Shown here: in pieces, positions 1 through 64,000 of the stretch | Layout of the letters: each line of letters starts with the position of its first letter | How positions within the stretch are numbered: the stretch's first letter is position 1 | Assembly (NCBI GenBank): GCA_021831785.1 | Contig: JAKBMB010000011.1 | Span: 255,491-319,490 of the forward strand | Reading direction: 5' to 3' | Length of the DNA stretch: 64,000 nt | Source of the DNA: Deltaproteobacteria bacterium | GTDB taxonomy: Bacteria; Desulfobacterota; Binatia; Binatales; Binataceae | Notes under the pieces: model-generated | Told to the model about the DNA's origin: nothing | The model's database searches: none | What the model saw: the letters and a program-made list of their open reading frames with translations, nothing else | Translations under genes and position numbers: made by a program

Positions 1-24
1 TCTACCGCTCGAAGGGCCAAATGA
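1..24 (+). CDS. possible 3' end of an upstream gene
   Basis: One frame stays open from the window edge and ends in TGA, whose bases overlap the ATG of the next gene in an ATGA junction. Such an overlap is typical of translationally coupled genes, so an upstream member of the same operon is plausible. A large, medium or small subunit of a molybdenum hydroxylase would fit the MocA and XdhC genes that follow. Only seven residues are visible, so nothing about its function can be read from the sequence itself. Confidence 0.3.
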   Translation, partial: STARRAK

Positions 25-644
25 GCGAAATTTCCGCAATCGTGCTGGCGGCCGGACAGTCGCGCCGGATGGGCAGCGCCAACAAGCTAACTATGCCGAT
101 GGGCGGAGTTCCGCTGCTTCGTCGCGTGCTTGAAAGCCTGAGCGCCGTGGAGTTGCGGGAAATCGTCGTGGTGCTCGGACATCAGGCGCAAGAGGTCCTT
201 GCGCTGCTGCGCGGCTTGAACGTTCGAACGGTCCTGAACGAGCGCTTTAGCGAGGGCCAGATGAGTTCGGTATGGGCCGGAATGACCGCGCTTAGCCGGC
301 CCTGTGCGGGCGTGATAGTATCCCTGGGCGACCAGCCGCTACTGACCGCGGACGATTTACGCGCTCTGATCTCGGCCTTCGACCGAATCGGGGATCGCTC
401 GATTCTTGTGCCCACGTATCGCGGGCGGCGCGGCAACCCAATCATCCTCGCCTACCGGCATCGACAAGCGATTCTGATGGGCGATCGCAACCTTGGCTGC
501 AAGCGGCTTATCGAACGTAACCCCGATTTGGTCGCGCCGGTTGAGATGGACAACGACCATTTCGTGGTTGATATCGACACTATGGAGAGCTACCGAGCCG
601 CGGTCGAGCGGGTCGAGGCGAACGCAGCGACCGGGAGCGACTGA
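21..644 (+). CDS. mocA: MocA-like molybdenum cofactor nucleotidyltransferase
   Basis: A 207-residue protein of the MobA/MocA NTP-transferase family. The nucleotide-binding signature LAAGQSRRMG lies at residues 9-18, with the following lysine (NKL) at about 22, a GDQP metal/substrate motif near residue 103, and the C-terminal VDIDTMESY element typical of CTP:molybdopterin cytidylyltransferases. The family transfers CMP (or GMP) to molybdopterin for enzymes of the xanthine dehydrogenase/CO dehydrogenase group. The start is preceded by GAAGGG at good spacing. The XdhC homologue about 470 bp downstream supports maturation of a molybdenum hydroxylase. CMP rather than GMP specificity is inferred from that context. 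Confidence 0.85.
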   Translation: MSEISAIVLAAGQSRRMGSANKLTMPMGGVPLLRRVLESLSAVELREIVVVLGHQAQEVLALLRGLNVRTVLNERFSEGQMSSVWAGMTALSRPCAGVIVSLGDQPLLTADDLRALISAFDRIGDRSILVPTYRGRRGNPIILAYRHRQAILMGDRNLGCKRLIERNPDLVAPVEMDNDHFVVDIDTMESYRAAVERVEANAATGSD

Positions 645-676
645 AGAAGACACCGGTTCCCGCGTCCTGCCTCTTA

Positions 677-889
677 GCTCTGAAGCGAAAGTAACTTCAT
701 TGATGAAGACTCGGAAGTCCTCGCCCTATGCTTGTGTCACAGCCGAAAGGCAGAGCATCGGCTTTGAGGTTTTTGGTGCGTTGGACGTTGTCCGGTCCGC
801 GGGTCTCGGTGGCGCGGGCGGCCCTGCTCGCGCGAAGCACGGGCGGGCACCGCGGCTCGCCCCACTAGGATTTATTTTTGCTTCAGGGT
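677..889. mobile_element. MITE family A, copy 1, flanked by TA
   Basis: A 213-bp non-coding element whose left end GCTCTGAAGCGAAAGTAA and right end (reverse complement GCCCTGAAGCAAAAATAA on the other strand, allowing a few mismatches) form terminal inverted repeats. A TA dinucleotide sits on both sides (675-676 and 890-891), as expected for IS630/mariner-type target duplication. The interior contains a TTCAT-N-GATGAA palindrome and GC-rich segments. A second copy with perfect 18-bp termini lies inverted at 7134-7370. No transposase is encoded. The remaining sequence of this gap (890-1109) holds nothing recognisable apart from the start of xdhC. Confidence 0.8.
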
Positions 890-1109
890 TAAGTAGCGCT
901 GGCGCAATTGGGCAGCGGTTCCTGTCAGAGGTCATTTTGTTGCGACGTTTGTTGTTGAATTGTCCCGCCGCCGCGGGCCGGGATCTAACCATACATTGTC
1001 CGCCAGGCCACGCGCGGCTGCACGGCCCAAGGTCACGCCCTGACGCGTATGCGGAGTTGGTCACGGAACCCGACGCGGCTCGCAATGTCGCATTGTTGGA
1101 ACTAAACCC

Positions 1110-1907
1110 ATGGCGCAGGACATAGTTGATGTGGTGAAGGCGCTGCGTTCTCGCGGGCGACCCTTCGCGCTCGCAACAGTGGTCGAGACCCGAGGCTCCG
1201 CATCGGCCAAAAGCGGCGCCAAAGCGGTGATCGACGCCGACGGCAAAGTGGTCGCAGGATGGGTCGGCGGCGGCTGCGCCGAATCGACCGCCGCTCATGA
1301 GGCGCTGCGCTGTATCGCGGCCGGCAGCCCGGCGATCATCGATATAGAGCTCGACGACGAGGTCTTGGGCGCCGGGATGCCGTGCGGAGGCAGCATGCGA
1401 CTCTACATTGAACCGATCTTGCCGAAGCCCAGGCTATGGATACTGGGCCACGGGAGAATAGCCGAATGCGTCTGCCTATTCGCCGACGCGGTCGGGTTCG
1501 AGGTGGTCGTGGACGACCCCGCGGCCGAGGCCGAGAAATATCCTGGCGCGAGCCGTTTGATCGCCGAGGACCTGGAGTACGAAGAATTTCGCCCGGACGC
1601 GCAGGACTTCGTCGTTATCGCCACCCAGCATCGCGGCGACCACGAATCGCTCGCTCGCGCCCTGAGCGGCGCGGCGCGCTACGTGGCGCTGATCGCCAGC
1701 CGCAAGCGCGCCGATCTGGTGCTGGACTATTTGCGCCGGCAGGGCGCGGCGGCGCGGGATCTGGAGCGAGTGCACGCCCCTGCCGGCCTCGACTTGGGCG
1801 CGCGCACCCCGGAGGAGATCGCCTTGTGCGTCGTCAGCGAGATTGTCCAGGTTCGCCGCGGCGGGAGCGGGTTACCGATGGGCGGGCGCGGGCGCTTAAG
1901 CGCATAG
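1110..1907 (+). CDS. xdhC: XdhC/CoxI family molybdenum hydroxylase maturation factor
   Basis: A 265-residue protein with the two XdhC domains in order: an N-terminal XdhC/CoxI domain (GWVGGGCAE near residue 51; GAGMPCGG near 89) and a C-terminal Rossmann-like domain (LWILGHGRIAE near 110; later ATQHRGDH and GLDLGARTPEEIA). XdhC proteins bind and insert sulfurated Mo cofactor into xanthine dehydrogenase-type enzymes, acting in the cytoplasm with a cysteine desulfurase. The next gene is a SufS-type desulfurase, which could supply the sulfur, although SufS-SufU more commonly serves Fe-S assembly. No enzyme subunit is inside the window; it may lie to the left of base 1. Confidence 0.88.
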   Translation: MAQDIVDVVKALRSRGRPFALATVVETRGSASAKSGAKAVIDADGKVVAGWVGGGCAESTAAHEALRCIAAGSPAIIDIELDDEVLGAGMPCGGSMRLYIEPILPKPRLWILGHGRIAECVCLFADAVGFEVVVDDPAAEAEKYPGASRLIAEDLEYEEFRPDAQDFVVIATQHRGDHESLARALSGAARYVALIASRKRADLVLDYLRRQGAAARDLERVHAPAGLDLGARTPEEIALCVVSEIVQVRRGGSGLPMGGRGRLSA

Positions 1908-1947
1908 CCGCCGAAACGTCTGCGCGGGAGCGCGAAAGAGCCAAGTT

Positions 1948-3165
1948 ATGCGCCGGCAAGTCCAGGAGGATTTCCCCTTTTTACGGGAGGCGGCCGGACC
2001 GCTGCGCTATCTCGACAACGCGGCTACCACGCAAAAGCCGCTCCAGGTGATCGAGGCCTTCTCCAGATGCTATCGGGCGGCCTGCGCCCCAGTGCATCGG
2101 GGCCTTTACCCGCTCGCGGCGCGCGCCACGGCGGACTACGAAGCGGCGCGCCGGCGGCTGGCCCAGTTTATCGGCGCCCCGCGCGCCGAAGAGGTGATTT
2201 TCACCCGCTCCGCCACCGATTCAATAAATCTGGTGGCTTGCGCCTGGGCGCGCCGGCAACTGCGCCCGGGTGACCGCGTCTGGGTCACGCGGCTGGAGCA
2301 CCATTCTAACTTTCTGCCGTGGCAAAAGATTTGCCGCGAACGCGGCGCCGAATTGCGGATCATCGAGCTCGGCCGGGATGGGCGGCCGGATTTTGATGCG
2401 GCATCGGAGCTGTACGGCGCGCGCACCCGACTGATCGCGATAAGCCAGGTCTCCAACGTGTTGGGCATCGTTAATCCCGTCCAGCAGGTCGCGGGGCGCG
2501 CGCGTGCGAGGGGAATCGCTGTGTTAGTCGACGCCGCGCAAGCGGCGGCACACGAGCGAATCGACGTCGGCGCCTTGGACTGCGACTTTTTGGCCTTTTC
2601 GGCGCATAAGATGTACGGTCCGTCGGGGATCGGTCTGCTATACGCCGCGGCGCCGAGGCTGGCCGAAATGGAGCCGTTCATCGTGGGCGGCGGCATGGTC
2701 GACGAAGTGGGCGAGTCGGAGAGCACGTGGGTGCCGGCTCCGGCCCGCTTTGAAGCCGGCTCGCCCGATGCGGCCGGCGCGGTAGGCTTCGCGGCGGCGG
2801 CGGATTACTTGGACGCGATCGGCGTCGGCGCGCTCGGCGCTCACGTGCGCGCCTTGGCCGATCGCGCCATGCGGTGCCTGAGCGAGATCTCCGAAGTCGA
2901 AATTTACGGCCCGTCGCAAGAGGGCCAAAGAGCGGGAATCGTCTCCTTCAACGTCAAGGGTTTACATCCTCACGACGTGGCCCAGGTCGCCGGCGAGGAG
3001 GGTGTCGCGCTCAGAGCCGGCCACCATTGCTGTCAGCCCTTGATGAAGCATCTGGGAATATCCGGCACGGTGCGGGCGAGCTTTGCGGTTTACAACGACG
3101 AGTCGGACATCGAAGCGCTGTGCGCCGCGGTGCGCCGCGCCCGCCGCCTCCTGCTGTCGGAGTAA
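1948..3165 (+). CDS. sufS: SufS-type cysteine desulfurase
   Basis: A 405-residue PLP enzyme of the group II (SufS/CsdA) desulfurases, which convert cysteine to alanine and a protein-bound persulfide. Visible hallmarks are YLDNAATTQKP near the N-terminus, the PLP-anchoring lysine K221 in FSAHKMYGPSG, and the mobile-loop cysteines C361/C362 in RAGHHCCQP. The full length and C-terminal SGTVRASFAVYN match the family. It is followed with overlap by a SufU scaffold/transfer protein, the usual partner in organisms with the short SUF set. The upstream XdhC gene suggests a second possible role, sulfurating molybdenum cofactor. Confidence 0.92.
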   Translation: MRRQVQEDFPFLREAAGPLRYLDNAATTQKPLQVIEAFSRCYRAACAPVHRGLYPLAARATADYEAARRRLAQFIGAPRAEEVIFTRSATDSINLVACAWARRQLRPGDRVWVTRLEHHSNFLPWQKICRERGAELRIIELGRDGRPDFDAASELYGARTRLIAISQVSNVLGIVNPVQQVAGRARARGIAVLVDAAQAAAHERIDVGALDCDFLAFSAHKMYGPSGIGLLYAAAPRLAEMEPFIVGGGMVDEVGESESTWVPAPARFEAGSPDAAGAVGFAAAADYLDAIGVGALGAHVRALADRAMRCLSEISEVEIYGPSQEGQRAGIVSFNVKGLHPHDVAQVAGEEGVALRAGHHCCQPLMKHLGISGTVRASFAVYNDESDIEALCAAVRRARRLLLSE

Positions 3166-3625
3166 GGCCATCAGTACCGGCATCTACAATCAGATCTTGC
3201 TCGACCACGCGCGCCATCCTCGCAACCGCGGCGGCCTTGAACTGGCTGAAATAGTTCGGCGGGGCAGGAATCCCCAGTGCGGCGACGAAATTGAAGTGGG
3301 GATTGCCGTGGCCCGCCAGGCGCGGGGCGAAGTGCTGGCGTCGGCCAGGTTTCGCGGGCGCGGCTGCGCCGTCTGCATCGCCTCTGCTTCAATCGCGACC
3401 GACGCGCTCTGCGCGATGACGCGTGCGGACGCTGTCCGCCTGACGCGCGAGATGACGCGCTGGTTTGGCGCGGGCGGGGCAGCGCCGTCGGGCATCTCGC
3501 CTGCGCTGCAAGCGCTGGCCTTGGTGCGCGATTATCCCGCTCGTCTGCGCTGCGCGCTTTTGGCTTGGCAGGCGCTGTCCGAAGCGCTGGACCCGGACGC
3601 GGTGAAACCTTCCACGCCCGGCTAA
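3083..3625 (+). CDS. sufU: SufU-like Fe-S sulfur transfer protein
   Basis: The three cysteines and aspartate that bind zinc and accept sulfur in SufU are all present: NPQCGDEI, RGRGCAVCIASAS and LRCALLAW. The conserved N-terminal helix YNQILLDHARHPRN is also intact. The start is unusual. The only ATG in frame before this helix is at 3083, which overlaps sufS by 83 bp and adds about 29 residues unlike SufU. The next TTG (3197) would cut the helix. An ATC at 3170 has GGAG seven bases upstream, exactly where a start codon would be expected. SufU acts with SufS (translationally linked here) to deliver persulfide sulfur. Confidence 0.82.
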   Translation: MRFTTTSRTSKRCAPRCAAPAASCCRSKAISTGIYNQILLDHARHPRNRGGLELAEIVRRGRNPQCGDEIEVGIAVARQARGEVLASARFRGRGCAVCIASASIATDALCAMTRADAVRLTREMTRWFGAGGAAPSGISPALQALALVRDYPARLRCALLAWQALSEALDPDAVKPSTPG

Positions 3626-3699
3626 ACGCCGCCCGTCGTTAAGTGGCGAGAGCGGGCGACCAACTTCTGCGGTGATCTCTCCGAGTTGCGGTAAAGGGC

Positions 3700-3893
3700 T
3701 AGAGCCTATCTCATAAACGCTTTCGCTTTGTCGGTCATGAACGCCTTTGCTTTCTCTGTCATGCTGAACGAAGTGAAGCATCAACGCGAAGCGATTTGTC
3801 TGAAAGGCCATGGTATAAGAGCATAGAATCGCTGCGCGTAGATTCTTCGCTGCTCTCAGAATGACAAAAGCGAGCGCCCAGAATGACCCATGG
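3700..3893 (+). repeat. dispersed repeat family B, copy 1
   Basis: A non-coding block starting TAGAGCCTATCTCATAAACG, then a GCTTTCGCTTTGTC stretch, a TCATGCTGAACGAAGTGAAG stretch, GCGAAGCGATTTG, TAGAATCGCTGCGCG and a terminal CAGAATGACC. The same modules in the same order recur at 39705-40136 and 56050-56327, and in part inverted at 27466-27584. The rest of this 630-bp gap (3894-4242) shows open frames on both strands but no recognisable protein or RNA; the only other signal is the TATAAT box just before the sensor kinase. Confidence 0.75.
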
Positions 3894-4242
3894 GGGGCGA
3901 AAGTTGCGCGGCATGAGAGGCACGGCTGCGGCCGCCGAGGGCTCCGCGGGGATTGGCGACGCGGGCGCGAGTCATATTGAGCATCGCGTCTGCGAAGACA
4001 AGAATTGTCAGGGCGATGCGGGCGAGTCCGGGGAGCAGCGCGTTGGGCAGAAGAGAAACGCCACACTGATGGGGAAAATCTCCGCGTTTAAGAGCCGGAT
4101 GAGGCCGCAGGCACGAGCCCGGCTGCCCGCAAAAGCGGTTGCATCTGCCGGCAACAAAATTGCAACAGAACCGTGACACAGTTTCCGCCTAGCGAAGCTG
4201 GCGGCAGGGCAATTTCACGGGTGCGCGTCATCGTGACGCTTG

Positions 4243-4248
4243 TATAAT
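4243..4248 (+). promoter_or_regulatory. TATAAT -10 box, leaderless geometry
   Basis: A perfect TATAAT lies seven bases before the GTG start of the sensor kinase. No Shine-Dalgarno sequence can fit between, and no convincing -35 hexamer is seen at the normal distance. Transcription would begin at or one base before the start codon, giving a leaderless mRNA. The same geometry is seen at five other genes in the window. Confidence 0.6.
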
Positions 4249-4255
4249 ACAACCG

Positions 4256-5737
4256 GTGCGAATCGGCAGAAGGTTAACCGTGGTGTTGTGGCTGGTGGTG
4301 ACGCCGGTGCTCGCGGCCCACGCCTATTGGAGCGTCCATCGGTCAATCAACACGCACGTCAATGATTTCAAGCGCGAAACCAGAGCTGCAAGCCACGGCC
4401 TTGCGCCGGCGCTAGAGAACGACATTCACGCCGGCGAGTGGGACCAAGTCCGTGACGTACTGCAGCGCGGTAGCATAGAAGGCACCGTGATCGCAGTCCT
4501 CCGCTCTGATGGCAAGCTTTGGTCCGGGCCACCAGGTATGCCCAAGGAGCTAGTGTCAGTGGCCGAAGGGCTTCAGCTCGACTACGAGGGCCATTTCGTC
4601 GAATTCGAGCGGAAGGCCGGCGGCCGGCACTGGTTTTGCCAGCTTTTGCCGCTGAACGGCAAAGACCATCAACTCATCGGCTATCTACTGATGGCGCAAG
4701 ACTGGACCGACATCAGCGACGATCTCCGGGCGCGTGAGATTGGCGCGGTGATCGTGGCCCTGATCGTGATGGCGGTGGTGGCGGCGACTATCTCGTTTTT
4801 TGTGCGCCGTTATGTTTCGGGGCCGCTCGCCGGGTTGTCGCGAAAAGTGATGCGTTTTTCGACCGAAGCGGACGCCGAGCGCGGACTGGCCGGAGACGAA
4901 GTAAATCTTCTCACTGAGGAGTTCCGCAGACTCGATGCGCAGCTCACCAAAGCGCGCGTTGATTTGCTGAAACGCCATCGGCGCGAGCTGGAACTGGAGC
5001 GCGGGCTGGAGCGGGCGGACCGGCTTGCCACAATCGGCAGACTTGCCTCGGGCCTGGCGCATGAGATAGGAACCCCAATGGGAGTAATTCGCGCGCGCGC
5101 CGAACATCTGCTGCAGACCGAGCCGTCGACGGCCAAAACTCAAACCGGGCTGCAAATCATCATCGTCCAGATCGACCGCGTCTCACGCATCGTCAGAATG
5201 CTGCTCGACTACGCGCGTGCGCGCGAGTCGCGTCAAACGCGCTGCGACGTCAGAGTGATAATCGAGCACGCGCTAACCTTGGTCGAGACGGAGGCCGAAC
5301 GGCGCAGAGTGAAACTGGCGAAAGAGTTCGGCGAGGCGCCGCTGCTGGTCGAGTGCGACGCCGATCAGCTCCAGCAGGTGTTCGTAAACTTGGCCATGAA
5401 CGCGCTTGACGCGATGGCGATGGAAGGCGGTACTTTACGCATCACGGCCGGCGCCGAGAACGCACACAGCGCCGCGCGGCTTAAGGTAGTCTTCGAGGAC
5501 AGTGGTCCAGGCGTAGCCGCCCAACATCAGGACCGCGTCTTCGATCCGTTTTTCACCACCAAAGAGCCGGGTCGAGGCACCGGCATGGGCCTTGCCGTGA
5601 GCCAGTCGATAATGCGCGATCACAACGGCGAGATAACCTTGACCCGCGAGGCGCACGGGGCGCGGTTTGTCGTCACGATGCCGATCGCGCAAAACGGCGG
5701 AGTGACGCGGGTCTCGCGCGCTGAGGTTCGCACGTGA
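4256..5737 (+). CDS. membrane sensor histidine kinase (NtrB/ZraS type)
   Basis: A 493-residue kinase. A first membrane helix (about residues 8-24) and a second (about 163-183) bracket a periplasmic sensor of about 135 residues, followed by a HAMP segment (RRYVSGPLAGLSRKV). The dimerisation/phosphoacceptor helix holds H269 in GLAHEIGTPMG, with the N box (NLAMNALDAM), G1 box (EDSGPGV), F box and G2 box (GRGTGMGLAVS) after it. The GTG start is supported by the immediate hydrophobic N-terminus. It overlaps the response regulator by four bases (GTGA), so both are co-translated. The signal sensed cannot be read from the sequence. Confidence 0.9.
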   Translation: MRIGRRLTVVLWLVVTPVLAAHAYWSVHRSINTHVNDFKRETRAASHGLAPALENDIHAGEWDQVRDVLQRGSIEGTVIAVLRSDGKLWSGPPGMPKELVSVAEGLQLDYEGHFVEFERKAGGRHWFCQLLPLNGKDHQLIGYLLMAQDWTDISDDLRAREIGAVIVALIVMAVVAATISFFVRRYVSGPLAGLSRKVMRFSTEADAERGLAGDEVNLLTEEFRRLDAQLTKARVDLLKRHRRELELERGLERADRLATIGRLASGLAHEIGTPMGVIRARAEHLLQTEPSTAKTQTGLQIIIVQIDRVSRIVRMLLDYARARESRQTRCDVRVIIEHALTLVETEAERRRVKLAKEFGEAPLLVECDADQLQQVFVNLAMNALDAMAMEGGTLRITAGAENAHSAARLKVVFEDSGPGVAAQHQDRVFDPFFTTKEPGRGTGMGLAVSQSIMRDHNGEITLTREAHGARFVVTMPIAQNGGVTRVSRAEVRT

Positions 5738-7134
5738 GCGCCGGTTCGGCAACGATAGCTGTGGTTGACGATGATCGCGAGATGACCGACGTGCTGCGCG
5801 ACGTTTTGCGCGCGGCCGGATACCGCGTACTCAGCGCCGGCTCAGGCGTGGAGGCGCTGGAATGCGTCCGGCGGGAAGACCCCGATTTGCTGATCTCGGA
5901 CCTGCGCATGGCCGAGATGGGGGGCCATCAACTGCAGATGGAGCTTAAGCGCGTGGCGCCGAGCCTGCCGGTCATAATCATCACCGCTTTCGGCTCGATT
6001 CAGAGCGCGGTCGAGTCGATGAAGCTCGGCGCCGCCGACTACATCACTAAGCCCTTCGGCAACGATGAGCTCTTGCTGGTCGTGTCACGGGCGCTGGAAA
6101 ATCGCCAGCTCCGCCAGGAGGTAAAACGCCTTCGCGGAGAGCTTGCGCGCAGCTACGGTCTGCCCAACGTCATCACCGCCAGTCCCAAAATGTCCGCCGT
6201 GTTGGAGATGATAGAACAGGTAGCCGAAAGCGAGGCTGGTGTGTTAATTACCGGCGAGAGCGGTACCGGCAAAGATTTGCTGGCGCGCGCGCTGCACTTT
6301 TCGAGCACGCGGCGCGAGGGCCCTTTCATCCCGATCAATTGCGCCGCGATTCCCGAGAACCTGATCGAAAGCGAGTTGTTCGGCTATGTAAAAGGCGCCT
6401 TCACCGACGCGCGGCAAAGCAAAACCGGCCTTTTCGCGGCCGCGCACGGCGGAACCCTGTTTCTCGACGAGATAGGCGAGATGCCCTTAACCTTGCAGCC
6501 TAAGCTGCTGCGAACGTTAGAGGACAAGCGAGTGCGGGCGCTCGGCGCGACCGAAGAGACGCCGGTGAACGTGCGCATCGTCGCGGCCACCAACTCCGAC
6601 TTAGAGAAGGCCCTTGCCGCGGGTAAGTTCCGCTCCGATCTGTATTACCGGCTAGCCACCATAACGATCGCGGTGCCGCCACTGCGCGAGCGTCCGGAAG
6701 ATATTCCGCTGCTCGTCAAACACTTTCTTGTCCGCGCGAGCGCGGAGGCCGGCAAGCCCATACCCGACGTAGAGCCCGAAGCAATGGCATACATGATCCG
6801 CTACGGATGGCCGGGTAATGTGCGCGAGCTCCAGAGCGCCGTTCACCGCGGAGTCATCTTTTGCCGCGGCGACAAGCTAAGGGTCAAGGATCTGCCCGCG
6901 AGGGTGGCCGACGGCGGCTCGGCCAGCGCAAGAGTGTTGGAAGACGCGCTCGAGCGGCGCTTGAGCCTCGAACGGCTTGAGAGCGAGTACGTACGCGCCG
7001 TACTGGAGTCGGTGAACGGCAATAAGACCGAGGCGGCCGCAATTCTCCAAATCGATCGGAAAACGTTGTACCGCAAGCTCGAAGAAACCCCATCTGCCGC
7101 GCCGTCGAACCCCGACAAGCTGGAGCAGACTTAG
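5734..7134 (+). CDS. sigma-54-dependent response regulator (NtrC family)
   Basis: A 466-residue regulator with receiver domain (phosphoacceptor D56 in LLISDLRMAEMGG), AAA+ domain (Walker A GESGTGKD at 174-181; Walker B LFLDEIGEM; sigma-54 contact loop GAFTDA at about 221-226 instead of the commoner GAFTGA; C-terminal GWPGNVREL) and a Fis-type helix-turn-helix (NKTEAAAILQIDRKTLYRKL). It should activate sigma-54 promoters when phosphorylated by the overlapping kinase. No clear GG-N10-GC sigma-54 promoter was spotted by eye nearby. The TAG stop is formed by the TA target site plus the first base of MITE copy 2; removing the element would restore TAG, so the protein is not altered. Confidence 0.92.
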   Translation: MSAGSATIAVVDDDREMTDVLRDVLRAAGYRVLSAGSGVEALECVRREDPDLLISDLRMAEMGGHQLQMELKRVAPSLPVIIITAFGSIQSAVESMKLGAADYITKPFGNDELLLVVSRALENRQLRQEVKRLRGELARSYGLPNVITASPKMSAVLEMIEQVAESEAGVLITGESGTGKDLLARALHFSSTRREGPFIPINCAAIPENLIESELFGYVKGAFTDARQSKTGLFAAAHGGTLFLDEIGEMPLTLQPKLLRTLEDKRVRALGATEETPVNVRIVAATNSDLEKALAAGKFRSDLYYRLATITIAVPPLRERPEDIPLLVKHFLVRASAEAGKPIPDVEPEAMAYMIRYGWPGNVRELQSAVHRGVIFCRGDKLRVKDLPARVADGGSASARVLEDALERRLSLERLESEYVRAVLESVNGNKTEAAAILQIDRKTLYRKLEETPSAAPSNPDKLEQT

Positions 7135-7370
7135 CCCTGAAGCGAAAATAAATCTTAGTGGGGCGGGCCGGAGCCTGTTCTGAGCGAAGCCGAAGAATGC
7201 CCGCCCGTGCCCCGCGCGGGCAGGGCCGCCCGCGCCACCGAGGCCCGCGGACCGGGCAACCTCCAACGCACCAAAAACCCGCAAGCCGGTCCTCTGCCTT
7301 TGGCGTATGCCGCAGGCATAGGACGCGGACTTCCGAGTCTTCATCGATGAAATTATTTTCGCTTCAGGGC
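7134..7370. mobile_element. MITE family A, copy 2, perfect 18-bp terminal repeats
   Basis: The left end GCCCTGAAGCGAAAATAA (7134-7151) is the exact reverse complement of the right end (7353-7370), and TA flanks both sides (7132-7133, 7371-7372). The 237-bp element encodes no transposase. Its interior is the inverted version of copy 1 at 677-889, including the GATGAA palindrome and the GGGCGGGC/CCCGCCC segments shared with repeat family B. Such ends and TA duplication suggest mobilisation by an IS630/Tc1-type transposase located elsewhere. The following gap to 7607 has no further recognisable content. Confidence 0.88.
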
Positions 7371-7607
7371 TAGCTCCCAACACGAATCTAACTTCAGCGT
7401 GCGCTGGTGATCGTCTCTGCTTCTTCCGCGGCTCCGGAGCATGTGCACGCCGTCATTTGAACGCGCGCTTTGTGGAGCTCTCGACCGGCCTCGACACGCG
7501 CTTTTCGCCGCTCGATAAACATGGCGTGAGCGGCATTGGGACCGCCCACGCCAATGAGCCCAGCGAACGGTTTAGGCAAGCCCCGCGCTTGCTGGTTGCG
7601 CCGGGCG

Positions 7608-7913
7608 CTAGTCGTCGACCCTTGGCGCGTCGACGGTGTCCGTGCGCGGCGGATTGGCAGCATCATCTGCATGCGCTTGATCGACAGCCCCGTCTTGCGA
7701 CGCGAGCGCGCGGTCTCTTATTTCCGCGGACCAGTTGGCGCCATACTGAGCACCGTATTCGAGGATTTCCGCGCGATGCTCGGGGTTGAATTCGTAGTTC
7801 TCTTGGTCGGCGGAACCCCAGCTCCAGGTATAGCCGGGCGCCGCGATGGCAGCCAAGCCAAGCGCCGAGCCTAAAACGCCGACGGCAATGGGTAGGAGTT
7901 TAGAACGCTTCAT
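7608..7913 (-). CDS. small secreted protein of unknown function
   Basis: A 101-residue protein whose start is fixed by GGAGG nine bases upstream of the ATG. Residues 1-25 form a classic signal peptide (MKRSK, then a hydrophobic stretch ending in AIAAPG), so the product is exported. The mature part begins YTWSWGSADQENYEFNPEH and continues with a charged, partly helical region; the last 30 residues are Asp/Ala-rich and probably disordered. No cysteine, metal-binding or catalytic motif is visible and no family is recognised. The gene stands alone, divergent from the LacI regulator. It could be a stress-induced periplasmic protein, but nothing supports a specific function. Confidence 0.65.
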   Translation of the reverse strand: MKRSKLLPIAVGVLGSALGLAAIAAPGYTWSWGSADQENYEFNPEHRAEILEYGAQYGANWSAEIRDRALASQDGAVDQAHADDAANPPRTDTVDAPRVDD

Positions 7914-8323
7914 TTTCGTGCCTCCGTTTGCATTCACGTCAATGCGTTGCCCATCAAGCTGGCCACGCATAGCGCGTGTATGTCGATAAGCAGAAAGCAA
8001 GGCTCATACCGGTGAACTTGAGACGAGAGTCATCCGAGTCTGTGATGCCTAGCGAGGACAATCTCCCCATTGCATGTGGCGGCGCGCCACGATTGCTCGC
8101 GAGATCGCCCAGCAGAGCGCCGCGATGGCACGGAGGTGCGGGGTCGGCTCTCAAGCCGGTTTCCGGTTTTGATCTCGATAAGGTATCAATCAACAAGGTG
8201 TAACTCGCATGGCTCTTTGCTGTTCGCCGCCATTCCGTTCGGCGCCGTCCACTGGATCGAGAGGACAAACGCCTCGCGTGGTAGGCCGCTTCGCGGCTCG
8301 CAACCGTTCATTCAACGTCGAAC
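7914..8323. other. divergent intergenic region
   Basis: About 410 bp separate the small secreted protein gene from the LacI-type regulator, which are divergent, so promoters for both should lie here. I see the GGAGG of the secreted-protein gene but no convincing LacI-type palindrome, structured RNA or further reading frame. Confidence 0.5.
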
Positions 8324-9412
8324 ATGGGGTTTAAGAGATTACGATCGTCTCGGCGCGGTCCGGGGGTAATCACGGTCCGCGAAATAGCGCGCGAGTCGGG
8401 GGTCTCGACGGCCACCGTCTCGCGCGTGCTAAGCAGGTCGGAGGTCGTCAGCGAGCATACCAGGGCGCGCGTGATGGCGGTGGTGAACCGCCATCATTAC
8501 GTGCCGCATGGTCTTGCCGGCTCGCTCGCCTCGCGTCGTTCGCGCCAAATCGGCATCATCATCCCCACTATCGCCAATTCCATCTACGCCTCCTGCACGC
8601 AAGCGGTAAACCGCGTGGCGCAGCAAGCGGGATACACCGTGCTCGTGGGAATCTCCGAATTTTCGCCAGAGTACGAGGCCGAGTTGATCCGCCGTTTTCT
8701 GGAGCGGCGGGTCGAAGGGCTGATTTTGACCGGCGTGGCGCGGGCGCACGAGCTGTACCAAAAGATGGAGCACAACGGCGTGAGGTTCGTGATCACCTGG
8801 AAGTACAGCAACGACTGCGGATGGCCCGTCGTCTCCTTCGACAACTACAAGGCCTCAGCCATGGCAGTGGAGCATCTGATCGGGCTCGGCCATCGGCGTA
8901 TCGGCCTAATCTGCGGCCGCTCCGATCTCAACGACCGCGCGCTCGATCGGCGCCGAAGCTTCGAGGATACGCTGCGGTCGCACGGCATCGCGCCGGACCC
9001 CGAGCTTATTTTCGAGCGCGATTTCGAGTTCGACGAGGGCCGCGATGCTACGCGCCGGATGCTTCGACACAAGCTCCCGCCGACGGCGCTGTTCATCGCG
9101 AACGATATTCAGGCGGTGGGCGCGCTGATTGAATGTCGGGAGTCCGGCTTGAGCATTCCTGCGGATATCTCGATTGTCGGGTTCGACGACCTGCCAATCG
9201 CGCAGTACGTAAATCCGCAGCTCACCACGGTGCGCGTGCCGAGCGAGGAAATGGGGCGTCTGGCCACGGAAACTCTGATCGCCGGGATTCGGCGGCGCGC
9301 GCCTTTGAAATCAATCGAACTTTCCACTTCGCTGATAGTTCGGAACTCTACCGGACCGGCAAAGAACGCGCGGCGCCGCGGCTCGAAGCGCGCGCAGGGC
9401 TCCGGAAAATGA
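8324..9412 (+). CDS. LacI/GalR family transcriptional regulator
   Basis: A 362-residue repressor. The N-terminal LacI helix-turn-helix (TVREIARESGVSTATVSRVL, about residues 17-36) and hinge helix (GLAGSLASRR) are followed by a periplasmic-binding-protein-like sensor starting QIGIIIPTIANSIY. Other family features are the GLGHRRIGLICG, PTALFIANDIQAVGAL and DISIVGFDDLPIA segments. The basic tail after residue 340 (RRRGSKRAQ) is an unconserved extension. The effector is likely a sugar or nucleoside; the downstream ROK-type sugar kinase is a possible target, but a 184-bp gap and no visible operator leave this open. Confidence 0.9.
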   Translation: MGFKRLRSSRRGPGVITVREIARESGVSTATVSRVLSRSEVVSEHTRARVMAVVNRHHYVPHGLAGSLASRRSRQIGIIIPTIANSIYASCTQAVNRVAQQAGYTVLVGISEFSPEYEAELIRRFLERRVEGLILTGVARAHELYQKMEHNGVRFVITWKYSNDCGWPVVSFDNYKASAMAVEHLIGLGHRRIGLICGRSDLNDRALDRRRSFEDTLRSHGIAPDPELIFERDFEFDEGRDATRRMLRHKLPPTALFIANDIQAVGALIECRESGLSIPADISIVGFDDLPIAQYVNPQLTTVRVPSEEMGRLATETLIAGIRRRAPLKSIELSTSLIVRNSTGPAKNARRRGSKRAQGSGK

Positions 9413-9596
9413 TAGACGAAGCGAGCTCTTGCGGAAAACCACGGGCGGGCGTCGCCCGGGAACGGGCGAGGGCAAGCCGGCGGCGGACGCGAGGGGCGCG
9501 ACAGGTTTCGCCCGGCCGGCAGGCTATAGACATTGAAATTCGGGCCGCCTTCGCGTTAGCGTGGCTAGGCAACAGGCTTCGGCGGGGGGTAATCCG

Positions 9597-10505
9597 ATGG
9601 CAGAACGGACTGGCGCGGCCGAGCGGGCTACTGACGACTCGGTGCGTACGCTCGCCATTGACATAGGCGGCAGCGGGATCAAGGCAATCACGCTCGACCG
9701 GCAAGGCAAGCCGCTGACCAAGCGCGTGCGTGTCCCCACGCCCAGACCGGCCACGCCAAAGGCGGTGGTCCGCACGGTCTGCAGGCTCGCTAAAATGCAG
9801 CCGGGCTTCGACCGCGTCTCGGCCGGCTTTCCCGGGGTGGTAAAGGACGGCGTCGTTTATAGCGCGCCGAATCTAAGCAAGAGATGGGACAGCTTCGACC
9901 TGCAAAAGGCGCTGCAAAATAAGCTTGAACGACCGGTGCGAGTGGCCAATGACGCCGCGGTGCAGGGCGCAGGCGCGGTGAGCGGGCGCGGCCTGGAGCT
10001 CGTCATTACGCTGGGCACCGGCTTCGGTTCGGCGCTGTTTGCCGACGGACGGCGCATCGCGCTCGAACTGGGGCACCATCCCTTCCATAAGGGTAGGACC
10101 TACGAGCAGGAACTCGGCGCCCGCGCATTGGCAAAAAAGGGCAGGAAGAAATGGATGGCTTATTTGCGCGAAGCGATTGATGACCTCAAGCGCACGTTCA
10201 ACTACGACCGGCTATATATTGGCGGAGGCAACGCGAAGTATATACGCTTCGACCTGCCGTCCGGGGTAAAAGTGGTGCGCAACATCGACGGGCTGCTCGG
10301 CGGAATCGCGCTCTGGAGCGAGTCCGAGACGCAGCACTCCGCGCCGCCGCCGCCGGCTCGCCGGCACCCGCGCCGCGCGCGGCGCACTCGTGTGGATGGC
10401 GCGCGGGCGTCGGCCGAAAAGCCGGAGCGCACCCAAGCCGCGGCGAGCGCCGAGGCCGGCACTCACACGCCGGCAACCGAATCGCCCGGCGATAAGCTCG
10501 CCTAG
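9597..10505 (+). CDS. ppgK: ROK family kinase, polyphosphate-glucokinase-like
   Basis: A 302-residue sugar-kinase fold protein. The phosphate-1 loop LAIDIGGSGIKAI is near the N-terminus, then the ROK features VSAGFPGVVKDG, VANDAAVQG, TLGTGFGSALF and, near the end of the domain, the RLYIGGGNAKYI and GLLGGIALW segments typical of strictly polyphosphate- or ATP/polyphosphate-dependent glucokinases. It would phosphorylate glucose using polyphosphate. ATG 9597 is preferred over GTG 9561 because of the GGGGGG run seven bases upstream. The last 65 residues are an Ala/Arg/Pro-rich low-complexity tail not found in the family. SixA, CHAD and Ppx genes nearby fit a polyphosphate theme. Confidence 0.8.
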   Translation: MAERTGAAERATDDSVRTLAIDIGGSGIKAITLDRQGKPLTKRVRVPTPRPATPKAVVRTVCRLAKMQPGFDRVSAGFPGVVKDGVVYSAPNLSKRWDSFDLQKALQNKLERPVRVANDAAVQGAGAVSGRGLELVITLGTGFGSALFADGRRIALELGHHPFHKGRTYEQELGARALAKKGRKKWMAYLREAIDDLKRTFNYDRLYIGGGNAKYIRFDLPSGVKVVRNIDGLLGGIALWSESETQHSAPPPPARRHPRRARRTRVDGARASAEKPERTQAAASAEAGTHTPATESPGDKLA

Positions 10506-10708
10506 GTTGACCGGCGGCTTATCGTCACTGCGCCGCCGGCGCGACCCCGCACTGCCGTCCGGCCCGCAGCGTCGCGGCAAGCTCGCCTTCTCAGCGGTTG
10601 CGCGATTTGTCAATTCGAGCTAAACCTCGCTTTATCAGTCAGGCGACAGTATGGTCTAATCTTGCCGATATCGTAGACCCTGAGGTTCCTCTGTGGTTCG
10701 ATCAATAG

Positions 10709-10924
10709 TATTGACGATTGCAAAACATTGAGACCGTGCGGGATCGGGGCGGGAGACCTTGTGCTCGCTGCGCGGGCAAGGCCTGCGTCCCCTTCCTAAC
10801 CTTCCCCCGCGCGGTGGGGGAAGGAACCAGAAATCGGGCCTTCGCCGCGGTGCGGGGAAAGGTGAGGAAGGGGGGTGGGACAGGCTCACGGTCTGCCTGT
10901 CGCTATATTCTGCAGTCCTCAGTA
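10709..10924. mobile_element. MITE-like repeat family C, copy 1
   Basis: A 216-bp non-coding element with imperfect terminal inverted repeats: the left TATTGACGATTGCAAAAC and the reverse complement of the right end TACTGAGGACTGCAGAAT agree at about 19 of 26 positions over the full repeat. The core carries the inverted CCTTCCCC/GGGGAAGG block. The right end is nearly identical to the start of the repeat at 27218 and related to 25483. It fills most of the roughly 500-bp gap between the ROK kinase and the thymidylate-kinase-like pair; nothing else is seen there. Confidence 0.65.
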
Positions 10925-11003
10925 GGTTCGACATCGATTGGACCGATTAGGCCAGCAACGGTAACAAAACCCAAGATAAAGCCCAGCAGTAGGTCCTACG
11001 CGC

Positions 11004-11906
11004 ATGTCTGGTCGGCGCGCGTTTGCGGCTACCGCTCAAGGCAGGAAAGCGGGCGTCGAGCTTATGGCAGTAACACCCAAAGATGGTTTCGATGCGCAAG
11101 GCGCGCTGACCGCAGCTAACTTAGCGTGCGGCGGGTCGGTGAATGAGGACGGCCAGGCGCGCGAGGAGATAGGCTCGTCCGAGAGCACGCGCAGGAGTCT
11201 TCTTTTATCGCCCCATCCGTATCCGGGGCGACTGATCGCGGTCGAAGGCATCGACGGTTCAGGCAAGTCGACGCAGTTGATTTTGCTGGAGCGATGGCTT
11301 CGCGCCCGCGGCTATCCGGTGCGCTTTACCGAATGGAACTCCTCCCGGCTGGTGCGCCAATCGCTGCGCCGCGGGAAGAGAAAGAATTTGCTCACCCCCA
11401 CCACGTTCAGCCTGCTTCACGCGGTAGACTTCGCCGATCGTTTGACCTACAACATTTTGCCCCCGCTCAAGGCCGGGATGATCGTGCTTTCCGACCGCTA
11501 CGCTTACACGGCGTTTGCGCGCGACGTCGCGCGCGGGGTACATCCTGAATGGGTGCGCAAGGTCTACAGCTTCGCGCTGCGCCCCGACCTGACGCTCTAC
11601 TTCCGCGTTCCGATTACGGTGTCTTTGGAGCGCCTGCTCTCGGGCCGCGCCAAGCTTAAGTATCACGAGGCGGGAATGGACCTCGGTCTCTCTTCCGACC
11701 CGGCCGAGAGCTTTGCGGTGTTTCAGAACCGGGTGCTGGACATTTACGACCAATTAACCGTCGAGTTCGGCTTGCGCACGATTGACGCCACCGGCGAGAT
11801 TCTGGACCAGCAGCGGACCGTGCGCCGAATGGTGCGCGAAATACTTCGCGACTACGATCGCGAGCAAGCGAGGGGTAATCATGGGGCCGCCATCCAATCG
11901 TCGTAA
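11004..11906 (+). CDS. thymidylate-kinase-like P-loop protein, first of tandem pair
   Basis: A 300-residue P-loop NMP-kinase-like protein. About 75 poorly conserved residues precede the kinase core, which has an intact Walker A (EGIDGSGKST, K88), the base-binding FADRL helix and the DRYAYTAFAR motif corresponding to the DR loop of dTMP kinases. The usual TREPGGT segment is replaced by FTEWNSS and the arginine-rich lid by KYHEAGMDLGL, so it is a divergent subfamily. ATG 11064 is an alternative start. It overlaps the paralogous next gene by 26 bp. dTMP phosphorylation is possible, but a different phospho-acceptor is as likely given the polyphosphate-type neighbours. Confidence 0.8.
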   Translation: MSGRRAFAATAQGRKAGVELMAVTPKDGFDAQGALTAANLACGGSVNEDGQAREEIGSSESTRRSLLLSPHPYPGRLIAVEGIDGSGKSTQLILLERWLRARGYPVRFTEWNSSRLVRQSLRRGKRKNLLTPTTFSLLHAVDFADRLTYNILPPLKAGMIVLSDRYAYTAFARDVARGVHPEWVRKVYSFALRPDLTLYFRVPITVSLERLLSGRAKLKYHEAGMDLGLSSDPAESFAVFQNRVLDIYDQLTVEFGLRTIDATGEILDQQRTVRRMVREILRDYDREQARGNHGAAIQSS

Positions 11907-12627
11907 AAGTTGGTACGGTCACGGCCTGCCATACCTCACCGAGAAGCGGCTGCCGGGCCATTTGATCGCAATCGAGGGCACTGACGGCGTGGGCCGCTCG
12001 ACCCAGATTCAGCTTCTGCGGCCGTGGCTCGAAGTCGAGGGTTACGCGGTGAGCAACACCGGCTGGGCGCGCTCGCCGCTGCTGCACGAGACCATCGGCC
12101 AAGCCAAAGCCGGCCATCAGCTTACCGTCTCGACTTTCAGTTTGTTCTACGCGGCCGATTTTGCCGACCGGCTCGAACACGAGATCCTGCCCGCTTTGCA
12201 GGCGGGGTTTATCGTCATCGCCGACCGCTACATGTACACCGCTTTTGCGCGGAACACGGCGATGGGCGCCGACCCGGCGTGGACCCGCGACCTCTTCGGG
12301 ATGGCGCTTTTGCCGGACCTGGTGCTTCATCTTGATATCGACGTCGAGACGCTCATCCCGCGGGTGGTGCAGAACAAGGGCATGAATTACTGGGAGTCCG
12401 GGATGCATCTGGCGCTCGGCACCGATTTGTTCGATTCCTTTGTTCGCTACCAGGGGCGCCTTATCGAGGAATACCGCCGCCTGGCGAGCGAGTTCGGGTT
12501 CATTACGGTCGATGCGCGGCGCTCGATCGACGAGGTGCAGGACGATCTGCGCCGCCATATCCTGGATTACCTGCCGATCACCGGAGCGTCTCGGCCCGAA
12601 GAAGGTTCGCCGAACAACGGCGAGTGA
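11881..12627 (+). CDS. thymidylate-kinase-like protein with degenerate Walker A
   Basis: A 248-residue paralogue of the preceding protein, aligned over its whole length (TFSLFYAADFADRL, DRYMYTAFARNTAMG and NYWESGMHLALG match the partner). The Walker A reads GTDGVGRST: the invariant lysine is arginine (codon CGC, at least two changes from AAG/AAA), and the acidic residue of the partner's FTEW segment is lost (NTGW). These changes predict weak or no ATP hydrolysis, as in a pseudokinase subunit. Thymidylate kinases are dimers, so a heterodimer with the upstream protein is a natural model. ATG 11881 has GAGGGG upstream and overlaps the previous gene. Confidence 0.8.
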   Translation: MGPPSNRRKSWYGHGLPYLTEKRLPGHLIAIEGTDGVGRSTQIQLLRPWLEVEGYAVSNTGWARSPLLHETIGQAKAGHQLTVSTFSLFYAADFADRLEHEILPALQAGFIVIADRYMYTAFARNTAMGADPAWTRDLFGMALLPDLVLHLDIDVETLIPRVVQNKGMNYWESGMHLALGTDLFDSFVRYQGRLIEEYRRLASEFGFITVDARRSIDEVQDDLRRHILDYLPITGASRPEEGSPNNGE

Positions 12628-12854
12628 GACCGCAAGCTGTCCTGCAGCGGCGCGCCGCGGCGAGCACGCCCGCACGGCTCGCGGCGCCGGCCCGGCTCAG
12701 GAGGCGGCGCCGCCGCCGGTTTCGCGTTCCATCGAATTGGGTTGGCGCCGGCGCCAAAGACCGGCGATTATGGAATCCGCATCCGCCCAGCGATATTATC
12801 GCTCTGGCGGCCGGGCGGGGAAACTCGGAGCCGCGCTTAAGCTTCAACCCAAGG

Positions 12855-12860
12855 TAGACT
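12855..12860 (+). promoter_or_regulatory. TAGACT -10 box, leaderless geometry
   Basis: TAGACT stands exactly seven bases before the ATG of sixA, with no Shine-Dalgarno sequence between. No good -35 is visible. The geometry matches the TATAAT before the sensor kinase at 4256 and predicts a leaderless transcript starting about the first base of the coding region. The GC-rich 12628-12840 gap upstream has no other feature. Confidence 0.5.
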
Positions 12861-12867
12861 ATAGGCG

Positions 12868-13368
12868 ATGATGCTCTACATCGTTCGGCACGCGGAGGCC
12901 AAGCCGGCCGGCCAAGGCGTCGGCGACGAGGCGCGCAGGCTAACGCCGCGCGGCCGCGATCGAACGCGCGACGCGGCCGCGGGGATGGCCGCGCTTGGGC
13001 TCAAGTTTGACGCGATTCTGACCAGTCCGCTGCCGCGCGCTAAGGAGACGGCGGAAATCATCGCCGCGGCTTACCCGGACGGCGCGCAGCCCCAGGAGTT
13101 GCCCGCCCTGGTGGGCAGCGTGGCGCCGGCCGACGCGCTGGCCGCGCTGGCGCCTTTCGCGCGCAACCAGAGCCTGCTCCTCGTGGGACATGAGCCGCAG
13201 CTCAGCGGGCTCGTGGCGCTTTTGCTCACCGGAACTGGAGACGGCTTGCAGGTGAATTTCAAGAAAGGCGCGTGCGTCGCGCTCGAGCTGGCGCGGCGCT
13301 TCGAGACCGGCGCCGCTCATCTCCGATGGATGCTTACGCAGCGCCAACTGCGCCGGCTGCGCAAGTAA
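12868..13368 (+). CDS. sixA: SixA-type phosphohistidine phosphatase
   Basis: A 166-residue histidine phosphatase of the short SixA branch. The catalytic RHAE motif (H8) is at the N-terminus, the second-site region is TSPLPRAKETAEI, and the second catalytic histidine lies in LLLVGHEPQLSGL. SixA removes phosphate from phosphohistidine on HPt domains or on the nitrogen PTS protein. Gene neighbourhoods pairing SixA with CHAD and Ppx/GppA proteins are common, consistent with the convergent CHAD gene 174 bp downstream. A second ATG at 12871 is an alternative start. The catalytic residues seem complete, so an active enzyme is expected. Confidence 0.88.
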   Translation: MMLYIVRHAEAKPAGQGVGDEARRLTPRGRDRTRDAAAGMAALGLKFDAILTSPLPRAKETAEIIAAAYPDGAQPQELPALVGSVAPADALAALAPFARNQSLLLVGHEPQLSGLVALLLTGTGDGLQVNFKKGACVALELARRFETGAAHLRWMLTQRQLRRLRK

Positions 13369-13542
13369 TCAAACGCCTGTGCGATGCACCCTGCGGCGCC
13401 ACACTGCGGAAGCTGCGGACCGCGGCCTGCTCAGGCGCCAGCCGCGCCGACGGCGGTCAGCGCGTTGCGCAAACCTAATGACTCGACCGGCCGCTTGGCC
13501 TGCGCCATGATTTCCGCGCCGGGCTCAGCGATGCGCGGGCGG

Positions 13543-14577
13543 TCAGGCGGGCTTAAGCTCCATTTCGGCCGCGGCCTGCGAGGGCGCGTGCTCGTCGCTT
13601 TCGGCTTTGTGGGCGCGCTGCTCGATCAAGCCTTCGAGCAGCGGCCATTGCGGCGCGTTTCCTACCTGAGCGAGCAGCTCTTCGGTCTCGGCAAGCTCCG
13701 CCTTGCGCTGCGTAGCGAGCTTGGCCAGCAAGCGGCTTGCCGCTCGCGGCTGCTCTAACAGAAAGGCCGGGTCCGCCAGGGCCTTGGCGGCCATCCGCGC
13801 GAGCTCGCGCCGGTCATGCAGGCGGCCTAGCGCGTCCTGTAGGTTGCGCAGCCATGCCAGCGCCGGTTTTACTTCACCGGCGCCGAGGTCCCGAGCCAGC
13901 TCCAGTCTGTAGCGCAAGCGCTTGGTCTGAACGCGGAAGGCGTGGACATCGGCCGGATCCAAGCTTTTTCGCGCGCGTGAAAAAACGCTGCGCCACAGGG
14001 CGTAGGACTCCTTTAGCGCGGCGCTCATAAGGGCTTTCGGATGGCCGTGGGTTGGGCGGCCGGCTGCCGTGGAGGCGGCGTTATGGGTCAGGCCTTTGAG
14101 GCTTTGCCCCAGGGTGAAGAACCGGCGGTTGGCGAGCCTGCGCCGAGCGCGGCCGATCGCTCGCTCGCGCCTTGCCAGCAGGTAGCTGTGAACCGTCTCC
14201 CACGCGCGTTGCTCGTCGGGGTTGCGCACGCGCTTGAGCCTGCGCCTGACCATCTCGATGAGAACGTCGCAATCGCGCCACGTCCCGACCGCGCGGCGCG
14301 ATTGGCGCAGCGTGCGCACCACGGCTTGCGCCTGCGGGCTGCGCGGCCTGGGGAATAGGGCGACGACGACTTGCTGAAGCCGTCGGCTCCACACCCGCAG
14401 ATCGTGAACCGCCTCAACGTCCTCCTCGCCCAAAACCTTCGGTAGCTGAGTTAAAAACTTACGCAGCCGCGCTGCCAGCAGAACATCCAGCGGGGAAGGC
14501 CGTGAGCCCTCATCTGTGGTGCTTGCGCTGCGACCGGTATTGTCGCGCGTCGAAGTGAGCATCGTCTTGCCCGGCAC
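13543..14577 (-). CDS. CHAD domain protein, polyphosphate-binding
   Basis: A 344-residue helical CHAD (conserved histidine alpha-helical) protein. The two halves each contain the basic histidine motif: VHDLRVWSRRLQQ in the first and VHAFRVQTKRLRYRLEL in the second. The rest is rich in Arg/Lys on helices, making the positively charged groove that binds polyphosphate in characterised CHAD proteins. The start is GTG 14577 (GGAAG just upstream) or ATG 14562. It is convergent with sixA. The 30-residue C-terminal tail (EQRAHKAESDEHAPSQAAAE) is not part of the domain. Binding to polyphosphate granules is family knowledge; no enzymatic domain such as CYTH is fused here. Confidence 0.88.
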   Translation of the reverse strand: MPGKTMLTSTRDNTGRSASTTDEGSRPSPLDVLLAARLRKFLTQLPKVLGEEDVEAVHDLRVWSRRLQQVVVALFPRPRSPQAQAVVRTLRQSRRAVGTWRDCDVLIEMVRRRLKRVRNPDEQRAWETVHSYLLARRERAIGRARRRLANRRFFTLGQSLKGLTHNAASTAAGRPTHGHPKALMSAALKESYALWRSVFSRARKSLDPADVHAFRVQTKRLRYRLELARDLGAGEVKPALAWLRNLQDALGRLHDRRELARMAAKALADPAFLLEQPRAASRLLAKLATQRKAELAETEELLAQVGNAPQWPLLEGLIEQRAHKAESDEHAPSQAAAEMELKPA

Positions 14578-14976
14578 GGACTTCCGAGGTCCGCTCCTCG
14601 CAAAAGCGGGGTTTAACGCTTAGTTAAGGAATCATTGCGCATCCGGTAACGCAATTGTGCCACCAGCGCCGTCGAGCATCAATCGACGGCCGACCTTATC
14701 GCCGCTATAGCATCAGACCCGCTGACCGCCTCCGACCAAACCGCAAAAGATGGGCAAGGCACTGTCAGAGGCAGTAAGAATCCCAAGATTCTCAAAAAAA
14801 CAGCCGCCGGTATGGCGCTAAGGCGCTCAAACTATGGATTATCCGAGCGCTTTTCGCCGGGCTACGTTTCTTACGCGTTACCCACTTGCAGCAGGCTGAT
14901 ATTTACGCTAAATATTCGATATTGCTTCGATTATTCTTCGATTAATAGAGCCCCAACAGGGTAACCAAAGAGCACA
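14578..14976. other. upstream region of the exopolysaccharide locus
   Basis: About 400 bp between the divergent CHAD gene and the NusG-like gene. The last 100 bases are AT-rich (repeats of ATTCTTCGATT-type sequence at about 14916-14946) in contrast to the GC-rich flanks, and TTGCAG (14886) followed 17 bases later by TAAATA is a possible but weak promoter. No reading frame is supported. Confidence 0.4.
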
Positions 14977-15534
14977 ATGGCTAAGCGGCGCGCAGGTGAG
15001 CGCGATGTAGGTGCGGCCGTCGAAAGCGGTATCGAAATGGAGACGAACTGGTACCTGGTGCGGACCAAAGCGGGCGAAGAGCGGATCGCGCAGGGCCATC
15101 TGGCTCAACTTGCCGGCGACTTGCTGCTGCCGCTTCTCAAGGTTCGAGTCCGTCGATGGGGCCGAATGGTGGACTCGGTTGCTCCTCTTTTCCCGTCGTA
15201 TCTGTTTGCCCAGCTCGATTACGAGCGTGAGTGCGGCCGCGTGCGTTTTACGCGCGGGGTTCGAGACATAGTCTGCTTCGGGCATCAACCGGCGGACGTC
15301 CCGCGATGGATTGTCGAAGAGATGAAGCAGCGCTGCGCGCAGGGACCGGTGGAGTTGCCACGCCATGCGTTCTCACCCGGTGAACCTGTGCGGGTAATTG
15401 ACGGTCCGCTTGAGGGGTTTGAAGGGATCTTTCAGCACCATCTTTCCGGCGCCGAGCGGGTTGCCGTTTTGCTCTCCACGATGAGCGGGGCGCGGGCCGT
15501 GCTGCCCGCGAAGATGATCGTCCCCGTAGCCTAG
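14977..15534 (+). CDS. NusG/RfaH-like specialised antiterminator
   Basis: A 185-residue NusG paralogue. The NGN domain starts at METNWYLVRTKAGEE (residue 21), passes through PLFPSYLFAQLDYE and ends near residue 125; a KOW domain follows (FSPGEPVRVIDGPLEGFEG). Proteins of this kind (RfaH, UpxY, LoaP) bind RNA polymerase and suppress termination across long polysaccharide operons, recruited by a specific element early in the transcript. It is the first gene before a 12-kb block of same-strand polysaccharide genes, and an ops-like GGCGGTAGC lies just downstream. ATG 15037 is an alternative start. It is too divergent to be the housekeeping NusG. Confidence 0.88.
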   Translation: MAKRRAGERDVGAAVESGIEMETNWYLVRTKAGEERIAQGHLAQLAGDLLLPLLKVRVRRWGRMVDSVAPLFPSYLFAQLDYERECGRVRFTRGVRDIVCFGHQPADVPRWIVEEMKQRCAQGPVELPRHAFSPGEPVRVIDGPLEGFEGIFQHHLSGAERVAVLLSTMSGARAVLPAKMIVPVA

Positions 15535-15643
15535 ACGGGCCATGGCGGCTAAAGGCCGCCGCGGCAGGCGCGGCTCAAGATGCGGCCGGCCGTAAGAAAA
15601 TCAACAACGCTGCGTACCTTGCCTTTAGTTTACAGGTGGGAGC

Positions 15644-15652
15644 GGCGGTAGC
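15644..15652 (+). promoter_or_regulatory. ops-like antiterminator recruitment site GGCGGTAGC
   Basis: GGCGGTAGC is identical to the first nine bases of the enterobacterial ops element recognised by RfaH (the rest, beginning CCATCG here, differs). It lies on the coding strand in the untranslated gap between the NusG-like gene and the chain-length determinant gene, which is where a recruitment site for the operon would be expected. The sequence match is visible; function is inferred. Confidence 0.5.
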
Positions 15653-15726
15653 CCATCGCGGCGAAGGCGCGTAAATATTCGGCGCTTAACCTCCTGACCT
15701 TTAAGCATCAGCGGTCGTCCAGGACG

Positions 15727-16767
15727 GTGTTACAAGGCGAGAACAAGGCAGCCGCGATGGCCAAAGCGGCCTGCAATGGAGAAGGTTCCGCGGCGCAGAC
15801 CGCCAATGGTTATAGCCGAGACTTCGACGGCTACGACGAAGGCCTGGAGCTAATCGTCTACTGGCTGCTGCTCAAATCGCGCTGGCGGCTCATCGCCGTG
15901 GGCACCGTGCTTGCCGTGGCTGCCACGTTTCTTAGCACCGCCTTTCTGATGACGCCGTATTATCGCGCGACGGCGCTACTGCGTCCGGTCGGACCGGAAA
16001 GCGGCGCCAACAAGCTTAGCGGCGCCGTCGCCGCGCTGGGCGTGGGCGCGCTCGGTGGGGTCGCGGCGCAGCTTGGCGGCGGGGGGCCGCAGGGCGAAGC
16101 GGCGCAGGAATATATGGCGATTCTCAACAGCTACGCCTTCACGATGGCGCTGGTCGAGCGCTATCGGCTTGGGCCGCAGGTTATTCCCAAGCGCCCGGCG
16201 TGGTTATGGCCTGTGCGCTATTCGCAATGGCGGCTCTATAGACTGATGCAGAAGAGATTTAGCTGCGAATACGATCGCCTGAGCGGCAACATGACGCTTC
16301 ATTTCTTGAACCCCGGCCCGGCAATCGCGCGGCGCGTGCTTGAGCTTTACATCGAGGACCTGCGCGAGAAGCTTCGCCATCGCGAGATTCAGAGCGCGCA
16401 GGCAGCGAAGGTGTCCTTTGAAGAAGAGGCCAAGGCGACCCCTGACGTGCTGCTACAAACTCAGCTTTACGAGCTTATCGCGCGCCAGGTGCGCCGTCAG
16501 AAGTTGGCGCAGGTCGAGGCGGACTTCGCCTTCGTCATCATCGACCCGCCGGTAGTTGACGAGAAGCCGTACTCGCCCAAGGTAATCCTGGACTGCGTGC
16601 TTGCGGGCATCCTGGCGCTGTTCATGCTGGCGTTCGCAGTAATCGCGCGCAATTCCTGGTCGCAGTCGCTCGAGCGCCACACGCTCTCGCTCGCCGCCCG
16701 CAACTCGCTCGCTGCCCAGTTGCCGCCCGCCGCCGGTCAGCCGCCGCATCCGCCGCTCCAAACCTGA
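15727..16767 (+). CDS. Wzz-type polysaccharide chain length determinant
   Basis: A 346-residue inner-membrane polysaccharide co-polymerase. TM1 lies at about residues 55-78 (WRLIAVGTVLAVAATFLSTA) and TM2 near the C-terminus (VILDCVLAGILALFMLAFAV, about 278-298), separated by a periplasmic helical region starting YYRATALLRPV, which is the Wzz topology. A Gly/Ala-rich loop (GALGGVAAQLGGGG) follows the first strand. No tyrosine autokinase domain is fused. It would set the modal length of the polymer made by the Wzy protein below. The start is GTG 15727 or, with a better upstream AAGG, ATG 15757. The stop overlaps the flippase start (TGATG). Confidence 0.82.
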   Translation: MLQGENKAAAMAKAACNGEGSAAQTANGYSRDFDGYDEGLELIVYWLLLKSRWRLIAVGTVLAVAATFLSTAFLMTPYYRATALLRPVGPESGANKLSGAVAALGVGALGGVAAQLGGGGPQGEAAQEYMAILNSYAFTMALVERYRLGPQVIPKRPAWLWPVRYSQWRLYRLMQKRFSCEYDRLSGNMTLHFLNPGPAIARRVLELYIEDLREKLRHREIQSAQAAKVSFEEEAKATPDVLLQTQLYELIARQVRRQKLAQVEADFAFVIIDPPVVDEKPYSPKVILDCVLAGILALFMLAFAVIARNSWSQSLERHTLSLAARNSLAAQLPPAAGQPPHPPLQT

Positions 16768-18116
16768 TGCCCGACCCGGCCCAACGCAACGCTGCAGCGC
16801 CCGCCTCCCGTGCGCCAGCGAGAAACGCGGTCGCGCACCTGGCGCAACCGGCGCGGCTATTGTCCTTCGCGCGCCGGGTGCTTCCCTTGGCAATCGCCCA
16901 GCTTATCGGGCGCCTTGGCAGCCTAATACTTGCCGCTTACACCGGGCGCGTACTGGGCGCCGCGGCGCTCGGCGACTATGCGCTTGGGCGGACCCTGGTC
17001 GGCTACGCGGTTATCAGCACCGACATGGGCGCTACCGACATTGGCGTGCGCCTGGTAGCGCGAAATCGCGAGATGACACCGCTGTTGATGCGCACGGTTC
17101 AGCGCAAGCGCTTGATCCTTGCTGTGCTCGCTATCGCCTCGCTTGGCGCCTACGCCCTGCTGGGGCCGGTGCCGCGGGGTTCCGGATTGTTGCTCGCATG
17201 TTTCGCCTTGGGCGCGCTGCCCTGGTGCCTTAGGCTCGATTGGCTGTTCTGGGGCTTGGAGCGCTTTTCGCTAGTGTCGATGTCCGAGACGCTTGGGAAT
17301 GTGGTTTACGTGGGCTCGGCGATCGGTCTGATGGCGCTGATGGTGCGCGCTCCGCTCTATGGCGTCGCCGCCGCCGGGGCGCTCGCGATCTTGAGCAGCA
17401 CCGCTCTTACCCGCGTGTGCTGGCGCCGGGCTCTCGCGGCATCTCATCCTGGGCGCGCCGACGCTCTGCCCGCACAGATTGCCGCCGAAAGCGGCTGGTG
17501 GCCCGTGCTGCTTCTAGGCGGCTCGCGCATCTGCAACATCCTGTTTCAGAGCATCGACGTGGTGCTCTTGGGCGCGATGGTCACGGCGCGCGAACTGGGA
17601 CAGTACAGCGCCGCGTACCGCGTCCTTGTGATCGTCTTTGGCATCTACTACCTCGCTACCAGCGCAGCATTTCCGGCGCTGGCACGAATCGAGCGCTCGC
17701 GCGAGTCGCGCGTTCTCATCACGGCCGCCCTCGCCGCGTCGGCGATGGCCGGCGTCGCGGTAGCGCTCGCGATACGACTCCTTTCGTTCCCCATCATCGT
17801 GACGGTTTTCGGGCCCGGCCTGGTTCCCGCGGCCGGGCTCCTGCGCGTGCTATGCTTCGCGATTCCGTTCGAGTTTGTCGCCACGTTGGTTTCGACAGTG
17901 CTGATCGCCGACGGCAGCAACGGTTTGATGGCGGTTGGGCGGCTGGCCGGACTTATCGCCAACGTCGCGCTCAATTTGGTCTGGATACCACGCTGGGGAG
18001 CATACGGCGCTGCCTGGGCTACGGTCGCTTCCTACACGGTTCTGGTCGCATTCTGGACAACCGCGCATATCGTTGGCCGAGGGCCAATCTTTCCCAGCCG
18101 CGCACCATGTGCGTGA
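16767..18116 (+). CDS. Wzx-type polysaccharide flippase
   Basis: A 449-residue MATE/MOP-superfamily membrane protein with about 12 hydrophobic helices. The N-terminal region (LPLAIAQLIGRLGSLILAAY, then GRVLGAAALGDYALGRTLVGY) is characteristic of oligosaccharide flippases that move undecaprenyl-linked repeat units across the inner membrane. Its ATG overlaps the Wzz stop codon, so the two are co-translated. The first 40 residues are Ala/Arg/Pro-rich and probably cytoplasmic. Wzx proteins are identified by topology and context more than by motifs; the adjacent Wzz and Wzy-like genes make this assignment secure. Confidence 0.85.
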   Translation: MPDPAQRNAAAPASRAPARNAVAHLAQPARLLSFARRVLPLAIAQLIGRLGSLILAAYTGRVLGAAALGDYALGRTLVGYAVISTDMGATDIGVRLVARNREMTPLLMRTVQRKRLILAVLAIASLGAYALLGPVPRGSGLLLACFALGALPWCLRLDWLFWGLERFSLVSMSETLGNVVYVGSAIGLMALMVRAPLYGVAAAGALAILSSTALTRVCWRRALAASHPGRADALPAQIAAESGWWPVLLLGGSRICNILFQSIDVVLLGAMVTARELGQYSAAYRVLVIVFGIYYLATSAAFPALARIERSRESRVLITAALAASAMAGVAVALAIRLLSFPIIVTVFGPGLVPAAGLLRVLCFAIPFEFVATLVSTVLIADGSNGLMAVGRLAGLIANVALNLVWIPRWGAYGAAWATVASYTVLVAFWTTAHIVGRGPIFPSRAPCA

Positions 18117-18341
18117 CTGAGCTAATCAGGATTCATGCGCATTGGGGATGGGCGCGCAGTCACCATGCTAGCCGGCCGCTTCGCCGTCAAGCTTCTTCTC
18201 GTTACAGCGACACTGGCGGTGTTCCTTCTCTAGTCGCCTGAAGCGGCCCATCGAGCGTTGACGATCGGTACATGTTCCACCACGTCTCTTGAAGCGCGTC
18301 GAACTTCCTCCAGCCGAACACGTTTGTGCCTAATGTCCTTT

Positions 18342-18347
18342 TAGAGT
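18342..18347 (+). promoter_or_regulatory. TAGAGT -10 box, leaderless geometry
   Basis: TAGAGT ends seven bases before the ATG of the polymerase gene, the same spacing as at 4243 and 12855. No Shine-Dalgarno sequence precedes the ATG. This suggests an internal promoter and a leaderless start within the polysaccharide locus, after a 238-bp non-coding gap. Confidence 0.45.
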
Positions 18348-18354
18348 CTCGCCG

Positions 18355-19671
18355 ATGATCAACGTCATTCTGGTTTCACTTTTGATGACGGAACTTGTCC
18401 TCGTCACGCGGTGGCTGAGTGGTGGTTTTTTCAGCATCGTAAACGTGGTGATGCTGTACATAGTCTCGCTCTACGTCGGCGGGGTCAGCTTCTATCTGGA
18501 CGCGGGTCACCTTACCTATCTGTTCGTCTTTGCAATGGCGGTGTGTTACGTGATCGGCGCCGCGATGGTCCGGCTGCTCCCGCTGCGACAGTCCGGCGCG
18601 CGCCGCGAACCGGTTGAGTTCTATTCCCGGTTCGAGCGGCCGGCTTTAATCAGGGCGCTGGTCGGCTTTAACCTTGTCGCGCTGGGAGTCGCCGCCTACC
18701 GCTTTGAGACATTTGGAATTCCGCTACTGACCGGAGACTGGTACGGAACGTCAGGTGTCTGGGCCAATACGGGGCTCTTCAATCAGTTGGTTCAGATGAC
18801 CGGCTCGAGCGCGACCCTCATTAGCGCTGCGGTATGGTACGCCCTCCACCAGATTTATCGGCGGTGCTGGATGCTAGTCGCAGCAGCGCTGGCGTTTCTG
18901 CTCGCGTGTATGTTTCTGCTGCTCCAGGGCTCCAAGGGCGCGGCGCTGGAACCGGGGATGGTAATGCTCGTCGCGATTTTCTACGCACGGCGCGCTGTCG
19001 GCCTGGCAACGCTTGTTGCGTTTGGCGCGCTCGCTGTCGCCGTCGCGGTTGTGGTTGGCTCGTTCTGGATGAAGTTCGGTGCCACGAACGACATCGCCAA
19101 ACTATATTTTTCGCGCGCGACGAGTGGTGCGACCGAGACCCTCGACTACGTGCTTTATGGCTGGAGTGGCCCGTATCAGCAAGGCGCCACCTTTGGCGCA
19201 GAAGTGGGCCGGGTCCATGACCAGCTCGCGGGGACTCCCAAGAAGCCACTCTTCAACCAGGTGATCGCCAACGAAATGCAGAATTGGCCAGTTGACTACT
19301 ATACCCCAATGGCGCCGGAGCTGACCCTCTTCGGAGTTGGCTACGTCAACTTCGGGACGGGCGGCGCGGTCGTGGCCGCCGTTTTGCTCGGCATGCTGAT
19401 AGAGGGCGCCCATGTCAGATTGACCTCCGTCGGGCGCATGGCCGAATGGCAATTCGCGGTGCGTGCACAGTTCATTCAGGGACTAATACACGTGGCAAAG
19501 GGCGGCACGCTCATGGCGCTCGAAGGCACGGTGATACCACTTGTGCTGTTTCTCGGAATTGTGCTTGCGTTATATCTCTTGCAACACCTTCTCAGACTTT
19601 CCGCGCCGCCGAGGCGCGTCGGTGACCCAATCGCGCTCCCCAGCCTCACGTCCGCGCAATCCCGTACATGA
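18355..19671 (+). CDS. Wzy-like oligosaccharide repeat unit polymerase
   Basis: A 438-residue polytopic membrane protein with about 10-12 helices (for example VILVSLLMTELVLVTRWL, VNVVMLYIVSLYVGGVSFYL). A large central loop (about residues 240-320) holds the GWSGPYQQGATFGAE and PVDYYTPMAPELTLFGVGY segments, consistent with the big periplasmic loop of O-antigen polymerases. It probably joins repeat units delivered by the flippase. Sequence motifs for this family are weak, so the call rests on topology, length and position between Wzx and the glycosyltransferases. Predicted to be expressed from its own leaderless promoter. Confidence 0.75.
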   Translation: MINVILVSLLMTELVLVTRWLSGGFFSIVNVVMLYIVSLYVGGVSFYLDAGHLTYLFVFAMAVCYVIGAAMVRLLPLRQSGARREPVEFYSRFERPALIRALVGFNLVALGVAAYRFETFGIPLLTGDWYGTSGVWANTGLFNQLVQMTGSSATLISAAVWYALHQIYRRCWMLVAAALAFLLACMFLLLQGSKGAALEPGMVMLVAIFYARRAVGLATLVAFGALAVAVAVVVGSFWMKFGATNDIAKLYFSRATSGATETLDYVLYGWSGPYQQGATFGAEVGRVHDQLAGTPKKPLFNQVIANEMQNWPVDYYTPMAPELTLFGVGYVNFGTGGAVVAAVLLGMLIEGAHVRLTSVGRMAEWQFAVRAQFIQGLIHVAKGGTLMALEGTVIPLVLFLGIVLALYLLQHLLRLSAPPRRVGDPIALPSLTSAQSRT

Positions 19672-19828
19672 CTGGAACTGATCAAACCGGTTCGTGCCAC
19701 GTCCAAGCAAGAGCCCGTAGGTGGCTCGCAGCGTGAGGAGGTGTCCCCTTCTCACCTTCGTCGCGTTAGCGGCGCGGCTTGAGCCACGGACGGCGCTTCG
19801 ACCGGCGAAACTCGGCGAGCGGTAAAGC

Positions 19829-21016
19829 ATGTCCACTTCAAAAACGCGCGTCCTGATTGTGTGTTACGACCTCATGGATGGGGGGAGCCCGCGCGTGATT
19901 GTCAACCTGCTGAACTTTCTGGACAAGGGGGCGTTTGACTTGCGCTTGTTGCTGTTTGACGACCGCCGCGCCTACACCCTTCGTTACCCCGTGCCAACGC
20001 GCGTTATTAGCATACGAGGAGGCGGTTCGTTGAGACAAAAGATAAGCGCGAACTTGAGAGCAGCGATCGCGATAGCCAGAGCGATCCGTGAAGAGGCGCC
20101 GGAGATCGTGCTTACGTCCGGGGGAATCACTAACTGGGATACGCTTCTGGGTGTCGTTGGGCGACGACGCCGTCCCAAGATCGTGGTGGGCGAGCACGGA
20201 GCCGGTGCGGAAAGGCTTCGAAAGGATCGCGCGACGGTTGGGTTGCAGCGTTGGCTGACGAAGTGGTTATACAAAAGGGCGGACCGGATTGTGGCGGTCT
20301 CGGAAGGAGTCCGCCGCAGTCTCGCGGCGAGTGCCCGTTTACGCCCCGACTCCTGCGACGTCATATACAATCCAATTGATGTGGAGCAGATCCTGCACCT
20401 GTCGATGGAGGACGTGCCTCATCCGTGGTTTCACCGAAACATCCCGGTAGTTGTGACCACGGGCCGGATTGAACCGCTGAAAGGGTTCGACTGCCTTGTC
20501 CGCGCGTTCCGTCTTGTCCGGGATAGATGCGAAGCCAGGTGTGTGATCATCGGCGACGGTTCGGAAAAACGAGCCTTGCAAGCTTTGGTCCGAAACCAGG
20601 GTCTGGAATTGGAAGTAGACCTCGTTGGTTACAGAGCAAACCCATTCAGTTTCATGAGACGAGCAACGGTCTTCGCATTCCCATCTCTTGCGGGTGAAGG
20701 CTTTCCAATGGTTCTGGCCGAAGCGATGGTTTGCGGCGCACCGGTTGTTTCAACCGATTGCGTTGCCGGCCCTTCCGAGATCCTCCAGCAGGGCCATTGC
20801 GGCATGCTGGTTCCGGTCGCGAATGAGGGGGCCCTTGCGGACGGACTTCTCAGGCTGCTACGAGACGACAATTTACGTGAGCAGTATCGGTCGCGCGGCG
20901 CTCAGCGGGCGAATGACTTTGCTGCGGCCCGAGTCGCTGCCAGATATGGCGAACTCTTCAACGAGTTGATCGACGGCGCGGACGTCTCGTCAAGCAAGCC
21001 TTGTGGCGCCATCTGA
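19829..21016 (+). CDS. GT4 family glycosyltransferase
   Basis: A 395-residue GT-B enzyme. The N-terminal Rossmann domain opens RVLIVCYDLMDGGSPRVIVN, a typical acceptor-side segment with the Gly-Gly loop. The C-terminal donor-binding domain shows TTGRIEPLKGFDCLVRAF, the IIGDGSEKRAL strand, and the GT4 E-x7-E motif in FPSLAGEGFPMVLAEAM (EGFPMVLAE). It should transfer a nucleotide-sugar residue to an undecaprenyl-linked acceptor on the cytoplasmic face. It is most like N-acetylgalactosamine/glucose-type GT4 enzymes, but the sugar cannot be inferred. Codon third positions look less GC-rich than in flanking genes, hinting at transfer with the locus; this was not computed. Confidence 0.88.
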   Translation: MSTSKTRVLIVCYDLMDGGSPRVIVNLLNFLDKGAFDLRLLLFDDRRAYTLRYPVPTRVISIRGGGSLRQKISANLRAAIAIARAIREEAPEIVLTSGGITNWDTLLGVVGRRRRPKIVVGEHGAGAERLRKDRATVGLQRWLTKWLYKRADRIVAVSEGVRRSLAASARLRPDSCDVIYNPIDVEQILHLSMEDVPHPWFHRNIPVVVTTGRIEPLKGFDCLVRAFRLVRDRCEARCVIIGDGSEKRALQALVRNQGLELEVDLVGYRANPFSFMRRATVFAFPSLAGEGFPMVLAEAMVCGAPVVSTDCVAGPSEILQQGHCGMLVPVANEGALADGLLRLLRDDNLREQYRSRGAQRANDFAAARVAARYGELFNELIDGADVSSSKPCGAI

Positions 21017-21059
21017 GACACTGAGCAAAGCAACACAAGCAGACTATTTACGAAAATCG

Positions 21060-22031
21060 ATGAGAGTTCTTACCGCAAACCATCACAGCGCGTATCTGTA
21101 TCTTCTCGCTCATACCGGGCATGCCTTCGACGTGGTGGGGAAATGGGATTTCGACAACCGACCGCTTCCGGCGAACTTCGAGATGCTCAGCTCGATCGGC
21201 GACGCCAGGGATTTGCGCGAGTACCGCGTGATAATAGGACACAGGCCGACCGATTTTGCGAGTCTGCTGCCGCGCGCCTTTGCCTTCCGCATTCCGTACG
21301 TTCAAGTAATACACGGTAACGTCCGAAGGGTCGGCGAGGGCCGGGGCTCGTTGCGTGCGTGGCTGCGGCGGGCGTCGAAACGGATCGGACTGCGTGCGCT
21401 GTTCCAGGTCTTTGCACTGTCGGGCGCCGTGAGATTCGTGTTCATATCTCAATATGACAAGCAGGGGTGGGGCGTTGAAGGAGCCGTGATCGATCACGGC
21501 ATACCGATTTCCGAGATGTACCCCTACACCGGAGAGAAGTCAGAGCTGCTCACGGTGGGCAACGCGCTGCACCGCGAGCATTTTGACCGCGCGATGATGG
21601 CGAGCGTGCGCGAGAAGCTTCCCGTGCAAATCATCGGCGTCAATTCGAAAATAGAAGGCTCTCGCCCGTCGCGCGACTGGGACGACCTGCGGGCAATGTA
21701 CCAAACGTACCGCAGTTATCTGAACTTTACACGCGAACCCGAGCGCGGATACACGCTTTCTACGCTCGAAGCGATGGCTGTCGGGATGCCTGTAGTAGCG
21801 ATCCGGCATCGGGTGACACCGATCGTCGATGGCGAAAACGGGTTTCTCGTCGATACAGCCGAAGAGATGATCGCGCGCGCAAGACTTCTGCTGGCCGATG
21901 TGAAGCTGGCGCGCCGGCTCGGGCAGAGCGCGCGGCAGACCGTCAAAACGAGGTACGGAATCGACCGTTTTGTTGGCCAGTGGAACGAGGTACTGTACGC
22001 GGCCGCCGGTCAACGGATAAAGCGCCTGTGA
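21060..22031 (+). CDS. GT4-like glycosyltransferase
   Basis: A 323-residue protein counted from ATG 21060, whose product begins MRVLTANHHSAYLYLLAHTG, a normal first strand of a GT-B fold. A GTG at 21003 would add 19 residues and overlap the previous gene. The N-terminal domain contains GKWDFDNRPLP and the IGHRPTDF segment; the C-terminal domain has YLNFTREPERGYTLSTLEAM with the E-x7-E-like EPERGYTLSTLE motif and VDGENGFLVDTAEEM. Shorter than usual GT4 enzymes. It would add another sugar of the repeat unit; donor and linkage are unknown. Confidence 0.78.
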   Translation: MRVLTANHHSAYLYLLAHTGHAFDVVGKWDFDNRPLPANFEMLSSIGDARDLREYRVIIGHRPTDFASLLPRAFAFRIPYVQVIHGNVRRVGEGRGSLRAWLRRASKRIGLRALFQVFALSGAVRFVFISQYDKQGWGVEGAVIDHGIPISEMYPYTGEKSELLTVGNALHREHFDRAMMASVREKLPVQIIGVNSKIEGSRPSRDWDDLRAMYQTYRSYLNFTREPERGYTLSTLEAMAVGMPVVAIRHRVTPIVDGENGFLVDTAEEMIARARLLLADVKLARRLGQSARQTVKTRYGIDRFVGQWNEVLYAAAGQRIKRL

Positions 22032-22855
22032 GGCTCAACCGGTACATCATTCCTCGCCTAGCAACCCGACTTTGCCGCGCGTTCGCGGGTCATCGTTCCT
22101 GCAGCATACGTACGCGCTACGGCAACCGAATAGCGGTGAGGCCAGGAATGGCCGTTAACGAACTTCTAATGTTTTGTCTGCGCGGCTTTGCGGCCGAACT
22201 CTCAAACCTGCTCGCCGTTACGCTGGGGCCGGGTGCCACTTTCATAGACATCGGCGCCCACATCGGCTGGTTCTCGACACTTGCTGCTGAGCGCATTGGT
22301 GCCCACGGCAGGGTGGTCGCGGTTGAGCCCGAGCCCACGAACTTCGCACAACTGATGCACAACCTGTCCGGCGCTCTATGCAAAGTGGAAACTCACGCCC
22401 TGGCGCTGGGCAACAACGACTGCGAAGTTTTTCTTGAAAAGGGAGAGTACAGCAACCTCCATTCGCTTCGGCGCACGAATGCCCACGACAGGGGTTGGCG
22501 AGTTCGAATGACCACGGGAGACCTTTTGTTTGCGGACCTGGCCGACGTGGACTACGTAAAGATCGATGTTGAGGGGTTGGAGCTCGGCGTGATTCTGGGT
22601 ATGACAGAGTGCCTTCGCCGTTGGTCACGGGTCAAAGTGCTGATGGAGTTCAATCCGGAGCTTTGGCAAACGAATGAGCTGCTAACGGCAGAGCGCATCC
22701 TAGGCAGCCTGGGTTTTCAGGTGTGGTCGATAGAGAGGCTGCCGCCGTGGTCGACCCGCCTGCCACGGCTTTATCGGCAAGGCAGCCTATGCGCGGCAAG
22801 GCGGCCTCGGACCTGTGACTTTCTCATAGCACGCGAGCCTCTTGAGATCGCGTGA
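22028..22855 (+). CDS. FkbM family SAM-dependent methyltransferase
   Basis: A 275-residue methyltransferase counted from GTG 22028, which overlaps the upstream stop as GTGA. The class I SAM site is clear: motif I FIDIGAHIGWFSTLAA, motif II VVAVEPEPTNFAQL (acidic residue binding ribose), then DYVKIDVEGLELGVILG, the signature of FkbM-type O-methyltransferases. Within polysaccharide loci these usually methylate a hydroxyl of a sugar residue. It would cap or decorate the polymer built by the flanking glycosyltransferases. The acceptor cannot be determined from the sequence. Confidence 0.85.
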   Translation: MRLNRYIIPRLATRLCRAFAGHRSCSIRTRYGNRIAVRPGMAVNELLMFCLRGFAAELSNLLAVTLGPGATFIDIGAHIGWFSTLAAERIGAHGRVVAVEPEPTNFAQLMHNLSGALCKVETHALALGNNDCEVFLEKGEYSNLHSLRRTNAHDRGWRVRMTTGDLLFADLADVDYVKIDVEGLELGVILGMTECLRRWSRVKVLMEFNPELWQTNELLTAERILGSLGFQVWSIERLPPWSTRLPRLYRQGSLCAARRPRTCDFLIAREPLEIA

Positions 22856-24168
22856 GTGCCCATAGAGGCGCACAAGGCCCGGTGGTGGCCAAATCCCGTA
22901 AGTTTTGGACTGGCGTGCGAGCCGGGAGTGTGGCAGCCAGGTGCGTAATCGCGCTTCAGTCGCTGGGAAACGCGGTACTCTGCGCTCTGCGGAAATGCCT
23001 GTGGCCGCGCACGCGGCCCGCGTCGGCAGCGAGCATCTGCGTCTTCCGTCCGGCGGCGCTCGGCGATCTCGTAGTTGCGATACCAGCGATATATGCGATC
23101 CGCCGCGCCTACCCGTCCGCAAAGATAACCCTGGTCACCTGGCCGGAGGAACTGGGGAAAGCTGAGAGCTTCAAGCTGCTGGACGGCGCCGATTGGATTG
23201 ATGAAATCCTCGTATACCACAGGGGCGAGCTCGGTGGCCTGCGCGGCAAGCTTCCGATGATCCGCGATTTGCGCCGGCGTCGTTTCGATATCTGGTTCGA
23301 GATTCCCCCGGCTCACTGGTCGTTAAGCAAGCTACTGGTCACGATGCTCGCAGCGCGGATTGCTGGCGCGAAATGGGCGTACGGATGGCGCTCTTCCTCT
23401 ATCGGCGCGTTTGCCCAGGCCCAGTCGGAATGGCTCGATCTTCCGACTCAGGTCGAGCGGTTACTTCGTATCGTTGCCGAAGCAGGGATACCCTGCGATT
23501 TCTCGCCGCAATGGCCGCTGCCGGCCACCAGGACTCATCGTAATTTCGTCGCTGACCTGATCGACGAGCTGGGACTTACCTCGAGACGATTGGTCGCGCT
23601 GGCGCCCTGTGCAGGGTATCCCGCTAATCTTTGGCCGCGCGACCGATTCGTGTCCGTGGGTCGCGCGCTGGTTGCCGACGGACGCTCCGTTGCGGTGCTG
23701 GGTGGTGCGGCGGATTCAGCCGTGTGCGAGTCCGTCGCGAATGAGATCGGCGCTGGCGCCGCGAGTTTCGCCGGGAGATTATCGCTCGTGGAAACTTGTG
23801 TGCTGCTCGAAAAATGTCGCCTGCTCGTGGCGCTCGACTCAGGACCCCAGCATCTTGCCGCTGCGATGGGAACGCCTTGCATCTCGCTGTTTTCCTGCCG
23901 CGACGTGCGCGGCGAATGGCGGCCATGGGGCGAGTCGAGCTTCGTCATCCAGAAATGGGTCGATTGTCATACCTGCCGGCGGCGCGAGTGCCCCTTCGAT
24001 AACCGCTGTATGAAGCTGATCAACGTGGACGAAGTGATCGAGCTCGCAGGAAAGGTCCTGCGGAGCAGAAACGGACACGCATCGACCGGGATTTCACCCG
24101 GCTTTCCGCGCTCCGCGCTGCCGATGTTGCGCGTGTCCAGCGCTCGTGCCGACAGCACGCCGGCCTGA
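22852..24168 (+). CDS. GT9 family glycosyltransferase (heptosyltransferase-like)
   Basis: A 438-residue GT-B enzyme of the GT9 family. After a 60-residue basic leader, the conserved N-terminal RPAALGDLVVAIPAIYAIR loop and LVTWPEE strand appear; the C-terminal domain has LAPCAGYPANLWPRDRF (nucleotide phosphate region) and the family hallmark LDSGPQHLAAAMGTPCISLF. The tail contains four cysteines (CHTCRRRECPFDNRC), found in a subset of GT9 proteins and possibly structural or metal-binding. GT9 enzymes transfer heptose from ADP-heptose in LPS cores, but family members also act in exopolysaccharide synthesis. GTG start overlaps the FkbM stop. Confidence 0.85.
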   Translation: MSAHRGAQGPVVAKSRKFWTGVRAGSVAARCVIALQSLGNAVLCALRKCLWPRTRPASAASICVFRPAALGDLVVAIPAIYAIRRAYPSAKITLVTWPEELGKAESFKLLDGADWIDEILVYHRGELGGLRGKLPMIRDLRRRRFDIWFEIPPAHWSLSKLLVTMLAARIAGAKWAYGWRSSSIGAFAQAQSEWLDLPTQVERLLRIVAEAGIPCDFSPQWPLPATRTHRNFVADLIDELGLTSRRLVALAPCAGYPANLWPRDRFVSVGRALVADGRSVAVLGGAADSAVCESVANEIGAGAASFAGRLSLVETCVLLEKCRLLVALDSGPQHLAAAMGTPCISLFSCRDVRGEWRPWGESSFVIQKWVDCHTCRRRECPFDNRCMKLINVDEVIELAGKVLRSRNGHASTGISPGFPRSALPMLRVSSARADSTPA

Positions 24169-24242
24169 GCTCTTTCATTGATCCCTCCGCGCCGTCGCCC
24201 ACCGCTGGGTACGAGACTCTTTTCACATTTGGCGCCACTCGC

Positions 24243-25448
24243 ATGAACATTCTGTTTATTGCGTCACGGTTTCCGTACCCGCCCCTCCAGGGCGACAGCC
24301 TTCGCGCGTACCATCAGATACGGATGCTGTCGCGGCGGCATCGGATTACTCTGCTTGCCCCGGCGCCGGCCGACCAAGGCAGCCTGGGGCACGTCGCGCG
24401 GTTCTGCGAGCGAATCGTTACCATCCCGGCTTCGCCGCTAAGACGCGCGGTGCATGCGGCCGCGTCGTTCATCAACAAATTGCCGCTGCAGACCAACTAC
24501 TGGTTTGAGCGACGGCATGCCGAAGCCGCGCGCAAGCTCATCGACAGCACGCCGTTTGACCTCGCCCATGTCCAGCTCGTTCGCATGGCGCCGATAGCCC
24601 AAGCGCTGAATCGGCTCCCCAGAGTGATCGATTTAATCGACGCTCTGTCGCTCAATTTTGCGCGGCGCGCCACACGCGGCGCGAGCATCTTGCACCCACT
24701 ATGGCGGCTTGAGGCAACGCGGCTGGCTGCGTATGAGCGTCGCCTACTTGACATCTACGACCGCGCGATAGTGGTCGCCGCCGCCGATCGTATCGCGATC
24801 GGCGCGCGTGACAACCTGCACGTCGTGCCTAACGGGGTCGATGCGCGAGCGATCGCATTTCGTCGCGACGGGCGAGACCGATCGCTAATCGTGATGAGCG
24901 GACGGATGGGCTACGCGCCAAATGCCGAGGGCGCCGCTTGGTTCGCTCGCGAGGTGATGCCGCTTATCGCGCGCGAGGCGCCACACGCCAGGTTCATGAT
25001 TGTCGGCGCCGATCCGCCAACGAGCATGGGCCGGCTTGCCGTAAATGGCGTGCAAGTCACCGGCGCCGTGCCTAGCGTGATGCCGTACCTCCATCGGGCG
25101 GCGGTCGCGGTTGCGCCCTTGCTCAGCGGTGCCGGAATGCAGAACAAGGTGCTCGAGGCGATGGCGGCCGGGGCGCCGGTCGTCGCCACGCCTATCGCCG
25201 CCGCAGGGCTCGGTCTCGCCGTTGCGAGCGAGCATCTTCTGATTGCTCGCGACGCCAAAGAATTTGCTTGTCACGCGCTGAACCTGCTCGGCGATCAGAA
25301 GCGCGCCGCTATGCTGGCCACCAACGCGCGGCGCCTGGTCGAGGAGCATTACTCCTGGGAGCGCTCGGCGCGAGAGCTCGAACGCATCTATCAGCTCGCT
25401 ATCGAAACGCCTCGCACAGAGCGTCGCGTCGCCGCCGCCGGATTCTGA
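24243..25448 (+). CDS. GT4 glycosyltransferase of exopolysaccharide (Stp1-like) type
   Basis: A 401-residue GT-B enzyme. It starts MNILFIASRFPYPPLQGDSL, has the NYWFERRHAEAARKLI and HVQLVRMAPIAQ segments, and a C-terminal domain with VVPNGVDARAI, SGRMGYAPNAEGAAWFAREV, and GAGMQNKVLEAMAAGAPVVAT, where the lysine-glutamate pair corresponds to the donor-binding site. This arrangement resembles the PEP-CTERM/EpsB-associated glycosyltransferase group, which agrees with the EpsB-like sugar transferase that follows. No exosortase or PEP-CTERM protein is in the window. It probably contributes one sugar to the repeat unit. Confidence 0.85.
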   Translation: MNILFIASRFPYPPLQGDSLRAYHQIRMLSRRHRITLLAPAPADQGSLGHVARFCERIVTIPASPLRRAVHAAASFINKLPLQTNYWFERRHAEAARKLIDSTPFDLAHVQLVRMAPIAQALNRLPRVIDLIDALSLNFARRATRGASILHPLWRLEATRLAAYERRLLDIYDRAIVVAAADRIAIGARDNLHVVPNGVDARAIAFRRDGRDRSLIVMSGRMGYAPNAEGAAWFAREVMPLIAREAPHARFMIVGADPPTSMGRLAVNGVQVTGAVPSVMPYLHRAAVAVAPLLSGAGMQNKVLEAMAAGAPVVATPIAAAGLGLAVASEHLLIARDAKEFACHALNLLGDQKRAAMLATNARRLVEEHYSWERSARELERIYQLAIETPRTERRVAAAGF

Positions 25449-25482
25449 TCACGGCACAGATACTCGCCGGATATAGCCCCCC

Positions 25483-25740
25483 ACTACAGATGGCTGCGCA
25501 ATATAGTGACAGGCATCCTCTCCGCTTAGTCGCGGGACAGACCTCCCGCCACGGCATTAGCTCCTACCTTCTGCCGGGCCATCAAATCTGTTACCCATCC
25601 TGCCGGTCTGTACCCCTTTTGCACCTCTCCCAGGGGGAGAGGTCGCGCCGAAGGCGCGGGTGAGGGTGGCTGCCGCGCCCGGCTCAGCACCCTCACCCCA
25701 ACCCTCTCCCAGAGGGCGAGGGGGCAGAAAGGGTTGCGGC
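25483..25740 (+). repeat. repeat family C, copy 2
   Basis: The 341-bp gap before the sugar transferase is mostly repeat: a head resembling the end of copy 1 (GCAATATAGTGACAGGCATC), a CTTAGTCGCGGGACAG block, and a GC-rich tail with CACCTCTCCCAGGGGGAGAGG and CCCTCACCCCAACCCTCTCC. The same modules in the same order and orientation follow the sugar transferase gene at 27218-27465. No coding potential is supported. Confidence 0.65.
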
Positions 25741-25789
25741 GCTCTGACTCCTTCCCGCCGCACCGCCGCCGCGTTCGCAGAGGCATGAC

Positions 25790-27169
25790 GTGAAATTATT
25801 CGCGCCCAGCGGTCTTGCGAATCAGTTGACGCTGCTGGTAACCGGCGATCTGGCGTGCGTCGAGGCCGCCACGCGCGCCGGCTTCTGGGCGCTCGCCGCC
25901 GCCAACGATTCGCGCGCGGCGGCGGAGCCGATGCCTGCGCTGGGGATCGCGCTGCCGATACTCTGGATGCTGCTGCTGTACCTGCGCGATTTTTACGCGA
26001 TCGCCCGGCCGCGCTCCAAAGCGAACACCGCCGCCAACCTTATAATGATCGCCTGTGCAGCGGGCACGTTTACGGCGACGGCGGCGATGGCGGCGCCCGC
26101 GCTCAATCTCGGCCGGCGCTTTTACCTGACCCAGATCATCGCCGCCACGGTCCTGCTGGCCGTATGGCGGATCGTCGTCTTCGCGCGTATCGCGGAGCGC
26201 GCAAGCATCACCGTGAGTATCCTGGGCGGCGGCGCGCAGGCAGAGTCGCTGGCACGTGAAATCCGCCGCCATGCTCATCTCGGCTACCGATTGCTGGATT
26301 GGCCCACCCAAAGCGACGGCCTGGAAAAGCTCGCCGTCGGCGATTATAGCGGCGTCATTGCCGCCAGCACGCTCCCGCAAATCCATCCCGAGGCCGACGT
26401 TCTGGTGGTAACCGATCCGGAACGGCCGTTTGCGCCAATCCGCGAGCTTCTGGCTTGGCGGATGGCGGGGGTCCAGGTATTTGATTTCGAGTCGTTTTAC
26501 GAGCATCTGACCGGGAAAATTCCGCTGCCGCTGGCGCGCGAGGCGTGGCTGGTTTTCGCGCCCGGTTTTCGGCGCCCGTCGTGGTCGCAGCGCCTTAAGC
26601 GTATCCTCGATATCGGCGCGACAGCGGCGATCGGCCTTATGACCACGCCGCTGATGTTGGCCATAGGAGTGCTGATAAAGCTCGACTCTGCCGGGCCAGT
26701 GCTCTACTCGCAAGAGCGCGTAGGGTTCAACGGCGAGGTCTTTCGGCTGCACAAGTTCCGCTCGATGCGCCATGACGCCGAAAGGCTCTCGGGCGCGGTA
26801 TGGGCGGTCAAGGGTGACCCGCGGGTCACTCGTATAGGCTGGATCATTCGGCGGCTGCGGCTCGACGAACTGCCGCAACTGTGGAACGTGCTCAAGGGCG
26901 AGATGAGCCTGATTGGGCCGCGGCCGGAGCGGCCCGAGATCGTCCAACGGCTCGCCAAAGCCATCCCTTTGTACCACTATCGCCATTTCACGCGGCCCGG
27001 CATCACCGGGTGGGCGCAGGTATGTTTTCCTTACGGCGCCACGATGGAGGACGCGCTGGAAAAGCTTAGCTACGAGCTTTATTACATCAAGAACTGGTCG
27101 CTGGCATTCGACGTGCAGATAGTCCTGCAGACCGTCAAAGTGGTGCTGCTCGGGCGCGGCTCGCGATAG
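25790..27169 (+). CDS. EpsB-type undecaprenyl-phosphate sugar transferase (priming enzyme)
   Basis: A 459-residue polyprenyl-phosphate hexose-1-phosphate transferase. Four N-terminal helices and a nucleotide-binding-like central domain (VSILGGGAQAESLAREI) precede the C-terminal catalytic domain, which begins with a reentrant membrane helix (KRILDIGATAAIGLMTTPLM) and contains LYSQERVGFNGEVFRLHKFRSM, the RLRLDELPQLWNVLKGEMS segment and GPRPERPEI. It transfers the first sugar phosphate to undecaprenyl phosphate. The end (EDALEKLSYELYYIKNWSL) is typical of the EpsB-like subgroup. The start is GTG. It is flanked by two direct copies of repeat C, about 1.7 kb apart. Confidence 0.9.
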   Translation: MKLFAPSGLANQLTLLVTGDLACVEAATRAGFWALAAANDSRAAAEPMPALGIALPILWMLLLYLRDFYAIARPRSKANTAANLIMIACAAGTFTATAAMAAPALNLGRRFYLTQIIAATVLLAVWRIVVFARIAERASITVSILGGGAQAESLAREIRRHAHLGYRLLDWPTQSDGLEKLAVGDYSGVIAASTLPQIHPEADVLVVTDPERPFAPIRELLAWRMAGVQVFDFESFYEHLTGKIPLPLAREAWLVFAPGFRRPSWSQRLKRILDIGATAAIGLMTTPLMLAIGVLIKLDSAGPVLYSQERVGFNGEVFRLHKFRSMRHDAERLSGAVWAVKGDPRVTRIGWIIRRLRLDELPQLWNVLKGEMSLIGPRPERPEIVQRLAKAIPLYHYRHFTRPGITGWAQVCFPYGATMEDALEKLSYELYYIKNWSLAFDVQIVLQTVKVVLLGRGSR

Positions 27170-27217
27170 AGCGAACGCGCGGCGCCGGCCCGAGGAGGGG
27201 TGCCGGCCCGGGAGGGC

Positions 27218-27465
27218 TACTGAGGATTGCAGAACATAGTGACGGGTGCACGCTCAGCTTAGTCGTGGGACAGGCTTTTAGCCTGTCATTTCGGGCTAAA
27301 AGCCCGAGCCACTGTCAGCTCAGGCTGGAAACGTGCGCCGGCGCCTTCAGCACCCTCACCCCAGCCCTCTCCCAGGGGGCGAGGGTGCTGAAAGGGTTGC
27401 GGCCTCGACACCGACGCCGTGATCCAGGAGCGCACCGACTCTCCCAGGGGGCGAGGGGGCAGAAA
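27218..27465 (+). repeat. repeat family C, copy 3
   Basis: Starts TACTGAGGATTGCAGAACAT, nearly the reverse complement of the right end of copy 1, then CTTAGTCGTGGGACAGGC, a perfect 11-bp stem (GGCTTTTAGCC / GGCTAAAAGCC at about 27275-27306), and a CCCTCACCCCAGCCCTCTCC tail. It is in the same orientation as copy 2 at 25483. The stem has no T-tract, so it is not a normal terminator for the sugar transferase gene. Confidence 0.65.
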
Positions 27466-27584
27466 TAGAATCGCTGCGCGCAGAGCTTGTGACTGATTTG
27501 AGTCGGGCGGGCCGCCCCACTATCCAAAAATGCGAAATGCTCAGCATGACAGAGAAAGCAAAAGCGTTTATGAGATGGGCTCTA
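27466..27584 (-). repeat. repeat family B, partial inverted copy
   Basis: Contains TAGAATCGCTGCGCGCAGAG and the GGGCGGGCCGCCCCACTA module in plus orientation, then TCAGCATGACAGAGAAAGCA and AAGCGTTTATGAGATGGGCT ending at TCTA, which is the reverse complement of the family B head. It directly abuts family C copy 3 and stops about 26 bases before the promoter of the Ppx/GppA gene; a frame running through the repeat into that gene is therefore unlikely to be its real N-terminus. Confidence 0.65.
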
Positions 27585-27609
27585 TTCTTCAAGCACAAAG
27601 CCGCGCTGG

Positions 27610-27615
27610 TATAGT
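27610..27615 (+). promoter_or_regulatory. TATAGT -10 box, leaderless geometry
   Basis: TATAGT is followed after seven bases by the ATG at 27623, with no Shine-Dalgarno sequence. A weak -35-like CTTCAA lies at 27587-27592, right at the border of repeat B. Same geometry as at 4243, 12855 and 18342. Confidence 0.55.
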
Positions 27616-27622
27616 AATGCGC

Positions 27623-28678
27623 ATGGCGGAAGCGATGCGCTCCTCATCCCTCAACGGCCATGCTGCGCACGGCGATTCCCGCACTCCGGCCAAAGTGGCG
27701 GTGATTGACATCGGGTCGCACTCGATCCACATGGTGATCGCCAAAATTCGCGGCGAGCGCTTCAAGATCGTGGCGCGAATGCGCGAACCGGTGGGGCTCG
27801 GCTACGGCACGTTGGTCGAAGGGCGGCTGTCGCGGCGAGTGACAGCGGCCGGGATGGAGGCGCTGGCGGCGATGAGCGAGGCCGCGGAGCGCGAAGGAGC
27901 GGATGCGATTTTGCCGGTCGCGACCAGCGCCATTCGCGAGGCGGCCAACGGCGCACAATTTATCCGCCGCGCGCGCACGGAACTGGGGCTCGTCGTGGAA
28001 GTTATCAGCGGAGACGAGGAGGCGCGGCTTATCTTCCGCGCCGTCTCGAGCGTCTTCGACCTGCGCGGCCGGCGCGCGCTCGTGGCGGACATCGGCGGCG
28101 GCAGCGTCGAGCTGGTGCAGGCGCTGGGCAACAGGATTCAGTGGCAGACCAGCCTTAAGCTGGGCGCGGTGCGGATGACCGAGCACTTTATCGACTCGGA
28201 CCCGCCCGAGCCGATGGAGATCTGCGCGCTGCGCGCTTACGCCGACCGGCGCTTGCGTCCATTCGCAGCTAGGTCGGCGGCCGAGGGGCCGACGGAGATG
28301 ATCGCCACGTCGGGCACCTTTCGCACCCTGGCTTCGATGGCTTACGCGCGGCGCACGGGCGAGACCCTGCGGCAAATGCACGGGCATCCTCTGGGGCGCA
28401 GGGAATTGGCTCTTTTGCGCGCCGTTTTGTGCGGTCAGACCGCCGAAGAAAGAGAGCGCATGTCGGGCCTAAACCCGCGCCGCGCGGGCGTTATCGTGGC
28501 CGGCGCGCTGCTGGCCGAAGCGCTGATGGATGGTTTCGGCCAGCGCGTCGTGCGGATTAGCGACTGGGCGTTGCGCGAGGGCGTCATCCTCGAGTTTATC
28601 GCGCTAAGCCGCGCTACGCGAAGCGCCAGCTCGCCCAAGCCCGCCCGCAACGGCCGCGGCGGAACCGCGCGCGCTTAA
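27623..28678 (+). CDS. ppx: Ppx/GppA family exopolyphosphatase/pppGpp phosphatase
   Basis: A 351-residue ASKHA-fold phosphatase. The phosphate-1 loop VAVIDIGSHSIHMVIAKI is near the N-terminus, the catalytic-glutamate segment reads ISGDEEARLIFRAVSSVF and the phosphate-2 loop VADIGGGSVELVQ follows. Its length fits the short Ppx/GppA forms without a C-terminal HD domain. It would release phosphate from polyphosphate ends or hydrolyse pppGpp. ATG 27623 is chosen because the TATAGT box ends seven bases before it; ATG 27617 and 27635 are alternatives. CHAD, SixA and a polyphosphate-glucokinase-like gene in the same window support the polyphosphate role. Confidence 0.85.
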   Translation: MAEAMRSSSLNGHAAHGDSRTPAKVAVIDIGSHSIHMVIAKIRGERFKIVARMREPVGLGYGTLVEGRLSRRVTAAGMEALAAMSEAAEREGADAILPVATSAIREAANGAQFIRRARTELGLVVEVISGDEEARLIFRAVSSVFDLRGRRALVADIGGGSVELVQALGNRIQWQTSLKLGAVRMTEHFIDSDPPEPMEICALRAYADRRLRPFAARSAAEGPTEMIATSGTFRTLASMAYARRTGETLRQMHGHPLGRRELALLRAVLCGQTAEERERMSGLNPRRAGVIVAGALLAEALMDGFGQRVVRISDWALREGVILEFIALSRATRSASSPKPARNGRGGTARA

Positions 28679-28758
28679 AGCCGGCCCGCCCTCGCCGCGC
28701 CGCCCGGCGGCCGCGTACCGACCGGGGCGGCGCTTCGACATGCCCGTTTTAGGCGGGA

Positions 28759-29250
28759 ATGCGCACGCACGCGAGGGTCGTAACGCAACGAATGGTCTGG
28801 ATGCATGTAGCGGCGGCGGCGGTGTGGATCGGCGCCAGCGCCTGCGTGATTATCGCCGCCGGCGCTATGGGGCCTGACAGTGCGGACTTTAGAGCCTTCG
28901 CCTTACGCGTGTTGCCCGCTATCACGCGCCTAAACCTTTTCGCCGCGGCTATCGTTTTCTCGGCCGGAGCGATCCGGTTCGTGGAGCTTGGAGCACCGAT
29001 CGGATATCAATTCTCGACCAGGTTCCTGTGCGTATTGGGTGCTAAGATGATGTTGTTCGCCGCGATGGCGGGTACGGCGGTCTGGTCATATAAAGCGCAG
29101 AGCAGGCATATCCGAGGGAAGGCGGAGCGCGAAGTTGACACACGCGCGTTGGCGGCGATGGTTGCGCGCGCGGCGCCTCTGGCCGGGCTTGCGGTGGCGA
29201 TGGGTGGTTTGGCCGCGGCGCTGGGGCTGTGGCTGGCGGGATCCGTGTAG
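28759..29250 (+). CDS. four-helix CopD-like membrane protein
   Basis: A 163-residue membrane protein with four predicted helices. The first contains WMHVAAAAVWIGASACVIIA, close to the H-x4-5-W-x-G-type motif of CopD and related cytochrome b-like copper/heme membrane proteins; further helices include LFAAAIVFSAGAIRF, LGAKMMLFAAMAGTAVW and LAGLAVAMGGLAAALGLWLA. The single N-terminal histidine could ligate heme or copper. It sits alone between ppx and a metallo-hydrolase gene. The assignment is by topology and that motif only, and an unrelated small membrane protein cannot be excluded. Confidence 0.6.
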   Translation: MRTHARVVTQRMVWMHVAAAAVWIGASACVIIAAGAMGPDSADFRAFALRVLPAITRLNLFAAAIVFSAGAIRFVELGAPIGYQFSTRFLCVLGAKMMLFAAMAGTAVWSYKAQSRHIRGKAEREVDTRALAAMVARAAPLAGLAVAMGGLAAALGLWLAGSV

Positions 29251-29334
29251 ATTGCACGCCGTGGACTCTGCGGCGCCGGAGCGCAAGCCAGGCTTGGCAC
29301 AAGCAGGCCGCGAAAAGCTGCACTTTGCGTGCGG

Positions 29335-30225
29335 ATGCAATTTGACATGATGAATTTGCCTAAGCTCACGGTCGGGGAGTTCAAGGTTTTCTTGCTTACC
29401 GATGGGACCTGGCGCAACGACGGAGGCTGCATGTTCGGCGTCGTTCCGCGCGTGCTATGGGAACGGGACCATCCGGCGGACGAGCGCAACCGCGTGCGGC
29501 TCGGGCTCACCTGTCCGCTGGTGGTCAGAGGCCGTGACGCGATTCTCGCGGACACCGGGATTGGCAACCGGCTCGCGCAGGATGAGCGCGAGGCGTTCGT
29601 TCATGGCGAGGGACGCCTTATCGATGGCCTGCGCGCGCTCGGGATGGAGCCCGGGGATATCACCCATGTGGTGTTGAGCCACCTCCATTTTGACCACAGC
29701 GGAGGCGTGGTGCGGCGCGAACGTTCGGGCTCTTTGAGGCCGGCCTTTCCGAAAGCGCGCTATTTGGTTCAGCGCGGCGAGTACGAGACCGCGCGAAAAG
29801 ATGCCAACATCCGGCTGCGCGCGGCGTATCGGCACGTACCCGAATGTTTCGACTCGCTGGCCGAAGCGCTGGAGCTGCTCGACGGCACGACCGAAGTCAT
29901 CGCCGGAGTCAGCGCGGTGGTCACCGCGGGCCACACCAAAGACCATCAGGTGATTACGGTCAAGACCGGCGGCGGCGAGGGCTTTGCCCATCTGGCCGAC
30001 ATCGTGCCGACCCGCTCGCATCTTAAGCCGGCGTGGAACCAGGCGTACGATCTCGACCCGTTGCGAACGATGGAAGCAAAGGCGCGTCTGCTCGAGCAGG
30101 CTGTTGGCGCGCGGTGGTGGGTCACGTTTGCCCACGACGACAAGCTTTTGGCCGCGCGTATCGGCCGGACGGCCGATGGCAGACTTGCCCTCAACGAGCG
30201 GGTCGCGATGCCTGAGAGCGAGTAA
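29335..30225 (+). CDS. metallo-beta-lactamase fold hydrolase
   Basis: A roughly 296-residue MBL-fold hydrolase. The metal site is complete: HLHFDHSGG (H-x-H-x-DH, binding two metals), a later histidine in VTAGHTKDHQV, the bridging aspartate in HLADIVPTRSH, and a C-terminal histidine in WVTFAHDDK. An N-terminal strand LLTDGTWRNDGGCMFG and the position of the histidines resemble N-acyl homoserine lactonase-like and AttM-like enzymes, but substrates of this superfamily are too varied to name one. The start could be GTG 29329, ATG 29335 or ATG 29347; none has a good ribosome-binding site. Confidence 0.82.
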   Translation: MQFDMMNLPKLTVGEFKVFLLTDGTWRNDGGCMFGVVPRVLWERDHPADERNRVRLGLTCPLVVRGRDAILADTGIGNRLAQDEREAFVHGEGRLIDGLRALGMEPGDITHVVLSHLHFDHSGGVVRRERSGSLRPAFPKARYLVQRGEYETARKDANIRLRAAYRHVPECFDSLAEALELLDGTTEVIAGVSAVVTAGHTKDHQVITVKTGGGEGFAHLADIVPTRSHLKPAWNQAYDLDPLRTMEAKARLLEQAVGARWWVTFAHDDKLLAARIGRTADGRLALNERVAMPESE

Positions 30226-30321
30226 GGAGCGCTCAGGCCGCAGTAGGTTCGCCGGCTAGTGGGAGTAATCGGGGCCTTGCGCGCCAAGCACTGCGGCGCC
30301 GCGCCCGCGTCCCGGTTTGGC

Positions 30322-30350
30322 TTGTCTGAGTGGCGCCGCAAGGCTATACT
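30322..30350 (+). promoter_or_regulatory. predicted promoter of the prkA operon
   Basis: TTGTCT (30322-30327) and TATACT (30345-30350) are separated by exactly 17 bases, a good sigma-70-type promoter. It gives an untranslated leader of about 110 nt before prkA, which has GAGGAG at 30460-30465 and ATG at 30471. This is the clearest leadered promoter in the window. Confidence 0.6.
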
Positions 30351-30470
30351 ATATTTGAGTCGGTGCTTGAAAACGGCACACACAGCCCAGCTGGTTCGAG
30401 GAGCAAGCTGCGAGCGCAGCCTGCTACCGCCCTCTGATCAATCCCGACGCAACGCGAAGAGGAGTCAGGA

Positions 30471-32405
30471 ATGAGTGAGGCCAACTCTTTCGAACAGGTA
30501 ATCCGGGAAGATCGGGCCGCGCGTGAATCCAAGCAATGGCGTGGAACTCTGCTCGACTACCTTGAGAAGGTTAAAGAAAATCCCACTATAGCGAAACTCT
30601 CTCACGCTCGCCTTTACGACATCATTATCGCCGCTGCGGTGCGCGGTGTTCTGGATTCGGACGATCCCCGCACCAAAAGGCTCTACAAGGACGACCCGGT
30701 TAGAGTTTACAATTTTTTTGCCGACGAATTTTTCGGTATCGAGCGCACCATCGCGCAGATCGTCCGCTATTTCCATTCGGCTTCGCTGCGGGGCGAGGAG
30801 AGCCGCCAGGTGCTCTATCTGATGGGCCCGGTCGGCTCGGGCAAGAGTTCGCTCGTCGAGCGCATCCAGCGCGGGCTGGAACAGAGCGAGCCGGTTTACG
30901 TGGTGGAGGGCTGCCCGATGAATGAGGAGCCGCTCCATCTGATCCCGCGCCATCTGCGCAAAGAGTTCGAGAAGATGCTCGGCGTGCAAATCGAAGGCGA
31001 CCTTTGCCCGGTATGCCGGTATCGCCTGCGGGAGGAGCTGGGAGCGCAGTACGAGAAGGTCCCCGTGGCCACGCGCAGCTTCTCCAAGCGCAACCGCGTG
31101 GGGATCGGCGTGGTGCCTCCGGTAGACCCGAACAACCAAGACACCTCGGTGCTGATCGGTTCGGCGGACATCTCGAAGCTCGACCAATATTCCGAGGGCG
31201 ACCCGCGCGTGCTCGAGCTCAACGGCGCGCTCAACGTCGGCAACCGCGGGATGGTGGAGTTCATCGAAGTCTTCAAGAACGAAACCGAGTATCTGCACGC
31301 GATGATCACCGCCACCCAGGAAAAGGTGATTCCCGCACCGGGGCGCCATGGGATGGTCTATGTCGATACCTGCATTGTGGCGCACTCGAACGAGGCCGAA
31401 TGGCAGAAGTTTAAGGCCGACCACACCAACGAAGCGATCCTTGACCGAATCGTTGTGGTAAAGGTGCCTTACAACCTGCGTCTGTCCGAAGAGGTCAAGA
31501 TCTACCAGAAGATCATCCGCAACTCGAACTTCCGCGCTCACGTCGCCCCGCACACGCTGGAGCTGGCCTCGATGTTCGCGATCTTGTCGCGCCTTGAGCC
31601 GACTTCGAAGTGTGATCTGATGACCAAGCTCAAGCTGTACAACGGGGAAGAGGTGGTCGAGAAAGGCCGCACCAAGAAGGTGGACGTGCAGGAGCTTCGC
31701 GAGGACACCAAGCGCGAGGGCATGTTCGGCATCTCTACCCGCTTCATCATGAAGGCGCTCGACAACGCGCTTTCCGACAACGTGCAAGGCAACTGCATCA
31801 ATCCGATCAACGTCCGTGAAGCGCTGATCTCGATGGTGCGCGAAGCCGACTTGTCGGACGACACGCGCAAGCAGTATCTGGAGCTGCTGCAGGACACGCT
31901 GCACAAGGCGTATCTGGAAGTCCTCGAAAAGGAGATCACGCGGGCTTTTGTTTACTCGTACCAGGAGCAAGCCGAGGCGCTGTTTCAGAACTACCTCGAC
32001 CACGCCGAGGCTTACGTCAACCGGACCAAGGTGCGCGACCGCAACACCAAGGAAGAGCTTCCGCCTGACGAGAGCTTTTTGAAGTCGATCGAAGAACAGA
32101 TTGCGATTATCGGCTCGGCGGCCGATGGTTTTCGGCAAGAGGTGATCGCGTACCTGTGGGCCGCCTCACGCCGCGGTGAGCGGATCGGCTACCGCAGCTA
32201 TGAGCCGCTCAAAGAGGCGATCGAAAAGAAGCTCATGACCTCGGTGCGCGATATCTCGCGGATCATCACCAAGGCGCGCACGCGCGACCAGGAGCAAACG
32301 GAGAAATACAGCGCGATGGTCAGTAATCTGCTCGAAAGCGGCTACTGCGATTCATGCGTGGATGTGGTCTTGAAGTACGCTGCCAACAACCTCTGGAGAG
32401 ACTGA
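30471..32405 (+). CDS. prkA: PrkA (YeaG) serine protein kinase
   Basis: A 644-residue PrkA/YeaG protein. An AAA+-like domain holds the Walker A motif (LMGPVGSGKSSLVERI, near residue 125), a Cys pair CPVCRYRLREELG that may be structural, and a C-terminal PrkA kinase domain (ITRAFVYSYQEQAEALFQNYL and later YLWAASRRGERIGYRSYEPL). In other bacteria PrkA works with YeaH and SpoVR proteins in stationary-phase and nitrogen-starvation responses. It is the first gene of that three-gene cassette here. A good promoter and ribosome-binding site precede it. The N-terminal residues match the family, so the start is well supported. Confidence 0.95.
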   Translation: MSEANSFEQVIREDRAARESKQWRGTLLDYLEKVKENPTIAKLSHARLYDIIIAAAVRGVLDSDDPRTKRLYKDDPVRVYNFFADEFFGIERTIAQIVRYFHSASLRGEESRQVLYLMGPVGSGKSSLVERIQRGLEQSEPVYVVEGCPMNEEPLHLIPRHLRKEFEKMLGVQIEGDLCPVCRYRLREELGAQYEKVPVATRSFSKRNRVGIGVVPPVDPNNQDTSVLIGSADISKLDQYSEGDPRVLELNGALNVGNRGMVEFIEVFKNETEYLHAMITATQEKVIPAPGRHGMVYVDTCIVAHSNEAEWQKFKADHTNEAILDRIVVVKVPYNLRLSEEVKIYQKIIRNSNFRAHVAPHTLELASMFAILSRLEPTSKCDLMTKLKLYNGEEVVEKGRTKKVDVQELREDTKREGMFGISTRFIMKALDNALSDNVQGNCINPINVREALISMVREADLSDDTRKQYLELLQDTLHKAYLEVLEKEITRAFVYSYQEQAEALFQNYLDHAEAYVNRTKVRDRNTKEELPPDESFLKSIEEQIAIIGSAADGFRQEVIAYLWAASRRGERIGYRSYEPLKEAIEKKLMTSVRDISRIITKARTRDQEQTEKYSAMVSNLLESGYCDSCVDVVLKYAANNLWRD

Positions 32406-32485
32406 GCCAGGGGCGGCGCGGTTCATCCTCGGGGTCCCTGCGCCGCGCGCCTAGTTTTGCGCCGGGCTCGGCGGCGGACACAATT

Positions 32486-33688
32486 ATGGTTGACAGCATC
32501 TTTCGCGATTACCGCGGCTCGAACGCGGAACGCTCGGATCGCTCTGCCGGGGACCGGACGCGCCACCGCCAGAAGGTTAGAGAATCCATCCGCACCAATA
32601 TCGCCGACATCATCGCCGAGGAATCCATCATCGGCAAGGACAAGGACAAAATAATCAAGGTCCCGCTGCGCGGGGTCAAGGAATACCGCTTCGTTTACGG
32701 CGACAACGCCCCGGGCGTCGGTCAAGGCGACGGCAACACCGAGCCCGGCCAGGTGGTCGGCAAGGCCGGAACCGAGGGCCCGGGCGGCGACCGCGCCGGG
32801 GATCGCCCGGGCGTCGATTACTACGAGACCGACGTTACGCTCGAAGAGCTGATCGACATAATGTTCGAGGACCTCGAGCTCCCCGACCTGGATCGCAAGG
32901 CGCTGCGCGAGATCGAGAGCCGGCGAACCTCCAAGCCCAAGGGGCATCGCAAGGTGGGAATCCGCGCCCGGCTGGACAAGCGCCGCACCGCCAAGCAGCG
33001 CGTGATGCGCAAGCTGGCCACCCGCCCCGAGACCGACGGCTCCGAAGAGCAGGAAACGGACGAGGCGGAGCGGCGCTTTCCTTTTCATACCGACGACCTG
33101 CGTTATCGGCACGTCGAGCCCAAGATGCGCCGCGAGTCCAACGCGGTCGTGATGTGCATCATGGATACCTCGGGGTCGATGGACACGATGAAAAAGTACC
33201 TGGCGCGAAGCTTTTTCTTCCTGCTCTACCAGTTCATCACGACGCGCTATCGCAACGTCGAGATCGTGTTTATTGCTCATCACACCGAGGCCAAGGAGGT
33301 AAGCGAGGAAGAGTTCTTTCACAAGGGCGAGTCGGGCGGCACGTTCATCTCGTCGGGCTACGTCAAGGCGCTGGAGATAATTCACGAGCGCTACCATCCC
33401 TCGATCTGGAACGTGTACGCCTTCCACTGTTCCGACGGAGATAACTTCGACTCGGACAACCCGGCGGCGCTGCGCTCGGCGCGCGAGCTCGCCGAGGTGT
33501 GCAACCTGTTCGGCTACGGCGAGATCAAGCCGCTGGGGTCGCGTTACTACGAATCTTCGATGCTGAGCGTTTTCCGGCGCCTGAACATGCCGAATTTTCA
33601 CACCGTACTAATCGAACGCAAGGAAGACATTTGGCCCTCGTTCAAAACGTTCTTAGCCAAGGAACGCGCGAGCGAAGGGGCGGCTTGA
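32486..33688 (+). CDS. yeaH: YeaH/YhbH family VWA-type protein (DUF444)
   Basis: A 400-residue YeaH/YhbH protein. The N-terminus MVDSIFRDYRGSNAERSDRS is typical of the family and supports ATG 32486 over an upstream open stretch. A GDGNTEPGQVVGKAG-type Gly-rich region and basic helical segment (RKVGIRARLDKRRTAKQRVM) lead into a VWA domain with the MIDAS sequence MCIMDTSGSMDTMKK and the STFISSGYVKAL-like region (GGTFISSGYVKALEII). It acts downstream of PrkA in the cassette; spore-formers use YhbH in cortex formation, but the gene is widespread in non-sporulators. It lies between prkA and spoVR. Confidence 0.93.
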   Translation: MVDSIFRDYRGSNAERSDRSAGDRTRHRQKVRESIRTNIADIIAEESIIGKDKDKIIKVPLRGVKEYRFVYGDNAPGVGQGDGNTEPGQVVGKAGTEGPGGDRAGDRPGVDYYETDVTLEELIDIMFEDLELPDLDRKALREIESRRTSKPKGHRKVGIRARLDKRRTAKQRVMRKLATRPETDGSEEQETDEAERRFPFHTDDLRYRHVEPKMRRESNAVVMCIMDTSGSMDTMKKYLARSFFFLLYQFITTRYRNVEIVFIAHHTEAKEVSEEEFFHKGESGGTFISSGYVKALEIIHERYHPSIWNVYAFHCSDGDNFDSDNPAALRSARELAEVCNLFGYGEIKPLGSRYYESSMLSVFRRLNMPNFHTVLIERKEDIWPSFKTFLAKERASEGAA

Positions 33689-33796
33689 AGTCCAGCGTCG
33701 GCGAGATGGTTTGATCCTGTTGCCCAAAAATTTCGAAGCGGCGCAAGAAGCGCGCCGCGATCGCCGCAGCAACTGGAGTAAGAGGATTGAAGCCGC

Positions 33797-35227
33797 ATGG
33801 CGGACTACGACCTGAAGGATCTGGTAGCGTGGGATGCCCGCATCCGCGAAGCGGTCGCGAAGCTCGGCCTCAACTGCTACGACCAGGAATTCGAGCTCTG
33901 CGACCATTACCAGATGCTCGGTTACATGGCCTACTCGGGAATGCCTTCGCATTACCCTCACTGGTCTTACGGCAAGCAATACGAGAAGCTCAAGACGCTT
34001 TACGACTACGGGGTCAGCGGCCTGCCTTACGAGATGGTGATCAACGCCAAACCGTCGATCGCCTATCTGATGCGCGACAACTCGCTTTTGCTGCAGGTCT
34101 TGACGATGGCCCACGTGTACGGCCACAACGACTTTTTCAAAAACAACTTCACCTTTAGGTCGACCCGCGCCGAGCTTACCGTGGAGTTGTTCAAGGCCCA
34201 CGCGATGCGGGTGCGCAAGTATGTCGAGGACCCCTCGCTGGGGATCGACGCCGTCGAACGCGTGCTCGACGCCGCGCACGCGCTGGCCTTTCAGCGCCGG
34301 CGCAACCTGGCGATTCGCAAGCTCAGCCGCGAAGAACAGGTCAAGCTCACGATGGAGGCGGCGCAACCCAAGCCGGACTCCTACAGAAAAATCCATCGGC
34401 CCTCCGAGTTTCAAGCGCCGGACGTGAACAAGGTCCCGCTCGAGCCGGAGCAGGACCTGCTTCTTTTTATTCGCGATTACAACCCTTACCTCACCGAATG
34501 GGAGAAGGACCTGCTGACGATTGTAGACGAAGGGGCCCGCAGCTTTTTGCCAATGATCGAGACCAAAATCATGAACGAGGGCTGGGCCAGTTACTGGCAT
34601 AAGCGAATCCTCGACTCGCTGGGCCTCGACCAAGGGCTCTATCTTGAATTCCTGGTTCGGCACAACCAGGTGGTGCGTCCGATCCCGGGCCAGATCAATC
34701 CCTATCACCTGGGCCTGAAAATTTGGGAGGACATCCATCGGCGCTACACCAACCCCGCGCCGGAAGAGATTGAGCGCGACGGCCGGCCCGACAGAACGGG
34801 CGACGAGAAGCTTTTCCAGGTACGCGAAGTGGAGCGCGATACGTCTTTCGTGCGCCGTTATCTGACCGCCGAGCTGGCACGGGAGCTCGATCTGTTCAAG
34901 TTCGAGCCGCGCGGCAGCGACTTGGTGGTCAGCGAGGTTTCGGACGAGGACGGTTTTGAAGAGGTCAAGGAGACCCTACTAAGAAACATCGGCACCAACA
35001 GCATCCCGGTGATCAAGGCCGAGGACGCCGATTTCGGACAAAACCGGACCCTTTATCTGCGCCATTACCACGACGGGCGCGACCTGCATCTAGAGTACGC
35101 CGAGAAGACGTTGGCATACGTGTACGCGTTATGGGGACGCGAGTGCGCCCTGGAAACCGTCGTGCGCGGGCGGCGCATCCTTTTGATCTACAACGAGCGC
35201 GGCTTCTCTACCCGCACGATAAAGTAG
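33797..35227 (+). CDS. ycgB: SpoVR family protein (YcgB)
   Basis: A 476-residue SpoVR/YcgB protein of full family length. Recognised parts are YDQEFELCDHYQMLGYMAYS, PSHYPHWSYGKQYEKLKTLY, GHNDFFKNN, ETKIMNEGWASYWHKRIL and the C-terminal YLRHYHDGRDLHLEYAEKTL. The protein is cytoplasmic and its biochemical role is not established; it co-occurs with PrkA and YeaH and is induced in stationary phase in enterobacteria. Here the order prkA-yeaH-spoVR on one strand, with gaps of about 80 and 108 bp, suggests one transcript. An ATTGAAGCCGC stretch precedes the ATG rather than a strong ribosome site. Confidence 0.93.
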   Translation: MADYDLKDLVAWDARIREAVAKLGLNCYDQEFELCDHYQMLGYMAYSGMPSHYPHWSYGKQYEKLKTLYDYGVSGLPYEMVINAKPSIAYLMRDNSLLLQVLTMAHVYGHNDFFKNNFTFRSTRAELTVELFKAHAMRVRKYVEDPSLGIDAVERVLDAAHALAFQRRRNLAIRKLSREEQVKLTMEAAQPKPDSYRKIHRPSEFQAPDVNKVPLEPEQDLLLFIRDYNPYLTEWEKDLLTIVDEGARSFLPMIETKIMNEGWASYWHKRILDSLGLDQGLYLEFLVRHNQVVRPIPGQINPYHLGLKIWEDIHRRYTNPAPEEIERDGRPDRTGDEKLFQVREVERDTSFVRRYLTAELARELDLFKFEPRGSDLVVSEVSDEDGFEEVKETLLRNIGTNSIPVIKAEDADFGQNRTLYLRHYHDGRDLHLEYAEKTLAYVYALWGRECALETVVRGRRILLIYNERGFSTRTIK

Positions 35228-35260
35228 GTACCGAGACGCGAGAGTAAGACGGCGCCTGCC

Positions 35261-36640
35261 ATGGTGAATTTTCCTGGGCAGGAAGAAAACCTGCCCGAGC
35301 GCTCACCGATGGAAACCCGCAGCAACGACTTCGAGCGGGGCCTGCGCCTGATGCTGGACGCTATCGCCGCGGCCCAGGAGCGCGGCGAGCCGCCGCTGAC
35401 CGCGGCACAGGCGCGCACGGAGCTCGAAGGCTTGGCCCGGCATCGCGGTCGGCCGCTTTTTTTTCCGTATCTGGGGTCGGGACTGGGCAAAGGCGCGCGC
35501 ATGATGGCGGCGGACGGCCGCTGGGTGCTGGATCTAGCGCTGGGCGTCGGGGTTCATATCTTCGGCCATGGCAACCGCGACCTGATCGAAACCGCTCTTC
35601 GAGCGGCGTGCAGCGACCTCGTGATGCAGGGCAACCTGATCTTCAACCGCGAGTACAGCGCTCTGATGCGCACCTTATTGGCGCACGCGCCCGCGACGAT
35701 GGAGCATTGCTGGCTTTCGCTGTCGGGCGCCGACGCCAACGAGAACGCGCTTAAGCTCGTGCGCCGGCGGCGCGAAGGGCGGCCGGGGGTGATTGCTTTT
35801 CGCGGATGCTTTCACGGGCGAACGACCGCGATGGCCGAGATTACCGACCGCCCTGATTACCGGCGCGGTCAGCCGCACACGTTTCCGGTCGCGTACGTTC
35901 CCTTTTACGACCCCCGCGATCAAGGGTCCATCGATAAATCGCTTAAGGCGCTACGCGCGATCGTTCACCGCGACGGCGAGCAGATGGCAGCCTTCCTGGT
36001 CGAGTTGGTCCAGGGCGAGGCGGGGTTTCTTGCGGCGCCGCGCGAGTTCTTCGTGCCGTTATTCGAGGAGTGCGCGCGGGCAAAAATCCCGATTTGGATT
36101 GATGAAATCCAGACTTTCGGCCGCGTCTCGGAACTTTTTGCTACCGACATGCTGGGGCTGGCCGATTACGCGAGCGTCATCACGGTAGGTAAGATACTGC
36201 AGGGGAGCGCGATGCTGTTCCGCGCCGAGTTGGCGCCCGACCCGGGTCTTGTCTCCGGCACGTTTGCCGGCGCCACGGTGGCGATGGCGGTGGGGCGGCA
36301 AATCGTCGAAAAGCTTGTCGGCGAAGGCTTTTTTGGGCCGCAAGGGCGTGAAAAGCGCCTTGAGCGGCTTTGCTTCGAGCGGCTTGAGCAGCTTAGCCGG
36401 CGCTATCCGGACGCGCTTCGGGAATTCCATGGCGTAGGAGCGATGATCGCGTTCAAATTAGGCGACGGCTCCTATGAATCCACGCAGGCTTTCTTGCGCC
36501 GATGCTTCGAGACCGGGCTCGCGCTTTATTACGGCGGCCATCAGCCGGCGTGGGTGCGGATGTTCCTGCCTGCCGGCGTGATTACCGAGGCCGAACTTGA
36601 CGAGGCGTTCGCGATTATCGAGCGCCGGCTTACAGACTGA
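35261..36640 (+). CDS. class III PLP-dependent aminotransferase
   Basis: A 459-residue fold-type I aminotransferase of class III. It has GRWVLDLALGVGVHIFGHGN, the SGADANENALKLVRRR phosphate-binding region (normally S-GA/S-E-A), FRGCFHGRTTAMAEIT, the WIDEIQTFGR segment with the conserved aspartate, and a lysine in ITVGKILQGSAML that corresponds to the Schiff-base lysine. The family includes succinylornithine, acetylornithine and 4-aminobutyrate transaminases. It has a 50-residue N-terminal extension; ATG 35309 is another start. Six bases separate it from an M20 deacylase gene, and an AstA homologue follows, so a succinylornithine-type transaminase is my best inference. Confidence 0.85.
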   Translation: MVNFPGQEENLPERSPMETRSNDFERGLRLMLDAIAAAQERGEPPLTAAQARTELEGLARHRGRPLFFPYLGSGLGKGARMMAADGRWVLDLALGVGVHIFGHGNRDLIETALRAACSDLVMQGNLIFNREYSALMRTLLAHAPATMEHCWLSLSGADANENALKLVRRRREGRPGVIAFRGCFHGRTTAMAEITDRPDYRRGQPHTFPVAYVPFYDPRDQGSIDKSLKALRAIVHRDGEQMAAFLVELVQGEAGFLAAPREFFVPLFEECARAKIPIWIDEIQTFGRVSELFATDMLGLADYASVITVGKILQGSAMLFRAELAPDPGLVSGTFAGATVAMAVGRQIVEKLVGEGFFGPQGREKRLERLCFERLEQLSRRYPDALREFHGVGAMIAFKLGDGSYESTQAFLRRCFETGLALYYGGHQPAWVRMFLPAGVITEAELDEAFAIIERRLTD

Positions 36641-36646
36641 GACCCA

Positions 36647-38167
36647 ATGAGCGCAGGCCGCGGGTCGGCAATCGTGATTAACCCGGCGCTGCTCGAATGG
36701 TCGAAAAAGCTGATCGCGTGCCCCAGTGTGACCGATCGCGGCACCCGGGCGATCGTCGAGTTGTGCGCGCGCGAGCTGTTGGCGCCCGCCGGCATCAACG
36801 CGCAACTGCTGCCCTCGGCCCGCTGTGGAAGCGAGCAGCTCAATCTAATCGCGATCGTCCCGGGAGCGTGCGCCGACGCGCCGCCATTAGTATTCAATAC
36901 GCATCTTGACACCGTCGCGCCCGGGGATCCGCGGCTATGGACGGCGTGCGACGGCGACCCCTTCAAACCGTCGCTCAGCCAGGGACGTATCTACGGCCTT
37001 GGCGCAGCCGATACCAAGCTGGATTTCGCCGCTAAGGCAATCGCCTTGGTTGAAAACCACAAGCCGCATCGCACCGTGTACCTGGTTGCGACTTTTGGGG
37101 AAGAAAGCGGGCTTCGCGGCGCTAAGGAATTGGCCGATACCGGCTTGCTTGCGCCGCCCGGCTTGACCTTCGTCGGCGAGCCGTCAAGCCTCGCGCTTAT
37201 CACCGCGAACCGTGGGCTTAACGTCTTCCGCTTGGTGGTCGAGGGCCAGGCGCAACCGCTCGGCGATGCGAAAACCGTGCGTCTGGCCTCGTTTGTCGGC
37301 GCCGCGGCCCATTCGAGCACCCCGCATCTGGGCCGCAACGCTATCGAGAGCGCGTTGCGTTTCTTAGTTGGCCATCCGGAGCTTCAGGTGGTCGAGCTCG
37401 CAGGCGGAGACGCGGTCAACAAAGTGCCGGCGCTTTGCCAGGCGCTGGTCGCCGGCAAGCGCGAAATTTCACTCGGCGAGACCGCCACGCTGAGCAGCGC
37501 GGCGCCGTTGGGCGAAATAGGGTTGCCGGATAGCTCGAACGCGTTTGATGAAGCGGCGGCCCCGAGGGAGGCGGGCGCGCTTGAACGCGCGCGGTTGAGG
37601 GGCGCAAGCGGCGGAGAGCGCCGCGTGGCGGTACCGGCCGAGATGCTGCGCGCCCTTCTGAACTTTATCGACCGCCTCGCACTGGACACGCGGCAAATGC
37701 GCAGCGTCGCGCCGGATTCAACCGGCCGCGACCTGACCTGCAACGCCGGCGTGATTCGCTGCACGGGCTCCCGTTCGCGGCTTGAATTCGAGGTGCGCCA
37801 GCCGCCGGATATTTCGCCGCAAGGGGTCGCCGGCGCCGTAGAAGCGGTCGTCGAAAGTTTTGAGCGCGAGTTCCCCAAGCTCAGGGTCGAGCTCGTTAAG
37901 CTGAGGGCCAATCCCGGCTTTCGCGCCGCGCCTATGAGCGAAACGGTGGCGCTAGCAACGCGAGCGATGGCACAGGCGGGACTTGAGGTCGAGACGGGAG
38001 AAAAAGCCGGATGCACCGAGGCGGGTGTCTACGCGGCAGTCGGCCTTCAGCCGGTCGTCTTCGGTCCAGGCCCCTCCACCGGCGTCATTCACGCGCCCAA
38101 CGAGTACAATCTGGTCAGCGAGGTTGAAGCCGCCGCGCGCGTTTATCGTCTCCTGCTACACATGTAG
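36647..38167 (+). CDS. M20 family metallo-deacylase/peptidase
   Basis: A 506-residue M20 (ArgE/DapE/CPG2) hydrolase with the full zinc site: NTHLDTVAPGD (His, catalytic Asp), GLGAADTKLDFAAK (bridging Asp), FGEESGLRGAKEL (catalytic Glu and ligand Glu), FVGEPSS (Glu) and a C-terminal GPGPSTGVIHAPNEY (His). The dimerisation domain is about 100 residues longer than usual, because of an extra Ser/Ala/Arg-rich segment at about 255-330. It lies directly after the aminotransferase. In AST-type pathways AstE removes succinate, and an M20 enzyme could replace it; deacetylation of another N-acyl amino acid is possible too. Confidence 0.85.
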   Translation: MSAGRGSAIVINPALLEWSKKLIACPSVTDRGTRAIVELCARELLAPAGINAQLLPSARCGSEQLNLIAIVPGACADAPPLVFNTHLDTVAPGDPRLWTACDGDPFKPSLSQGRIYGLGAADTKLDFAAKAIALVENHKPHRTVYLVATFGEESGLRGAKELADTGLLAPPGLTFVGEPSSLALITANRGLNVFRLVVEGQAQPLGDAKTVRLASFVGAAAHSSTPHLGRNAIESALRFLVGHPELQVVELAGGDAVNKVPALCQALVAGKREISLGETATLSSAAPLGEIGLPDSSNAFDEAAAPREAGALERARLRGASGGERRVAVPAEMLRALLNFIDRLALDTRQMRSVAPDSTGRDLTCNAGVIRCTGSRSRLEFEVRQPPDISPQGVAGAVEAVVESFEREFPKLRVELVKLRANPGFRAAPMSETVALATRAMAQAGLEVETGEKAGCTEAGVYAAVGLQPVVFGPGPSTGVIHAPNEYNLVSEVEAAARVYRLLLHM

Positions 38168-38221
38168 CGGCTCGCCTGAGTCGATAAGGCATCTAACTCG
38201 TGCCCGCATCCCGGTGGCGAA

Positions 38222-39352
38222 TCATCGCCGATTCATCGGCGTGTCTGTGCGAGGCACCGGCCGCCTCTGCGGCGGTTTCGCCTCGGTGAGGCTCTCTGCG
38301 CCGTGGGCGGGAGAGGCCGTGGCGGAAGTTTCGGGGAGGACGAGTACGTCCACCGCTTCGCCGACACCTACGTTAAGCATTTCGAGCGCCTCGGGACGGG
38401 CCACAACGCGTCGGCTATCGAGTTCCGCACCGACCGCGACCGCGCGAAAGCCGTGTTCGCGGTCTTCGCGCGCGACCATATAGCGTAGCGCGCCTTCAAG
38501 CACGACATTCCCGCTTTCGATTCGCCGGCTGCATAAGCTTTTTAGGCCGACGAGTTCGCTCGTGGCAGCGCCGTAATAAGGGCCGCCATCGAAGGGGTCG
38601 ATCTGTCCAAGAAAGCGCAAGCCGGCGCGCTCAAGCAACGCCACCGCCGGACGAGATTGCTTGCTCACCGCGCCGATCGAGGCGCGCACGTCTTCGGGCA
38701 GCAAAAACGTGTATAGCGGCGCCTCGGGGAACAGCGCTCTGATAAACTCCTTGTCGCGGGCCGACAGGCGGTCGGCTTCCTTGAAGGAGAGGCCGGTTAC
38801 GCGCCGCCCGTAATGGTCCCAGAGCAAGTGTGAGCCGGCATCCGTCTTTGGCGGCATGACCTCGGCGATAATTTCCGGCTGAAAGCGTTCCGGATGCTTA
38901 CCGATATAAAGGAACCGCATCCAGGAAAGCTGCTTGCCGACCCTTTGCGGATGGGCGCGATATGTGGGGGCCACGATCAGTCCGCCGAGCTCGGTCGGCC
39001 CGTCCATCGAGTAGCGCAAGCGCAAGAACGTGTGACGGAACATTTTGCGCAGCGTGTGAGAGTACCGCTCCTCGGTTCCTATCTCCATGTAGTAGTGCGG
39101 CGACTGGGGCGTCCCATGCTTAGCGATGATCATCGAGGCGCCCGCCAACATCGCGGAGCCGGCCTCCTGAGCGCAGAACAGGTAGACCGCCCGCGCGCGA
39201 TCTCTTATCGAACCGCGAAACGAGCGCTGCGAACGCTCGATCACCCGAGCCATCGTCCGCGCGTCGGTCGGCAGATTCACCGAGTCGAGAGCGCATCCCA
39301 GCCCCAACAACTGCTCCAAGTCGCCGGAGCGCACCTCGCGGATGAGAAACAT
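38222..39352 (-). CDS. astA: arginine/ornithine N-succinyltransferase (AstA)
   Basis: A 376-residue AstA-family acyltransferase starting MFLIREVRSGDLEQLL (ATG 39352; a GTG at 39391 is the alternative). The body has GASMIIAKHGTPQSPHYYME, YMEIGTEERYSHTL, ELGGLIVAPTYRAHPQRVGK, RFLYIGKHPERFQPEIIAEV and the family's FPEAPLYTFLLPEDVRASIG and GGPYYGAAT segments. It transfers succinyl groups from succinyl-CoA to arginine (or ornithine), the first step of the AST pathway. It is convergent with the M20 gene and separated by 54 bp. No astB or astD is in the window, so the route from succinylarginine or succinylornithine is incomplete here. Confidence 0.88.
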   Translation of the reverse strand: MFLIREVRSGDLEQLLGLGCALDSVNLPTDARTMARVIERSQRSFRGSIRDRARAVYLFCAQEAGSAMLAGASMIIAKHGTPQSPHYYMEIGTEERYSHTLRKMFRHTFLRLRYSMDGPTELGGLIVAPTYRAHPQRVGKQLSWMRFLYIGKHPERFQPEIIAEVMPPKTDAGSHLLWDHYGRRVTGLSFKEADRLSARDKEFIRALFPEAPLYTFLLPEDVRASIGAVSKQSRPAVALLERAGLRFLGQIDPFDGGPYYGAATSELVGLKSLCSRRIESGNVVLEGALRYMVAREDREHGFRAVAVGAELDSRRVVARPEALEMLNVGVGEAVDVLVLPETSATASPAHGAESLTEAKPPQRRPVPRTDTPMNRR

Positions 39353-39524
39353 GCGGGTCTCGGCCAACGTCTTTGGCCTACAGGTTATCACGCTGTGCGG
39401 CGGGCCACATCAGGTTCGCCGCAGGGCGCTCAAGTGGGCGGCGTTGATTCCAAGCGCGCGGTCAGATAGTTTAAATTGCTAGTTAGGAAACGCGGGCAGG
39501 CTAAGTGGACAAGGAGGAGCGGGA

Positions 39525-39707
39525 GTGGAGCTGCCTAAATGTCTCAAATGCAATAACGGACTCCTGATTCCCCTTTCGGACTACGGCACCGACGGCGCCT
39601 CCGTGATCTTCAAAGCGTGGGTGTGTACGAATCCGGAATGCGGCTTCAGTCTGCGCATCGATAAGGGCGAGGTCTCTTACGGCAGGCGCATCGAGGCCAA
39701 GCACTAG
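39525..39707 (+). CDS. small zinc-ribbon protein
   Basis: A 60-residue protein starting at GTG with a strong AAGGAGG upstream. It carries CLKC near the N-terminus (residues 6-9) and CTNPEC (34-39), spaced like a two-knuckle zinc ribbon. The remaining sequence ends with SLRIDKGEVSYGRRIE. Such proteins often bind nucleic acid or RNA polymerase, but no specific role can be given. Its TAG stop codon is the first three bases of repeat B copy 2. Possible promoter sequence TAGTTTAAATTGC lies at about 39468. The gene stands alone. Confidence 0.7.
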   Translation: MELPKCLKCNNGLLIPLSDYGTDGASVIFKAWVCTNPECGFSLRIDKGEVSYGRRIEAKH

Positions 39708-40136
39708 AGCCTATCTCATAAACGCTTTCGCTTTGTCGTTCATGAACGCTTTTTCTTTCTCCGTCATGCTGAGCCCTTCGCCTGTCATTCCGAGCGAAGC
39801 GAGGAATCTCAACGGACAACGGCTCAGGGTAAACTCCGCGAAGCGATTTGCCTGAAAGGCGACGGCACAAGGGCATAGAATCGCTGCGCGCAGATTCTTC
39901 GCTGCGCGCAGAGCTTGTGAATTTTTGGTTAGCCGCCGCATGCGATCGCAGGCTGCGCCCGCTATGTCTCTAGTGGGGCGGGCCGCCATGCCCGCTGCGG
40001 GCGCCACGCCCGCGCGGCCAATGACCACCCACCGGCCGGGCTGGCACCGCAGCCACAGGGCGGGCACGGCGGCCCGCCCTACTACTGAAAAACTTCACAC
40101 ACTCTCAGGATGACCAAGAGGGCGCTCAGCATGACA
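39705..40136 (+). repeat. dispersed repeat family B, longest copy
   Basis: The longest and best-preserved member: TAGAGCCTATCTCATAAACG head, CATGCTGAGCCCTTCGCCTG, TCATTCCGAGCGAAGCGAGG, GCGAAGCGATTTGCC, TAGAATCGCTGCGCG, TTGTGAATTTTTGG, then a GC-rich inverted module (AGTGGGGCGGGCCGCCATGC ... GGGCACGGCGGCCCGCC) and ACTACTGAAAAACTTCACAC. The first three bases are the stop codon of the zinc-ribbon gene. The rest of the 588-bp gap to 40295 is featureless. Confidence 0.78.
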
Positions 40137-40295
40137 TCCATGCCCTGCGGTCACTTATGAAGCTACGTCTAGTCTAGGAAGGCTCGGGGTGCGCAAGATC
40201 GGCGGTGAAAACCTCCGCAAAATCAGCCTATTTCGCCTCGTAGGCTCATCCGCGCCTCGGCTGCGTTCTTCACGCGATGGCCGGCGCCCACGGCT

Positions 40296-40982
40296 CTAGG
40301 CTAACAGCGCGGCGATCAGGCCCGAGAGGAAGATGCCGTCGAAGGTGCCCGCGCCGCCAATCGACGCTACCGGCGCGCCGAGTTGCCTAAGCTTTCCAAG
40401 ATTGCACAGGTCGGCGCCGATAAGCGTGCCCATCGTGCCGCTGACGTACGCCACCGCGCTTACATCGTAGTTGCCCGCGAGAAGGCCACTGAACAGATAG
40501 GCCGCGAGCGCCGCGGTGAGCGGGGACACGAACATCGGCATCGCGATTCCCACACCCTTGAGCGGCCGCGCAAAGCGATACGTTACCAGCGAGACAATCA
40601 CCACCGCCAACACGCCCGACACCAACATCGCCGGCTCCCGTAACAGCAGGTACAGGCTCAACAGCGTTGGCAGCACCGCGCCGCCGACATTCACCGCGAC
40701 TACAGTCGAGCCGCCGGTCGGATGCGCCGGCACCCGGTAGCGGATGCCGAAATAATTCACCACCTCAAGCGCGTCTCTTCCTTCGGACTCAAGCCGCCAC
40801 ACCGGAATGTTGATAAAACTGCCCAGAAGGCTCAGCAGCAACATCGTAAAGGCTTCTTGCGCCGTGAGACCCGTGTGCTGGAGGGCGTAGGTGATAAGCC
40901 CGACTTGGATAAGCGCAAAGAAAAAAAACAGGACGCCCAGCAGCAGGACAAAGTAGATTAAGAAAAACGGGGCGAAAAACAC
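40296..40982 (-). CDS. DUF1614 family membrane protein
   Basis: A 228-residue membrane protein with about seven helices (FAPFFLIYFVLLLGVLFFFFAL, AFTMLLLSLLGSFINIPVW, and others). The Asn/Pro-containing SFINIPVW and the C-terminal GADLCNLGKLRQLGAPVASIGGAGTFDGIFLSG are features of DUF1614, whose members have no established function. GTG 40982 is supported by the TAGAAT box six bases upstream and by the lack of a Shine-Dalgarno sequence. It has no operon partners. It is the fifth gene in the window with the leaderless architecture. Confidence 0.82.
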   Translation of the reverse strand: MFFAPFFLIYFVLLLGVLFFFFALIQVGLITYALQHTGLTAQEAFTMLLLSLLGSFINIPVWRLESEGRDALEVVNYFGIRYRVPAHPTGGSTVVAVNVGGAVLPTLLSLYLLLREPAMLVSGVLAVVIVSLVTYRFARPLKGVGIAMPMFVSPLTAALAAYLFSGLLAGNYDVSAVAYVSGTMGTLIGADLCNLGKLRQLGAPVASIGGAGTFDGIFLSGLIAALLA

Positions 40983-40988
40983 GACGGC

Positions 40989-40994
40989 ATTCTA
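40989..40994 (-). promoter_or_regulatory. TAGAAT -10 box, leaderless geometry
   Basis: On the minus strand TAGAAT is followed after six bases by the GTG of the DUF1614 gene. There is no Shine-Dalgarno sequence in between. It is one base tighter than the four plus-strand cases but predicts the same leaderless start. Confidence 0.5.
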
Positions 40995-41674
40995 TCAGGC
41001 AAGCTGTATAAGCCATAGCTCGTCAGGCGTCGTACTCCAACGGCGCGACCCTGCATGCGACAGCAGCGTTCCGGAACCCATCTCGGACGCGCTGCGCAAC
41101 GACCACACCGCCAGAGTGGCATGGTCCCCCGGCAGCGTCAGGACGACTGCGGGACACAATCGCCCCCCGCCTATAATCGCTTGACCTCGCCGATCCACCC
41201 CGGTGAGAAAAACCTTCGCTCTTATAGCTCAAGCGTAATTTTCGCCCCGGCTATAAGGCCGTCGAGCAGGGCATAGCTGAAAAACAGCGGTCAACGAAGT
41301 TAGAGCCGTTTGCGACCAACCGGGCGCCTCAGTACTTCCGATAAGGTCGCTTCCTTTCGTCATCCATTCGTCTCGCTCTACAGAGAACGACCCGCGATTC
41401 GACACTGCTCGTCCGTCTTCTCGAGCGTCTCCGGCCGCGTCTGCAAACCTGAGGTCAAGCGAGCCTAGCGGCTGGTTCGCTACCGCGCTGTCGCGGAAAT
41501 GCATCTAGGCCGCGTTTCGATTTTTCAAGCGGAGTGCCAACTTGATAAAATCTAAGACGACAAGTAAACCAATTCGGCCGGGCCAATGCGACGCGGGGAT
41601 GGCGCTGCTTTGGCGGAGATGGTCTCTAAGGTGTTGTCGGCCAGTGAAAGTCTGTCAAGCGCAAAGGAGGCTAG
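40995..41674. other. non-coding region upstream of the acyl-CoA dehydrogenase
   Basis: About 680 bp without a supported gene. Frames are open on both strands but none resembles a protein. A plausible promoter for the next gene lies at 41522-41551. The 41200-41520 part might be a degraded gene, but no family is recognisable. Confidence 0.4.
41522..41551 (+). promoter_or_regulatory. possible promoter of the acyl-CoA dehydrogenase gene
   Basis: TTTTCA (41522-41527) and TAAAAT (41546-41551) are 18 bases apart, in the only AT-rich stretch upstream of the gene. This gives a leader of about 115 nt ending with AAAGGAGG seven bases before the ATG. Weak -35; offered as the best candidate. Confidence 0.35.
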
Positions 41675-42913
41675 ATGAGAACTCGATTAGCTTCGTCTTC
41701 GTCGTTCGAGGCCACTGCGCAGCAGCGGTTGTTCGACCTCACACCAGCGCATCGGGAACTACAGAACGAGGCCCGTCGCTTTGCCCAAGAAGTCGTGGCG
41801 CCTCGGGCGGCAGAAATCGACGAAAGCGACCGGTACCCGGTTGATATCGTGCAGAAACTCGCCGAAGAGGGCTTTATGGGTATGGTTGTCCCTCAAGCCT
41901 ACGGCGGCTCCAATGCAAGCCTGCTTAATACCACGCTTGTCACCGAAGAGATCGCCAAAGCGTCGGCTGTAGTTGCGCGCATCGTCGTTGACGCCAACAC
42001 GGCAGTTCCTGGCGCCCTCATCCACTATGGCACGGAGAGCCAGAAGCAGCGTTATCTTCCGTGGATCGTGGCGGGCGATAAGCCGGCCATCGCGATTACC
42101 GAGCCCGATGCCGGGTCGGCTGCCAGCGAACTCGAAACGGCGGCCAAGCGCGAGGGGGACATCTACGTCCTAAACGGGGAGAAGCGGTGGATCAGCGGTG
42201 GCGGAATCTCTCGTCTGTACTTGGTATTCGCGCGCTTCGAGGGCCGGCCGGGTCCCAACGGCATCGGAGGCGTGCTGGTTGAGAGCACCAACCCCGGCCT
42301 CAAGATCGACCGAGTGCGGAAGATCATGGGGCTACGCGGTATGCCGGAGGCGGACGTTCTATTGCAGGACTGCCGAGTTCCGCCGGAAGCAGTGTTGGTT
42401 CCGCCAGGAGACGGGTTCTCGAAGCTCATGCGGGCTTATAACCGCCAGCGGGTTGGCGCGGCCGCGATCGCGCTCGGCGTGGCTCAGACCGCATTCGATC
42501 ACGCGCTCCGATACGTCCAGCAGCGCAAGCAATTCGGCCGCTTTATCGGCGAGTTCCAGGGCCTGCAGTGGATGCTGGCCGACATGCACGCGAAACTGGA
42601 GGCGGCCCGGCTCTTGGTCTATAGGGCTGCAAGCAACGCCGGGCACGCATTCCCCGATCCGGTGGAAGCAGCAACCGCCAAGCTGGTGACCGCCGAGGAC
42701 GCGATCGAGGTCACGAACGCCGCGCTTCAGATCCACGGCGCCATGGGTTATTCCTGTGAGCTTCCGCTTGAGCGGATGCTGCGGGATGTCCGAATGTACG
42801 CGATCGGCGGGGGCACTACCCAGATTCTGCGTAACGTCATAGCGTCCCGCCTCCTCCCGAAACACTTTTTCAAGAGCGCGCCACGGCGACCGAACGGCAC
42901 TCAGGAAAAGTGA
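41675..42913 (+). CDS. acyl-CoA dehydrogenase
   Basis: A 412-residue flavoprotein of the acyl-CoA dehydrogenase family. The N-terminal domain (DLTPAHRELQNEARRFAQEV), FAD-binding AITEPDAGSAASELETAA and WISGGG (normally W-I-T/S-N), and the C-terminal QFGRFIGEFQGLQWMLADMH, TNAALQIHGAMGYSCELPLERMLRDVR and AIGGGTTQILRN are all present. The DAIEVTNAALQIHG region lies where short-chain and branched-chain dehydrogenases carry the catalytic glutamate, and an isovaleryl-like or glutaryl-like specificity cannot be distinguished. AAAGGAGG precedes the ATG. It is convergent with the biotin carboxylase gene and may feed that locus acyl-CoA, but no direct link is seen. Confidence 0.9.
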   Translation: MRTRLASSSSFEATAQQRLFDLTPAHRELQNEARRFAQEVVAPRAAEIDESDRYPVDIVQKLAEEGFMGMVVPQAYGGSNASLLNTTLVTEEIAKASAVVARIVVDANTAVPGALIHYGTESQKQRYLPWIVAGDKPAIAITEPDAGSAASELETAAKREGDIYVLNGEKRWISGGGISRLYLVFARFEGRPGPNGIGGVLVESTNPGLKIDRVRKIMGLRGMPEADVLLQDCRVPPEAVLVPPGDGFSKLMRAYNRQRVGAAAIALGVAQTAFDHALRYVQQRKQFGRFIGEFQGLQWMLADMHAKLEAARLLVYRAASNAGHAFPDPVEAATAKLVTAEDAIEVTNAALQIHGAMGYSCELPLERMLRDVRMYAIGGGTTQILRNVIASRLLPKHFFKSAPRRPNGTQEK

Positions 42914-43090
42914 CGGCCACGAAGGCCCCGATGAGAAAACCGTTGCCTCCGATAAAGACAACCAGTGGACTCGCCGCATCACGAGCGATCGGCCTTCGCT
43001 CATCTGATTCGCAGCACCGGAGGAGCAGGTCGGGTAGGAGCCCGCGGGTGGCGATTTTTCGCTGCCCCAGGCTCTCAAGAGTAACTTGGT

Positions 43091-44467
43091 TTAGGGCGCC
43101 GGCGAGGAGGACTTGAAGCGCAGCACAAGCTCCCGTTCGAGCAAGCGCGTGTGTATGCGGCCCTCGTTCCATTCCGACGAATGCATAACCCACAGGAGCA
43201 GCTCTCGGGTGGTGCGCACTCCCTCGACGCGCAGTTCGCTCAGCGCGCGCTGCATCCTGGCAGTCGCGCGCGCCCGGTCGCTATCCCAGACAATCACTTT
43301 GCACAACAACGGATCGTAGTGCATCGTCACGGTGCAGCCCGCGGCGATGCCACTGTCAACTCGAATGCCCGGGCCGTCGGGAAGAGTTAGCGCTGAGATT
43401 TGCCCGGTCGACGGCATAAAGTTCTTGAGCGGGTCTTCCGAGCAGATGCGGCACTCGATAGCATGGCCGCGGCGCTCGATCTCCGGCTCGGTAAAGCTGA
43501 GCGGCAGGCCGGCCGCAATCCGCAGTTGTTCGCGGACCAGGTCGATGCCGGTGACCATTTCGGTGACGGGGTGCTCGACCTGGATGCGCGTGTTCATCTC
43601 AAGAAAGTAAAATTGCCTGTTCTCGGCGTCGAGGAGAAATTCCACCGTGCCCGCGTTGCGATAACCGATCGCCTTAGCGACGCGCAGCGCCGCCGCGGCC
43701 ATGTCGCGCCGCAGCCGCTCGTCCACGGCGCTGGAGGGGCTTTCTTCAACCAGCTTCTGGTAGCGCCTTTGCAAGGAGCATTCGCGCTCGCCGAGCGCGA
43801 CGACTGAGCCGTGATGGTCTGCAACTATTTGAATCTCGACGTGGCGTGCGTCGGGCAAATAGCGTTCCACATAAACGGCGGCGTGGCCAAACGCCTGATG
43901 CCCCAACCGAGAGGCGAGCGAATAGGCGCGCGCCAGCGCGGCCGGGTCGGATGCGATTGTGGTGCCGATGCCGCCGCCGCCGGCCACAGGCTTCACCATT
44001 AGCGGAAATCCCAGCCGATCAGCGGCTTGTGTGACGGCCTCCGCGCTGTCCAACGACCCGGCCGCCGGCAGCAAGGGGACCTCCATCCGCTCGGCGACTC
44101 GGCGAGCTTCCAGCTTGTCGCCCATCAGTCTTATGTGCTCGCTGGTGGGACCGACGAACGTGAGACCGGCCTCTTCTATTCGCCGCGCAGCAGCAGCGTT
44201 CTCCGCAAAAAAGCCGTACCCCGGGTGGATGGCGTCTGCCCCGCTGTCGGCCGCAGCGGCCAGGATGCGATCTAGATTAAGGTAGCTCTCAGCCGGCTTG
44301 GCGGGGCCGATTTCGCGGGTCTCGCCGGCGAACCGCGCGTGGGCGGCCTCGCGGTCAGCCTCGGAGAGGACCGCGACAGTGGCAATTCCAAGCTCGCGGC
44401 AGGCGCGCATCACGCGCAAGGCAATCTCGCCGCGATTGGCAACCAGCACTTTGCGCAGCGCCGTCAC
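43091..44467 (-). CDS. accC: acetyl-CoA/acyl-CoA carboxylase biotin carboxylase
   Basis: A 458-residue ATP-grasp biotin carboxylase. It starts VLVANRGEIALRVMRACREL, has the bicarbonate/ATP features PGYGFFAENAAAARRIEEAG, KPVAGGGGIGTTIASD (glycine-rich loop), GERECSLQRRYQKLVEESPS, and FLEMNTRIQVEHPVTEMVTG. The family carboxylates biotin on a carrier protein, encoded just upstream. Five bases separate the two genes. In several bacteria a biotin carboxylase/carrier pair is linked to 5-oxoprolinase (Pxp) genes, as in this locus, so it may not be the essential AccC. The start is GTG. Confidence 0.92.
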   Translation of the reverse strand: MTALRKVLVANRGEIALRVMRACRELGIATVAVLSEADREAAHARFAGETREIGPAKPAESYLNLDRILAAAADSGADAIHPGYGFFAENAAAARRIEEAGLTFVGPTSEHIRLMGDKLEARRVAERMEVPLLPAAGSLDSAEAVTQAADRLGFPLMVKPVAGGGGIGTTIASDPAALARAYSLASRLGHQAFGHAAVYVERYLPDARHVEIQIVADHHGSVVALGERECSLQRRYQKLVEESPSSAVDERLRRDMAAAALRVAKAIGYRNAGTVEFLLDAENRQFYFLEMNTRIQVEHPVTEMVTGIDLVREQLRIAAGLPLSFTEPEIERRGHAIECRICSEDPLKNFMPSTGQISALTLPDGPGIRVDSGIAAGCTVTMHYDPLLCKVIVWDSDRARATARMQRALSELRVEGVRTTRELLLWVMHSSEWNEGRIHTRLLERELVLRFKSSSPAP

Positions 44468-44471
44468 CCTT

Positions 44472-44699
44472 CTACCCCGGCAAAAGGCGAATCATCACCG
44501 CGCCCATCTCGACTTCCTGGCCCTCGCTAACGAGAATTTCCTGGACCGTCCCCGCTAGCTCGGCTTCCACCGGGAACTCGGTCTTCATCGCTTGCAGCAC
44601 GACCACCGGGTCGCCTGCCGCAACGCTGGCGCCCACCGCGACCGGCAAGCTCCCGACCACGCCCGCCACCGGAGCGACGATTTCAACGCTGTCCGCCAT
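44472..44699 (-). CDS. biotin carboxyl carrier-like protein
   Basis: A 75-residue single biotinyl/lipoyl domain. The lysine for biotinylation is in VLQAMKTEFPVEAEL (AMKTE, a biotinyl-type motif of A/V-M-K-M/T), with a second hairpin GTVQEILVSEGQEVEMGAVM. It has no N-terminal AccB extension, so it is a minimal carrier. A GAGGTAAT ribosome site precedes the ATG. It lies between accC and pxpA, in the order reported for Pxp-linked carriers. Its partner carboxyltransferase could be the PxpB/PxpC-like proteins or another enzyme; biotin synthase 9 kb away would supply the cofactor. Confidence 0.85.
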   Translation of the reverse strand: MADSVEIVAPVAGVVGSLPVAVGASVAAGDPVVVLQAMKTEFPVEAELAGTVQEILVSEGQEVEMGAVMIRLLPG

Positions 44700-44719
44700 C
44701 GATTACCTCGCGCGTGAAG

Positions 44720-45481
44720 TTAGAGTAAATGGCTTAGGCTTACCGGCTCGATCCCTGCCCGCGTAAGGCCTTCCCTGACCGCCCGGGCGATCGCGGGTGC
44801 ATTCGGCGCGTCCCCGTGGACGCAGACGCTGCGCGCCGCCAGCGGCAGCGAGCCTCCGTCGCGAACGGGCACTTTGCCCTCGCGCGCGAGCATCAGGGCC
44901 CGCTCGGCCACCTGGCTCGGGTCGCGCGGCTTTTTGGCGCGCTCCAAGATAAGCTCGCCGCGCGCGTCGTAGTCGAGGTCGATGTACCCTTCCATCACGA
45001 ACGGCACCCCCATGCTCTCAGCCGCTTGCGCCACGCGTCGGCCGGTCAACAGCAGAATCAGGTCGCCGCCCAGCTCTTTGATCGCCCCAACCACCGCCTC
45101 GGCGTACTCGTCGCTGTCGGAGCACATCACGTACATGGCGCCGTGCGGTTTGACGTGTTCAATCCGCGTGCCCGCGCCCTTCGCGAAACCCATCAGCGCG
45201 CCGACCTGGTAAATCACGTAGTCCTTGAGCTCCTGCGGCAGGATCGCCATGCGTCTTCGTCCGAAGCCCATCAGGTCGGGCAGCGCCACATGGGCACCCA
45301 CGCCAACACCGTGCTGCTTGGCGAGCTTGACCGTGGCGCGCATCACATGGGGATCGCCGCCATGGTAGCCGCAAGCTATGTTGGCCGAGGTCAGATACGG
45401 CATCAGTTCGGGGTCATTGCCCAGCGTCCACCTGCCGAAGCTTTCTCCCATATCAGCGTTGATATCCATCCTGATTGTCAT
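44720..45481 (-). CDS. pxpA: 5-oxoprolinase subunit A (LamB/YcsF family)
   Basis: A 253-residue LamB/YcsF protein starting MDINADMGESFGRW after a four-residue lead. Family hallmarks include SANIACGYHGGDPHVMRATV (metal-binding histidines), HGVGVGAHVALPDLMGFGRR, KPHGAMYVMC and FVMEGYIDLDYDARGEL. PxpA is one of three subunits of the ATP-dependent prokaryotic 5-oxoprolinase, opening pyroglutamate to glutamate. A GGGAG ribosome site precedes the ATG, which nearly touches the pxpC stop. Members also occur in lactam hydrolases, so the substrate may be another lactam. Confidence 0.92.
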   Translation of the reverse strand: MTIRMDINADMGESFGRWTLGNDPELMPYLTSANIACGYHGGDPHVMRATVKLAKQHGVGVGAHVALPDLMGFGRRRMAILPQELKDYVIYQVGALMGFAKGAGTRIEHVKPHGAMYVMCSDSDEYAEAVVGAIKELGGDLILLLTGRRVAQAAESMGVPFVMEGYIDLDYDARGELILERAKKPRDPSQVAERALMLAREGKVPVRDGGSLPLAARSVCVHGDAPNAPAIARAVREGLTRAGIEPVSLSHLL

Positions 45482-45483
45482 GG

Positions 45484-46470
45484 CTAATACTCCCTTTCGA
45501 TGCTTCGTTCCGAAACGCTCGCGTCCAGACGGCGAGCCAGGCTGATTGCCTCCTCGATGGTGACCTCCTTAAAGCGCACCAAGTCGCGGCCCGGCACGAG
45601 TTGGCCGGCCTTCCAGGTCGACGCGTGAACCAGCGTGGCGTTGCAGATGAAGCCGCCCAGGCTTGGGCCATCCGCAACCAAGATGATCGGCTGATCGCCG
45701 CAAATGTTCACCGTCCAAACCGCGTAGCCGTTGTCCAGAATATTAGATGGGTGGCCTCCGGCGACTCCGCCGGTCGCGCGCGCCCACTGCCACTTGTGAG
45801 ACTCCAGGCGAATGCCCATGCGGTTTGAATTGCGGTCGACCTTCCACGCTTTACTAAAGAAAAGGTCCATGTCCTCGGCGGTCAGGTAGTCGGGGTCGGC
45901 TTGGGGACCCCGCATCACTTCGATCTCCCATTCGGCTGCGTAGCTCGGGATGAGCTCTTTGCGCAGGCGGCGGCCGGCGAGCTTGTTGCCCGCGGAAGCG
46001 GGATTGAGCGGTACCCGGTCTGCTTTTTTCAATCCCCGGCCTTGAAAGCCGCCAAACCCGCCTACGGTGAACGTGGCGCGGCTGCCCATGTACTCGGGCA
46101 CGTCGAAACCGCCGCTGACGGCCAGGTACGAGCGAAAACCGCCGGCGGCCTTAACCATGCCCAAGGCGAGCAAGTCACCGGGTTTGACCTCGAAGCTTTG
46201 CCACATCGGCACAGACGACCCGTTCAACGTCGGCTGCATCGCCGCGCCGGTTACCGACACGACCCGCCGTTCGTTGAAGCGCGCCTTAAGGCCGCCCAAC
46301 GTAACCTCGAGCGCACATGTGCCCGGCGCGTTGCCCGCCAACAGGTTGGCGATGCGGAAGGCGAAATGGTCCATCGGACCCGCCGGGTAAGTGCCGAGGT
46401 TCAGATAACCGACGCGCCCTGGATACTCCTGCACCGTGGTTTGGATGCCGCCCTCGATTACCTCAAGCAT
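45484..46470 (-). CDS. pxpC: 5-oxoprolinase subunit C (biotin-dependent carboxyltransferase-like)
   Basis: A 328-residue PxpC/KipA-type protein, homologous to the C-terminal part of urea amidolyase. It starts MLEVIEGGIQTTVQEYPGR, the ordinary beginning of this family (VxxPGxxTTVQD), followed by GYLNLGTYPAGPMDHFAFRI, YLAVSGGFDVPEYMGSRATF and HPSNILDNGYAVWTVNICGD. With PxpB it binds the lactam substrate and ATP. The gene order is the reverse of that seen in many bacteria (C before A here), but the neighbours are all present. The coding end lies two bases before pxpA. Confidence 0.92.
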   Translation of the reverse strand: MLEVIEGGIQTTVQEYPGRVGYLNLGTYPAGPMDHFAFRIANLLAGNAPGTCALEVTLGGLKARFNERRVVSVTGAAMQPTLNGSSVPMWQSFEVKPGDLLALGMVKAAGGFRSYLAVSGGFDVPEYMGSRATFTVGGFGGFQGRGLKKADRVPLNPASAGNKLAGRRLRKELIPSYAAEWEIEVMRGPQADPDYLTAEDMDLFFSKAWKVDRNSNRMGIRLESHKWQWARATGGVAGGHPSNILDNGYAVWTVNICGDQPIILVADGPSLGGFICNATLVHASTWKAGQLVPGRDLVRFKEVTIEEAISLARRLDASVSERSIEREY

Positions 46471-46578
46471 GGCTCTTTTTCTCCGTCTACCAGTTTCACG
46501 CGCTTGCGAACGTCCAGCTCCAAGCGCGATGCGCGGCCTCAGCCGCGCCCGGTGCTCATGCGACCGCGCTTGCGCCGC

Positions 46579-47565
46579 TTACGGGACCGGCACGTGTTTG
46601 GTCGCCTCGGACTGCCTTTTCTGAAAGGCCGCAACCTCGTCCTTTATCAAATCGAGAAATTCCAAGTACGATCTGACGTTGAGCGCCTCGTACGCCACGA
46701 TCTTGTACCGGTAAGTCCCGTCGTAAACCCGCGCGCGGATGTCCTCCAGTTCCTCGTCGCTCACCGCTACCCACTCGACGCGGTCTGCGGCTTTGAGCAA
46801 GATGGGATTCTCCTTAAAGGCCGGATTGCGCTGCTGCAAGTCGAAGATGGGGATGGTCCTGCCGAAAAGTTGGTAGCCGCCAGGAGAGGCCACAGGATAG
46901 ATCGCAACGCAGGGTCCGCCAACGCCGACCGCGCCTTCCGGGGTCCACGGGCGGGTCGGGTTGTACTTGGGCGTGACGATCGCATAGCGCGGGTCGAGGG
47001 GAAACATAAAGGGCAACCCGGGCCAGAAGCCGATGCACGCGTTCCACCATTGGGTAGCGCAAATGTACTCGATTACTTCGTTTTTGTCGCTGAGCCCGTT
47101 GTATTGGGCGATATATTCGATGTTGTGCCCGTTGACGATGTTCGGCGCGTCCTGGCGCGTGTATTTCACATAGCGTTGAATATCTGCCCTGGTGTGCCGG
47201 TCTTCGAAGGCAATAGGCAGCTGCACACGCCGGCTGTGGATGGTCAGGTTCGCAACCGACGGCAGACCGGCCTCAAGCTCCTTAAGCGTCTCGATCAGCC
47301 GCCTAGGCGAGAGCTCTAGGCTGTCGTAATGTACCAGCATGCTGCGCAAGGCCGGAACGGTCTCAATGAGCCCAGGAATGCGCACCTTTCCGATCGCGTC
47401 GTTGAGGCCGAAGATGCGGAAGTTCATGCGCAGGTCGAGCACTATGTCGCCGTACTCCAACAGGATGAACCTGTCGCCGGCGTACCGGTAGACCACCTCC
47501 GGGCGTTCGCCGCTTGCGGGCAGGCGGTCGATGATCGCTCGGCTCGTCGCGTTGGGCGTTACCAT
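46579..47565 (-). CDS. pxpB: 5-oxoprolinase subunit B (KipI/allophanate hydrolase subunit 1-like)
   Basis: A 328-residue PxpB/KipI-type protein, about 90 residues longer than classical KipI. A KipI domain is visible (VHYDSLELSPRRLIETLKEL, CIGFWPGLPFMFPLDPRYAI, VGVGGPCVAIYPVASPGGYQ, IPIFDLQQRNPAFKENPILL), with an unusual N-terminal stretch and a C-terminal AALNVRSYLEFLDLIKDEVA extension. A 108-bp gap separates it from pxpC. A GAGGTGAC ribosome site precedes the ATG. It completes the A, B, C set. The extra length might mark substrate divergence. Confidence 0.9.
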   Translation of the reverse strand: MVTPNATSRAIIDRLPASGERPEVVYRYAGDRFILLEYGDIVLDLRMNFRIFGLNDAIGKVRIPGLIETVPALRSMLVHYDSLELSPRRLIETLKELEAGLPSVANLTIHSRRVQLPIAFEDRHTRADIQRYVKYTRQDAPNIVNGHNIEYIAQYNGLSDKNEVIEYICATQWWNACIGFWPGLPFMFPLDPRYAIVTPKYNPTRPWTPEGAVGVGGPCVAIYPVASPGGYQLFGRTIPIFDLQQRNPAFKENPILLKAADRVEWVAVSDEELEDIRARVYDGTYRYKIVAYEALNVRSYLEFLDLIKDEVAAFQKRQSEATKHVPVP

Positions 47566-47595
47566 GAAGTCACCTCGATTGCTCGGCAGGCTTCC

Positions 47596-48603
47596 CTATC
47601 GACCGTGAATATATCGGTCGGCAACAATAGCGATGATCAGCAAAACTCCCGTTACCACCATCTGCACGTACGACGAAATACGGATCAGGTCCATCCCATT
47701 GCGCAGAAAGACCAAAAAGAACGCTCCTAAGACGGCGCCCAAAAGCGTGCCCTCGCCGCCACCAAGCGAGACGCCGCCCAGGACCGCAGCGGCGATTGAC
47801 TCAAGCGGCACCGTGGCGCCGAGATTCGGCTCGCCCGAGCCGACCCGCGCCGTGAGTATCACCCCGGCAACGCCGGTTAGCGCGCCGGCGAGCAGATAGG
47901 CCAAAAACAGCGAGCGTCTGACCGGAACGCCCGACAAATGGGCCGCTTCGGCGTTGCCGCCTACAGCGTACAAGTAGCGACCGAACCGGGTCCACGAAAG
48001 CAACAGGTACACCAGCAAAACGACAAAGCCCACCGCAATCCACGGCGCCGGCACGCCCATCAGAGTGCCGGTGGCCAGGGTATCGCTGAACTGAGGAGGA
48101 AAATTGAAGATCGGAACGCCCCCGGACACGACCAGCGCCGCGCCCGAAGCGATTGACATCATCGCCAGCGTGGCTATGAACGGCGAAACCGTGAAAATCG
48201 ACACCACAGCGCCGTTCACTGCGCCGATCAGCGTTGCCATCGCGACGCCGGCGGCCGCGGCCTTAGCAATGGCGGCGAAATCAGGCGCAACCGCGATTAA
48301 GACCGAACCGGTGACTATGCTGGTCAGGGCGATGGAGGAGCCGACCGAAAGATCGAAGCCGCCGGTAAGCAGCACGATCATCTGCGCAACCGACACGATG
48401 ATTAGGTAGACCGACTGGATGCCGACGGTGCGGATATTCTGCCAGGCCAAGAACCGCGGCTCGATCACGCCGAAAATGACCACCAACACTACCATCAAGA
48501 TCGGCAGAATGCCGACGCGGATCAGAACGCGATGGAATGCCTCCGCGCCGAATCCCACCGTCGCGCTGGCAGCCTCAAAGGGCACTGCTGTCTCTTCACG
48601 CAC
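47596..48603 (-). CDS. ribose-type ABC transporter permease
   Basis: A 335-residue RbsC/BPD_transp_2 permease with about eight to ten helices: VGILPILMVVLVVIFGVIEP, VYLIIVSVAQMIVLLTGGFDLSVGSSIAL (the family's loop motif), GAVNGAVVSIFTVSPFIATL and AAVLGGVSLGGGEGTLLGAV near the C-terminus. It forms the membrane channel of a periplasmic-binding-protein-dependent importer with the ATPase upstream, whose stop it overlaps. Usual substrates are ribose, autoinducer-2 and other sugars; the binding protein here suggests something else. The 31-bp gap to pxpB suggests one transcript with the lactamase genes. Confidence 0.9.
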   Translation of the reverse strand: MREETAVPFEAASATVGFGAEAFHRVLIRVGILPILMVVLVVIFGVIEPRFLAWQNIRTVGIQSVYLIIVSVAQMIVLLTGGFDLSVGSSIALTSIVTGSVLIAVAPDFAAIAKAAAAGVAMATLIGAVNGAVVSIFTVSPFIATLAMMSIASGAALVVSGGVPIFNFPPQFSDTLATGTLMGVPAPWIAVGFVVLLVYLLLSWTRFGRYLYAVGGNAEAAHLSGVPVRRSLFLAYLLAGALTGVAGVILTARVGSGEPNLGATVPLESIAAAVLGGVSLGGGEGTLLGAVLGAFFLVFLRNGMDLIRISSYVQMVVTGVLLIIAIVADRYIHGR

Positions 48604-50122
48604 CGACCGCGTTCTCCGTAGCCGGCATTTTTTCGCCGAAGTAGTGATGCAGCACGGCGGCCTCGGAAATCTGCGTGCCGCTCAGGAAACCGGCGGTGTG
48701 GCCGCGGCAAAGAATCAAGACACGATGACACAGGTTAAGGATCTCCGCCATATCCGACAAGACCGTTACTACGGCCGCGCCCTCTGCGGCGAGGTTGCGC
48801 ACGAAATGGTAGAGCTCAACCTTGGTGCCGACATCAACGCCCTGGGTAAGCTCGTCGAAAATGAAGACCTTGATCGAGCTCAAAAGCGCCTTGCTCACCA
48901 TTACCTTTTGCTGCGTGCCTCCAGACAAAACCGCGGTGCGTGTCAACAGGCTCGGCGTCCTGATGTGCAGCCGTTCGATCAGCGCGCGCGCTCGCGTGCG
49001 CTCTTCGGCTTTAGCGATAAATCCGGCGCGCGACAGCCGAGTCAGCGCGCAGATCGTCATGTTCTCCAGCACCGGCCGGCATAGCGCCAGCCCCTCCTTG
49101 CGGCGGTCGGCCGGCAGGTACATCAGGCCGCGCCCGATCATCGCGCGCGGGCTTAGGCGGCGTAGGTTAATCTCGGCCCTGTCGAACGTCACCGTGCCTT
49201 GCGCCCCCGGCTGCACGCCGAACAGCGCGCGCGCCAGCTCGGATTTGCCGCTTGCGTCCAGACCCGCCACACCGAGAATTTCGCCTTCGCGCACCTCGAA
49301 GCTCGTCTTTGCCAGCCGACCGGGTACCGACACCTCACGCGCGCGAAGGCAAATCCTGCTTCGCGGCGCGGACAAGGTGGGGAACACTTCGTCAAAGCTG
49401 CGGCCGGTCATGTAGGTGATAAGGCGCGCGCGGTCAACTTGGTCCGTCTCAAACATGCCCACGCGCCGTCCGTCGCGCAGGATCGTGACCCGATCGGCGA
49501 AGCGATAAAGCTCGTCGAAACGGTGGGTAATGTAGACGATGCCGACGCCGCGGCGCTTTAGATCGGCGCAAAGCTCGAACAGGTGCCTAGCGTCTTCGGA
49601 GGTCAGCGCTACCGTGGGTTCGTCCAAAATCAGCACACGCACCTCGTGCGTCGTGGCCTTGGCGATCTCCGCCAGATGGCGCTGCGGACGCGAAAGCTCG
49701 CCGACCATGGCGCTCGGCGAAACTCTGGCGCCGACTCGGGCTAACGCGCCAGCCGCCAACTCCAGCATCCGCTTTTTCTGCAGCATCCCGCCGCGCGTTA
49801 TCTCGCGGCCCAGGAACAGATTCTCCGCGACAGTTAGCTGCGCCACCAGCGAGAGTTCCTGGAACACGGCGCGAATCCCCAGTTGGGCGGCGTGCTGCGC
49901 GCTTTTGAGCGCCACCTCTCGCCCCTCGAGCATCACCCGCCCGCCGTCGGGCGGCAGCGAGCCGGCAAGAACCTTGACCAGCGTGGACTTTCCGGCTCCG
50001 TTCTCGCCCAACACGGCGTGAACCTCACCCGCGCAAAGCTCGAAATCAACGCGGTCGAGTGCCTGAACTCCAGGAAAGCGCTTGCTCAGCCCCTCCACGT
50101 CCAGAAGCGGCTTGCGGCTCAT
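48596..50122 (-). CDS. ribose-type ABC transporter ATPase, two NBDs
   Basis: A 508-residue tandem ABC ATPase of the RbsA/MglA type. The first NBD has GENGAGKSTLVK (Walker A), LSRPQRHLAEIAKA (degenerate signature) and LILDEPTVALT (Walker B). The second NBD has GLDASGKSELARAL (divergent Walker A, as in RbsA) and LSGGTQQKVMVSKALLSSIKVFIFDELTQGVDVG (signature and Walker B). It powers import through the following permease, whose GTG start overlaps its stop. An unusual feature is the replacement of the standard second-NBD glycines, but that is common in this group. Confidence 0.92.
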   Translation of the reverse strand: MSRKPLLDVEGLSKRFPGVQALDRVDFELCAGEVHAVLGENGAGKSTLVKVLAGSLPPDGGRVMLEGREVALKSAQHAAQLGIRAVFQELSLVAQLTVAENLFLGREITRGGMLQKKRMLELAAGALARVGARVSPSAMVGELSRPQRHLAEIAKATTHEVRVLILDEPTVALTSEDARHLFELCADLKRRGVGIVYITHRFDELYRFADRVTILRDGRRVGMFETDQVDRARLITYMTGRSFDEVFPTLSAPRSRICLRAREVSVPGRLAKTSFEVREGEILGVAGLDASGKSELARALFGVQPGAQGTVTFDRAEINLRRLSPRAMIGRGLMYLPADRRKEGLALCRPVLENMTICALTRLSRAGFIAKAEERTRARALIERLHIRTPSLLTRTAVLSGGTQQKVMVSKALLSSIKVFIFDELTQGVDVGTKVELYHFVRNLAAEGAAVVTVLSDMAEILNLCHRVLILCRGHTAGFLSGTQISEAAVLHHYFGEKMPATENAVGA

Positions 50123-50219
50123 CGGTCACTAACCCGTCTCGTTGACAACGCGCCCGCTCTTGCCGGCCCGCGTACGCCGTCCACGGAGCCAAGCTTTGCG
50201 CGCTGCGCCTTTGCCGGGC

Positions 50220-51374
50220 CTATCGGCCGGCCTTTACGCTAAATACCGGACGCCAGTCGGGCGCTCCGAACATCGCCTCGTACGAGAAGGTCCGGTAGTT
50301 GCTCGGCGTCACGACCTGGATCACCGGACCGCTGCGGAACGGAAAGTCCTTGCCCGGCACTTTCCCGTTCAATATCTCCACCATCATATCGACCGCCATT
50401 CGGCCTTGCAGAGCGGTAAAATCGGTCGGTGCCGCCGCCACCTTGCCTTTGGCGATATCTTGGTAAAGGGGCGGGGTTATATAGGTGGACACGACTTTGA
50501 CCTTGCCCACCCGACCTGCGGTTTCAAGGGCGCTCGGCGCGGCGTCGGAAGCCACGGCGTTGCCCACCAGATAGTCGAGCTGTGGGTAGGTGGCCAGCGC
50601 GTTTTCGATCAGTTGGAGCTGGACGTTCTTGCCCGTGTCACCCCATTTCACGTCCAGAATCTTAACCTTGCCTGGTGCGAGCTTCGAGCTTGCCGCCTTG
50701 AAGCCGTCCAAAGTATCCGGCGCCCATCCCGAACCGGCCGGGCCGGGTAAAAAAACGACGTTGACGGGCCTGGCGCTTTTGTTGGCCTGGCCGGAAACGT
50801 AGACGCCGGCCTTGTAGCCCATGTCGTAGAATGACACCAAGGCCTTGGCGCGAATTTGGGGCGCTTGGATATCGTTGATCACTTCGATTACGGGGATACC
50901 CCGGCCGACTACCCCGGCGACAAGCTGGTCCTCGCCGGAGTAGCTTATCGCGGCCAGCACGATGCCGTTCACTTTCTGGCTCGCCAGGTTCTCGACCTGG
51001 TTTATCTGCTGGGTGATCTCGGTATACCCTCCGGCCGCGACGAGCTGAATCCCCACGCCGAGCTTCCTGGCTTCATCGATAACGCCGTAGTCAACCGCCA
51101 GCCAGTAGGGGTCTTTCAGATGGGGAAACGAAACGCCGATGAGATACCCCTTGGCAGCCGCCGGAGTCTTCCAGGTCTCCGCCTTGGGGCCGACAAGACT
51201 CGCGGCCGGCTGGCCGGGCTTCTTGGTTTTGAGGTCGTAGGTTCCGTAATAGCTCAGTACGCTCCAGCCGCCCGCGGCGCGAGCGACAAGCGCAAAGGCA
51301 AGGGCGAGCGCGGCGGCGACGCCGGCGCCGAAGAGTCTGGTTAACCAACCGCTGCGGTTATGAGATGTTTTCAT
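50220..51374 (-). CDS. TorT-like periplasmic substrate-binding protein
   Basis: A 384-residue periplasmic-binding-protein-fold protein with a signal peptide (MKTSHNRSGWLTRL, a hydrophobic stretch, cleavage after LVARA). The mature part includes YLIGVSFPHLKDPYWLAVDY, AAGGYTEITQQINQVENLAS and IPVIEVINDIQAPQIRAKAL, closest to TorT, the TMAO sensor-binding protein, rather than to RbsB. No TorS sensor is adjacent; the neighbours are the RbsA- and RbsC-type ABC genes, so it is likely the importer's binding protein. GGGGACAG sits before ATG 51374; an upstream GTG frame is ignored because the signal peptide begins here. Confidence 0.85.
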   Translation of the reverse strand: MKTSHNRSGWLTRLFGAGVAAALALAFALVARAAGGWSVLSYYGTYDLKTKKPGQPAASLVGPKAETWKTPAAAKGYLIGVSFPHLKDPYWLAVDYGVIDEARKLGVGIQLVAAGGYTEITQQINQVENLASQKVNGIVLAAISYSGEDQLVAGVVGRGIPVIEVINDIQAPQIRAKALVSFYDMGYKAGVYVSGQANKSARPVNVVFLPGPAGSGWAPDTLDGFKAASSKLAPGKVKILDVKWGDTGKNVQLQLIENALATYPQLDYLVGNAVASDAAPSALETAGRVGKVKVVSTYITPPLYQDIAKGKVAAAPTDFTALQGRMAVDMMVEILNGKVPGKDFPFRSGPVIQVVTPSNYRTFSYEAMFGAPDWRPVFSVKAGR

Positions 51375-51497
51375 GTCGCTGTCCCCGAAAAATCCGACGC
51401 CCGGGTTTGCTCTCGCCGCGCGCCAAGGTAATTCCCCTAACATCCGAATGCCGGGTACGGTTGAGGGCGTATCAGTCCTTCAAAGCAACTGCGCCAA

Positions 51498-52877
51498 TTA
51501 CTGGGCGGCCTCCAAAGCCGAGCTGAGGATGTCTAAACCCTCGGCGAGTTCCGCGTCCGAGATCACGAGCGGCATCAGCGTGCGCAGCACGTTGCCCCAG
51601 GTTCCGGCGGTCAGAAGCAGCAGCCCGCGCTCGAAGGCCACCCTTTGAACCAAAGCGGTGCGCCGCGAGTCGGGCCGCTTGGACGAGCGGTCTTCGACCA
51701 GCTCCAACGCCTGCATCGCGCCCAAGCCGCGCACATCGCCGATCCAGGGATAAGCCGCCTGCCAAAGTAAGAAACGCTCGCGAAGCTTGTCCCCGATAGC
51801 CGCCGCACGCTCGACCAGGCGCTCCTCTTCGAAGACGTCAAGGACTGCCAACGCCGCGGCGCAAGCCACCGGATTGCCCGCAAACGTACCGCCGAGACCG
51901 CCGGGCACCGGCGCGTCCATCACGTCCTGACGACCGGTTACGGCGCTGATCGGCAACCCGCCGCCAAGCGATTTCGCCATCGCGGTAAGGTCGGCAGTCG
52001 CGTCGCAGTGCTCCATCGCAAACATCTTGCCCGTGCGCCCAAAGCCGGTTTGCACCTCGTCCGCGATCAGCAGCACGCCGTGGCGTTGACACCAGCGGAC
52101 GAGCGCGTGGAGAAAATCACGCGGCGCGGGAATGAACCCGCCTTCGCCCAATACCGGCTCGATCACCACCGCTGCCAGCGTCTCAGGCGCAACCAGCGTG
52201 GCCAATCGGGACGAAAAATGCTCCTCGCTCGCCTGGCAACAGCCCCCGTCCGGGCGCTGCCCGCCGCAGCGAAAGCAGTACGGATAGGGCAGGCGATAAA
52301 CCTCCGGCGCAAAGGGCCCGAAGCCGATCTTGTACGGACTGACCTTGCCGGTTAACGTGAGGCTGAAAAGCGTGCGGCCGTGGAAAGCGTGCTCGAAGAC
52401 CAGCACGGCGGGCCTGCCGGTTGCCGCGCGCGCGATCTTCACCGCGTTCTCGACCGCTTCCGCGCCGCTGTTCAACAGCAGCGTTTTCTTGGGCCATGGC
52501 CCCGGAACGATCCGGTTAAGCCGTTCGGCTAGCGCTACGTACGGTTCATAGGCGGCCACCTGAAAACAACAGTGCGTGAGACGCGCGGCCTGGGCCTGGA
52601 TCGCCGCGACCACTTTGGGATGACTGTGGCCGACGTTCATCACGCCGATTCCGCCGGCAAAGTCGAGCAGACGGCGCCCCTCCGCGTCTCTGAGCACGGC
52701 GCCGTGAGCTTCGCTCAGGACTATCGGCAGGCCCTGCGCCACACCGCGTGGAATTGCGGCTCGGCGCCGAGCAATGAGCGCAGCGGCGGCCCCATCGCCG
52801 GCCGGGGTCGAGTCGGTGGAAGAAGTCGGCCGGGTCATTTTGACTTTGAAAGCACAAGCATCGGAGCCATGGCTCAA
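51498..52877 (-). CDS. gabT: GabT-like class III aminotransferase
   Basis: A 459-residue class III PLP aminotransferase. The FAGGIGVMNVGHSHPKVVAA, LLNSGAEAVENAVKIARAAT, FEHAFHGRTLFSLTLTGKVS, VVIEPVLGEGGFIPAP, LLIADEVQTGFGRTGKMFAM and AMAKSLGGGLPISAVTG (Schiff-base lysine) segments match 4-aminobutyrate transaminases. A Cys-rich insert (YCFRCGGQRPDGGCC) is also typical of that group. It would transaminate GABA or another omega-amino acid. Placed between the importer and the regulator, it suggests that the lactam product is an omega-amino acid. ATG 52838 is an alternative start. Confidence 0.9.
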   Translation of the reverse strand: MSHGSDACAFKVKMTRPTSSTDSTPAGDGAAAALIARRRAAIPRGVAQGLPIVLSEAHGAVLRDAEGRRLLDFAGGIGVMNVGHSHPKVVAAIQAQAARLTHCCFQVAAYEPYVALAERLNRIVPGPWPKKTLLLNSGAEAVENAVKIARAATGRPAVLVFEHAFHGRTLFSLTLTGKVSPYKIGFGPFAPEVYRLPYPYCFRCGGQRPDGGCCQASEEHFSSRLATLVAPETLAAVVIEPVLGEGGFIPAPRDFLHALVRWCQRHGVLLIADEVQTGFGRTGKMFAMEHCDATADLTAMAKSLGGGLPISAVTGRQDVMDAPVPGGLGGTFAGNPVACAAALAVLDVFEEERLVERAAAIGDKLRERFLLWQAAYPWIGDVRGLGAMQALELVEDRSSKRPDSRRTALVQRVAFERGLLLLTAGTWGNVLRTLMPLVISDAELAEGLDILSSALEAAQ

Positions 52878-52901
52878 AAATCCCTCGCCCTGAAGCAGGC
52901 C

Positions 52902-53708
52902 TCAGAAAGTAGGCGGCGTGTTGATCCACAGAAGCACGGTTTGGCCGGGTCCAGGATTGGTCCATGAGTGCAGGATCGTACTCTTGAAGTACATGCTATC
53001 GCCGGCGCGCAGTTCGTAGCGCTCGCGCCCATGCAGAGTGATGAAAAACTGCCCCATAAGCAGGTGAATGAACTCCTCTCCCTCGTGCGCGTACGGCCCT
53101 TGGCTGGCAGAGTTCGCATCAAGCGTCCAGCGCTGGCAGTCCATCATGAGCGCGCCTTCGGCAAGCTGCTCCACCTGAATTCCGGGGCCCAGCGGCGGCA
53201 GCAGCCGATACTCGCCGGCCCGAATTATCTTGTCGTCCCGGGTCACGCGCCGTGCGGTCAGTGCGGCTACCGTCGTGCCATAGCACTCGGTGAGCTTCTT
53301 GAGTGTGGCGACGGTGGGTTCGCTTACCCCGCGCTCGATAGAGCTTACGAAAGAGGGCGCAAGCCCGGTCCGTTGGCGCACGTCGCGCAAGGTAAATCCC
53401 TTGCGCCGGCGCAGCGTGAGCAGGCGCTGCCCGAGCGAGCTTCCGCTCGAATCCTGCTGCGCCGCAGCGCCATCTTCGGGGGCGATCAAAGTTTGAATCG
53501 CAGCCAAGTTAAAACCGCGAACCTCGCGCAGCCGGCGAATATCGCGGATGCGCAAAAGATCGCGCAGACCGTAGCGGCGATGACCCCGCGCAGTCTTGGC
53601 CGGCGACAGAAGCCCATGCTGCTCCCACAGACGCAGTGTAGAAGCGCTCACGCCATTCGCTTCGGCTACCGCACTAATTGAATTGCTCGTCGCGCGAAGG
53701 CTGATCAT
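52902..53708 (-). CDS. MerR-XRE-cupin three-domain regulator
   Basis: A 268-residue regulator with an unusual order. Residues 9-65 look like a MerR winged helix (ISAVAEANGVSASTLRLWEQ, HRRYGLRDLLRIRDIRRLRE), then a complete XRE/HTH_3 domain (LGQRLLTLRRRKGFTLRDVR, SSIERGVSEPTVATLKKL, about residues 92-145), then a C-terminal cupin (GPYAHEGEEFIHLLMGQFFI with metal ligands, YELRAGDSMYFKSTILHSWTN). XRE-cupin proteins such as PuuR control polyamine and GABA catabolism; the added MerR domain is uncommon. It ends 24 bp before the aminotransferase, so it is likely autoregulated with the locus. ATG 53708 is the natural start. Confidence 0.88.
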   Translation of the reverse strand: MISLRATSNSISAVAEANGVSASTLRLWEQHGLLSPAKTARGHRRYGLRDLLRIRDIRRLREVRGFNLAAIQTLIAPEDGAAAQQDSSGSSLGQRLLTLRRRKGFTLRDVRQRTGLAPSFVSSIERGVSEPTVATLKKLTECYGTTVAALTARRVTRDDKIIRAGEYRLLPPLGPGIQVEQLAEGALMMDCQRWTLDANSASQGPYAHEGEEFIHLLMGQFFITLHGRERYELRAGDSMYFKSTILHSWTNPGPGQTVLLWINTPPTF

Positions 53709-53907
53709 AAGCTTTTCCGGCGAGTCCGGCTGCTAAATAACTTCCACTCGTTCTGTAAGTTTCTTCCGATACTACACACGCCGCAGCGCGCTGTGTCAAG
53801 CCTACGCTTAACACCGAGCAAACCCGGTTCGTCAAAGGCGCGGCTTGACCTGGCGGCGGGCGTTTGCCAGCGTAGCCCCTGAAAATCTGGGAGGGCGCAA
53901 TGCAGCA

Positions 53908-54909
53908 ATGAACGCGCGAGGCGAAATTTTAGACCTGGACCGCGTAGTAGAGCACGTAATCGCGGGCCAAGAGCTTGCCCGCGACGTCGCGCGCTCGCTG
54001 CTAAATTACCCTGACCAGCGGCTTCAAGACCTGCTCCGCGCAACGCTCAAGGTGCGCGAGCGAAGCTTCGGCCGGCGTGTCAAGATTTGCATGCTCAACA
54101 ACGCGCAGAGCGGTATCTGCCCCGAAGACTGCGGTTATTGCTCCCAGTCGAAAATCTCGCGCGCGGACATACCCGTCTATAAGCTCAAGAGCGTCGGCGC
54201 GCTGGTCGAGGGCGCGCGGCAGGCGGTTGACAGCGGCGCGCGCCGCTATTGCGTCGTATGCAGCATGCGGGGCCCAACCGACGCGGTTGTCGAGCACCTG
54301 GGGGAAGCTTGCGAGCGCGTGCGCGCGCAGTTTCCCGCGCTCGAAATCTGCCTCTCGCTGGGACTCATGAGCGAGAGCCAAGCGCGTGCGTTAAAGCATG
54401 GGGGAGCCGGCTGGGTAAACCATAACCTGAACACGAGCCGGCGCTTTTACCCCAAAATTTGCACCACTCACACGTATGACGACCGCGTGCGAACGGTCGA
54501 GAATGTGCGCAAGGCCGGCCTTTCCACCTGCTGCGGAGGCATCCTGGGGATGGGCGAGGGCGACGACGACGTTCTCGATCTTGCATACGCTACCCGCCGG
54601 CTGCGCATCGACTCGGTGCCAATCAACTTTCTTCACCCAATCGCAGGTACGCCGCTTGGGCAAATGTCGGCGCTGACCCCGCAGAAGTGCCTCAAGGCGG
54701 CCTGCGTATTTCGGCTGCTGAACCCGACGAGCGAAATTCGCGCCGCCGGCGGACGCGAGCTCAACCTCGGCGTTCGCCAGAGCGAGATTTTCAACGCCGT
54801 CAACTCGATTTTCGTCAACGGCTACCTGACGACTCCCGGTCTCGGCTACGCGCAAACCCTCGCCCTCATCGAGCGCGCCGGCTTTGAGCCCGAGCCGCAA
54901 AACCTATAG
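53908..54909 (+). CDS. bioB: biotin synthase
   Basis: A 333-residue BioB radical SAM enzyme. The iron-sulfur cysteines are in CPEDCGYCSQS, with the later family segments YCVVCSMRGPTDAVVEHLGE, VNHNLNTSRRFYPKICTTHT (Tyr-to-Val at the first position), STCCGGILGMGEGDDD (cysteines and GGE-like), INFLHPIAGTPLG and ILNPTSEIR-like regions. It converts dethiobiotin to biotin in the last step of the pathway. GGAGGG lies about ten bases upstream of ATG 53908. It is divergent from the catabolic locus with the biotin carrier protein and biotin carboxylase, its likely clients, and no other bio gene is nearby. Confidence 0.93.
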   Translation: MNARGEILDLDRVVEHVIAGQELARDVARSLLNYPDQRLQDLLRATLKVRERSFGRRVKICMLNNAQSGICPEDCGYCSQSKISRADIPVYKLKSVGALVEGARQAVDSGARRYCVVCSMRGPTDAVVEHLGEACERVRAQFPALEICLSLGLMSESQARALKHGGAGWVNHNLNTSRRFYPKICTTHTYDDRVRTVENVRKAGLSTCCGGILGMGEGDDDVLDLAYATRRLRIDSVPINFLHPIAGTPLGQMSALTPQKCLKAACVFRLLNPTSEIRAAGGRELNLGVRQSEIFNAVNSIFVNGYLTTPGLGYAQTLALIERAGFEPEPQNL

Positions 54910-54963
54910 CCAGGCAGGAACGGGCCTGACGCCCGGCTCGAAGTGCGCCGCGATTCGGCTTCA

Positions 54964-55842
54964 TCAGGCCGCCTCGTCCTTGCTCCGCCGGCGCAGCCGG
55001 AGCAGCGCTCCGTCCAGCATCCCGCGCGCGATCGCTGCCCGGTGCTCTTCGCGCGCCAGGCGCTCAGGACCGGCGCGCAGGCGGCGCGCGATCGTCAGCC
55101 GCAGGATCGCGATAAGGTTGTCGAGCGCGATTTTGGCCAGCGCTCGACGCTCATGGATGATGCGCGAAAAGCCGCGCTGGCGCGCAAGCTCCAAGAAGGC
55201 CGGGCGCCGCGCGCGCGCCGGGTCAACCGCATGGTAAACGATCGCTTGCGGCGCATATCCGATTCTCATTCCCGCGCGTCTGAGCCGCGCCGACATTTCG
55301 GTCTCTTCCTCATGGCCCGCGGCCCCGGGACCGAGCCGCTCGTCGAACCCGCCGGCCGCGGCCAGCGCCCGGGCGCGAAACGCCATGTTGGCGCCGACGA
55401 CGCCTCTGACCTCGATCACCGACTCGCCGTGGTCAACCAGCGGCAGCGCCGCGTAGCAAGCCGCCGCGCCTAGCTTGCGCGCGGGGTCCTCCTCGGCCAG
55501 GATGCGGCCCTTCATCGCGGCGAACTCCGGATGGCCGGCAAAAAAATCCTCTACCGCCGCAAGGTAACCGGGGGCCGCAATCACATCGTCGTCCAAAAAG
55601 ACCAAAACCTCGCCGCGAGCGCGCGCGATAGCCCGATTCTGGGCCCGGCACTTGCCCGCGCGCGGGTCATGGAGGTGAACCACGTTGGCGAAGCTTTCGG
55701 GCAAGCTCAGCGGCGCGGGCGTGCCGTTCTCCGCGATAAGCAGGCAATGCTTGTCCGCGCTCAATTGCGGCGCCAGGCTGTTTAGCAGGCGCTCCAGGCC
55801 CTTGGGGCGCTGGTGCGCGCTGATGATCACCGCGAGCTGCAT
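54964..55842 (-). CDS. GT2 family glycosyltransferase
   Basis: A 292-residue GT-A enzyme. The start at ATG 55842 gives MQLAVIISAHQRPKGLERLL, the normal GT2 first strand and nucleotide-binding segment; ATG 55854 would add four residues. The donor site DXD-like motif is VLVFLDDDVIAAPGYL, preceded by AQNRAIARARGE, and the acceptor loop includes VIEVRGVVGANMAFRARALAAAGGFDERLGPGAAGHEEETEMSARL in sequence. It is not next to the polysaccharide locus, so it may act in cell-surface glycan or lipid glycosylation. A TATGCT box seven bases before the ATG predicts a leaderless start. Confidence 0.82.
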   Translation of the reverse strand: MQLAVIISAHQRPKGLERLLNSLAPQLSADKHCLLIAENGTPAPLSLPESFANVVHLHDPRAGKCRAQNRAIARARGEVLVFLDDDVIAAPGYLAAVEDFFAGHPEFAAMKGRILAEEDPARKLGAAACYAALPLVDHGESVIEVRGVVGANMAFRARALAAAGGFDERLGPGAAGHEEETEMSARLRRAGMRIGYAPQAIVYHAVDPARARRPAFLELARQRGFSRIIHERRALAKIALDNLIAILRLTIARRLRAGPERLAREEHRAAIARGMLDGALLRLRRRSKDEAA

Positions 55843-55849
55843 CGTGGTA

Positions 55850-55855
55850 AGCATA
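55850..55855 (-). promoter_or_regulatory. TATGCT -10 box, leaderless geometry
   Basis: On the minus strand TATGCT is followed after seven bases by ATG 55842 of the GT2 gene, with no Shine-Dalgarno sequence. It is the sixth example of the same geometry in the window. Confidence 0.4.
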
Positions 55856-56049
55856 GCGCGCTTCTTCTTTTCGACGCCATCGCGCGGACCCGAAGACGCG
55901 GCCGTGCTATGCTGGCGCCCCGTGCCGCAAATAAGTTGCTTAACTTCGGGGCCTTAGGCGGGGTGGTATCGGCCGCAGTGCAGGGCCCGTCCGGCGATCG
56001 GCGAGTGAATGGCCGCGATGCTTTTCTTGTCATCCTGTGCACCCTTGCT

Positions 56050-56327
56050 CTGTCATGCTGAACGAAGTGAAGCATCTACGCGAAGCGAGTTGCCTGAAAG
56101 GCAACCGCACAAGAGCCTAGAATCGCTGCGCGTAGATTCTTCGTCGCGCTCAGAGCCTGTGAATTTTTGGCAAGCGATATGTCTCTAGCAGGCCGTAGCT
56201 TGTTCGCCGCGCCCGCCATGATGCCCGGGCGCCACGCCCGCGCGACCAATGAATCACCGGCGACCGGGCGGGCACGGCGGCCCGCCCCACTACTCAAAAA
56301 CTTCACATACTCTCAGAATGACCAAGG
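56050..56327 (+). repeat. dispersed repeat family B, copy 3
   Basis: Lacks the TAGAGCC head but begins TCTGTCATGCTGAACGAAGT and has all later modules: GCGAAGCGAGTTGCC, TAGAATCGCTGCGCGTAG, TTGTGAATTTTTGG-like, the GC-rich inverted module ending GGGCACGGCGGCCCGCC, and CACTACTCAAAAACTTCACA ending in ATGACCAAG. It occupies the middle of the 800-bp gap between the GT2 gene and tRNA-Leu. Sequence on both sides (55856-56049 and 56328-56650) holds nothing recognisable. Confidence 0.75.
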
Positions 56328-56650
56328 AGAGGCGTAGCTTCTTCGCCGCGCGCGCAATGACTGCGGCGGATGCGGCGTGGGAATGTGCGCAAGTTATTCA
56401 AGCTATTTGCGGGAAGCCATAGTGGTTTGGTGCGCTGTCTTTACCGGACGGCGCAGCAAGCTATCGGCACCCGGCTGTCGTCGAGCATGAGCGCGCGGGC
56501 GCATTGCGCCGATACGGCCCACGGTTGCGCGCGAGGCGATTTCGAGGCGTCAATTGGGCGCCATCTTGGAGCAGACCGGCAACCCGAATCGGCCGCTTGA
56601 ATTGTGCGGCCAAGCCGGTTAGTTAAAGCCTACCGGCTCATCGGTGCGAC

Positions 56651-56736
56651 GCGAGAGTGGCGGAACGGCAGACGCGCAAGGCTCAGGACCTTGTGAGGGC
56701 AACCTCGTGGGGGTTCAAGTCCCCCCTCTCGCACCA
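56651..56736 (+). tRNA. tRNA-Leu, anticodon CAG
   Basis: A complete 86-base class II tRNA. The acceptor stem GCGAGAG pairs perfectly with CTCTCGC, the anticodon stem CAAGG/CCTTG encloses loop CTCAGGA with anticodon CAG at 56684-56686, a variable arm TGAGGGCAACCTC is present, and the T arm is GGGGG-TTCAAGT-CCCCC. The terminal CCA is encoded. No duplicated 3' end indicating an integrated element was seen in the following 7 kb. Confidence 0.95.
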
Positions 56737-57032
56737 ACGCTACCCCTTCCAGGTTCACCATGTCCTGACGGCCGCTGGCGGTATGGTTGCGGTTTGCGGC
56801 CGAGCCGGTATTCGCTAAACTAGCATCATTCAGCTCTACGACGCGGCCCCCTGTGCCAATGAAAAGTGAGACAGCTGGGCGGTGGCAACAGTTTTCCGTA
56901 GATCGCCTAGATGCGACCGATACCGATGCACCAGCGCTGAAGTCGCGGGTTCAGTGCAGCACCGTCGCGCTCCTGTCCAGGCGGCCAACGACCCGACAGA
57001 TGCGCGTAAACCGCCGACTGGTTCGACGTGAG

Positions 57033-57896
57033 CTATGCCGTCATCCGCGTCAGGAAATCTCGGAGGCCCACTAGATTCTCGAAATGGCCCGTCACGCGGT
57101 CGCCGTTCGTGAACTCCACGATTGCCTCGAACCCCTTAGCGGTCGCACCGGACGAGATGGAGCCGATCTTCTCGAGGCTAGCAAGGGCATCGGCCACGCT
57201 GGCAAACTCCAGCGTCTGCCCGAAGAGGGGAACCACGAGGACGCGGTGGACGTGCTTGACCACCTTCTCCTCCAGCGCGTGGAAGAACGCCTCAACATCT
57301 TTCGCCCTCCTCTTCAAGAGGCGCTTGCCTACTTTGGTCAGCCCAGCGTCTCCCAAACGCTCACAGGCCGCGACTTTCGCTGAAAGTTCGGCGAGAGGTG
57401 TGTCTTCCTCAGAGCCGACGTCAACACCGGACCTTCTGAAGGCAGCAAGGACGTCTTCTTACGGGAAAAAGAGGATACTAAATCCATGCGAACGCAGTTG
57501 CTGGAGCGAGCCATCGGTGAATACGCCAGCGAGCACGACACCCGCGAAGGGCGACAACCCCTGGTACGTATCGCGAAGCGGTGTGATCGCCCCTTGTATC
57601 TCTTGCACCTTGTTCCTTGAGTGTTTTGTATAACGTCGCCAGGCCACCTCAATAAACGCTGCTGGCTGCCCGCGAACCACATTGGAACCCCCGCGCTCAA
57701 ACACAAAGTCCAGGTCATGGGTGTTCCGGTACTTGTCCAGCCAAGTTACTTTCACTCCGTTGCGCCCTGGGCGGGGCCCCTTCTTGTCTAGGTAAAGGCC
57801 GTGCTGGCGCCCAAAGGCGTGCAGGGGCTCCTCAAGAGCCCGCTCTATCGCAAGGCCGATTAACTGGCCGAGCTTGTGCGCAGGAGACTCGGCCAT
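57033..57896 (-). pseudogene. restriction-endonuclease-like gene with an in-frame stop
   Basis: One frame runs from ATG 57896 to a stop at 57033, broken only by a TAA at 57459-57461. The sense before it ends HGFSILFFP, the sense after resumes EDVLAAFRRSGVDV, and the same frame is kept, so a Tyr codon (TAT/TAC) may have become TAA. The N-terminal part shows LDKKGPRPGRNGVKV, the acidic NTHDLDFVFERGG and FIEVAWRRYTKHSRN, compatible with a PD-(D/E)XK-like nuclease; the C-terminal part has no known motif. It overlaps the methyltransferase stop as TGATG, so it is the restriction partner by context. Readthrough is possible. Confidence 0.7.
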
Positions 57897-59221
57897 CACG
57901 ACCTCCGAAGCCACAAGCGCCCTTCGTGGAGAGGGACGCGGTGTTTTCGGTTCTTCCACTTAACATTACGCTTGCGAGTTTCCTCGAAGCGCAGCACTTC
58001 AAAGTGTGCAGCTTCTGCCAGCGCTCCCAGCCAGCGTTCAACCGGGACATGCACGCCATACGGCGCCGAATCCCCCACGACAAAGCAGACCAGACCGCCT
58101 GGCCTCACAACGCGGGAGAGCGCTCGCCAAGAGCAGCTCATCCCGGCAAAGTAGGCTGCGAGCATCGTGTCGTATGTTTTCTTGCCTGCGCGCCTTCTTC
58201 GTAAGTCGGCGAGCGCGCAGCATGTGGCTGCGAGGTCGGAGCGAATAGGATCGAGCGCCGAGTCGCGCAGTAATTCATCGAGATTAAGGTTCTCCTTGGA
58301 ACCATGCTGAGAACACGATGGTATCAGGTGCCTGCGGACGGCATAATGCAAGTCGGCCCAGCGCGCCACATCGCCGAGGAAAGACATCTCCACTCGGGTG
58401 GCGTCCGCGTAGTCGTAGTTGTTGGGGTAGGGCGGGGATGTAAGGACCAAGTCAACGGCGTGATCGGCGACGCCATCACAGCTACGCGCATCTCCGAGCA
58501 AGGCCGCAGCTGTGCCTCGGGTAGGCGCACTAAGCTGGCAAACACGCATGTCATGCGCCATGAGGGCCACTTGTTCCCCGTAGGCTTCAAACGGCTCGAG
58601 CACGCGCGTCTTCCGCTTTCTCGGGAGCACGTACTGCCAAGGGGCGGTGTTGGCGTGCGAGCAAGCGCGGAGGATAGCGACAAGGGCCAACCAAGCGAGT
58701 TCTTGGGGGGAGTCGGGCTTAGGCGGAGCCGCGTGGGAGATGGCCGCTGCGATGGCGAGAAGTTTCCGGAGCGTGTCGTCGTCGTAGATCCGAGAGATGA
58801 GCGAAGGGACGTCAGGAAGGTCATTGCTCCGACGACGCCTGGCGTGCTGAAGAACGTGACACGCTAAGCTCTCGAAGGCTCGAACATCGCTAGTCCACCG
58901 GAGCTTCGCTCGGGCGATGCGGAGTACGAAGCGATGGGCCTCAATGCCGACGGACGCGACGCCGAGGTGCTGCGCCGCTATGAGCGTCGTACCACAGCCA
59001 ACAAACGGATCGAAAACCAGTGAGCGACCAGGGCAGCAATATTTGGCGATCTCGGCGCCAGCCCACGCGGCCGAGAAACCCGCAGAGTAACGGAACCAGC
59101 GATGGATAGGAAGCTCCTGATTCGGGATGAACGTTGTCGAGTGGTCCACGGTTGGCCTATCGCCCTTGACCTGGAGCGGGGGGCTAACGAAGAGGTCGAG
59201 CTGTTTCACCCTAGCGATCAT
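57896..59221 (-). CDS. DNA methyltransferase of a restriction-modification system
   Basis: A 441-residue SAM-dependent DNA methyltransferase. Motif I (SLVFDPFVGCGTTLIAA, about residue 68) precedes catalytic motif IV (LVLTSPPYPNNYDYAD, about residue 250), an order I-then-IV, and the TSPPY sequence suggests N4-cytosine or N6-adenine methylation. The region between (residues 100-240) could be target recognition. PIHRWFRYSAGFSAAWAGAE near the N-terminus is shared with similar solitary and paired enzymes. The following nuclease-like gene overlaps it by TGATG. Since the nuclease frame is interrupted, the methyltransferase may be active alone. Confidence 0.88.
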   Translation of the reverse strand: MIARVKQLDLFVSPPLQVKGDRPTVDHSTTFIPNQELPIHRWFRYSAGFSAAWAGAEIAKYCCPGRSLVFDPFVGCGTTLIAAQHLGVASVGIEAHRFVLRIARAKLRWTSDVRAFESLACHVLQHARRRRSNDLPDVPSLISRIYDDDTLRKLLAIAAAISHAAPPKPDSPQELAWLALVAILRACSHANTAPWQYVLPRKRKTRVLEPFEAYGEQVALMAHDMRVCQLSAPTRGTAAALLGDARSCDGVADHAVDLVLTSPPYPNNYDYADATRVEMSFLGDVARWADLHYAVRRHLIPSCSQHGSKENLNLDELLRDSALDPIRSDLAATCCALADLRRRRAGKKTYDTMLAAYFAGMSCSWRALSRVVRPGGLVCFVVGDSAPYGVHVPVERWLGALAEAAHFEVLRFEETRKRNVKWKNRKHRVPLHEGRLWLRRS

Positions 59222-59292
59222 AGCATTCGTTTAGGTTTTTGCTGTGAATGTGTAGCGAATACCGGTTCGGCCGCTTCCGTAATAAAACTTAA

Positions 59293-59374
59293 GCGTCCGA
59301 ACGGTGAGGACTGGGCGAACCTAAGGACGCAATCCGCCCACAAGACCTCCGCAGCGCGGAGGTCTTGTTTTTTT
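59293..59374 (+). ncRNA. candidate pseudoknotted small RNA ending in a terminator
   Basis: GCGTCC (59293-59298) pairs with GGACGC (59325-59330), and TGGGCG (59312-59317) pairs with CGCCCA (59335-59340). The two six-base-pair stems interleave, which is the H-type pseudoknot arrangement, and the second is followed at once by a 12-bp hairpin plus seven T. No protein gene points into this terminator on the plus strand. The start is not resolved, but an upstream CCGGTTCGG (59265-59273) can compete with CCGAACGG (59297-59304), so an alternative fold exists. No known RNA family is recognised. Confidence 0.5.
59341..59374 (+). terminator. strong intrinsic terminator
   Basis: CAAGACCTCCGC and GCGGAGGTCTTG form a perfect 12-bp stem around a three-base AGC loop, followed by seven T residues (59368-59374). 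It works on the plus strand only; the genes to its left (methyltransferase and nuclease remnant) are on the minus strand and diverge from it, so it must end a small or unannotated transcript. Confidence 0.85.
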
Positions 59375-59960
59375 GTGAGCGCAAATGGGGACCGCGCGGT
59401 GGTGCCGGACGGAACTGCTGTCGCGGGAATAAACCTCGGCGATCCGGCTAGCTTCGATCGGGAGTTGAAAGCCCCGACGCGGGTCATCGATTGACCTCGG
59501 CGGGTGGCGCTGGACCTGAACAGCCCTGTCCTGAGCGAAGCCGAAGGAACCGAGATGCCGGTCTACAGCAAGTAGGAGCAGAGCGCCTGCGACGGCGCTT
59601 CGTCTCTGCCTGCCGTCAGCCCTTGCTATAGTCCAACTCGAAAGGCGATACTCTTGCGGCGCGGCGCGTAGGAGCGCAAAGCGGTTAAGGGCAGACGGCT
59701 GAGTCGAAGCGCAGAGCGGAACAGCTATCGACGGGCGGCCGAGCCGGGAGAAGCGTCGGGGAATTTATGGGGGGCAAATGGCATCTCTCGACGCTGCGTC
59801 GCCACCGGAGGCATCCGGCCGCTGCCGGCGCCGCGGCAAAGATCACGGATCGACGCCATCCTGGAATTTCGTAGACGAAGAGCGCTCCATCCATATGGAG
59901 AGCTGACATCGGAAACCCGTAACGGGATACCGGCTAGGGGATTTGGCCTGAAGGAGCATC
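59375..59960. other. non-coding gap before the MFS gene
   Basis: About 586 bp with no supported gene. A CCTGTCCTGAGCGAAGCCGA stretch at about 59525 resembles a segment of MITE family A copy 2 and of repeat B (CTGAGCGAAGC core). The promoter of the following gene is not obvious; GAAGGAG precedes its ATG. Confidence 0.4.
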
Positions 59961-61331
59961 ATGACATCAGACCCATCAGGAGAGTTCAGTGTGGCCGAGC
60001 GCCTCGAGCGCCTGCCGCTTACTTCTTACCAGCGAAAGCTCTTCACGATCATTGCAACGGCCTGGTTTTTCGATTCGATGGATCTGGGCATGCTGACCTA
60101 CGTCTTAGGCTCGATTAGGACCGAGTTTCATCTCTCGGCACCGCGAGCGGGAGCGCTTGGTTCGATGAGCTTTGTCGGCATGTTTTTCGGCGCGGCGCTG
60201 GCCGGCATGCTGGCCGACCGCTTTGGCCGGCGCATCGTCTTCCAAGGGAGCATGATCATATGGGGCGTGGGTTCTCTGCTTTGTGCCTACGCCGCAAACA
60301 TGCGGCAGTTGATGCTCTATCGGGCGGTGCTCGGCTTGGGCATGGGGATGGAATTCCCGATCGGACAATCGCTGGTCAGCGAGTTTATTCCGGCTCGGCA
60401 GCGGGGCCGTTATATTGCCGTGCTGGAGGGCTTTTGGCCGATTGGGTTTATTGCCGCCGGCTTTCTGGCCTACCTGCTGCTTCCGCTCGGCGGTTGGCGT
60501 CTGGTCTTTGTGGCCGAGGCGGTTCCGGCGCTCTTTGTCCTGGCGATCCGTCTCTTCGTTCCGGAGTCGCCGCGCTGGCTTGAGGCCCGCGGTCGAGCGG
60601 ATGAGGCGCACCGCGTCCTGAGCGCCTTTGAGGACCGCGTACGCCGGGCGCGCGGCGGCGCCGAGTTGCCGACACCGATAAAACTGGCCGCAAGCGCCGT
60701 GACAGGACGGGGACGGTTTTCTTTTTTGGAGCTCTTCGCTCCCGGCTACGTGCAGCGCACGATCATGGTGTGGGCGCTGTGGTTCTTTGCGTTGGTCGGC
60801 TACTACGGTCTTACCACCTGGCTGGGCGCTCTGCTCCAGGAAGCGGGCTACACCGTGACCAGGTCAACCTTGTATATAACGCTGATCTCGCTGGCGGGCG
60901 TGCCGGGCTTCGCGGCAGCCGCCTGGCTCATCGAGCGATGGGGCCGCAAGGCGATGATGATTGTCACGCTGCTGGGCTCGGCGGTGACGGCCTATTTCTA
61001 TGGAACGGCCACCGGCTTTGCGCAGCTTGTCGGCTTTGGTCTTTGCATGCAGTTTTTTATGTTCGCTATGTGGAGCGTGCTCTATGCCTACACACCGGAG
61101 CTTTACCCGACTCACGCGCGGGCGACCGGCGCCGGATGCGCTTCGAGTGTCGGCCGAGTCGGTGCCCTGCTGGGTCCCACTATCGTCGGCTTGATCAAGC
61201 CGATTTCCGGGCAAGCCGGCGTTTTCACGCTGGGCGCGGGCGCCTTTGTGATCGCCGCGCTAGTGGTGCTGGCGCTGGGAATCGAGACCCGCGGCAAAAC
61301 GCTGGAAGAACTGAACCCCCTGGTTGCTTAA
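59961..61331 (+). CDS. MFS transporter, sugar/metabolite:H+ symporter type
   Basis: A 456-residue MFS permease with 12 helices. Motif A-like loops are GMLADRFGRRIVFQGSM (after TM2) and AAWLIERWGRKAMMIVTLLG (after TM8); the family's PESPRWLEARGRADEAHRVL follows TM6, and PARQRGRYIAVLEGFWPIG with YRAVLGLGMGMEFPIGQSLV are also typical of SP/AAHS-type members. It likely imports an organic acid, sugar or aromatic compound with protons. No operon partner is visible; it is convergent with the ArsS-like gene 117 bp away. GAAGGAG precedes the ATG. Confidence 0.9.
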   Translation: MTSDPSGEFSVAERLERLPLTSYQRKLFTIIATAWFFDSMDLGMLTYVLGSIRTEFHLSAPRAGALGSMSFVGMFFGAALAGMLADRFGRRIVFQGSMIIWGVGSLLCAYAANMRQLMLYRAVLGLGMGMEFPIGQSLVSEFIPARQRGRYIAVLEGFWPIGFIAAGFLAYLLLPLGGWRLVFVAEAVPALFVLAIRLFVPESPRWLEARGRADEAHRVLSAFEDRVRRARGGAELPTPIKLAASAVTGRGRFSFLELFAPGYVQRTIMVWALWFFALVGYYGLTTWLGALLQEAGYTVTRSTLYITLISLAGVPGFAAAAWLIERWGRKAMMIVTLLGSAVTAYFYGTATGFAQLVGFGLCMQFFMFAMWSVLYAYTPELYPTHARATGAGCASSVGRVGALLGPTIVGLIKPISGQAGVFTLGAGAFVIAALVVLALGIETRGKTLEELNPLVA

Positions 61332-61448
61332 GCTCTCGCAAGGGCCTGGTCAAGGATGGGCTTGGTCCGCTTGCCGGATTGCCGCATGCGCTGCGCGCGG
61401 CAAGCCTCATGATGCCCGCGGCTTGCGCGAGACAAAAACTTCCCGCGG

Positions 61449-62477
61449 CTAGGCGAGGGCGCCGCCGCAGCTTGAGCCTGTGCCGGCGGTGCAGCCGAAA
61501 CAGTGGCGCCCGGTGGCGATTTGGGCGCCGTCAAGCTCGCGCAGGTTGTCAATGTCCCAGATTGTGAGTTCCGGACCGTCGGCTCCGACGCGCAGCGCCA
61601 TCCCCAACATCTGGTTAAAGTCGCAGTCGTAAAGCTTTCCGTCGTAGCCGACGCTCACCAGATGGCGGCACATCAAGCCCGCGACGGTGGCCGGATTGAA
61701 GTGATTGACGAGCAGGCCCATGTACTCCTGCTCCTGGCCCCAGTGGCGCAGTTGGGCCGCAAAACGGTTGATGGGCATGTTGGTGATGGTGAGCAGATGG
61801 TCGAACTCGATACCGAAGTTTTTCCTGAGTTCCTCCTTATAGCGGGCTTCGAGGCCGGCTTGCGCGGGCGGCAGGAAGCCACCGACCGGGTTGTACACAA
61901 GATTGAGCGTAAGCCCGGGATCGCCCATTCCATAGCCGAGGCGGTTGAGCATCGTCAGCGCAGCGATGCTCTTATCGAAAACCCCGCCTCCCCGTTGACG
62001 ATCGACGTTTTCGCGGCCATAGCAAGGCATCGAGCAAACCAGTTCCACCTGATTACGCCGATAAAACTGCGGCAGCCATTCCATGCCCTCGACGAACAGC
62101 ACGGTGAGATTGCATCGCACCATCACTCGCCGGCCCAGCGCGCGGGCTTGCTCGACCAAGAAGCGGAAGTTCGAATTGAGCTCGGGTGCGCCACCGGTCA
62201 GGTCGACCCCTGTAATCTGCTCACTGCGCGCAAGGATCGCCCTGACGCGCTCGGCCACCTCGCGCGTCATCCGCTCCGGGCGCTTCGGGCCGGCGTCGAC
62301 GTGACAATGATGGCACGCCTGGTTACAGAGCTTGCCGACATTGACCTGCAGCGTTGCCGTTCGCCCGCGGCTGAGCAGACCGAGGCTGTGCTCGCTTAGG
62401 ACGCGATTAAAATTTATGCTCGCCCCGGCGCCGATCGGGGCATCAAGAGCGGTCTTAACCTCGCCGCAGGATTCCAC
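61449..62477 (-). CDS. arsS: ArsS-like radical SAM protein (arsenosugar type)
   Basis: A 342-residue radical SAM protein. The iron-sulfur cysteines are in KLCNQACHHCHVDAGPKRPE (C-x3-C-x2-C), followed by VDLTGGAPELNSNFRFLVEQ. The C-terminal SPASM-like tail carries CRHLVSVGYDGKLYDCDFNQ, and GRHCFGCTAGTGSSCGGALA, the signature of the arsenosugar biosynthesis group ArsS (DUF3641). GTG 62477 has GGGAGGAACG upstream, so an earlier ATG is rejected. Its product makes the trivalent arsenosugar precursor by adding a deoxyadenosyl group to dimethylarsenite. No arsM methyltransferase is in view, so that partner is elsewhere. Confidence 0.88.
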   Translation of the reverse strand: MESCGEVKTALDAPIGAGASINFNRVLSEHSLGLLSRGRTATLQVNVGKLCNQACHHCHVDAGPKRPERMTREVAERVRAILARSEQITGVDLTGGAPELNSNFRFLVEQARALGRRVMVRCNLTVLFVEGMEWLPQFYRRNQVELVCSMPCYGRENVDRQRGGGVFDKSIAALTMLNRLGYGMGDPGLTLNLVYNPVGGFLPPAQAGLEARYKEELRKNFGIEFDHLLTITNMPINRFAAQLRHWGQEQEYMGLLVNHFNPATVAGLMCRHLVSVGYDGKLYDCDFNQMLGMALRVGADGPELTIWDIDNLRELDGAQIATGRHCFGCTAGTGSSCGGALA

Positions 62478-62957
62478 GTGACGTTCCTCCCATGGAAATT
62501 TATATATTGTCCGCTTAGAGCGCCGGACGTTACAACAAGGCAAGCGCTTGGCGCAAATCTCCGGGCCGCGAGGCCCTGGCCGATCTGCCGCATCGCAAAC
62601 CCATGCCCGACGGCCGCAGGCCTGAATTGGCCGGGCGTCCTTTTCGATGCGCAGCGAACGCCGCTCCGGCAAACAGGAACCCGGCGCTGGTGGCGACGGC
62701 CCGCCGGTGCGACTCGATTACGTCTCAGTGCGAGGTGACATCGCGAGCGGCGAAGCGCTTGAAGAGCATGCTGAGCAGAAAAGCTCCGACGCGAGTCAGA
62801 TGCGGCACAAGCCGGCGGGATGCGGTTGGGCTGGTTCTTTGCCTTTCGCGCCGTAGCGTTATAGATAGTCATTGAGAACGCCTCGGCGCTAACAGCAGAA
62901 TCTATCGTTTACTTAAAACCTGTGTCGAGATTCTCCTGCTCAGACGGAGAGGCTCGC
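62478..62957. other. divergent intergenic region
   Basis: About 480 bp between two divergent genes. Near the ArsS gene is an AT-rich stretch (CAATATATAAATTTCC on the minus strand) that may hold its -10, with TTGTAA some 18 bases further upstream. GAGAGG lies before the hydrolase-cyclase gene. No gene or repeat is recognised in the middle. Confidence 0.4.
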
Positions 62958-64000
62958 ATGACCGCGATCAAGTACGCGAAAAGCGGCAGCGTCCACGTTG
63001 CATACCAGGTGTTCGGCAGCGGAGCCCACGATCTGGTGATGGTCCCCGGGGCCTTTTCGCATCAGGAGCTCGTCTGGGACGACCCTCTGGCGGCGCGCTT
63101 GCTGGAACGGCTCGGTTCATTTGCTCGCGTGGTCGCTTTCGACAAACGTGGACAGGGGCTATCCGACCGCGGCGTCGCAGTGCCAACCCTCGAGGAGCGG
63201 ATGGACGACCTGCGGGCGGTGATGGATGCCGCCGGCGCGGAGCGCGCGGCAGTCTTAGGAGTCTCTGAAGGCGGCGCATTGGCAGCGGTGTTCGCTGCGA
63301 GCAACCCGGCTCGCGTCTCGGCGCTTATCCTTTTGAGTACCCGCGCGCGCTGGTCATGGGCGTCCGACTATCCAACCGGCAGGCCGTCTGAGGAGATAGC
63401 AAAACTGGTTGCCCAGACCGAAAAGCATTGGGGCGAAGGCGTCGCCGTTGCGCAGATGGCGCCGAGCCGCGCGAGCGACCCGGCCTTTCATCGCTGGTGG
63501 TGTAAGCTGGAGCGAATGAGCGCGAGCCCGGCCGACATCGTAGCGCTTTATCAGATGATCTTCGAGATTGATATCCGTAACGTGCTGCCCACGATCCGCG
63601 TCCCCACCCTGGTGATGCATCGCAGAGGTGACCAAGTCATTCCGCTCGAGGACGGCGGCTGCGTCGCCGAGCGGATTCCGGGCGCGAAGTTCGTCGCGCT
63701 GGAAGGCGCCGACCATTTCCCTTGGGTCGATGCCGGCGATGATTTTATCGGGGAAATTGAGGAGTTTCTCACCGGCATGCGCCGCGCAGCGGTGCCTGAC
63801 CGTATCCTTGCGACGCTGCTCTTCGTCGACATCGTGGGCTCGACGGAACAGGCGGCGAAGCTGGGCGACGCCAGATGGCGCGACCTGCTGGGGAGCTATT
63901 ACGGCTTGGTGGAGCGGCAGTTGGCGCGCTTCGGCGGCCGCAAGCTCGGCACTGCCGGCGACGGTGTCTTCGCCAGCTTCGACGGCCCCGCGCGCGCCGT
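62958..64000 (+). CDS. alpha/beta-hydrolase-nucleotide cyclase fusion, 3'-truncated by the window
   Basis: Open from ATG 62958 to the window edge (347 residues seen). An N-terminal alpha/beta hydrolase domain (YQVFGSGAHDLVMVPGAFSH, GFDKRGQG-like FDKRGQGLSDRG, nucleophile serine in VLGVSEGGALAA, catalytic histidine near GADHFPW) spans to about residue 270. A class III adenylyl/guanylyl cyclase domain then starts LLFVDIVGSTEQAAKLGDAR with the metal-binding aspartate, then RKLGTAGDGVFASFDG. The fusion is known in bacteria: the hydrolase is thought to sense or degrade a ligand and the cyclase makes cAMP or cGMP. Dimerisation and substrate lysine/aspartate residues lie beyond the window. Confidence 0.85.
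   Translation, partial: MTAIKYAKSGSVHVAYQVFGSGAHDLVMVPGAFSHQELVWDDPLAARLLERLGSFARVVAFDKRGQGLSDRGVAVPTLEERMDDLRAVMDAAGAERAAVLGVSEGGALAAVFAASNPARVSALILLSTRARWSWASDYPTGRPSEEIAKLVAQTEKHWGEGVAVAQMAPSRASDPAFHRWWCKLERMSASPADIVALYQMIFEIDIRNVLPTIRVPTLVMHRRGDQVIPLEDGGCVAERIPGAKFVALEGADHFPWVDAGDDFIGEIEEFLTGMRRAAVPDRILATLLFVDIVGSTEQAAKLGDARWRDLLGSYYGLVERQLARFGGRKLGTAGDGVFASFDGPARA

Follow-up and report, generated by a model that had tools for sequence, protein, structure and literature searches.

The window analysed here, that is, the whole stretch of 64,000 nucleotides, carries two overlapping genes, A and B, both matching the Pfam family PF02223 (Thymidylate_kin; cut-off 27 bits). The coordinates of the two genes, of their motifs and of the neighbouring genes are collected in Table 1.

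Table 1. Features of the A–B locus and its surroundings (positions are those of the window).
Feature	Position	Strand	Basis
ROK kinase-like gene, upstream of A	9561..10505	+	PF00480, 67.9 bits
Gene A, active-looking TMK-fold kinase (ORF)	11004..11906	+	PF02223, 72.7 bits
A: Walker A lysine codon AAG	11265..11267	+	
A: DR motif	11493..11498	+	
A: lid motif YHEAGMDL	11661..11684	+	
ORF B (limits before start choice)	11782-12627	+	
GAGGGG, probable ribosome-binding site of B, inside the 3' end of A	11870..11875	+	direct sequence reading
Gene B, degenerate TMK-fold partner (probable start ATG 11881)	11881..12627	+	PF02223, 71.3 bits
B: Arg39 (CGC) replacing the Walker A lysine	11995..11997	+	
B: DR motif, retained	12223..12228	+	
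B: lid motif YWESGMHL	12388..12411	+	
SixA-like histidine phosphatase	12868..13368	+	TIGR00249, 78 bits (cut-off 74.5)
CHAD-domain protein	13543..14577	-	PF05235, 106.9 bits
Ppx/GppA phosphatase	27530..28678	+	PF02541, 208.9 bits

An earlier note had described the two genes as overlapping thymidylate kinase (TMK)-like paralogues with a common modified lid, a Walker A lysine being intact in the first and replaced by arginine in the second. Both open reading frames were indeed found, and the motifs were read in the same way: the P-loop is EGIDGSGKST in A and EGTDGVGRST in B, the acidic residue of TEW in A is lost in the TGW of B, and the glycine column of the lid, present in both proteins, is a gap in 13 of the 16 canonical or phage TMK rows of the alignment described below. 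B most likely starts at the ATG behind GAGGGG, overlapping A by 26 nt, and therefore the residue R39 corresponds to the CGC codon listed in Table 1. The relatives compared do not share the first ~69 residues of ORF A; the conserved part begins at about 11211–11214 and opens with HPYPG. A scan for promoters and terminators gave no promoter-like sites and four terminator-like sites versus 5.0 expected.

Several neighbours of the pair suggest a connection with polyphosphate (polyP), the phosphate polymer of the cell. The ROK gene scored 110 bits against the polyphosphate glucokinase model NF045942, which is below the cut-off of 250, and it also adjoins the pair in two related loci, L004 and L005. 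In these loci, the ROK, A, B, SixA, CHAD and Ppx genes lie together. Since Ppx follows there within about 1 kb of CHAD, the polysaccharide gene cluster that separates Ppx from the pair by 15 kb in the window looks inserted. This cluster, at 14977–27169 between CHAD and Ppx, includes NusG-like, Wzz, Polysacc_synt, glycosyl transferase and Bac_transf genes. Downstream of Ppx lies a PrkA serine kinase gene (30471–32405), which L004 and L005 also have on that side of the pair. The CHAD domain has been described as polyphosphate-binding (PMC6537752).

For the distribution of the tandem, genome contigs were scanned with B as the query, and the best 80 of 215 relatives were kept. Although B alone was sought, A was present at all 80 loci; in L027 and L035 its sequence is spread over two frames, and in L044 it is truncated where the contig stops. 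The tandem was found in Binatota-like bacteria, Nitrospirota, Chloroflexota and others. Two phyla were surveyed with a threshold of E 1e-20, at which very divergent pairs may be missed: the family occurred in 39 of 201 Chloroflexota genomes, always as two adjacent matches (39/39), and in 43 of 198 Nitrospirota genomes, the genes being adjacent in 42 and ~38 kb apart in G348. Three Nitrospirota genomes with one weak match each (G251, G259 and G268) were counted as having no pair. Over 119 loci, the mean identity to the window copies was 63% for A and 56% for B, and the divergence of the two was correlated (r 0.96). Because both the tandem arrangement and the contrast of Lys with Arg persist across phyla, the pair is more than a chance arrangement.

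Meanwhile, the A query detected 13 loci on viral contigs, all scoring low against both profiles, and the B query detected only one, L098. This locus (L098:4556-5242) is a lone A-type kinase gene without B on a contig with genes for phage terminase, portal and major head protein, and its lid does not have the conserved Arg and Lys of A. The plasmid search returned 37 records, all below 60% identity; 10 of the 20 listed are annotated as tmk. A solitary extra A-type paralogue (L150:5414-6172) was seen in G159, a genome that also has the full pair.

The catalytic residues were counted in a joint alignment of 126 A rows (125 distinct), 114 B rows (112 distinct), 12 rows of B-prime and 16 TMK rows (14 distinct, with the canonical tmk of the own genome entered twice). 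B-prime is the first gene of the pair in a Nitrospirota subgroup, where the order is B-prime and then A. It should be noted that these counts contain near-relatives, that L098 (the phage gene), the solitary L150 and one of two fused second-position genes were counted with A, and that the other fused gene was counted with B. Rows with a profile match shorter than 150 positions (140 for L152-L169) were dropped, as were the duplicates L002, L003 and L099-L118; the window pair stands for L002 and L003.

The P-loop lysine is present in 125 of the 126 A rows, the exception being a fused second-position gene, and the DR motif in all of them. In B, arginine replaces the lysine in 114/114 rows and the DR motif is kept in the same number, and the acidic position of TEW/TGW, which is E in 111/126 A rows, is G in 105/114 B rows. 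The arginine is encoded by CGC (68), CGA (15), CGT (14), CGG (11), AGG (3) and AGA (2). As all six arginine codons are used, the residue itself appears to be selected in B, and the invariant arginine with its six codons rules out a sequencing error at R39. B-prime keeps the P-loop lysine but has EQ for the catalytic DR in 12/12 rows. One member of the pair is therefore without an essential catalytic residue throughout its branch, B by Lys to Arg and B-prime by DR to EQ, and activity would presumably be lost through either substitution. We read this as a conserved pseudokinase role of B, whose inactivity we infer. The coupling of an active-looking member with a degenerate one, seen earlier at a single locus, extends across phyla, with degeneration of more than one kind. 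That A and B are a kinase/pseudokinase pair is very probable in our judgement; it would be a clear one, the catalytic residues that the partner has lost differing between lineages.

In the PDB, both proteins matched ST1543 of Sulfolobus tokodaii (2plr) best, with 197 bits for A and 148 bits for B; the next TMKs were far lower (57 and 46 bits, respectively). The AF2 models had a mean pLDDT of 88.2 for A and 83.7 for B. The model of A matched 5h70 with Z 28.9 and the next TMK with 24.1, and that of B with 25.5 and 23.4. The TMK fold, the P-loop lysine and the DR motif are thus all found in A, and B has the fold but Arg for Lys. No PPK2 chain was among the 50 structure matches listed for A or B, which excludes nothing.

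Two trees, thinned at 75% and 72% identity, placed A, B and ST1543 in one clade apart from canonical TMK (support 100/99 and 100/100). In the first tree, A together with ST1543 (91/88) separates from B (91/78), and neither group takes in the phage gene L098 or either of the fused genes. The second tree, built without L148 and the majority of the viral TMK rows, puts ST1543 weakly (85/66) with the A genes of the B-prime–A pairs. With the degenerate columns masked, B-prime is sister to B in this tree (94/79); a single clade of B and B-prime was rejected (p 0.0005) for a set that included the outlying L149 fusion gene.

The acceptor pocket was compared by alignment with that of the M. tuberculosis TMK, in which Phe70 is described as stacking on the thymine and Arg74 as bonding it (PMC3619541). 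The aligned positions hold Phe in 8 and Arg in 14 of the 16 TMK rows. In this sequence alignment, as distinct from a complex structure, A has His (121/126) and Phe (120/126) there, and B has Tyr (113/114) and Phe (110/114); the thymine-site Arg occurs in 0 of the 252 A, B and B-prime rows. The Tyr and Gln that follow DRY in canonical TMK (15/16 and 16/16 rows) are Arg and Asp in A (124/126 and 125/126), and Arg follows DRY in 113/114 B rows. ST1543 has the same acceptor-site residues as A. Judged by these residues, the site differs from that of known dTMP kinases, and the acceptor of A is probably other than dTMP.

Alternatively, A could be a second dTMP kinase of the ordinary kind, with B as its decaying or neutral duplicate. 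The best Pfam, NCBIfam and PDB matches of the pair are dTMP kinases, and ST1543 bears this name as well. However, A and B score 75.9 and 80.3 bits against the dTMP kinase equivalog TIGR00041, both under the cut-off of 83.25, the thymine-site residues are replaced, and B is kept across phyla with its invariant arginine. At least three PF02223 matches were counted in 49 of 50 pair genomes (the third was not always confirmed as canonical; G037 has two), and the own genome has a canonical tmk (162.5 bits) on another contig. In the earlier note, the lack of such a gene was part of what would have spoken against its reading; the gene is present, and a housekeeping role of the pair as tmk in this genome is ruled out. 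We consider a second dTMP kinase with a decaying copy very unlikely.

The polyphosphate-gene setting described earlier for the window, with SixA and CHAD near the pair, was also found in the relatives. At 97 of 128 loci, at least one of Ppx, SixA and CHAD is found no more than 6 kb from the pair (Ppx in 82, SixA in 55, CHAD in 26). These loci are not 128 genomes, because L058 and L168 share one contig, and L120 and L150 belong to a single genome, as do L146 and L147 to another. Such a neighbour was found in 56/56 Nitrospirota loci, 7/12 loci of the B-prime type, 18/20 Binatota-like loci, 15/36 Chloroflexota loci (none in 21/36) and 1/1 Planctomycetota locus, and in none of the pair loci of Armatimonadota (0/2) and Poribacteria (0/1). 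As a control, the canonical tmk loci of pair genomes had Ppx, SixA or CHAD nearby in 0/20 cases, and the pair loci in 18 of these 20 genomes had a polyP neighbour in 13. The three profiles were seeded from the window, trained on the pair loci and applied unchanged to the controls; 4/20 controls, like many pair loci, span less than 12 kb.

In L081 (Anaerolinea), A-B-CHAD is directly preceded by genes for two transport permeases and an ABC ATPase and by one that clusters with PhoU, and in L119 an ATPase and PhoU precede A-B-CHAD; by content and order, these upstream genes are phosphate-transport-like. In five Chloroflexota loci (L135 and L137-L140; for example, L138:7943-8545), B is followed directly by a NYN-domain gene that lies on the other strand.

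Two genomes, G108 and G140, have the second-position gene fused to domain III of Ppx-GppA (PF21447; 36.9 and 30.0 bits, cut-off 27.3), and the fusions match the exopolyphosphatase 8jgo with E 1.4e-6 and 3.8e-12, respectively. The P-loops of these genes are degraded, and they are 'B' by position only. A TMK-like domain with a degraded P-loop joined to the Ppx/GppA C-terminal domain III was recorded at L145:6534-7940 and L149:5091-6482. We think it likely that A and B serve polyP or phosphate metabolism.

The same fusions, the PhoU and histidine-kinase neighbours of some Chloroflexota pair loci and a degenerate B with a conserved arginine would also fit a regulator, in which B or both proteins act as sensors of ATP/ADP or polyP that govern Ppx, SixA or the phosphate transport system. 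A regulatory function alone, however, has no need of the P-loop Lys and DR motif that are almost invariant in A, and we hold this explanation to be unlikely. The interpretation given in the earlier note was a catalytic/regulatory heterodimer, possibly with a substrate other than dTMP or as a sensor of nucleotide or phosphate status. Of this, the sequences support a degenerate partner kept with an active-looking one, a pocket that differs from the dTMP kinase type, the polyP neighbourhood and the Ppx-domain fusion; the heterodimer itself is a prediction from the conserved adjacency and the correlated divergence, and sensing stands as a rival only.

The occurrence of the pair was then compared with that of the known polyphosphate kinases PPK1 and PPK2. 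The own genome has PPK1 on another contig and, with A and B included, no PPK2 match (PF03976 at E of 0.001 or below), which rules out A and B as PPK2 by sequence. The count of pair genomes drew on 43 of the 80 loci kept from the scan (the best of 215 relatives); of these 43 genomes, 19 have PPK1, 33 have PPK2 and 3 have neither. Since PPK1 occurs in the own genome and in 16/20 Binatota-like pair genomes, the pair is not simply replacing PPK1; the latter count rules out a one-for-one replacement everywhere.

In Chloroflexota, PPK1 was found in 10/39 pair genomes versus 83/162 others (p 0.004; this and the following p-values are indications only, because the genomes are related and partly incomplete). 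Within the 86 PPK2-positive genomes of this phylum, PPK1 accompanies the pair in 7/27 and occurs without it in 56/59 (p 6e-11). A scarcity of PPK1 in Nitrospirota genomes with both the pair and PPK2 was predicted before counting, and the 65 PPK2-positive genomes gave 9/35 with the pair versus 22/30 without it (p 1.7e-4), eight having neither the pair nor PPK1. One genome, G206, with a PPK2 match below the cut-off, was counted as having no PPK2. Over all 198 Nitrospirota genomes, the pair and PPK1 are not anticorrelated (10/43 versus 24/155, p 0.26).

PPK2 itself is frequent where the pair occurs, in 27/39 Chloroflexota pair genomes versus 59/162 others and in 35/43 versus 30/155 in Nitrospirota. 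This co-occurrence is also expected if A merely feeds NDPs to PPK2, and together with the TMK fold of A and B and the lone A-type gene in the phage L098 it favours an NMP kinase of altered specificity, with B regulatory, which would supply NDPs for the polyP-driven PPK2 or for phosphate-starvation metabolism. Against this are the nine Chloroflexota and seven Nitrospirota pair genomes with neither PPK (one of the former, G066, has a 3.0 Mb contig, the genome being given as 3.0 Mb), the Arg and Asp in place of the canonical acceptor-site Tyr and Gln in A, and the absence of PPK1 in most cases exactly where the pair and PPK2 coincide. An NMP kinase of this kind is, in our estimation, rather unlikely.

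As the best explanation, we tentatively propose that A and B are an obligate kinase/pseudokinase pair dedicated to polyP metabolism. A, with its intact P-loop, DR motif and basic lid, would move phosphate from ATP. B, which has kept the fold and the lid and appears to have lost the normal catalytic site, would form a heteromer with A and probably bind and position the polyP chain or regulate A, as in class II PPK2, where an inactive domain accompanies an active one. The most likely reaction of A would be ATP + polyP(n) = ADP + polyP(n+1), a role usually filled by PPK1. The proposal as a whole, with A extending polyP from ATP, stays short of probable, and the same holds for polyP synthesis taken by itself, which is a possible function that we would not yet call the expected one. 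Synthesis as the sole role is opposed mainly by the A-type gene that stands alone in a phage and by the presence of PPK1 alongside the pair in the window's group. If this reading is true, annotations as 'dTMP kinase' would be corrected.

In our literature search, which was mostly limited to papers outside subscription, no paper was found that proposes the A/B pair as a polyP enzyme. The closest known protein is ST1543 (PDB 2plr, 4nzy, 4rzx and 5h70), which, like A and B, belongs to their clade apart from canonical TMK and has A-type residues at nearly all compared positions. It is filed as a dTMP kinase and is considered here from the protein alone; the titles of its four PDB entries name ADP in one and TMP in none. 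In biomining archaea of the Sulfolobales, genes for SixA, PPX, a dTMP kinase and CHAD are reported to cluster together (PMC10892726), and these are the same gene types as in the pair loci. The topic of that paper is CHAD and copper; in the portion available, the kinase is a figure label and no second kinase is mentioned. Three papers describe polyP accumulation in Crenarchaeota, although neither PPK1 nor PPK2 has been detected in this group (PMC6864096, PMC7831078, PMC10892726). Our Sulfolobus acidocaldarius control gave a PF02223 match and no PPK1 or PPK2 match. That the pair is a further heteromeric polyP kinase, with no relation to PPK1 and separate from PPK2, which replaces PPK1 in many Chloroflexota and Nitrospirota, with ST1543 of the Sulfolobales as the polyP synthase of Crenarchaeota, is a doubtful extension of the proposal. 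With a pair of this gene context and co-occurrence, and a close archaeal relative of solved structure, the question of the Crenarchaeota polyP synthase becomes one for a two-gene assay.

PPK1, which belongs to a different family from A and B and lies on another contig in the own genome, possibly has the same role as the pair, judged by co-occurrence. PPK2 is nearer in fold. It is reported to share a common ancestor with TMK, and the class II PPK2 of P. aeruginosa to combine an active domain with an inactive one (PMC8776046). When the PPK2 of F. tularensis was used as a Dali query, TMKs came next after the PPK2s, namely 4NZY and 2PLR in the table and 2PLR and the S. aureus 4EAQ in the text of that paper (PMC4748334). 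A and B resemble PPK2 in the TMK-related P-loop fold and, with B as the presumed inactive unit, class II PPK2 in the pairing of an inactive with an active unit (PMC8776046), and differ from PPK2 in being separate genes with no PF03976 match and far closer to TMK in sequence.
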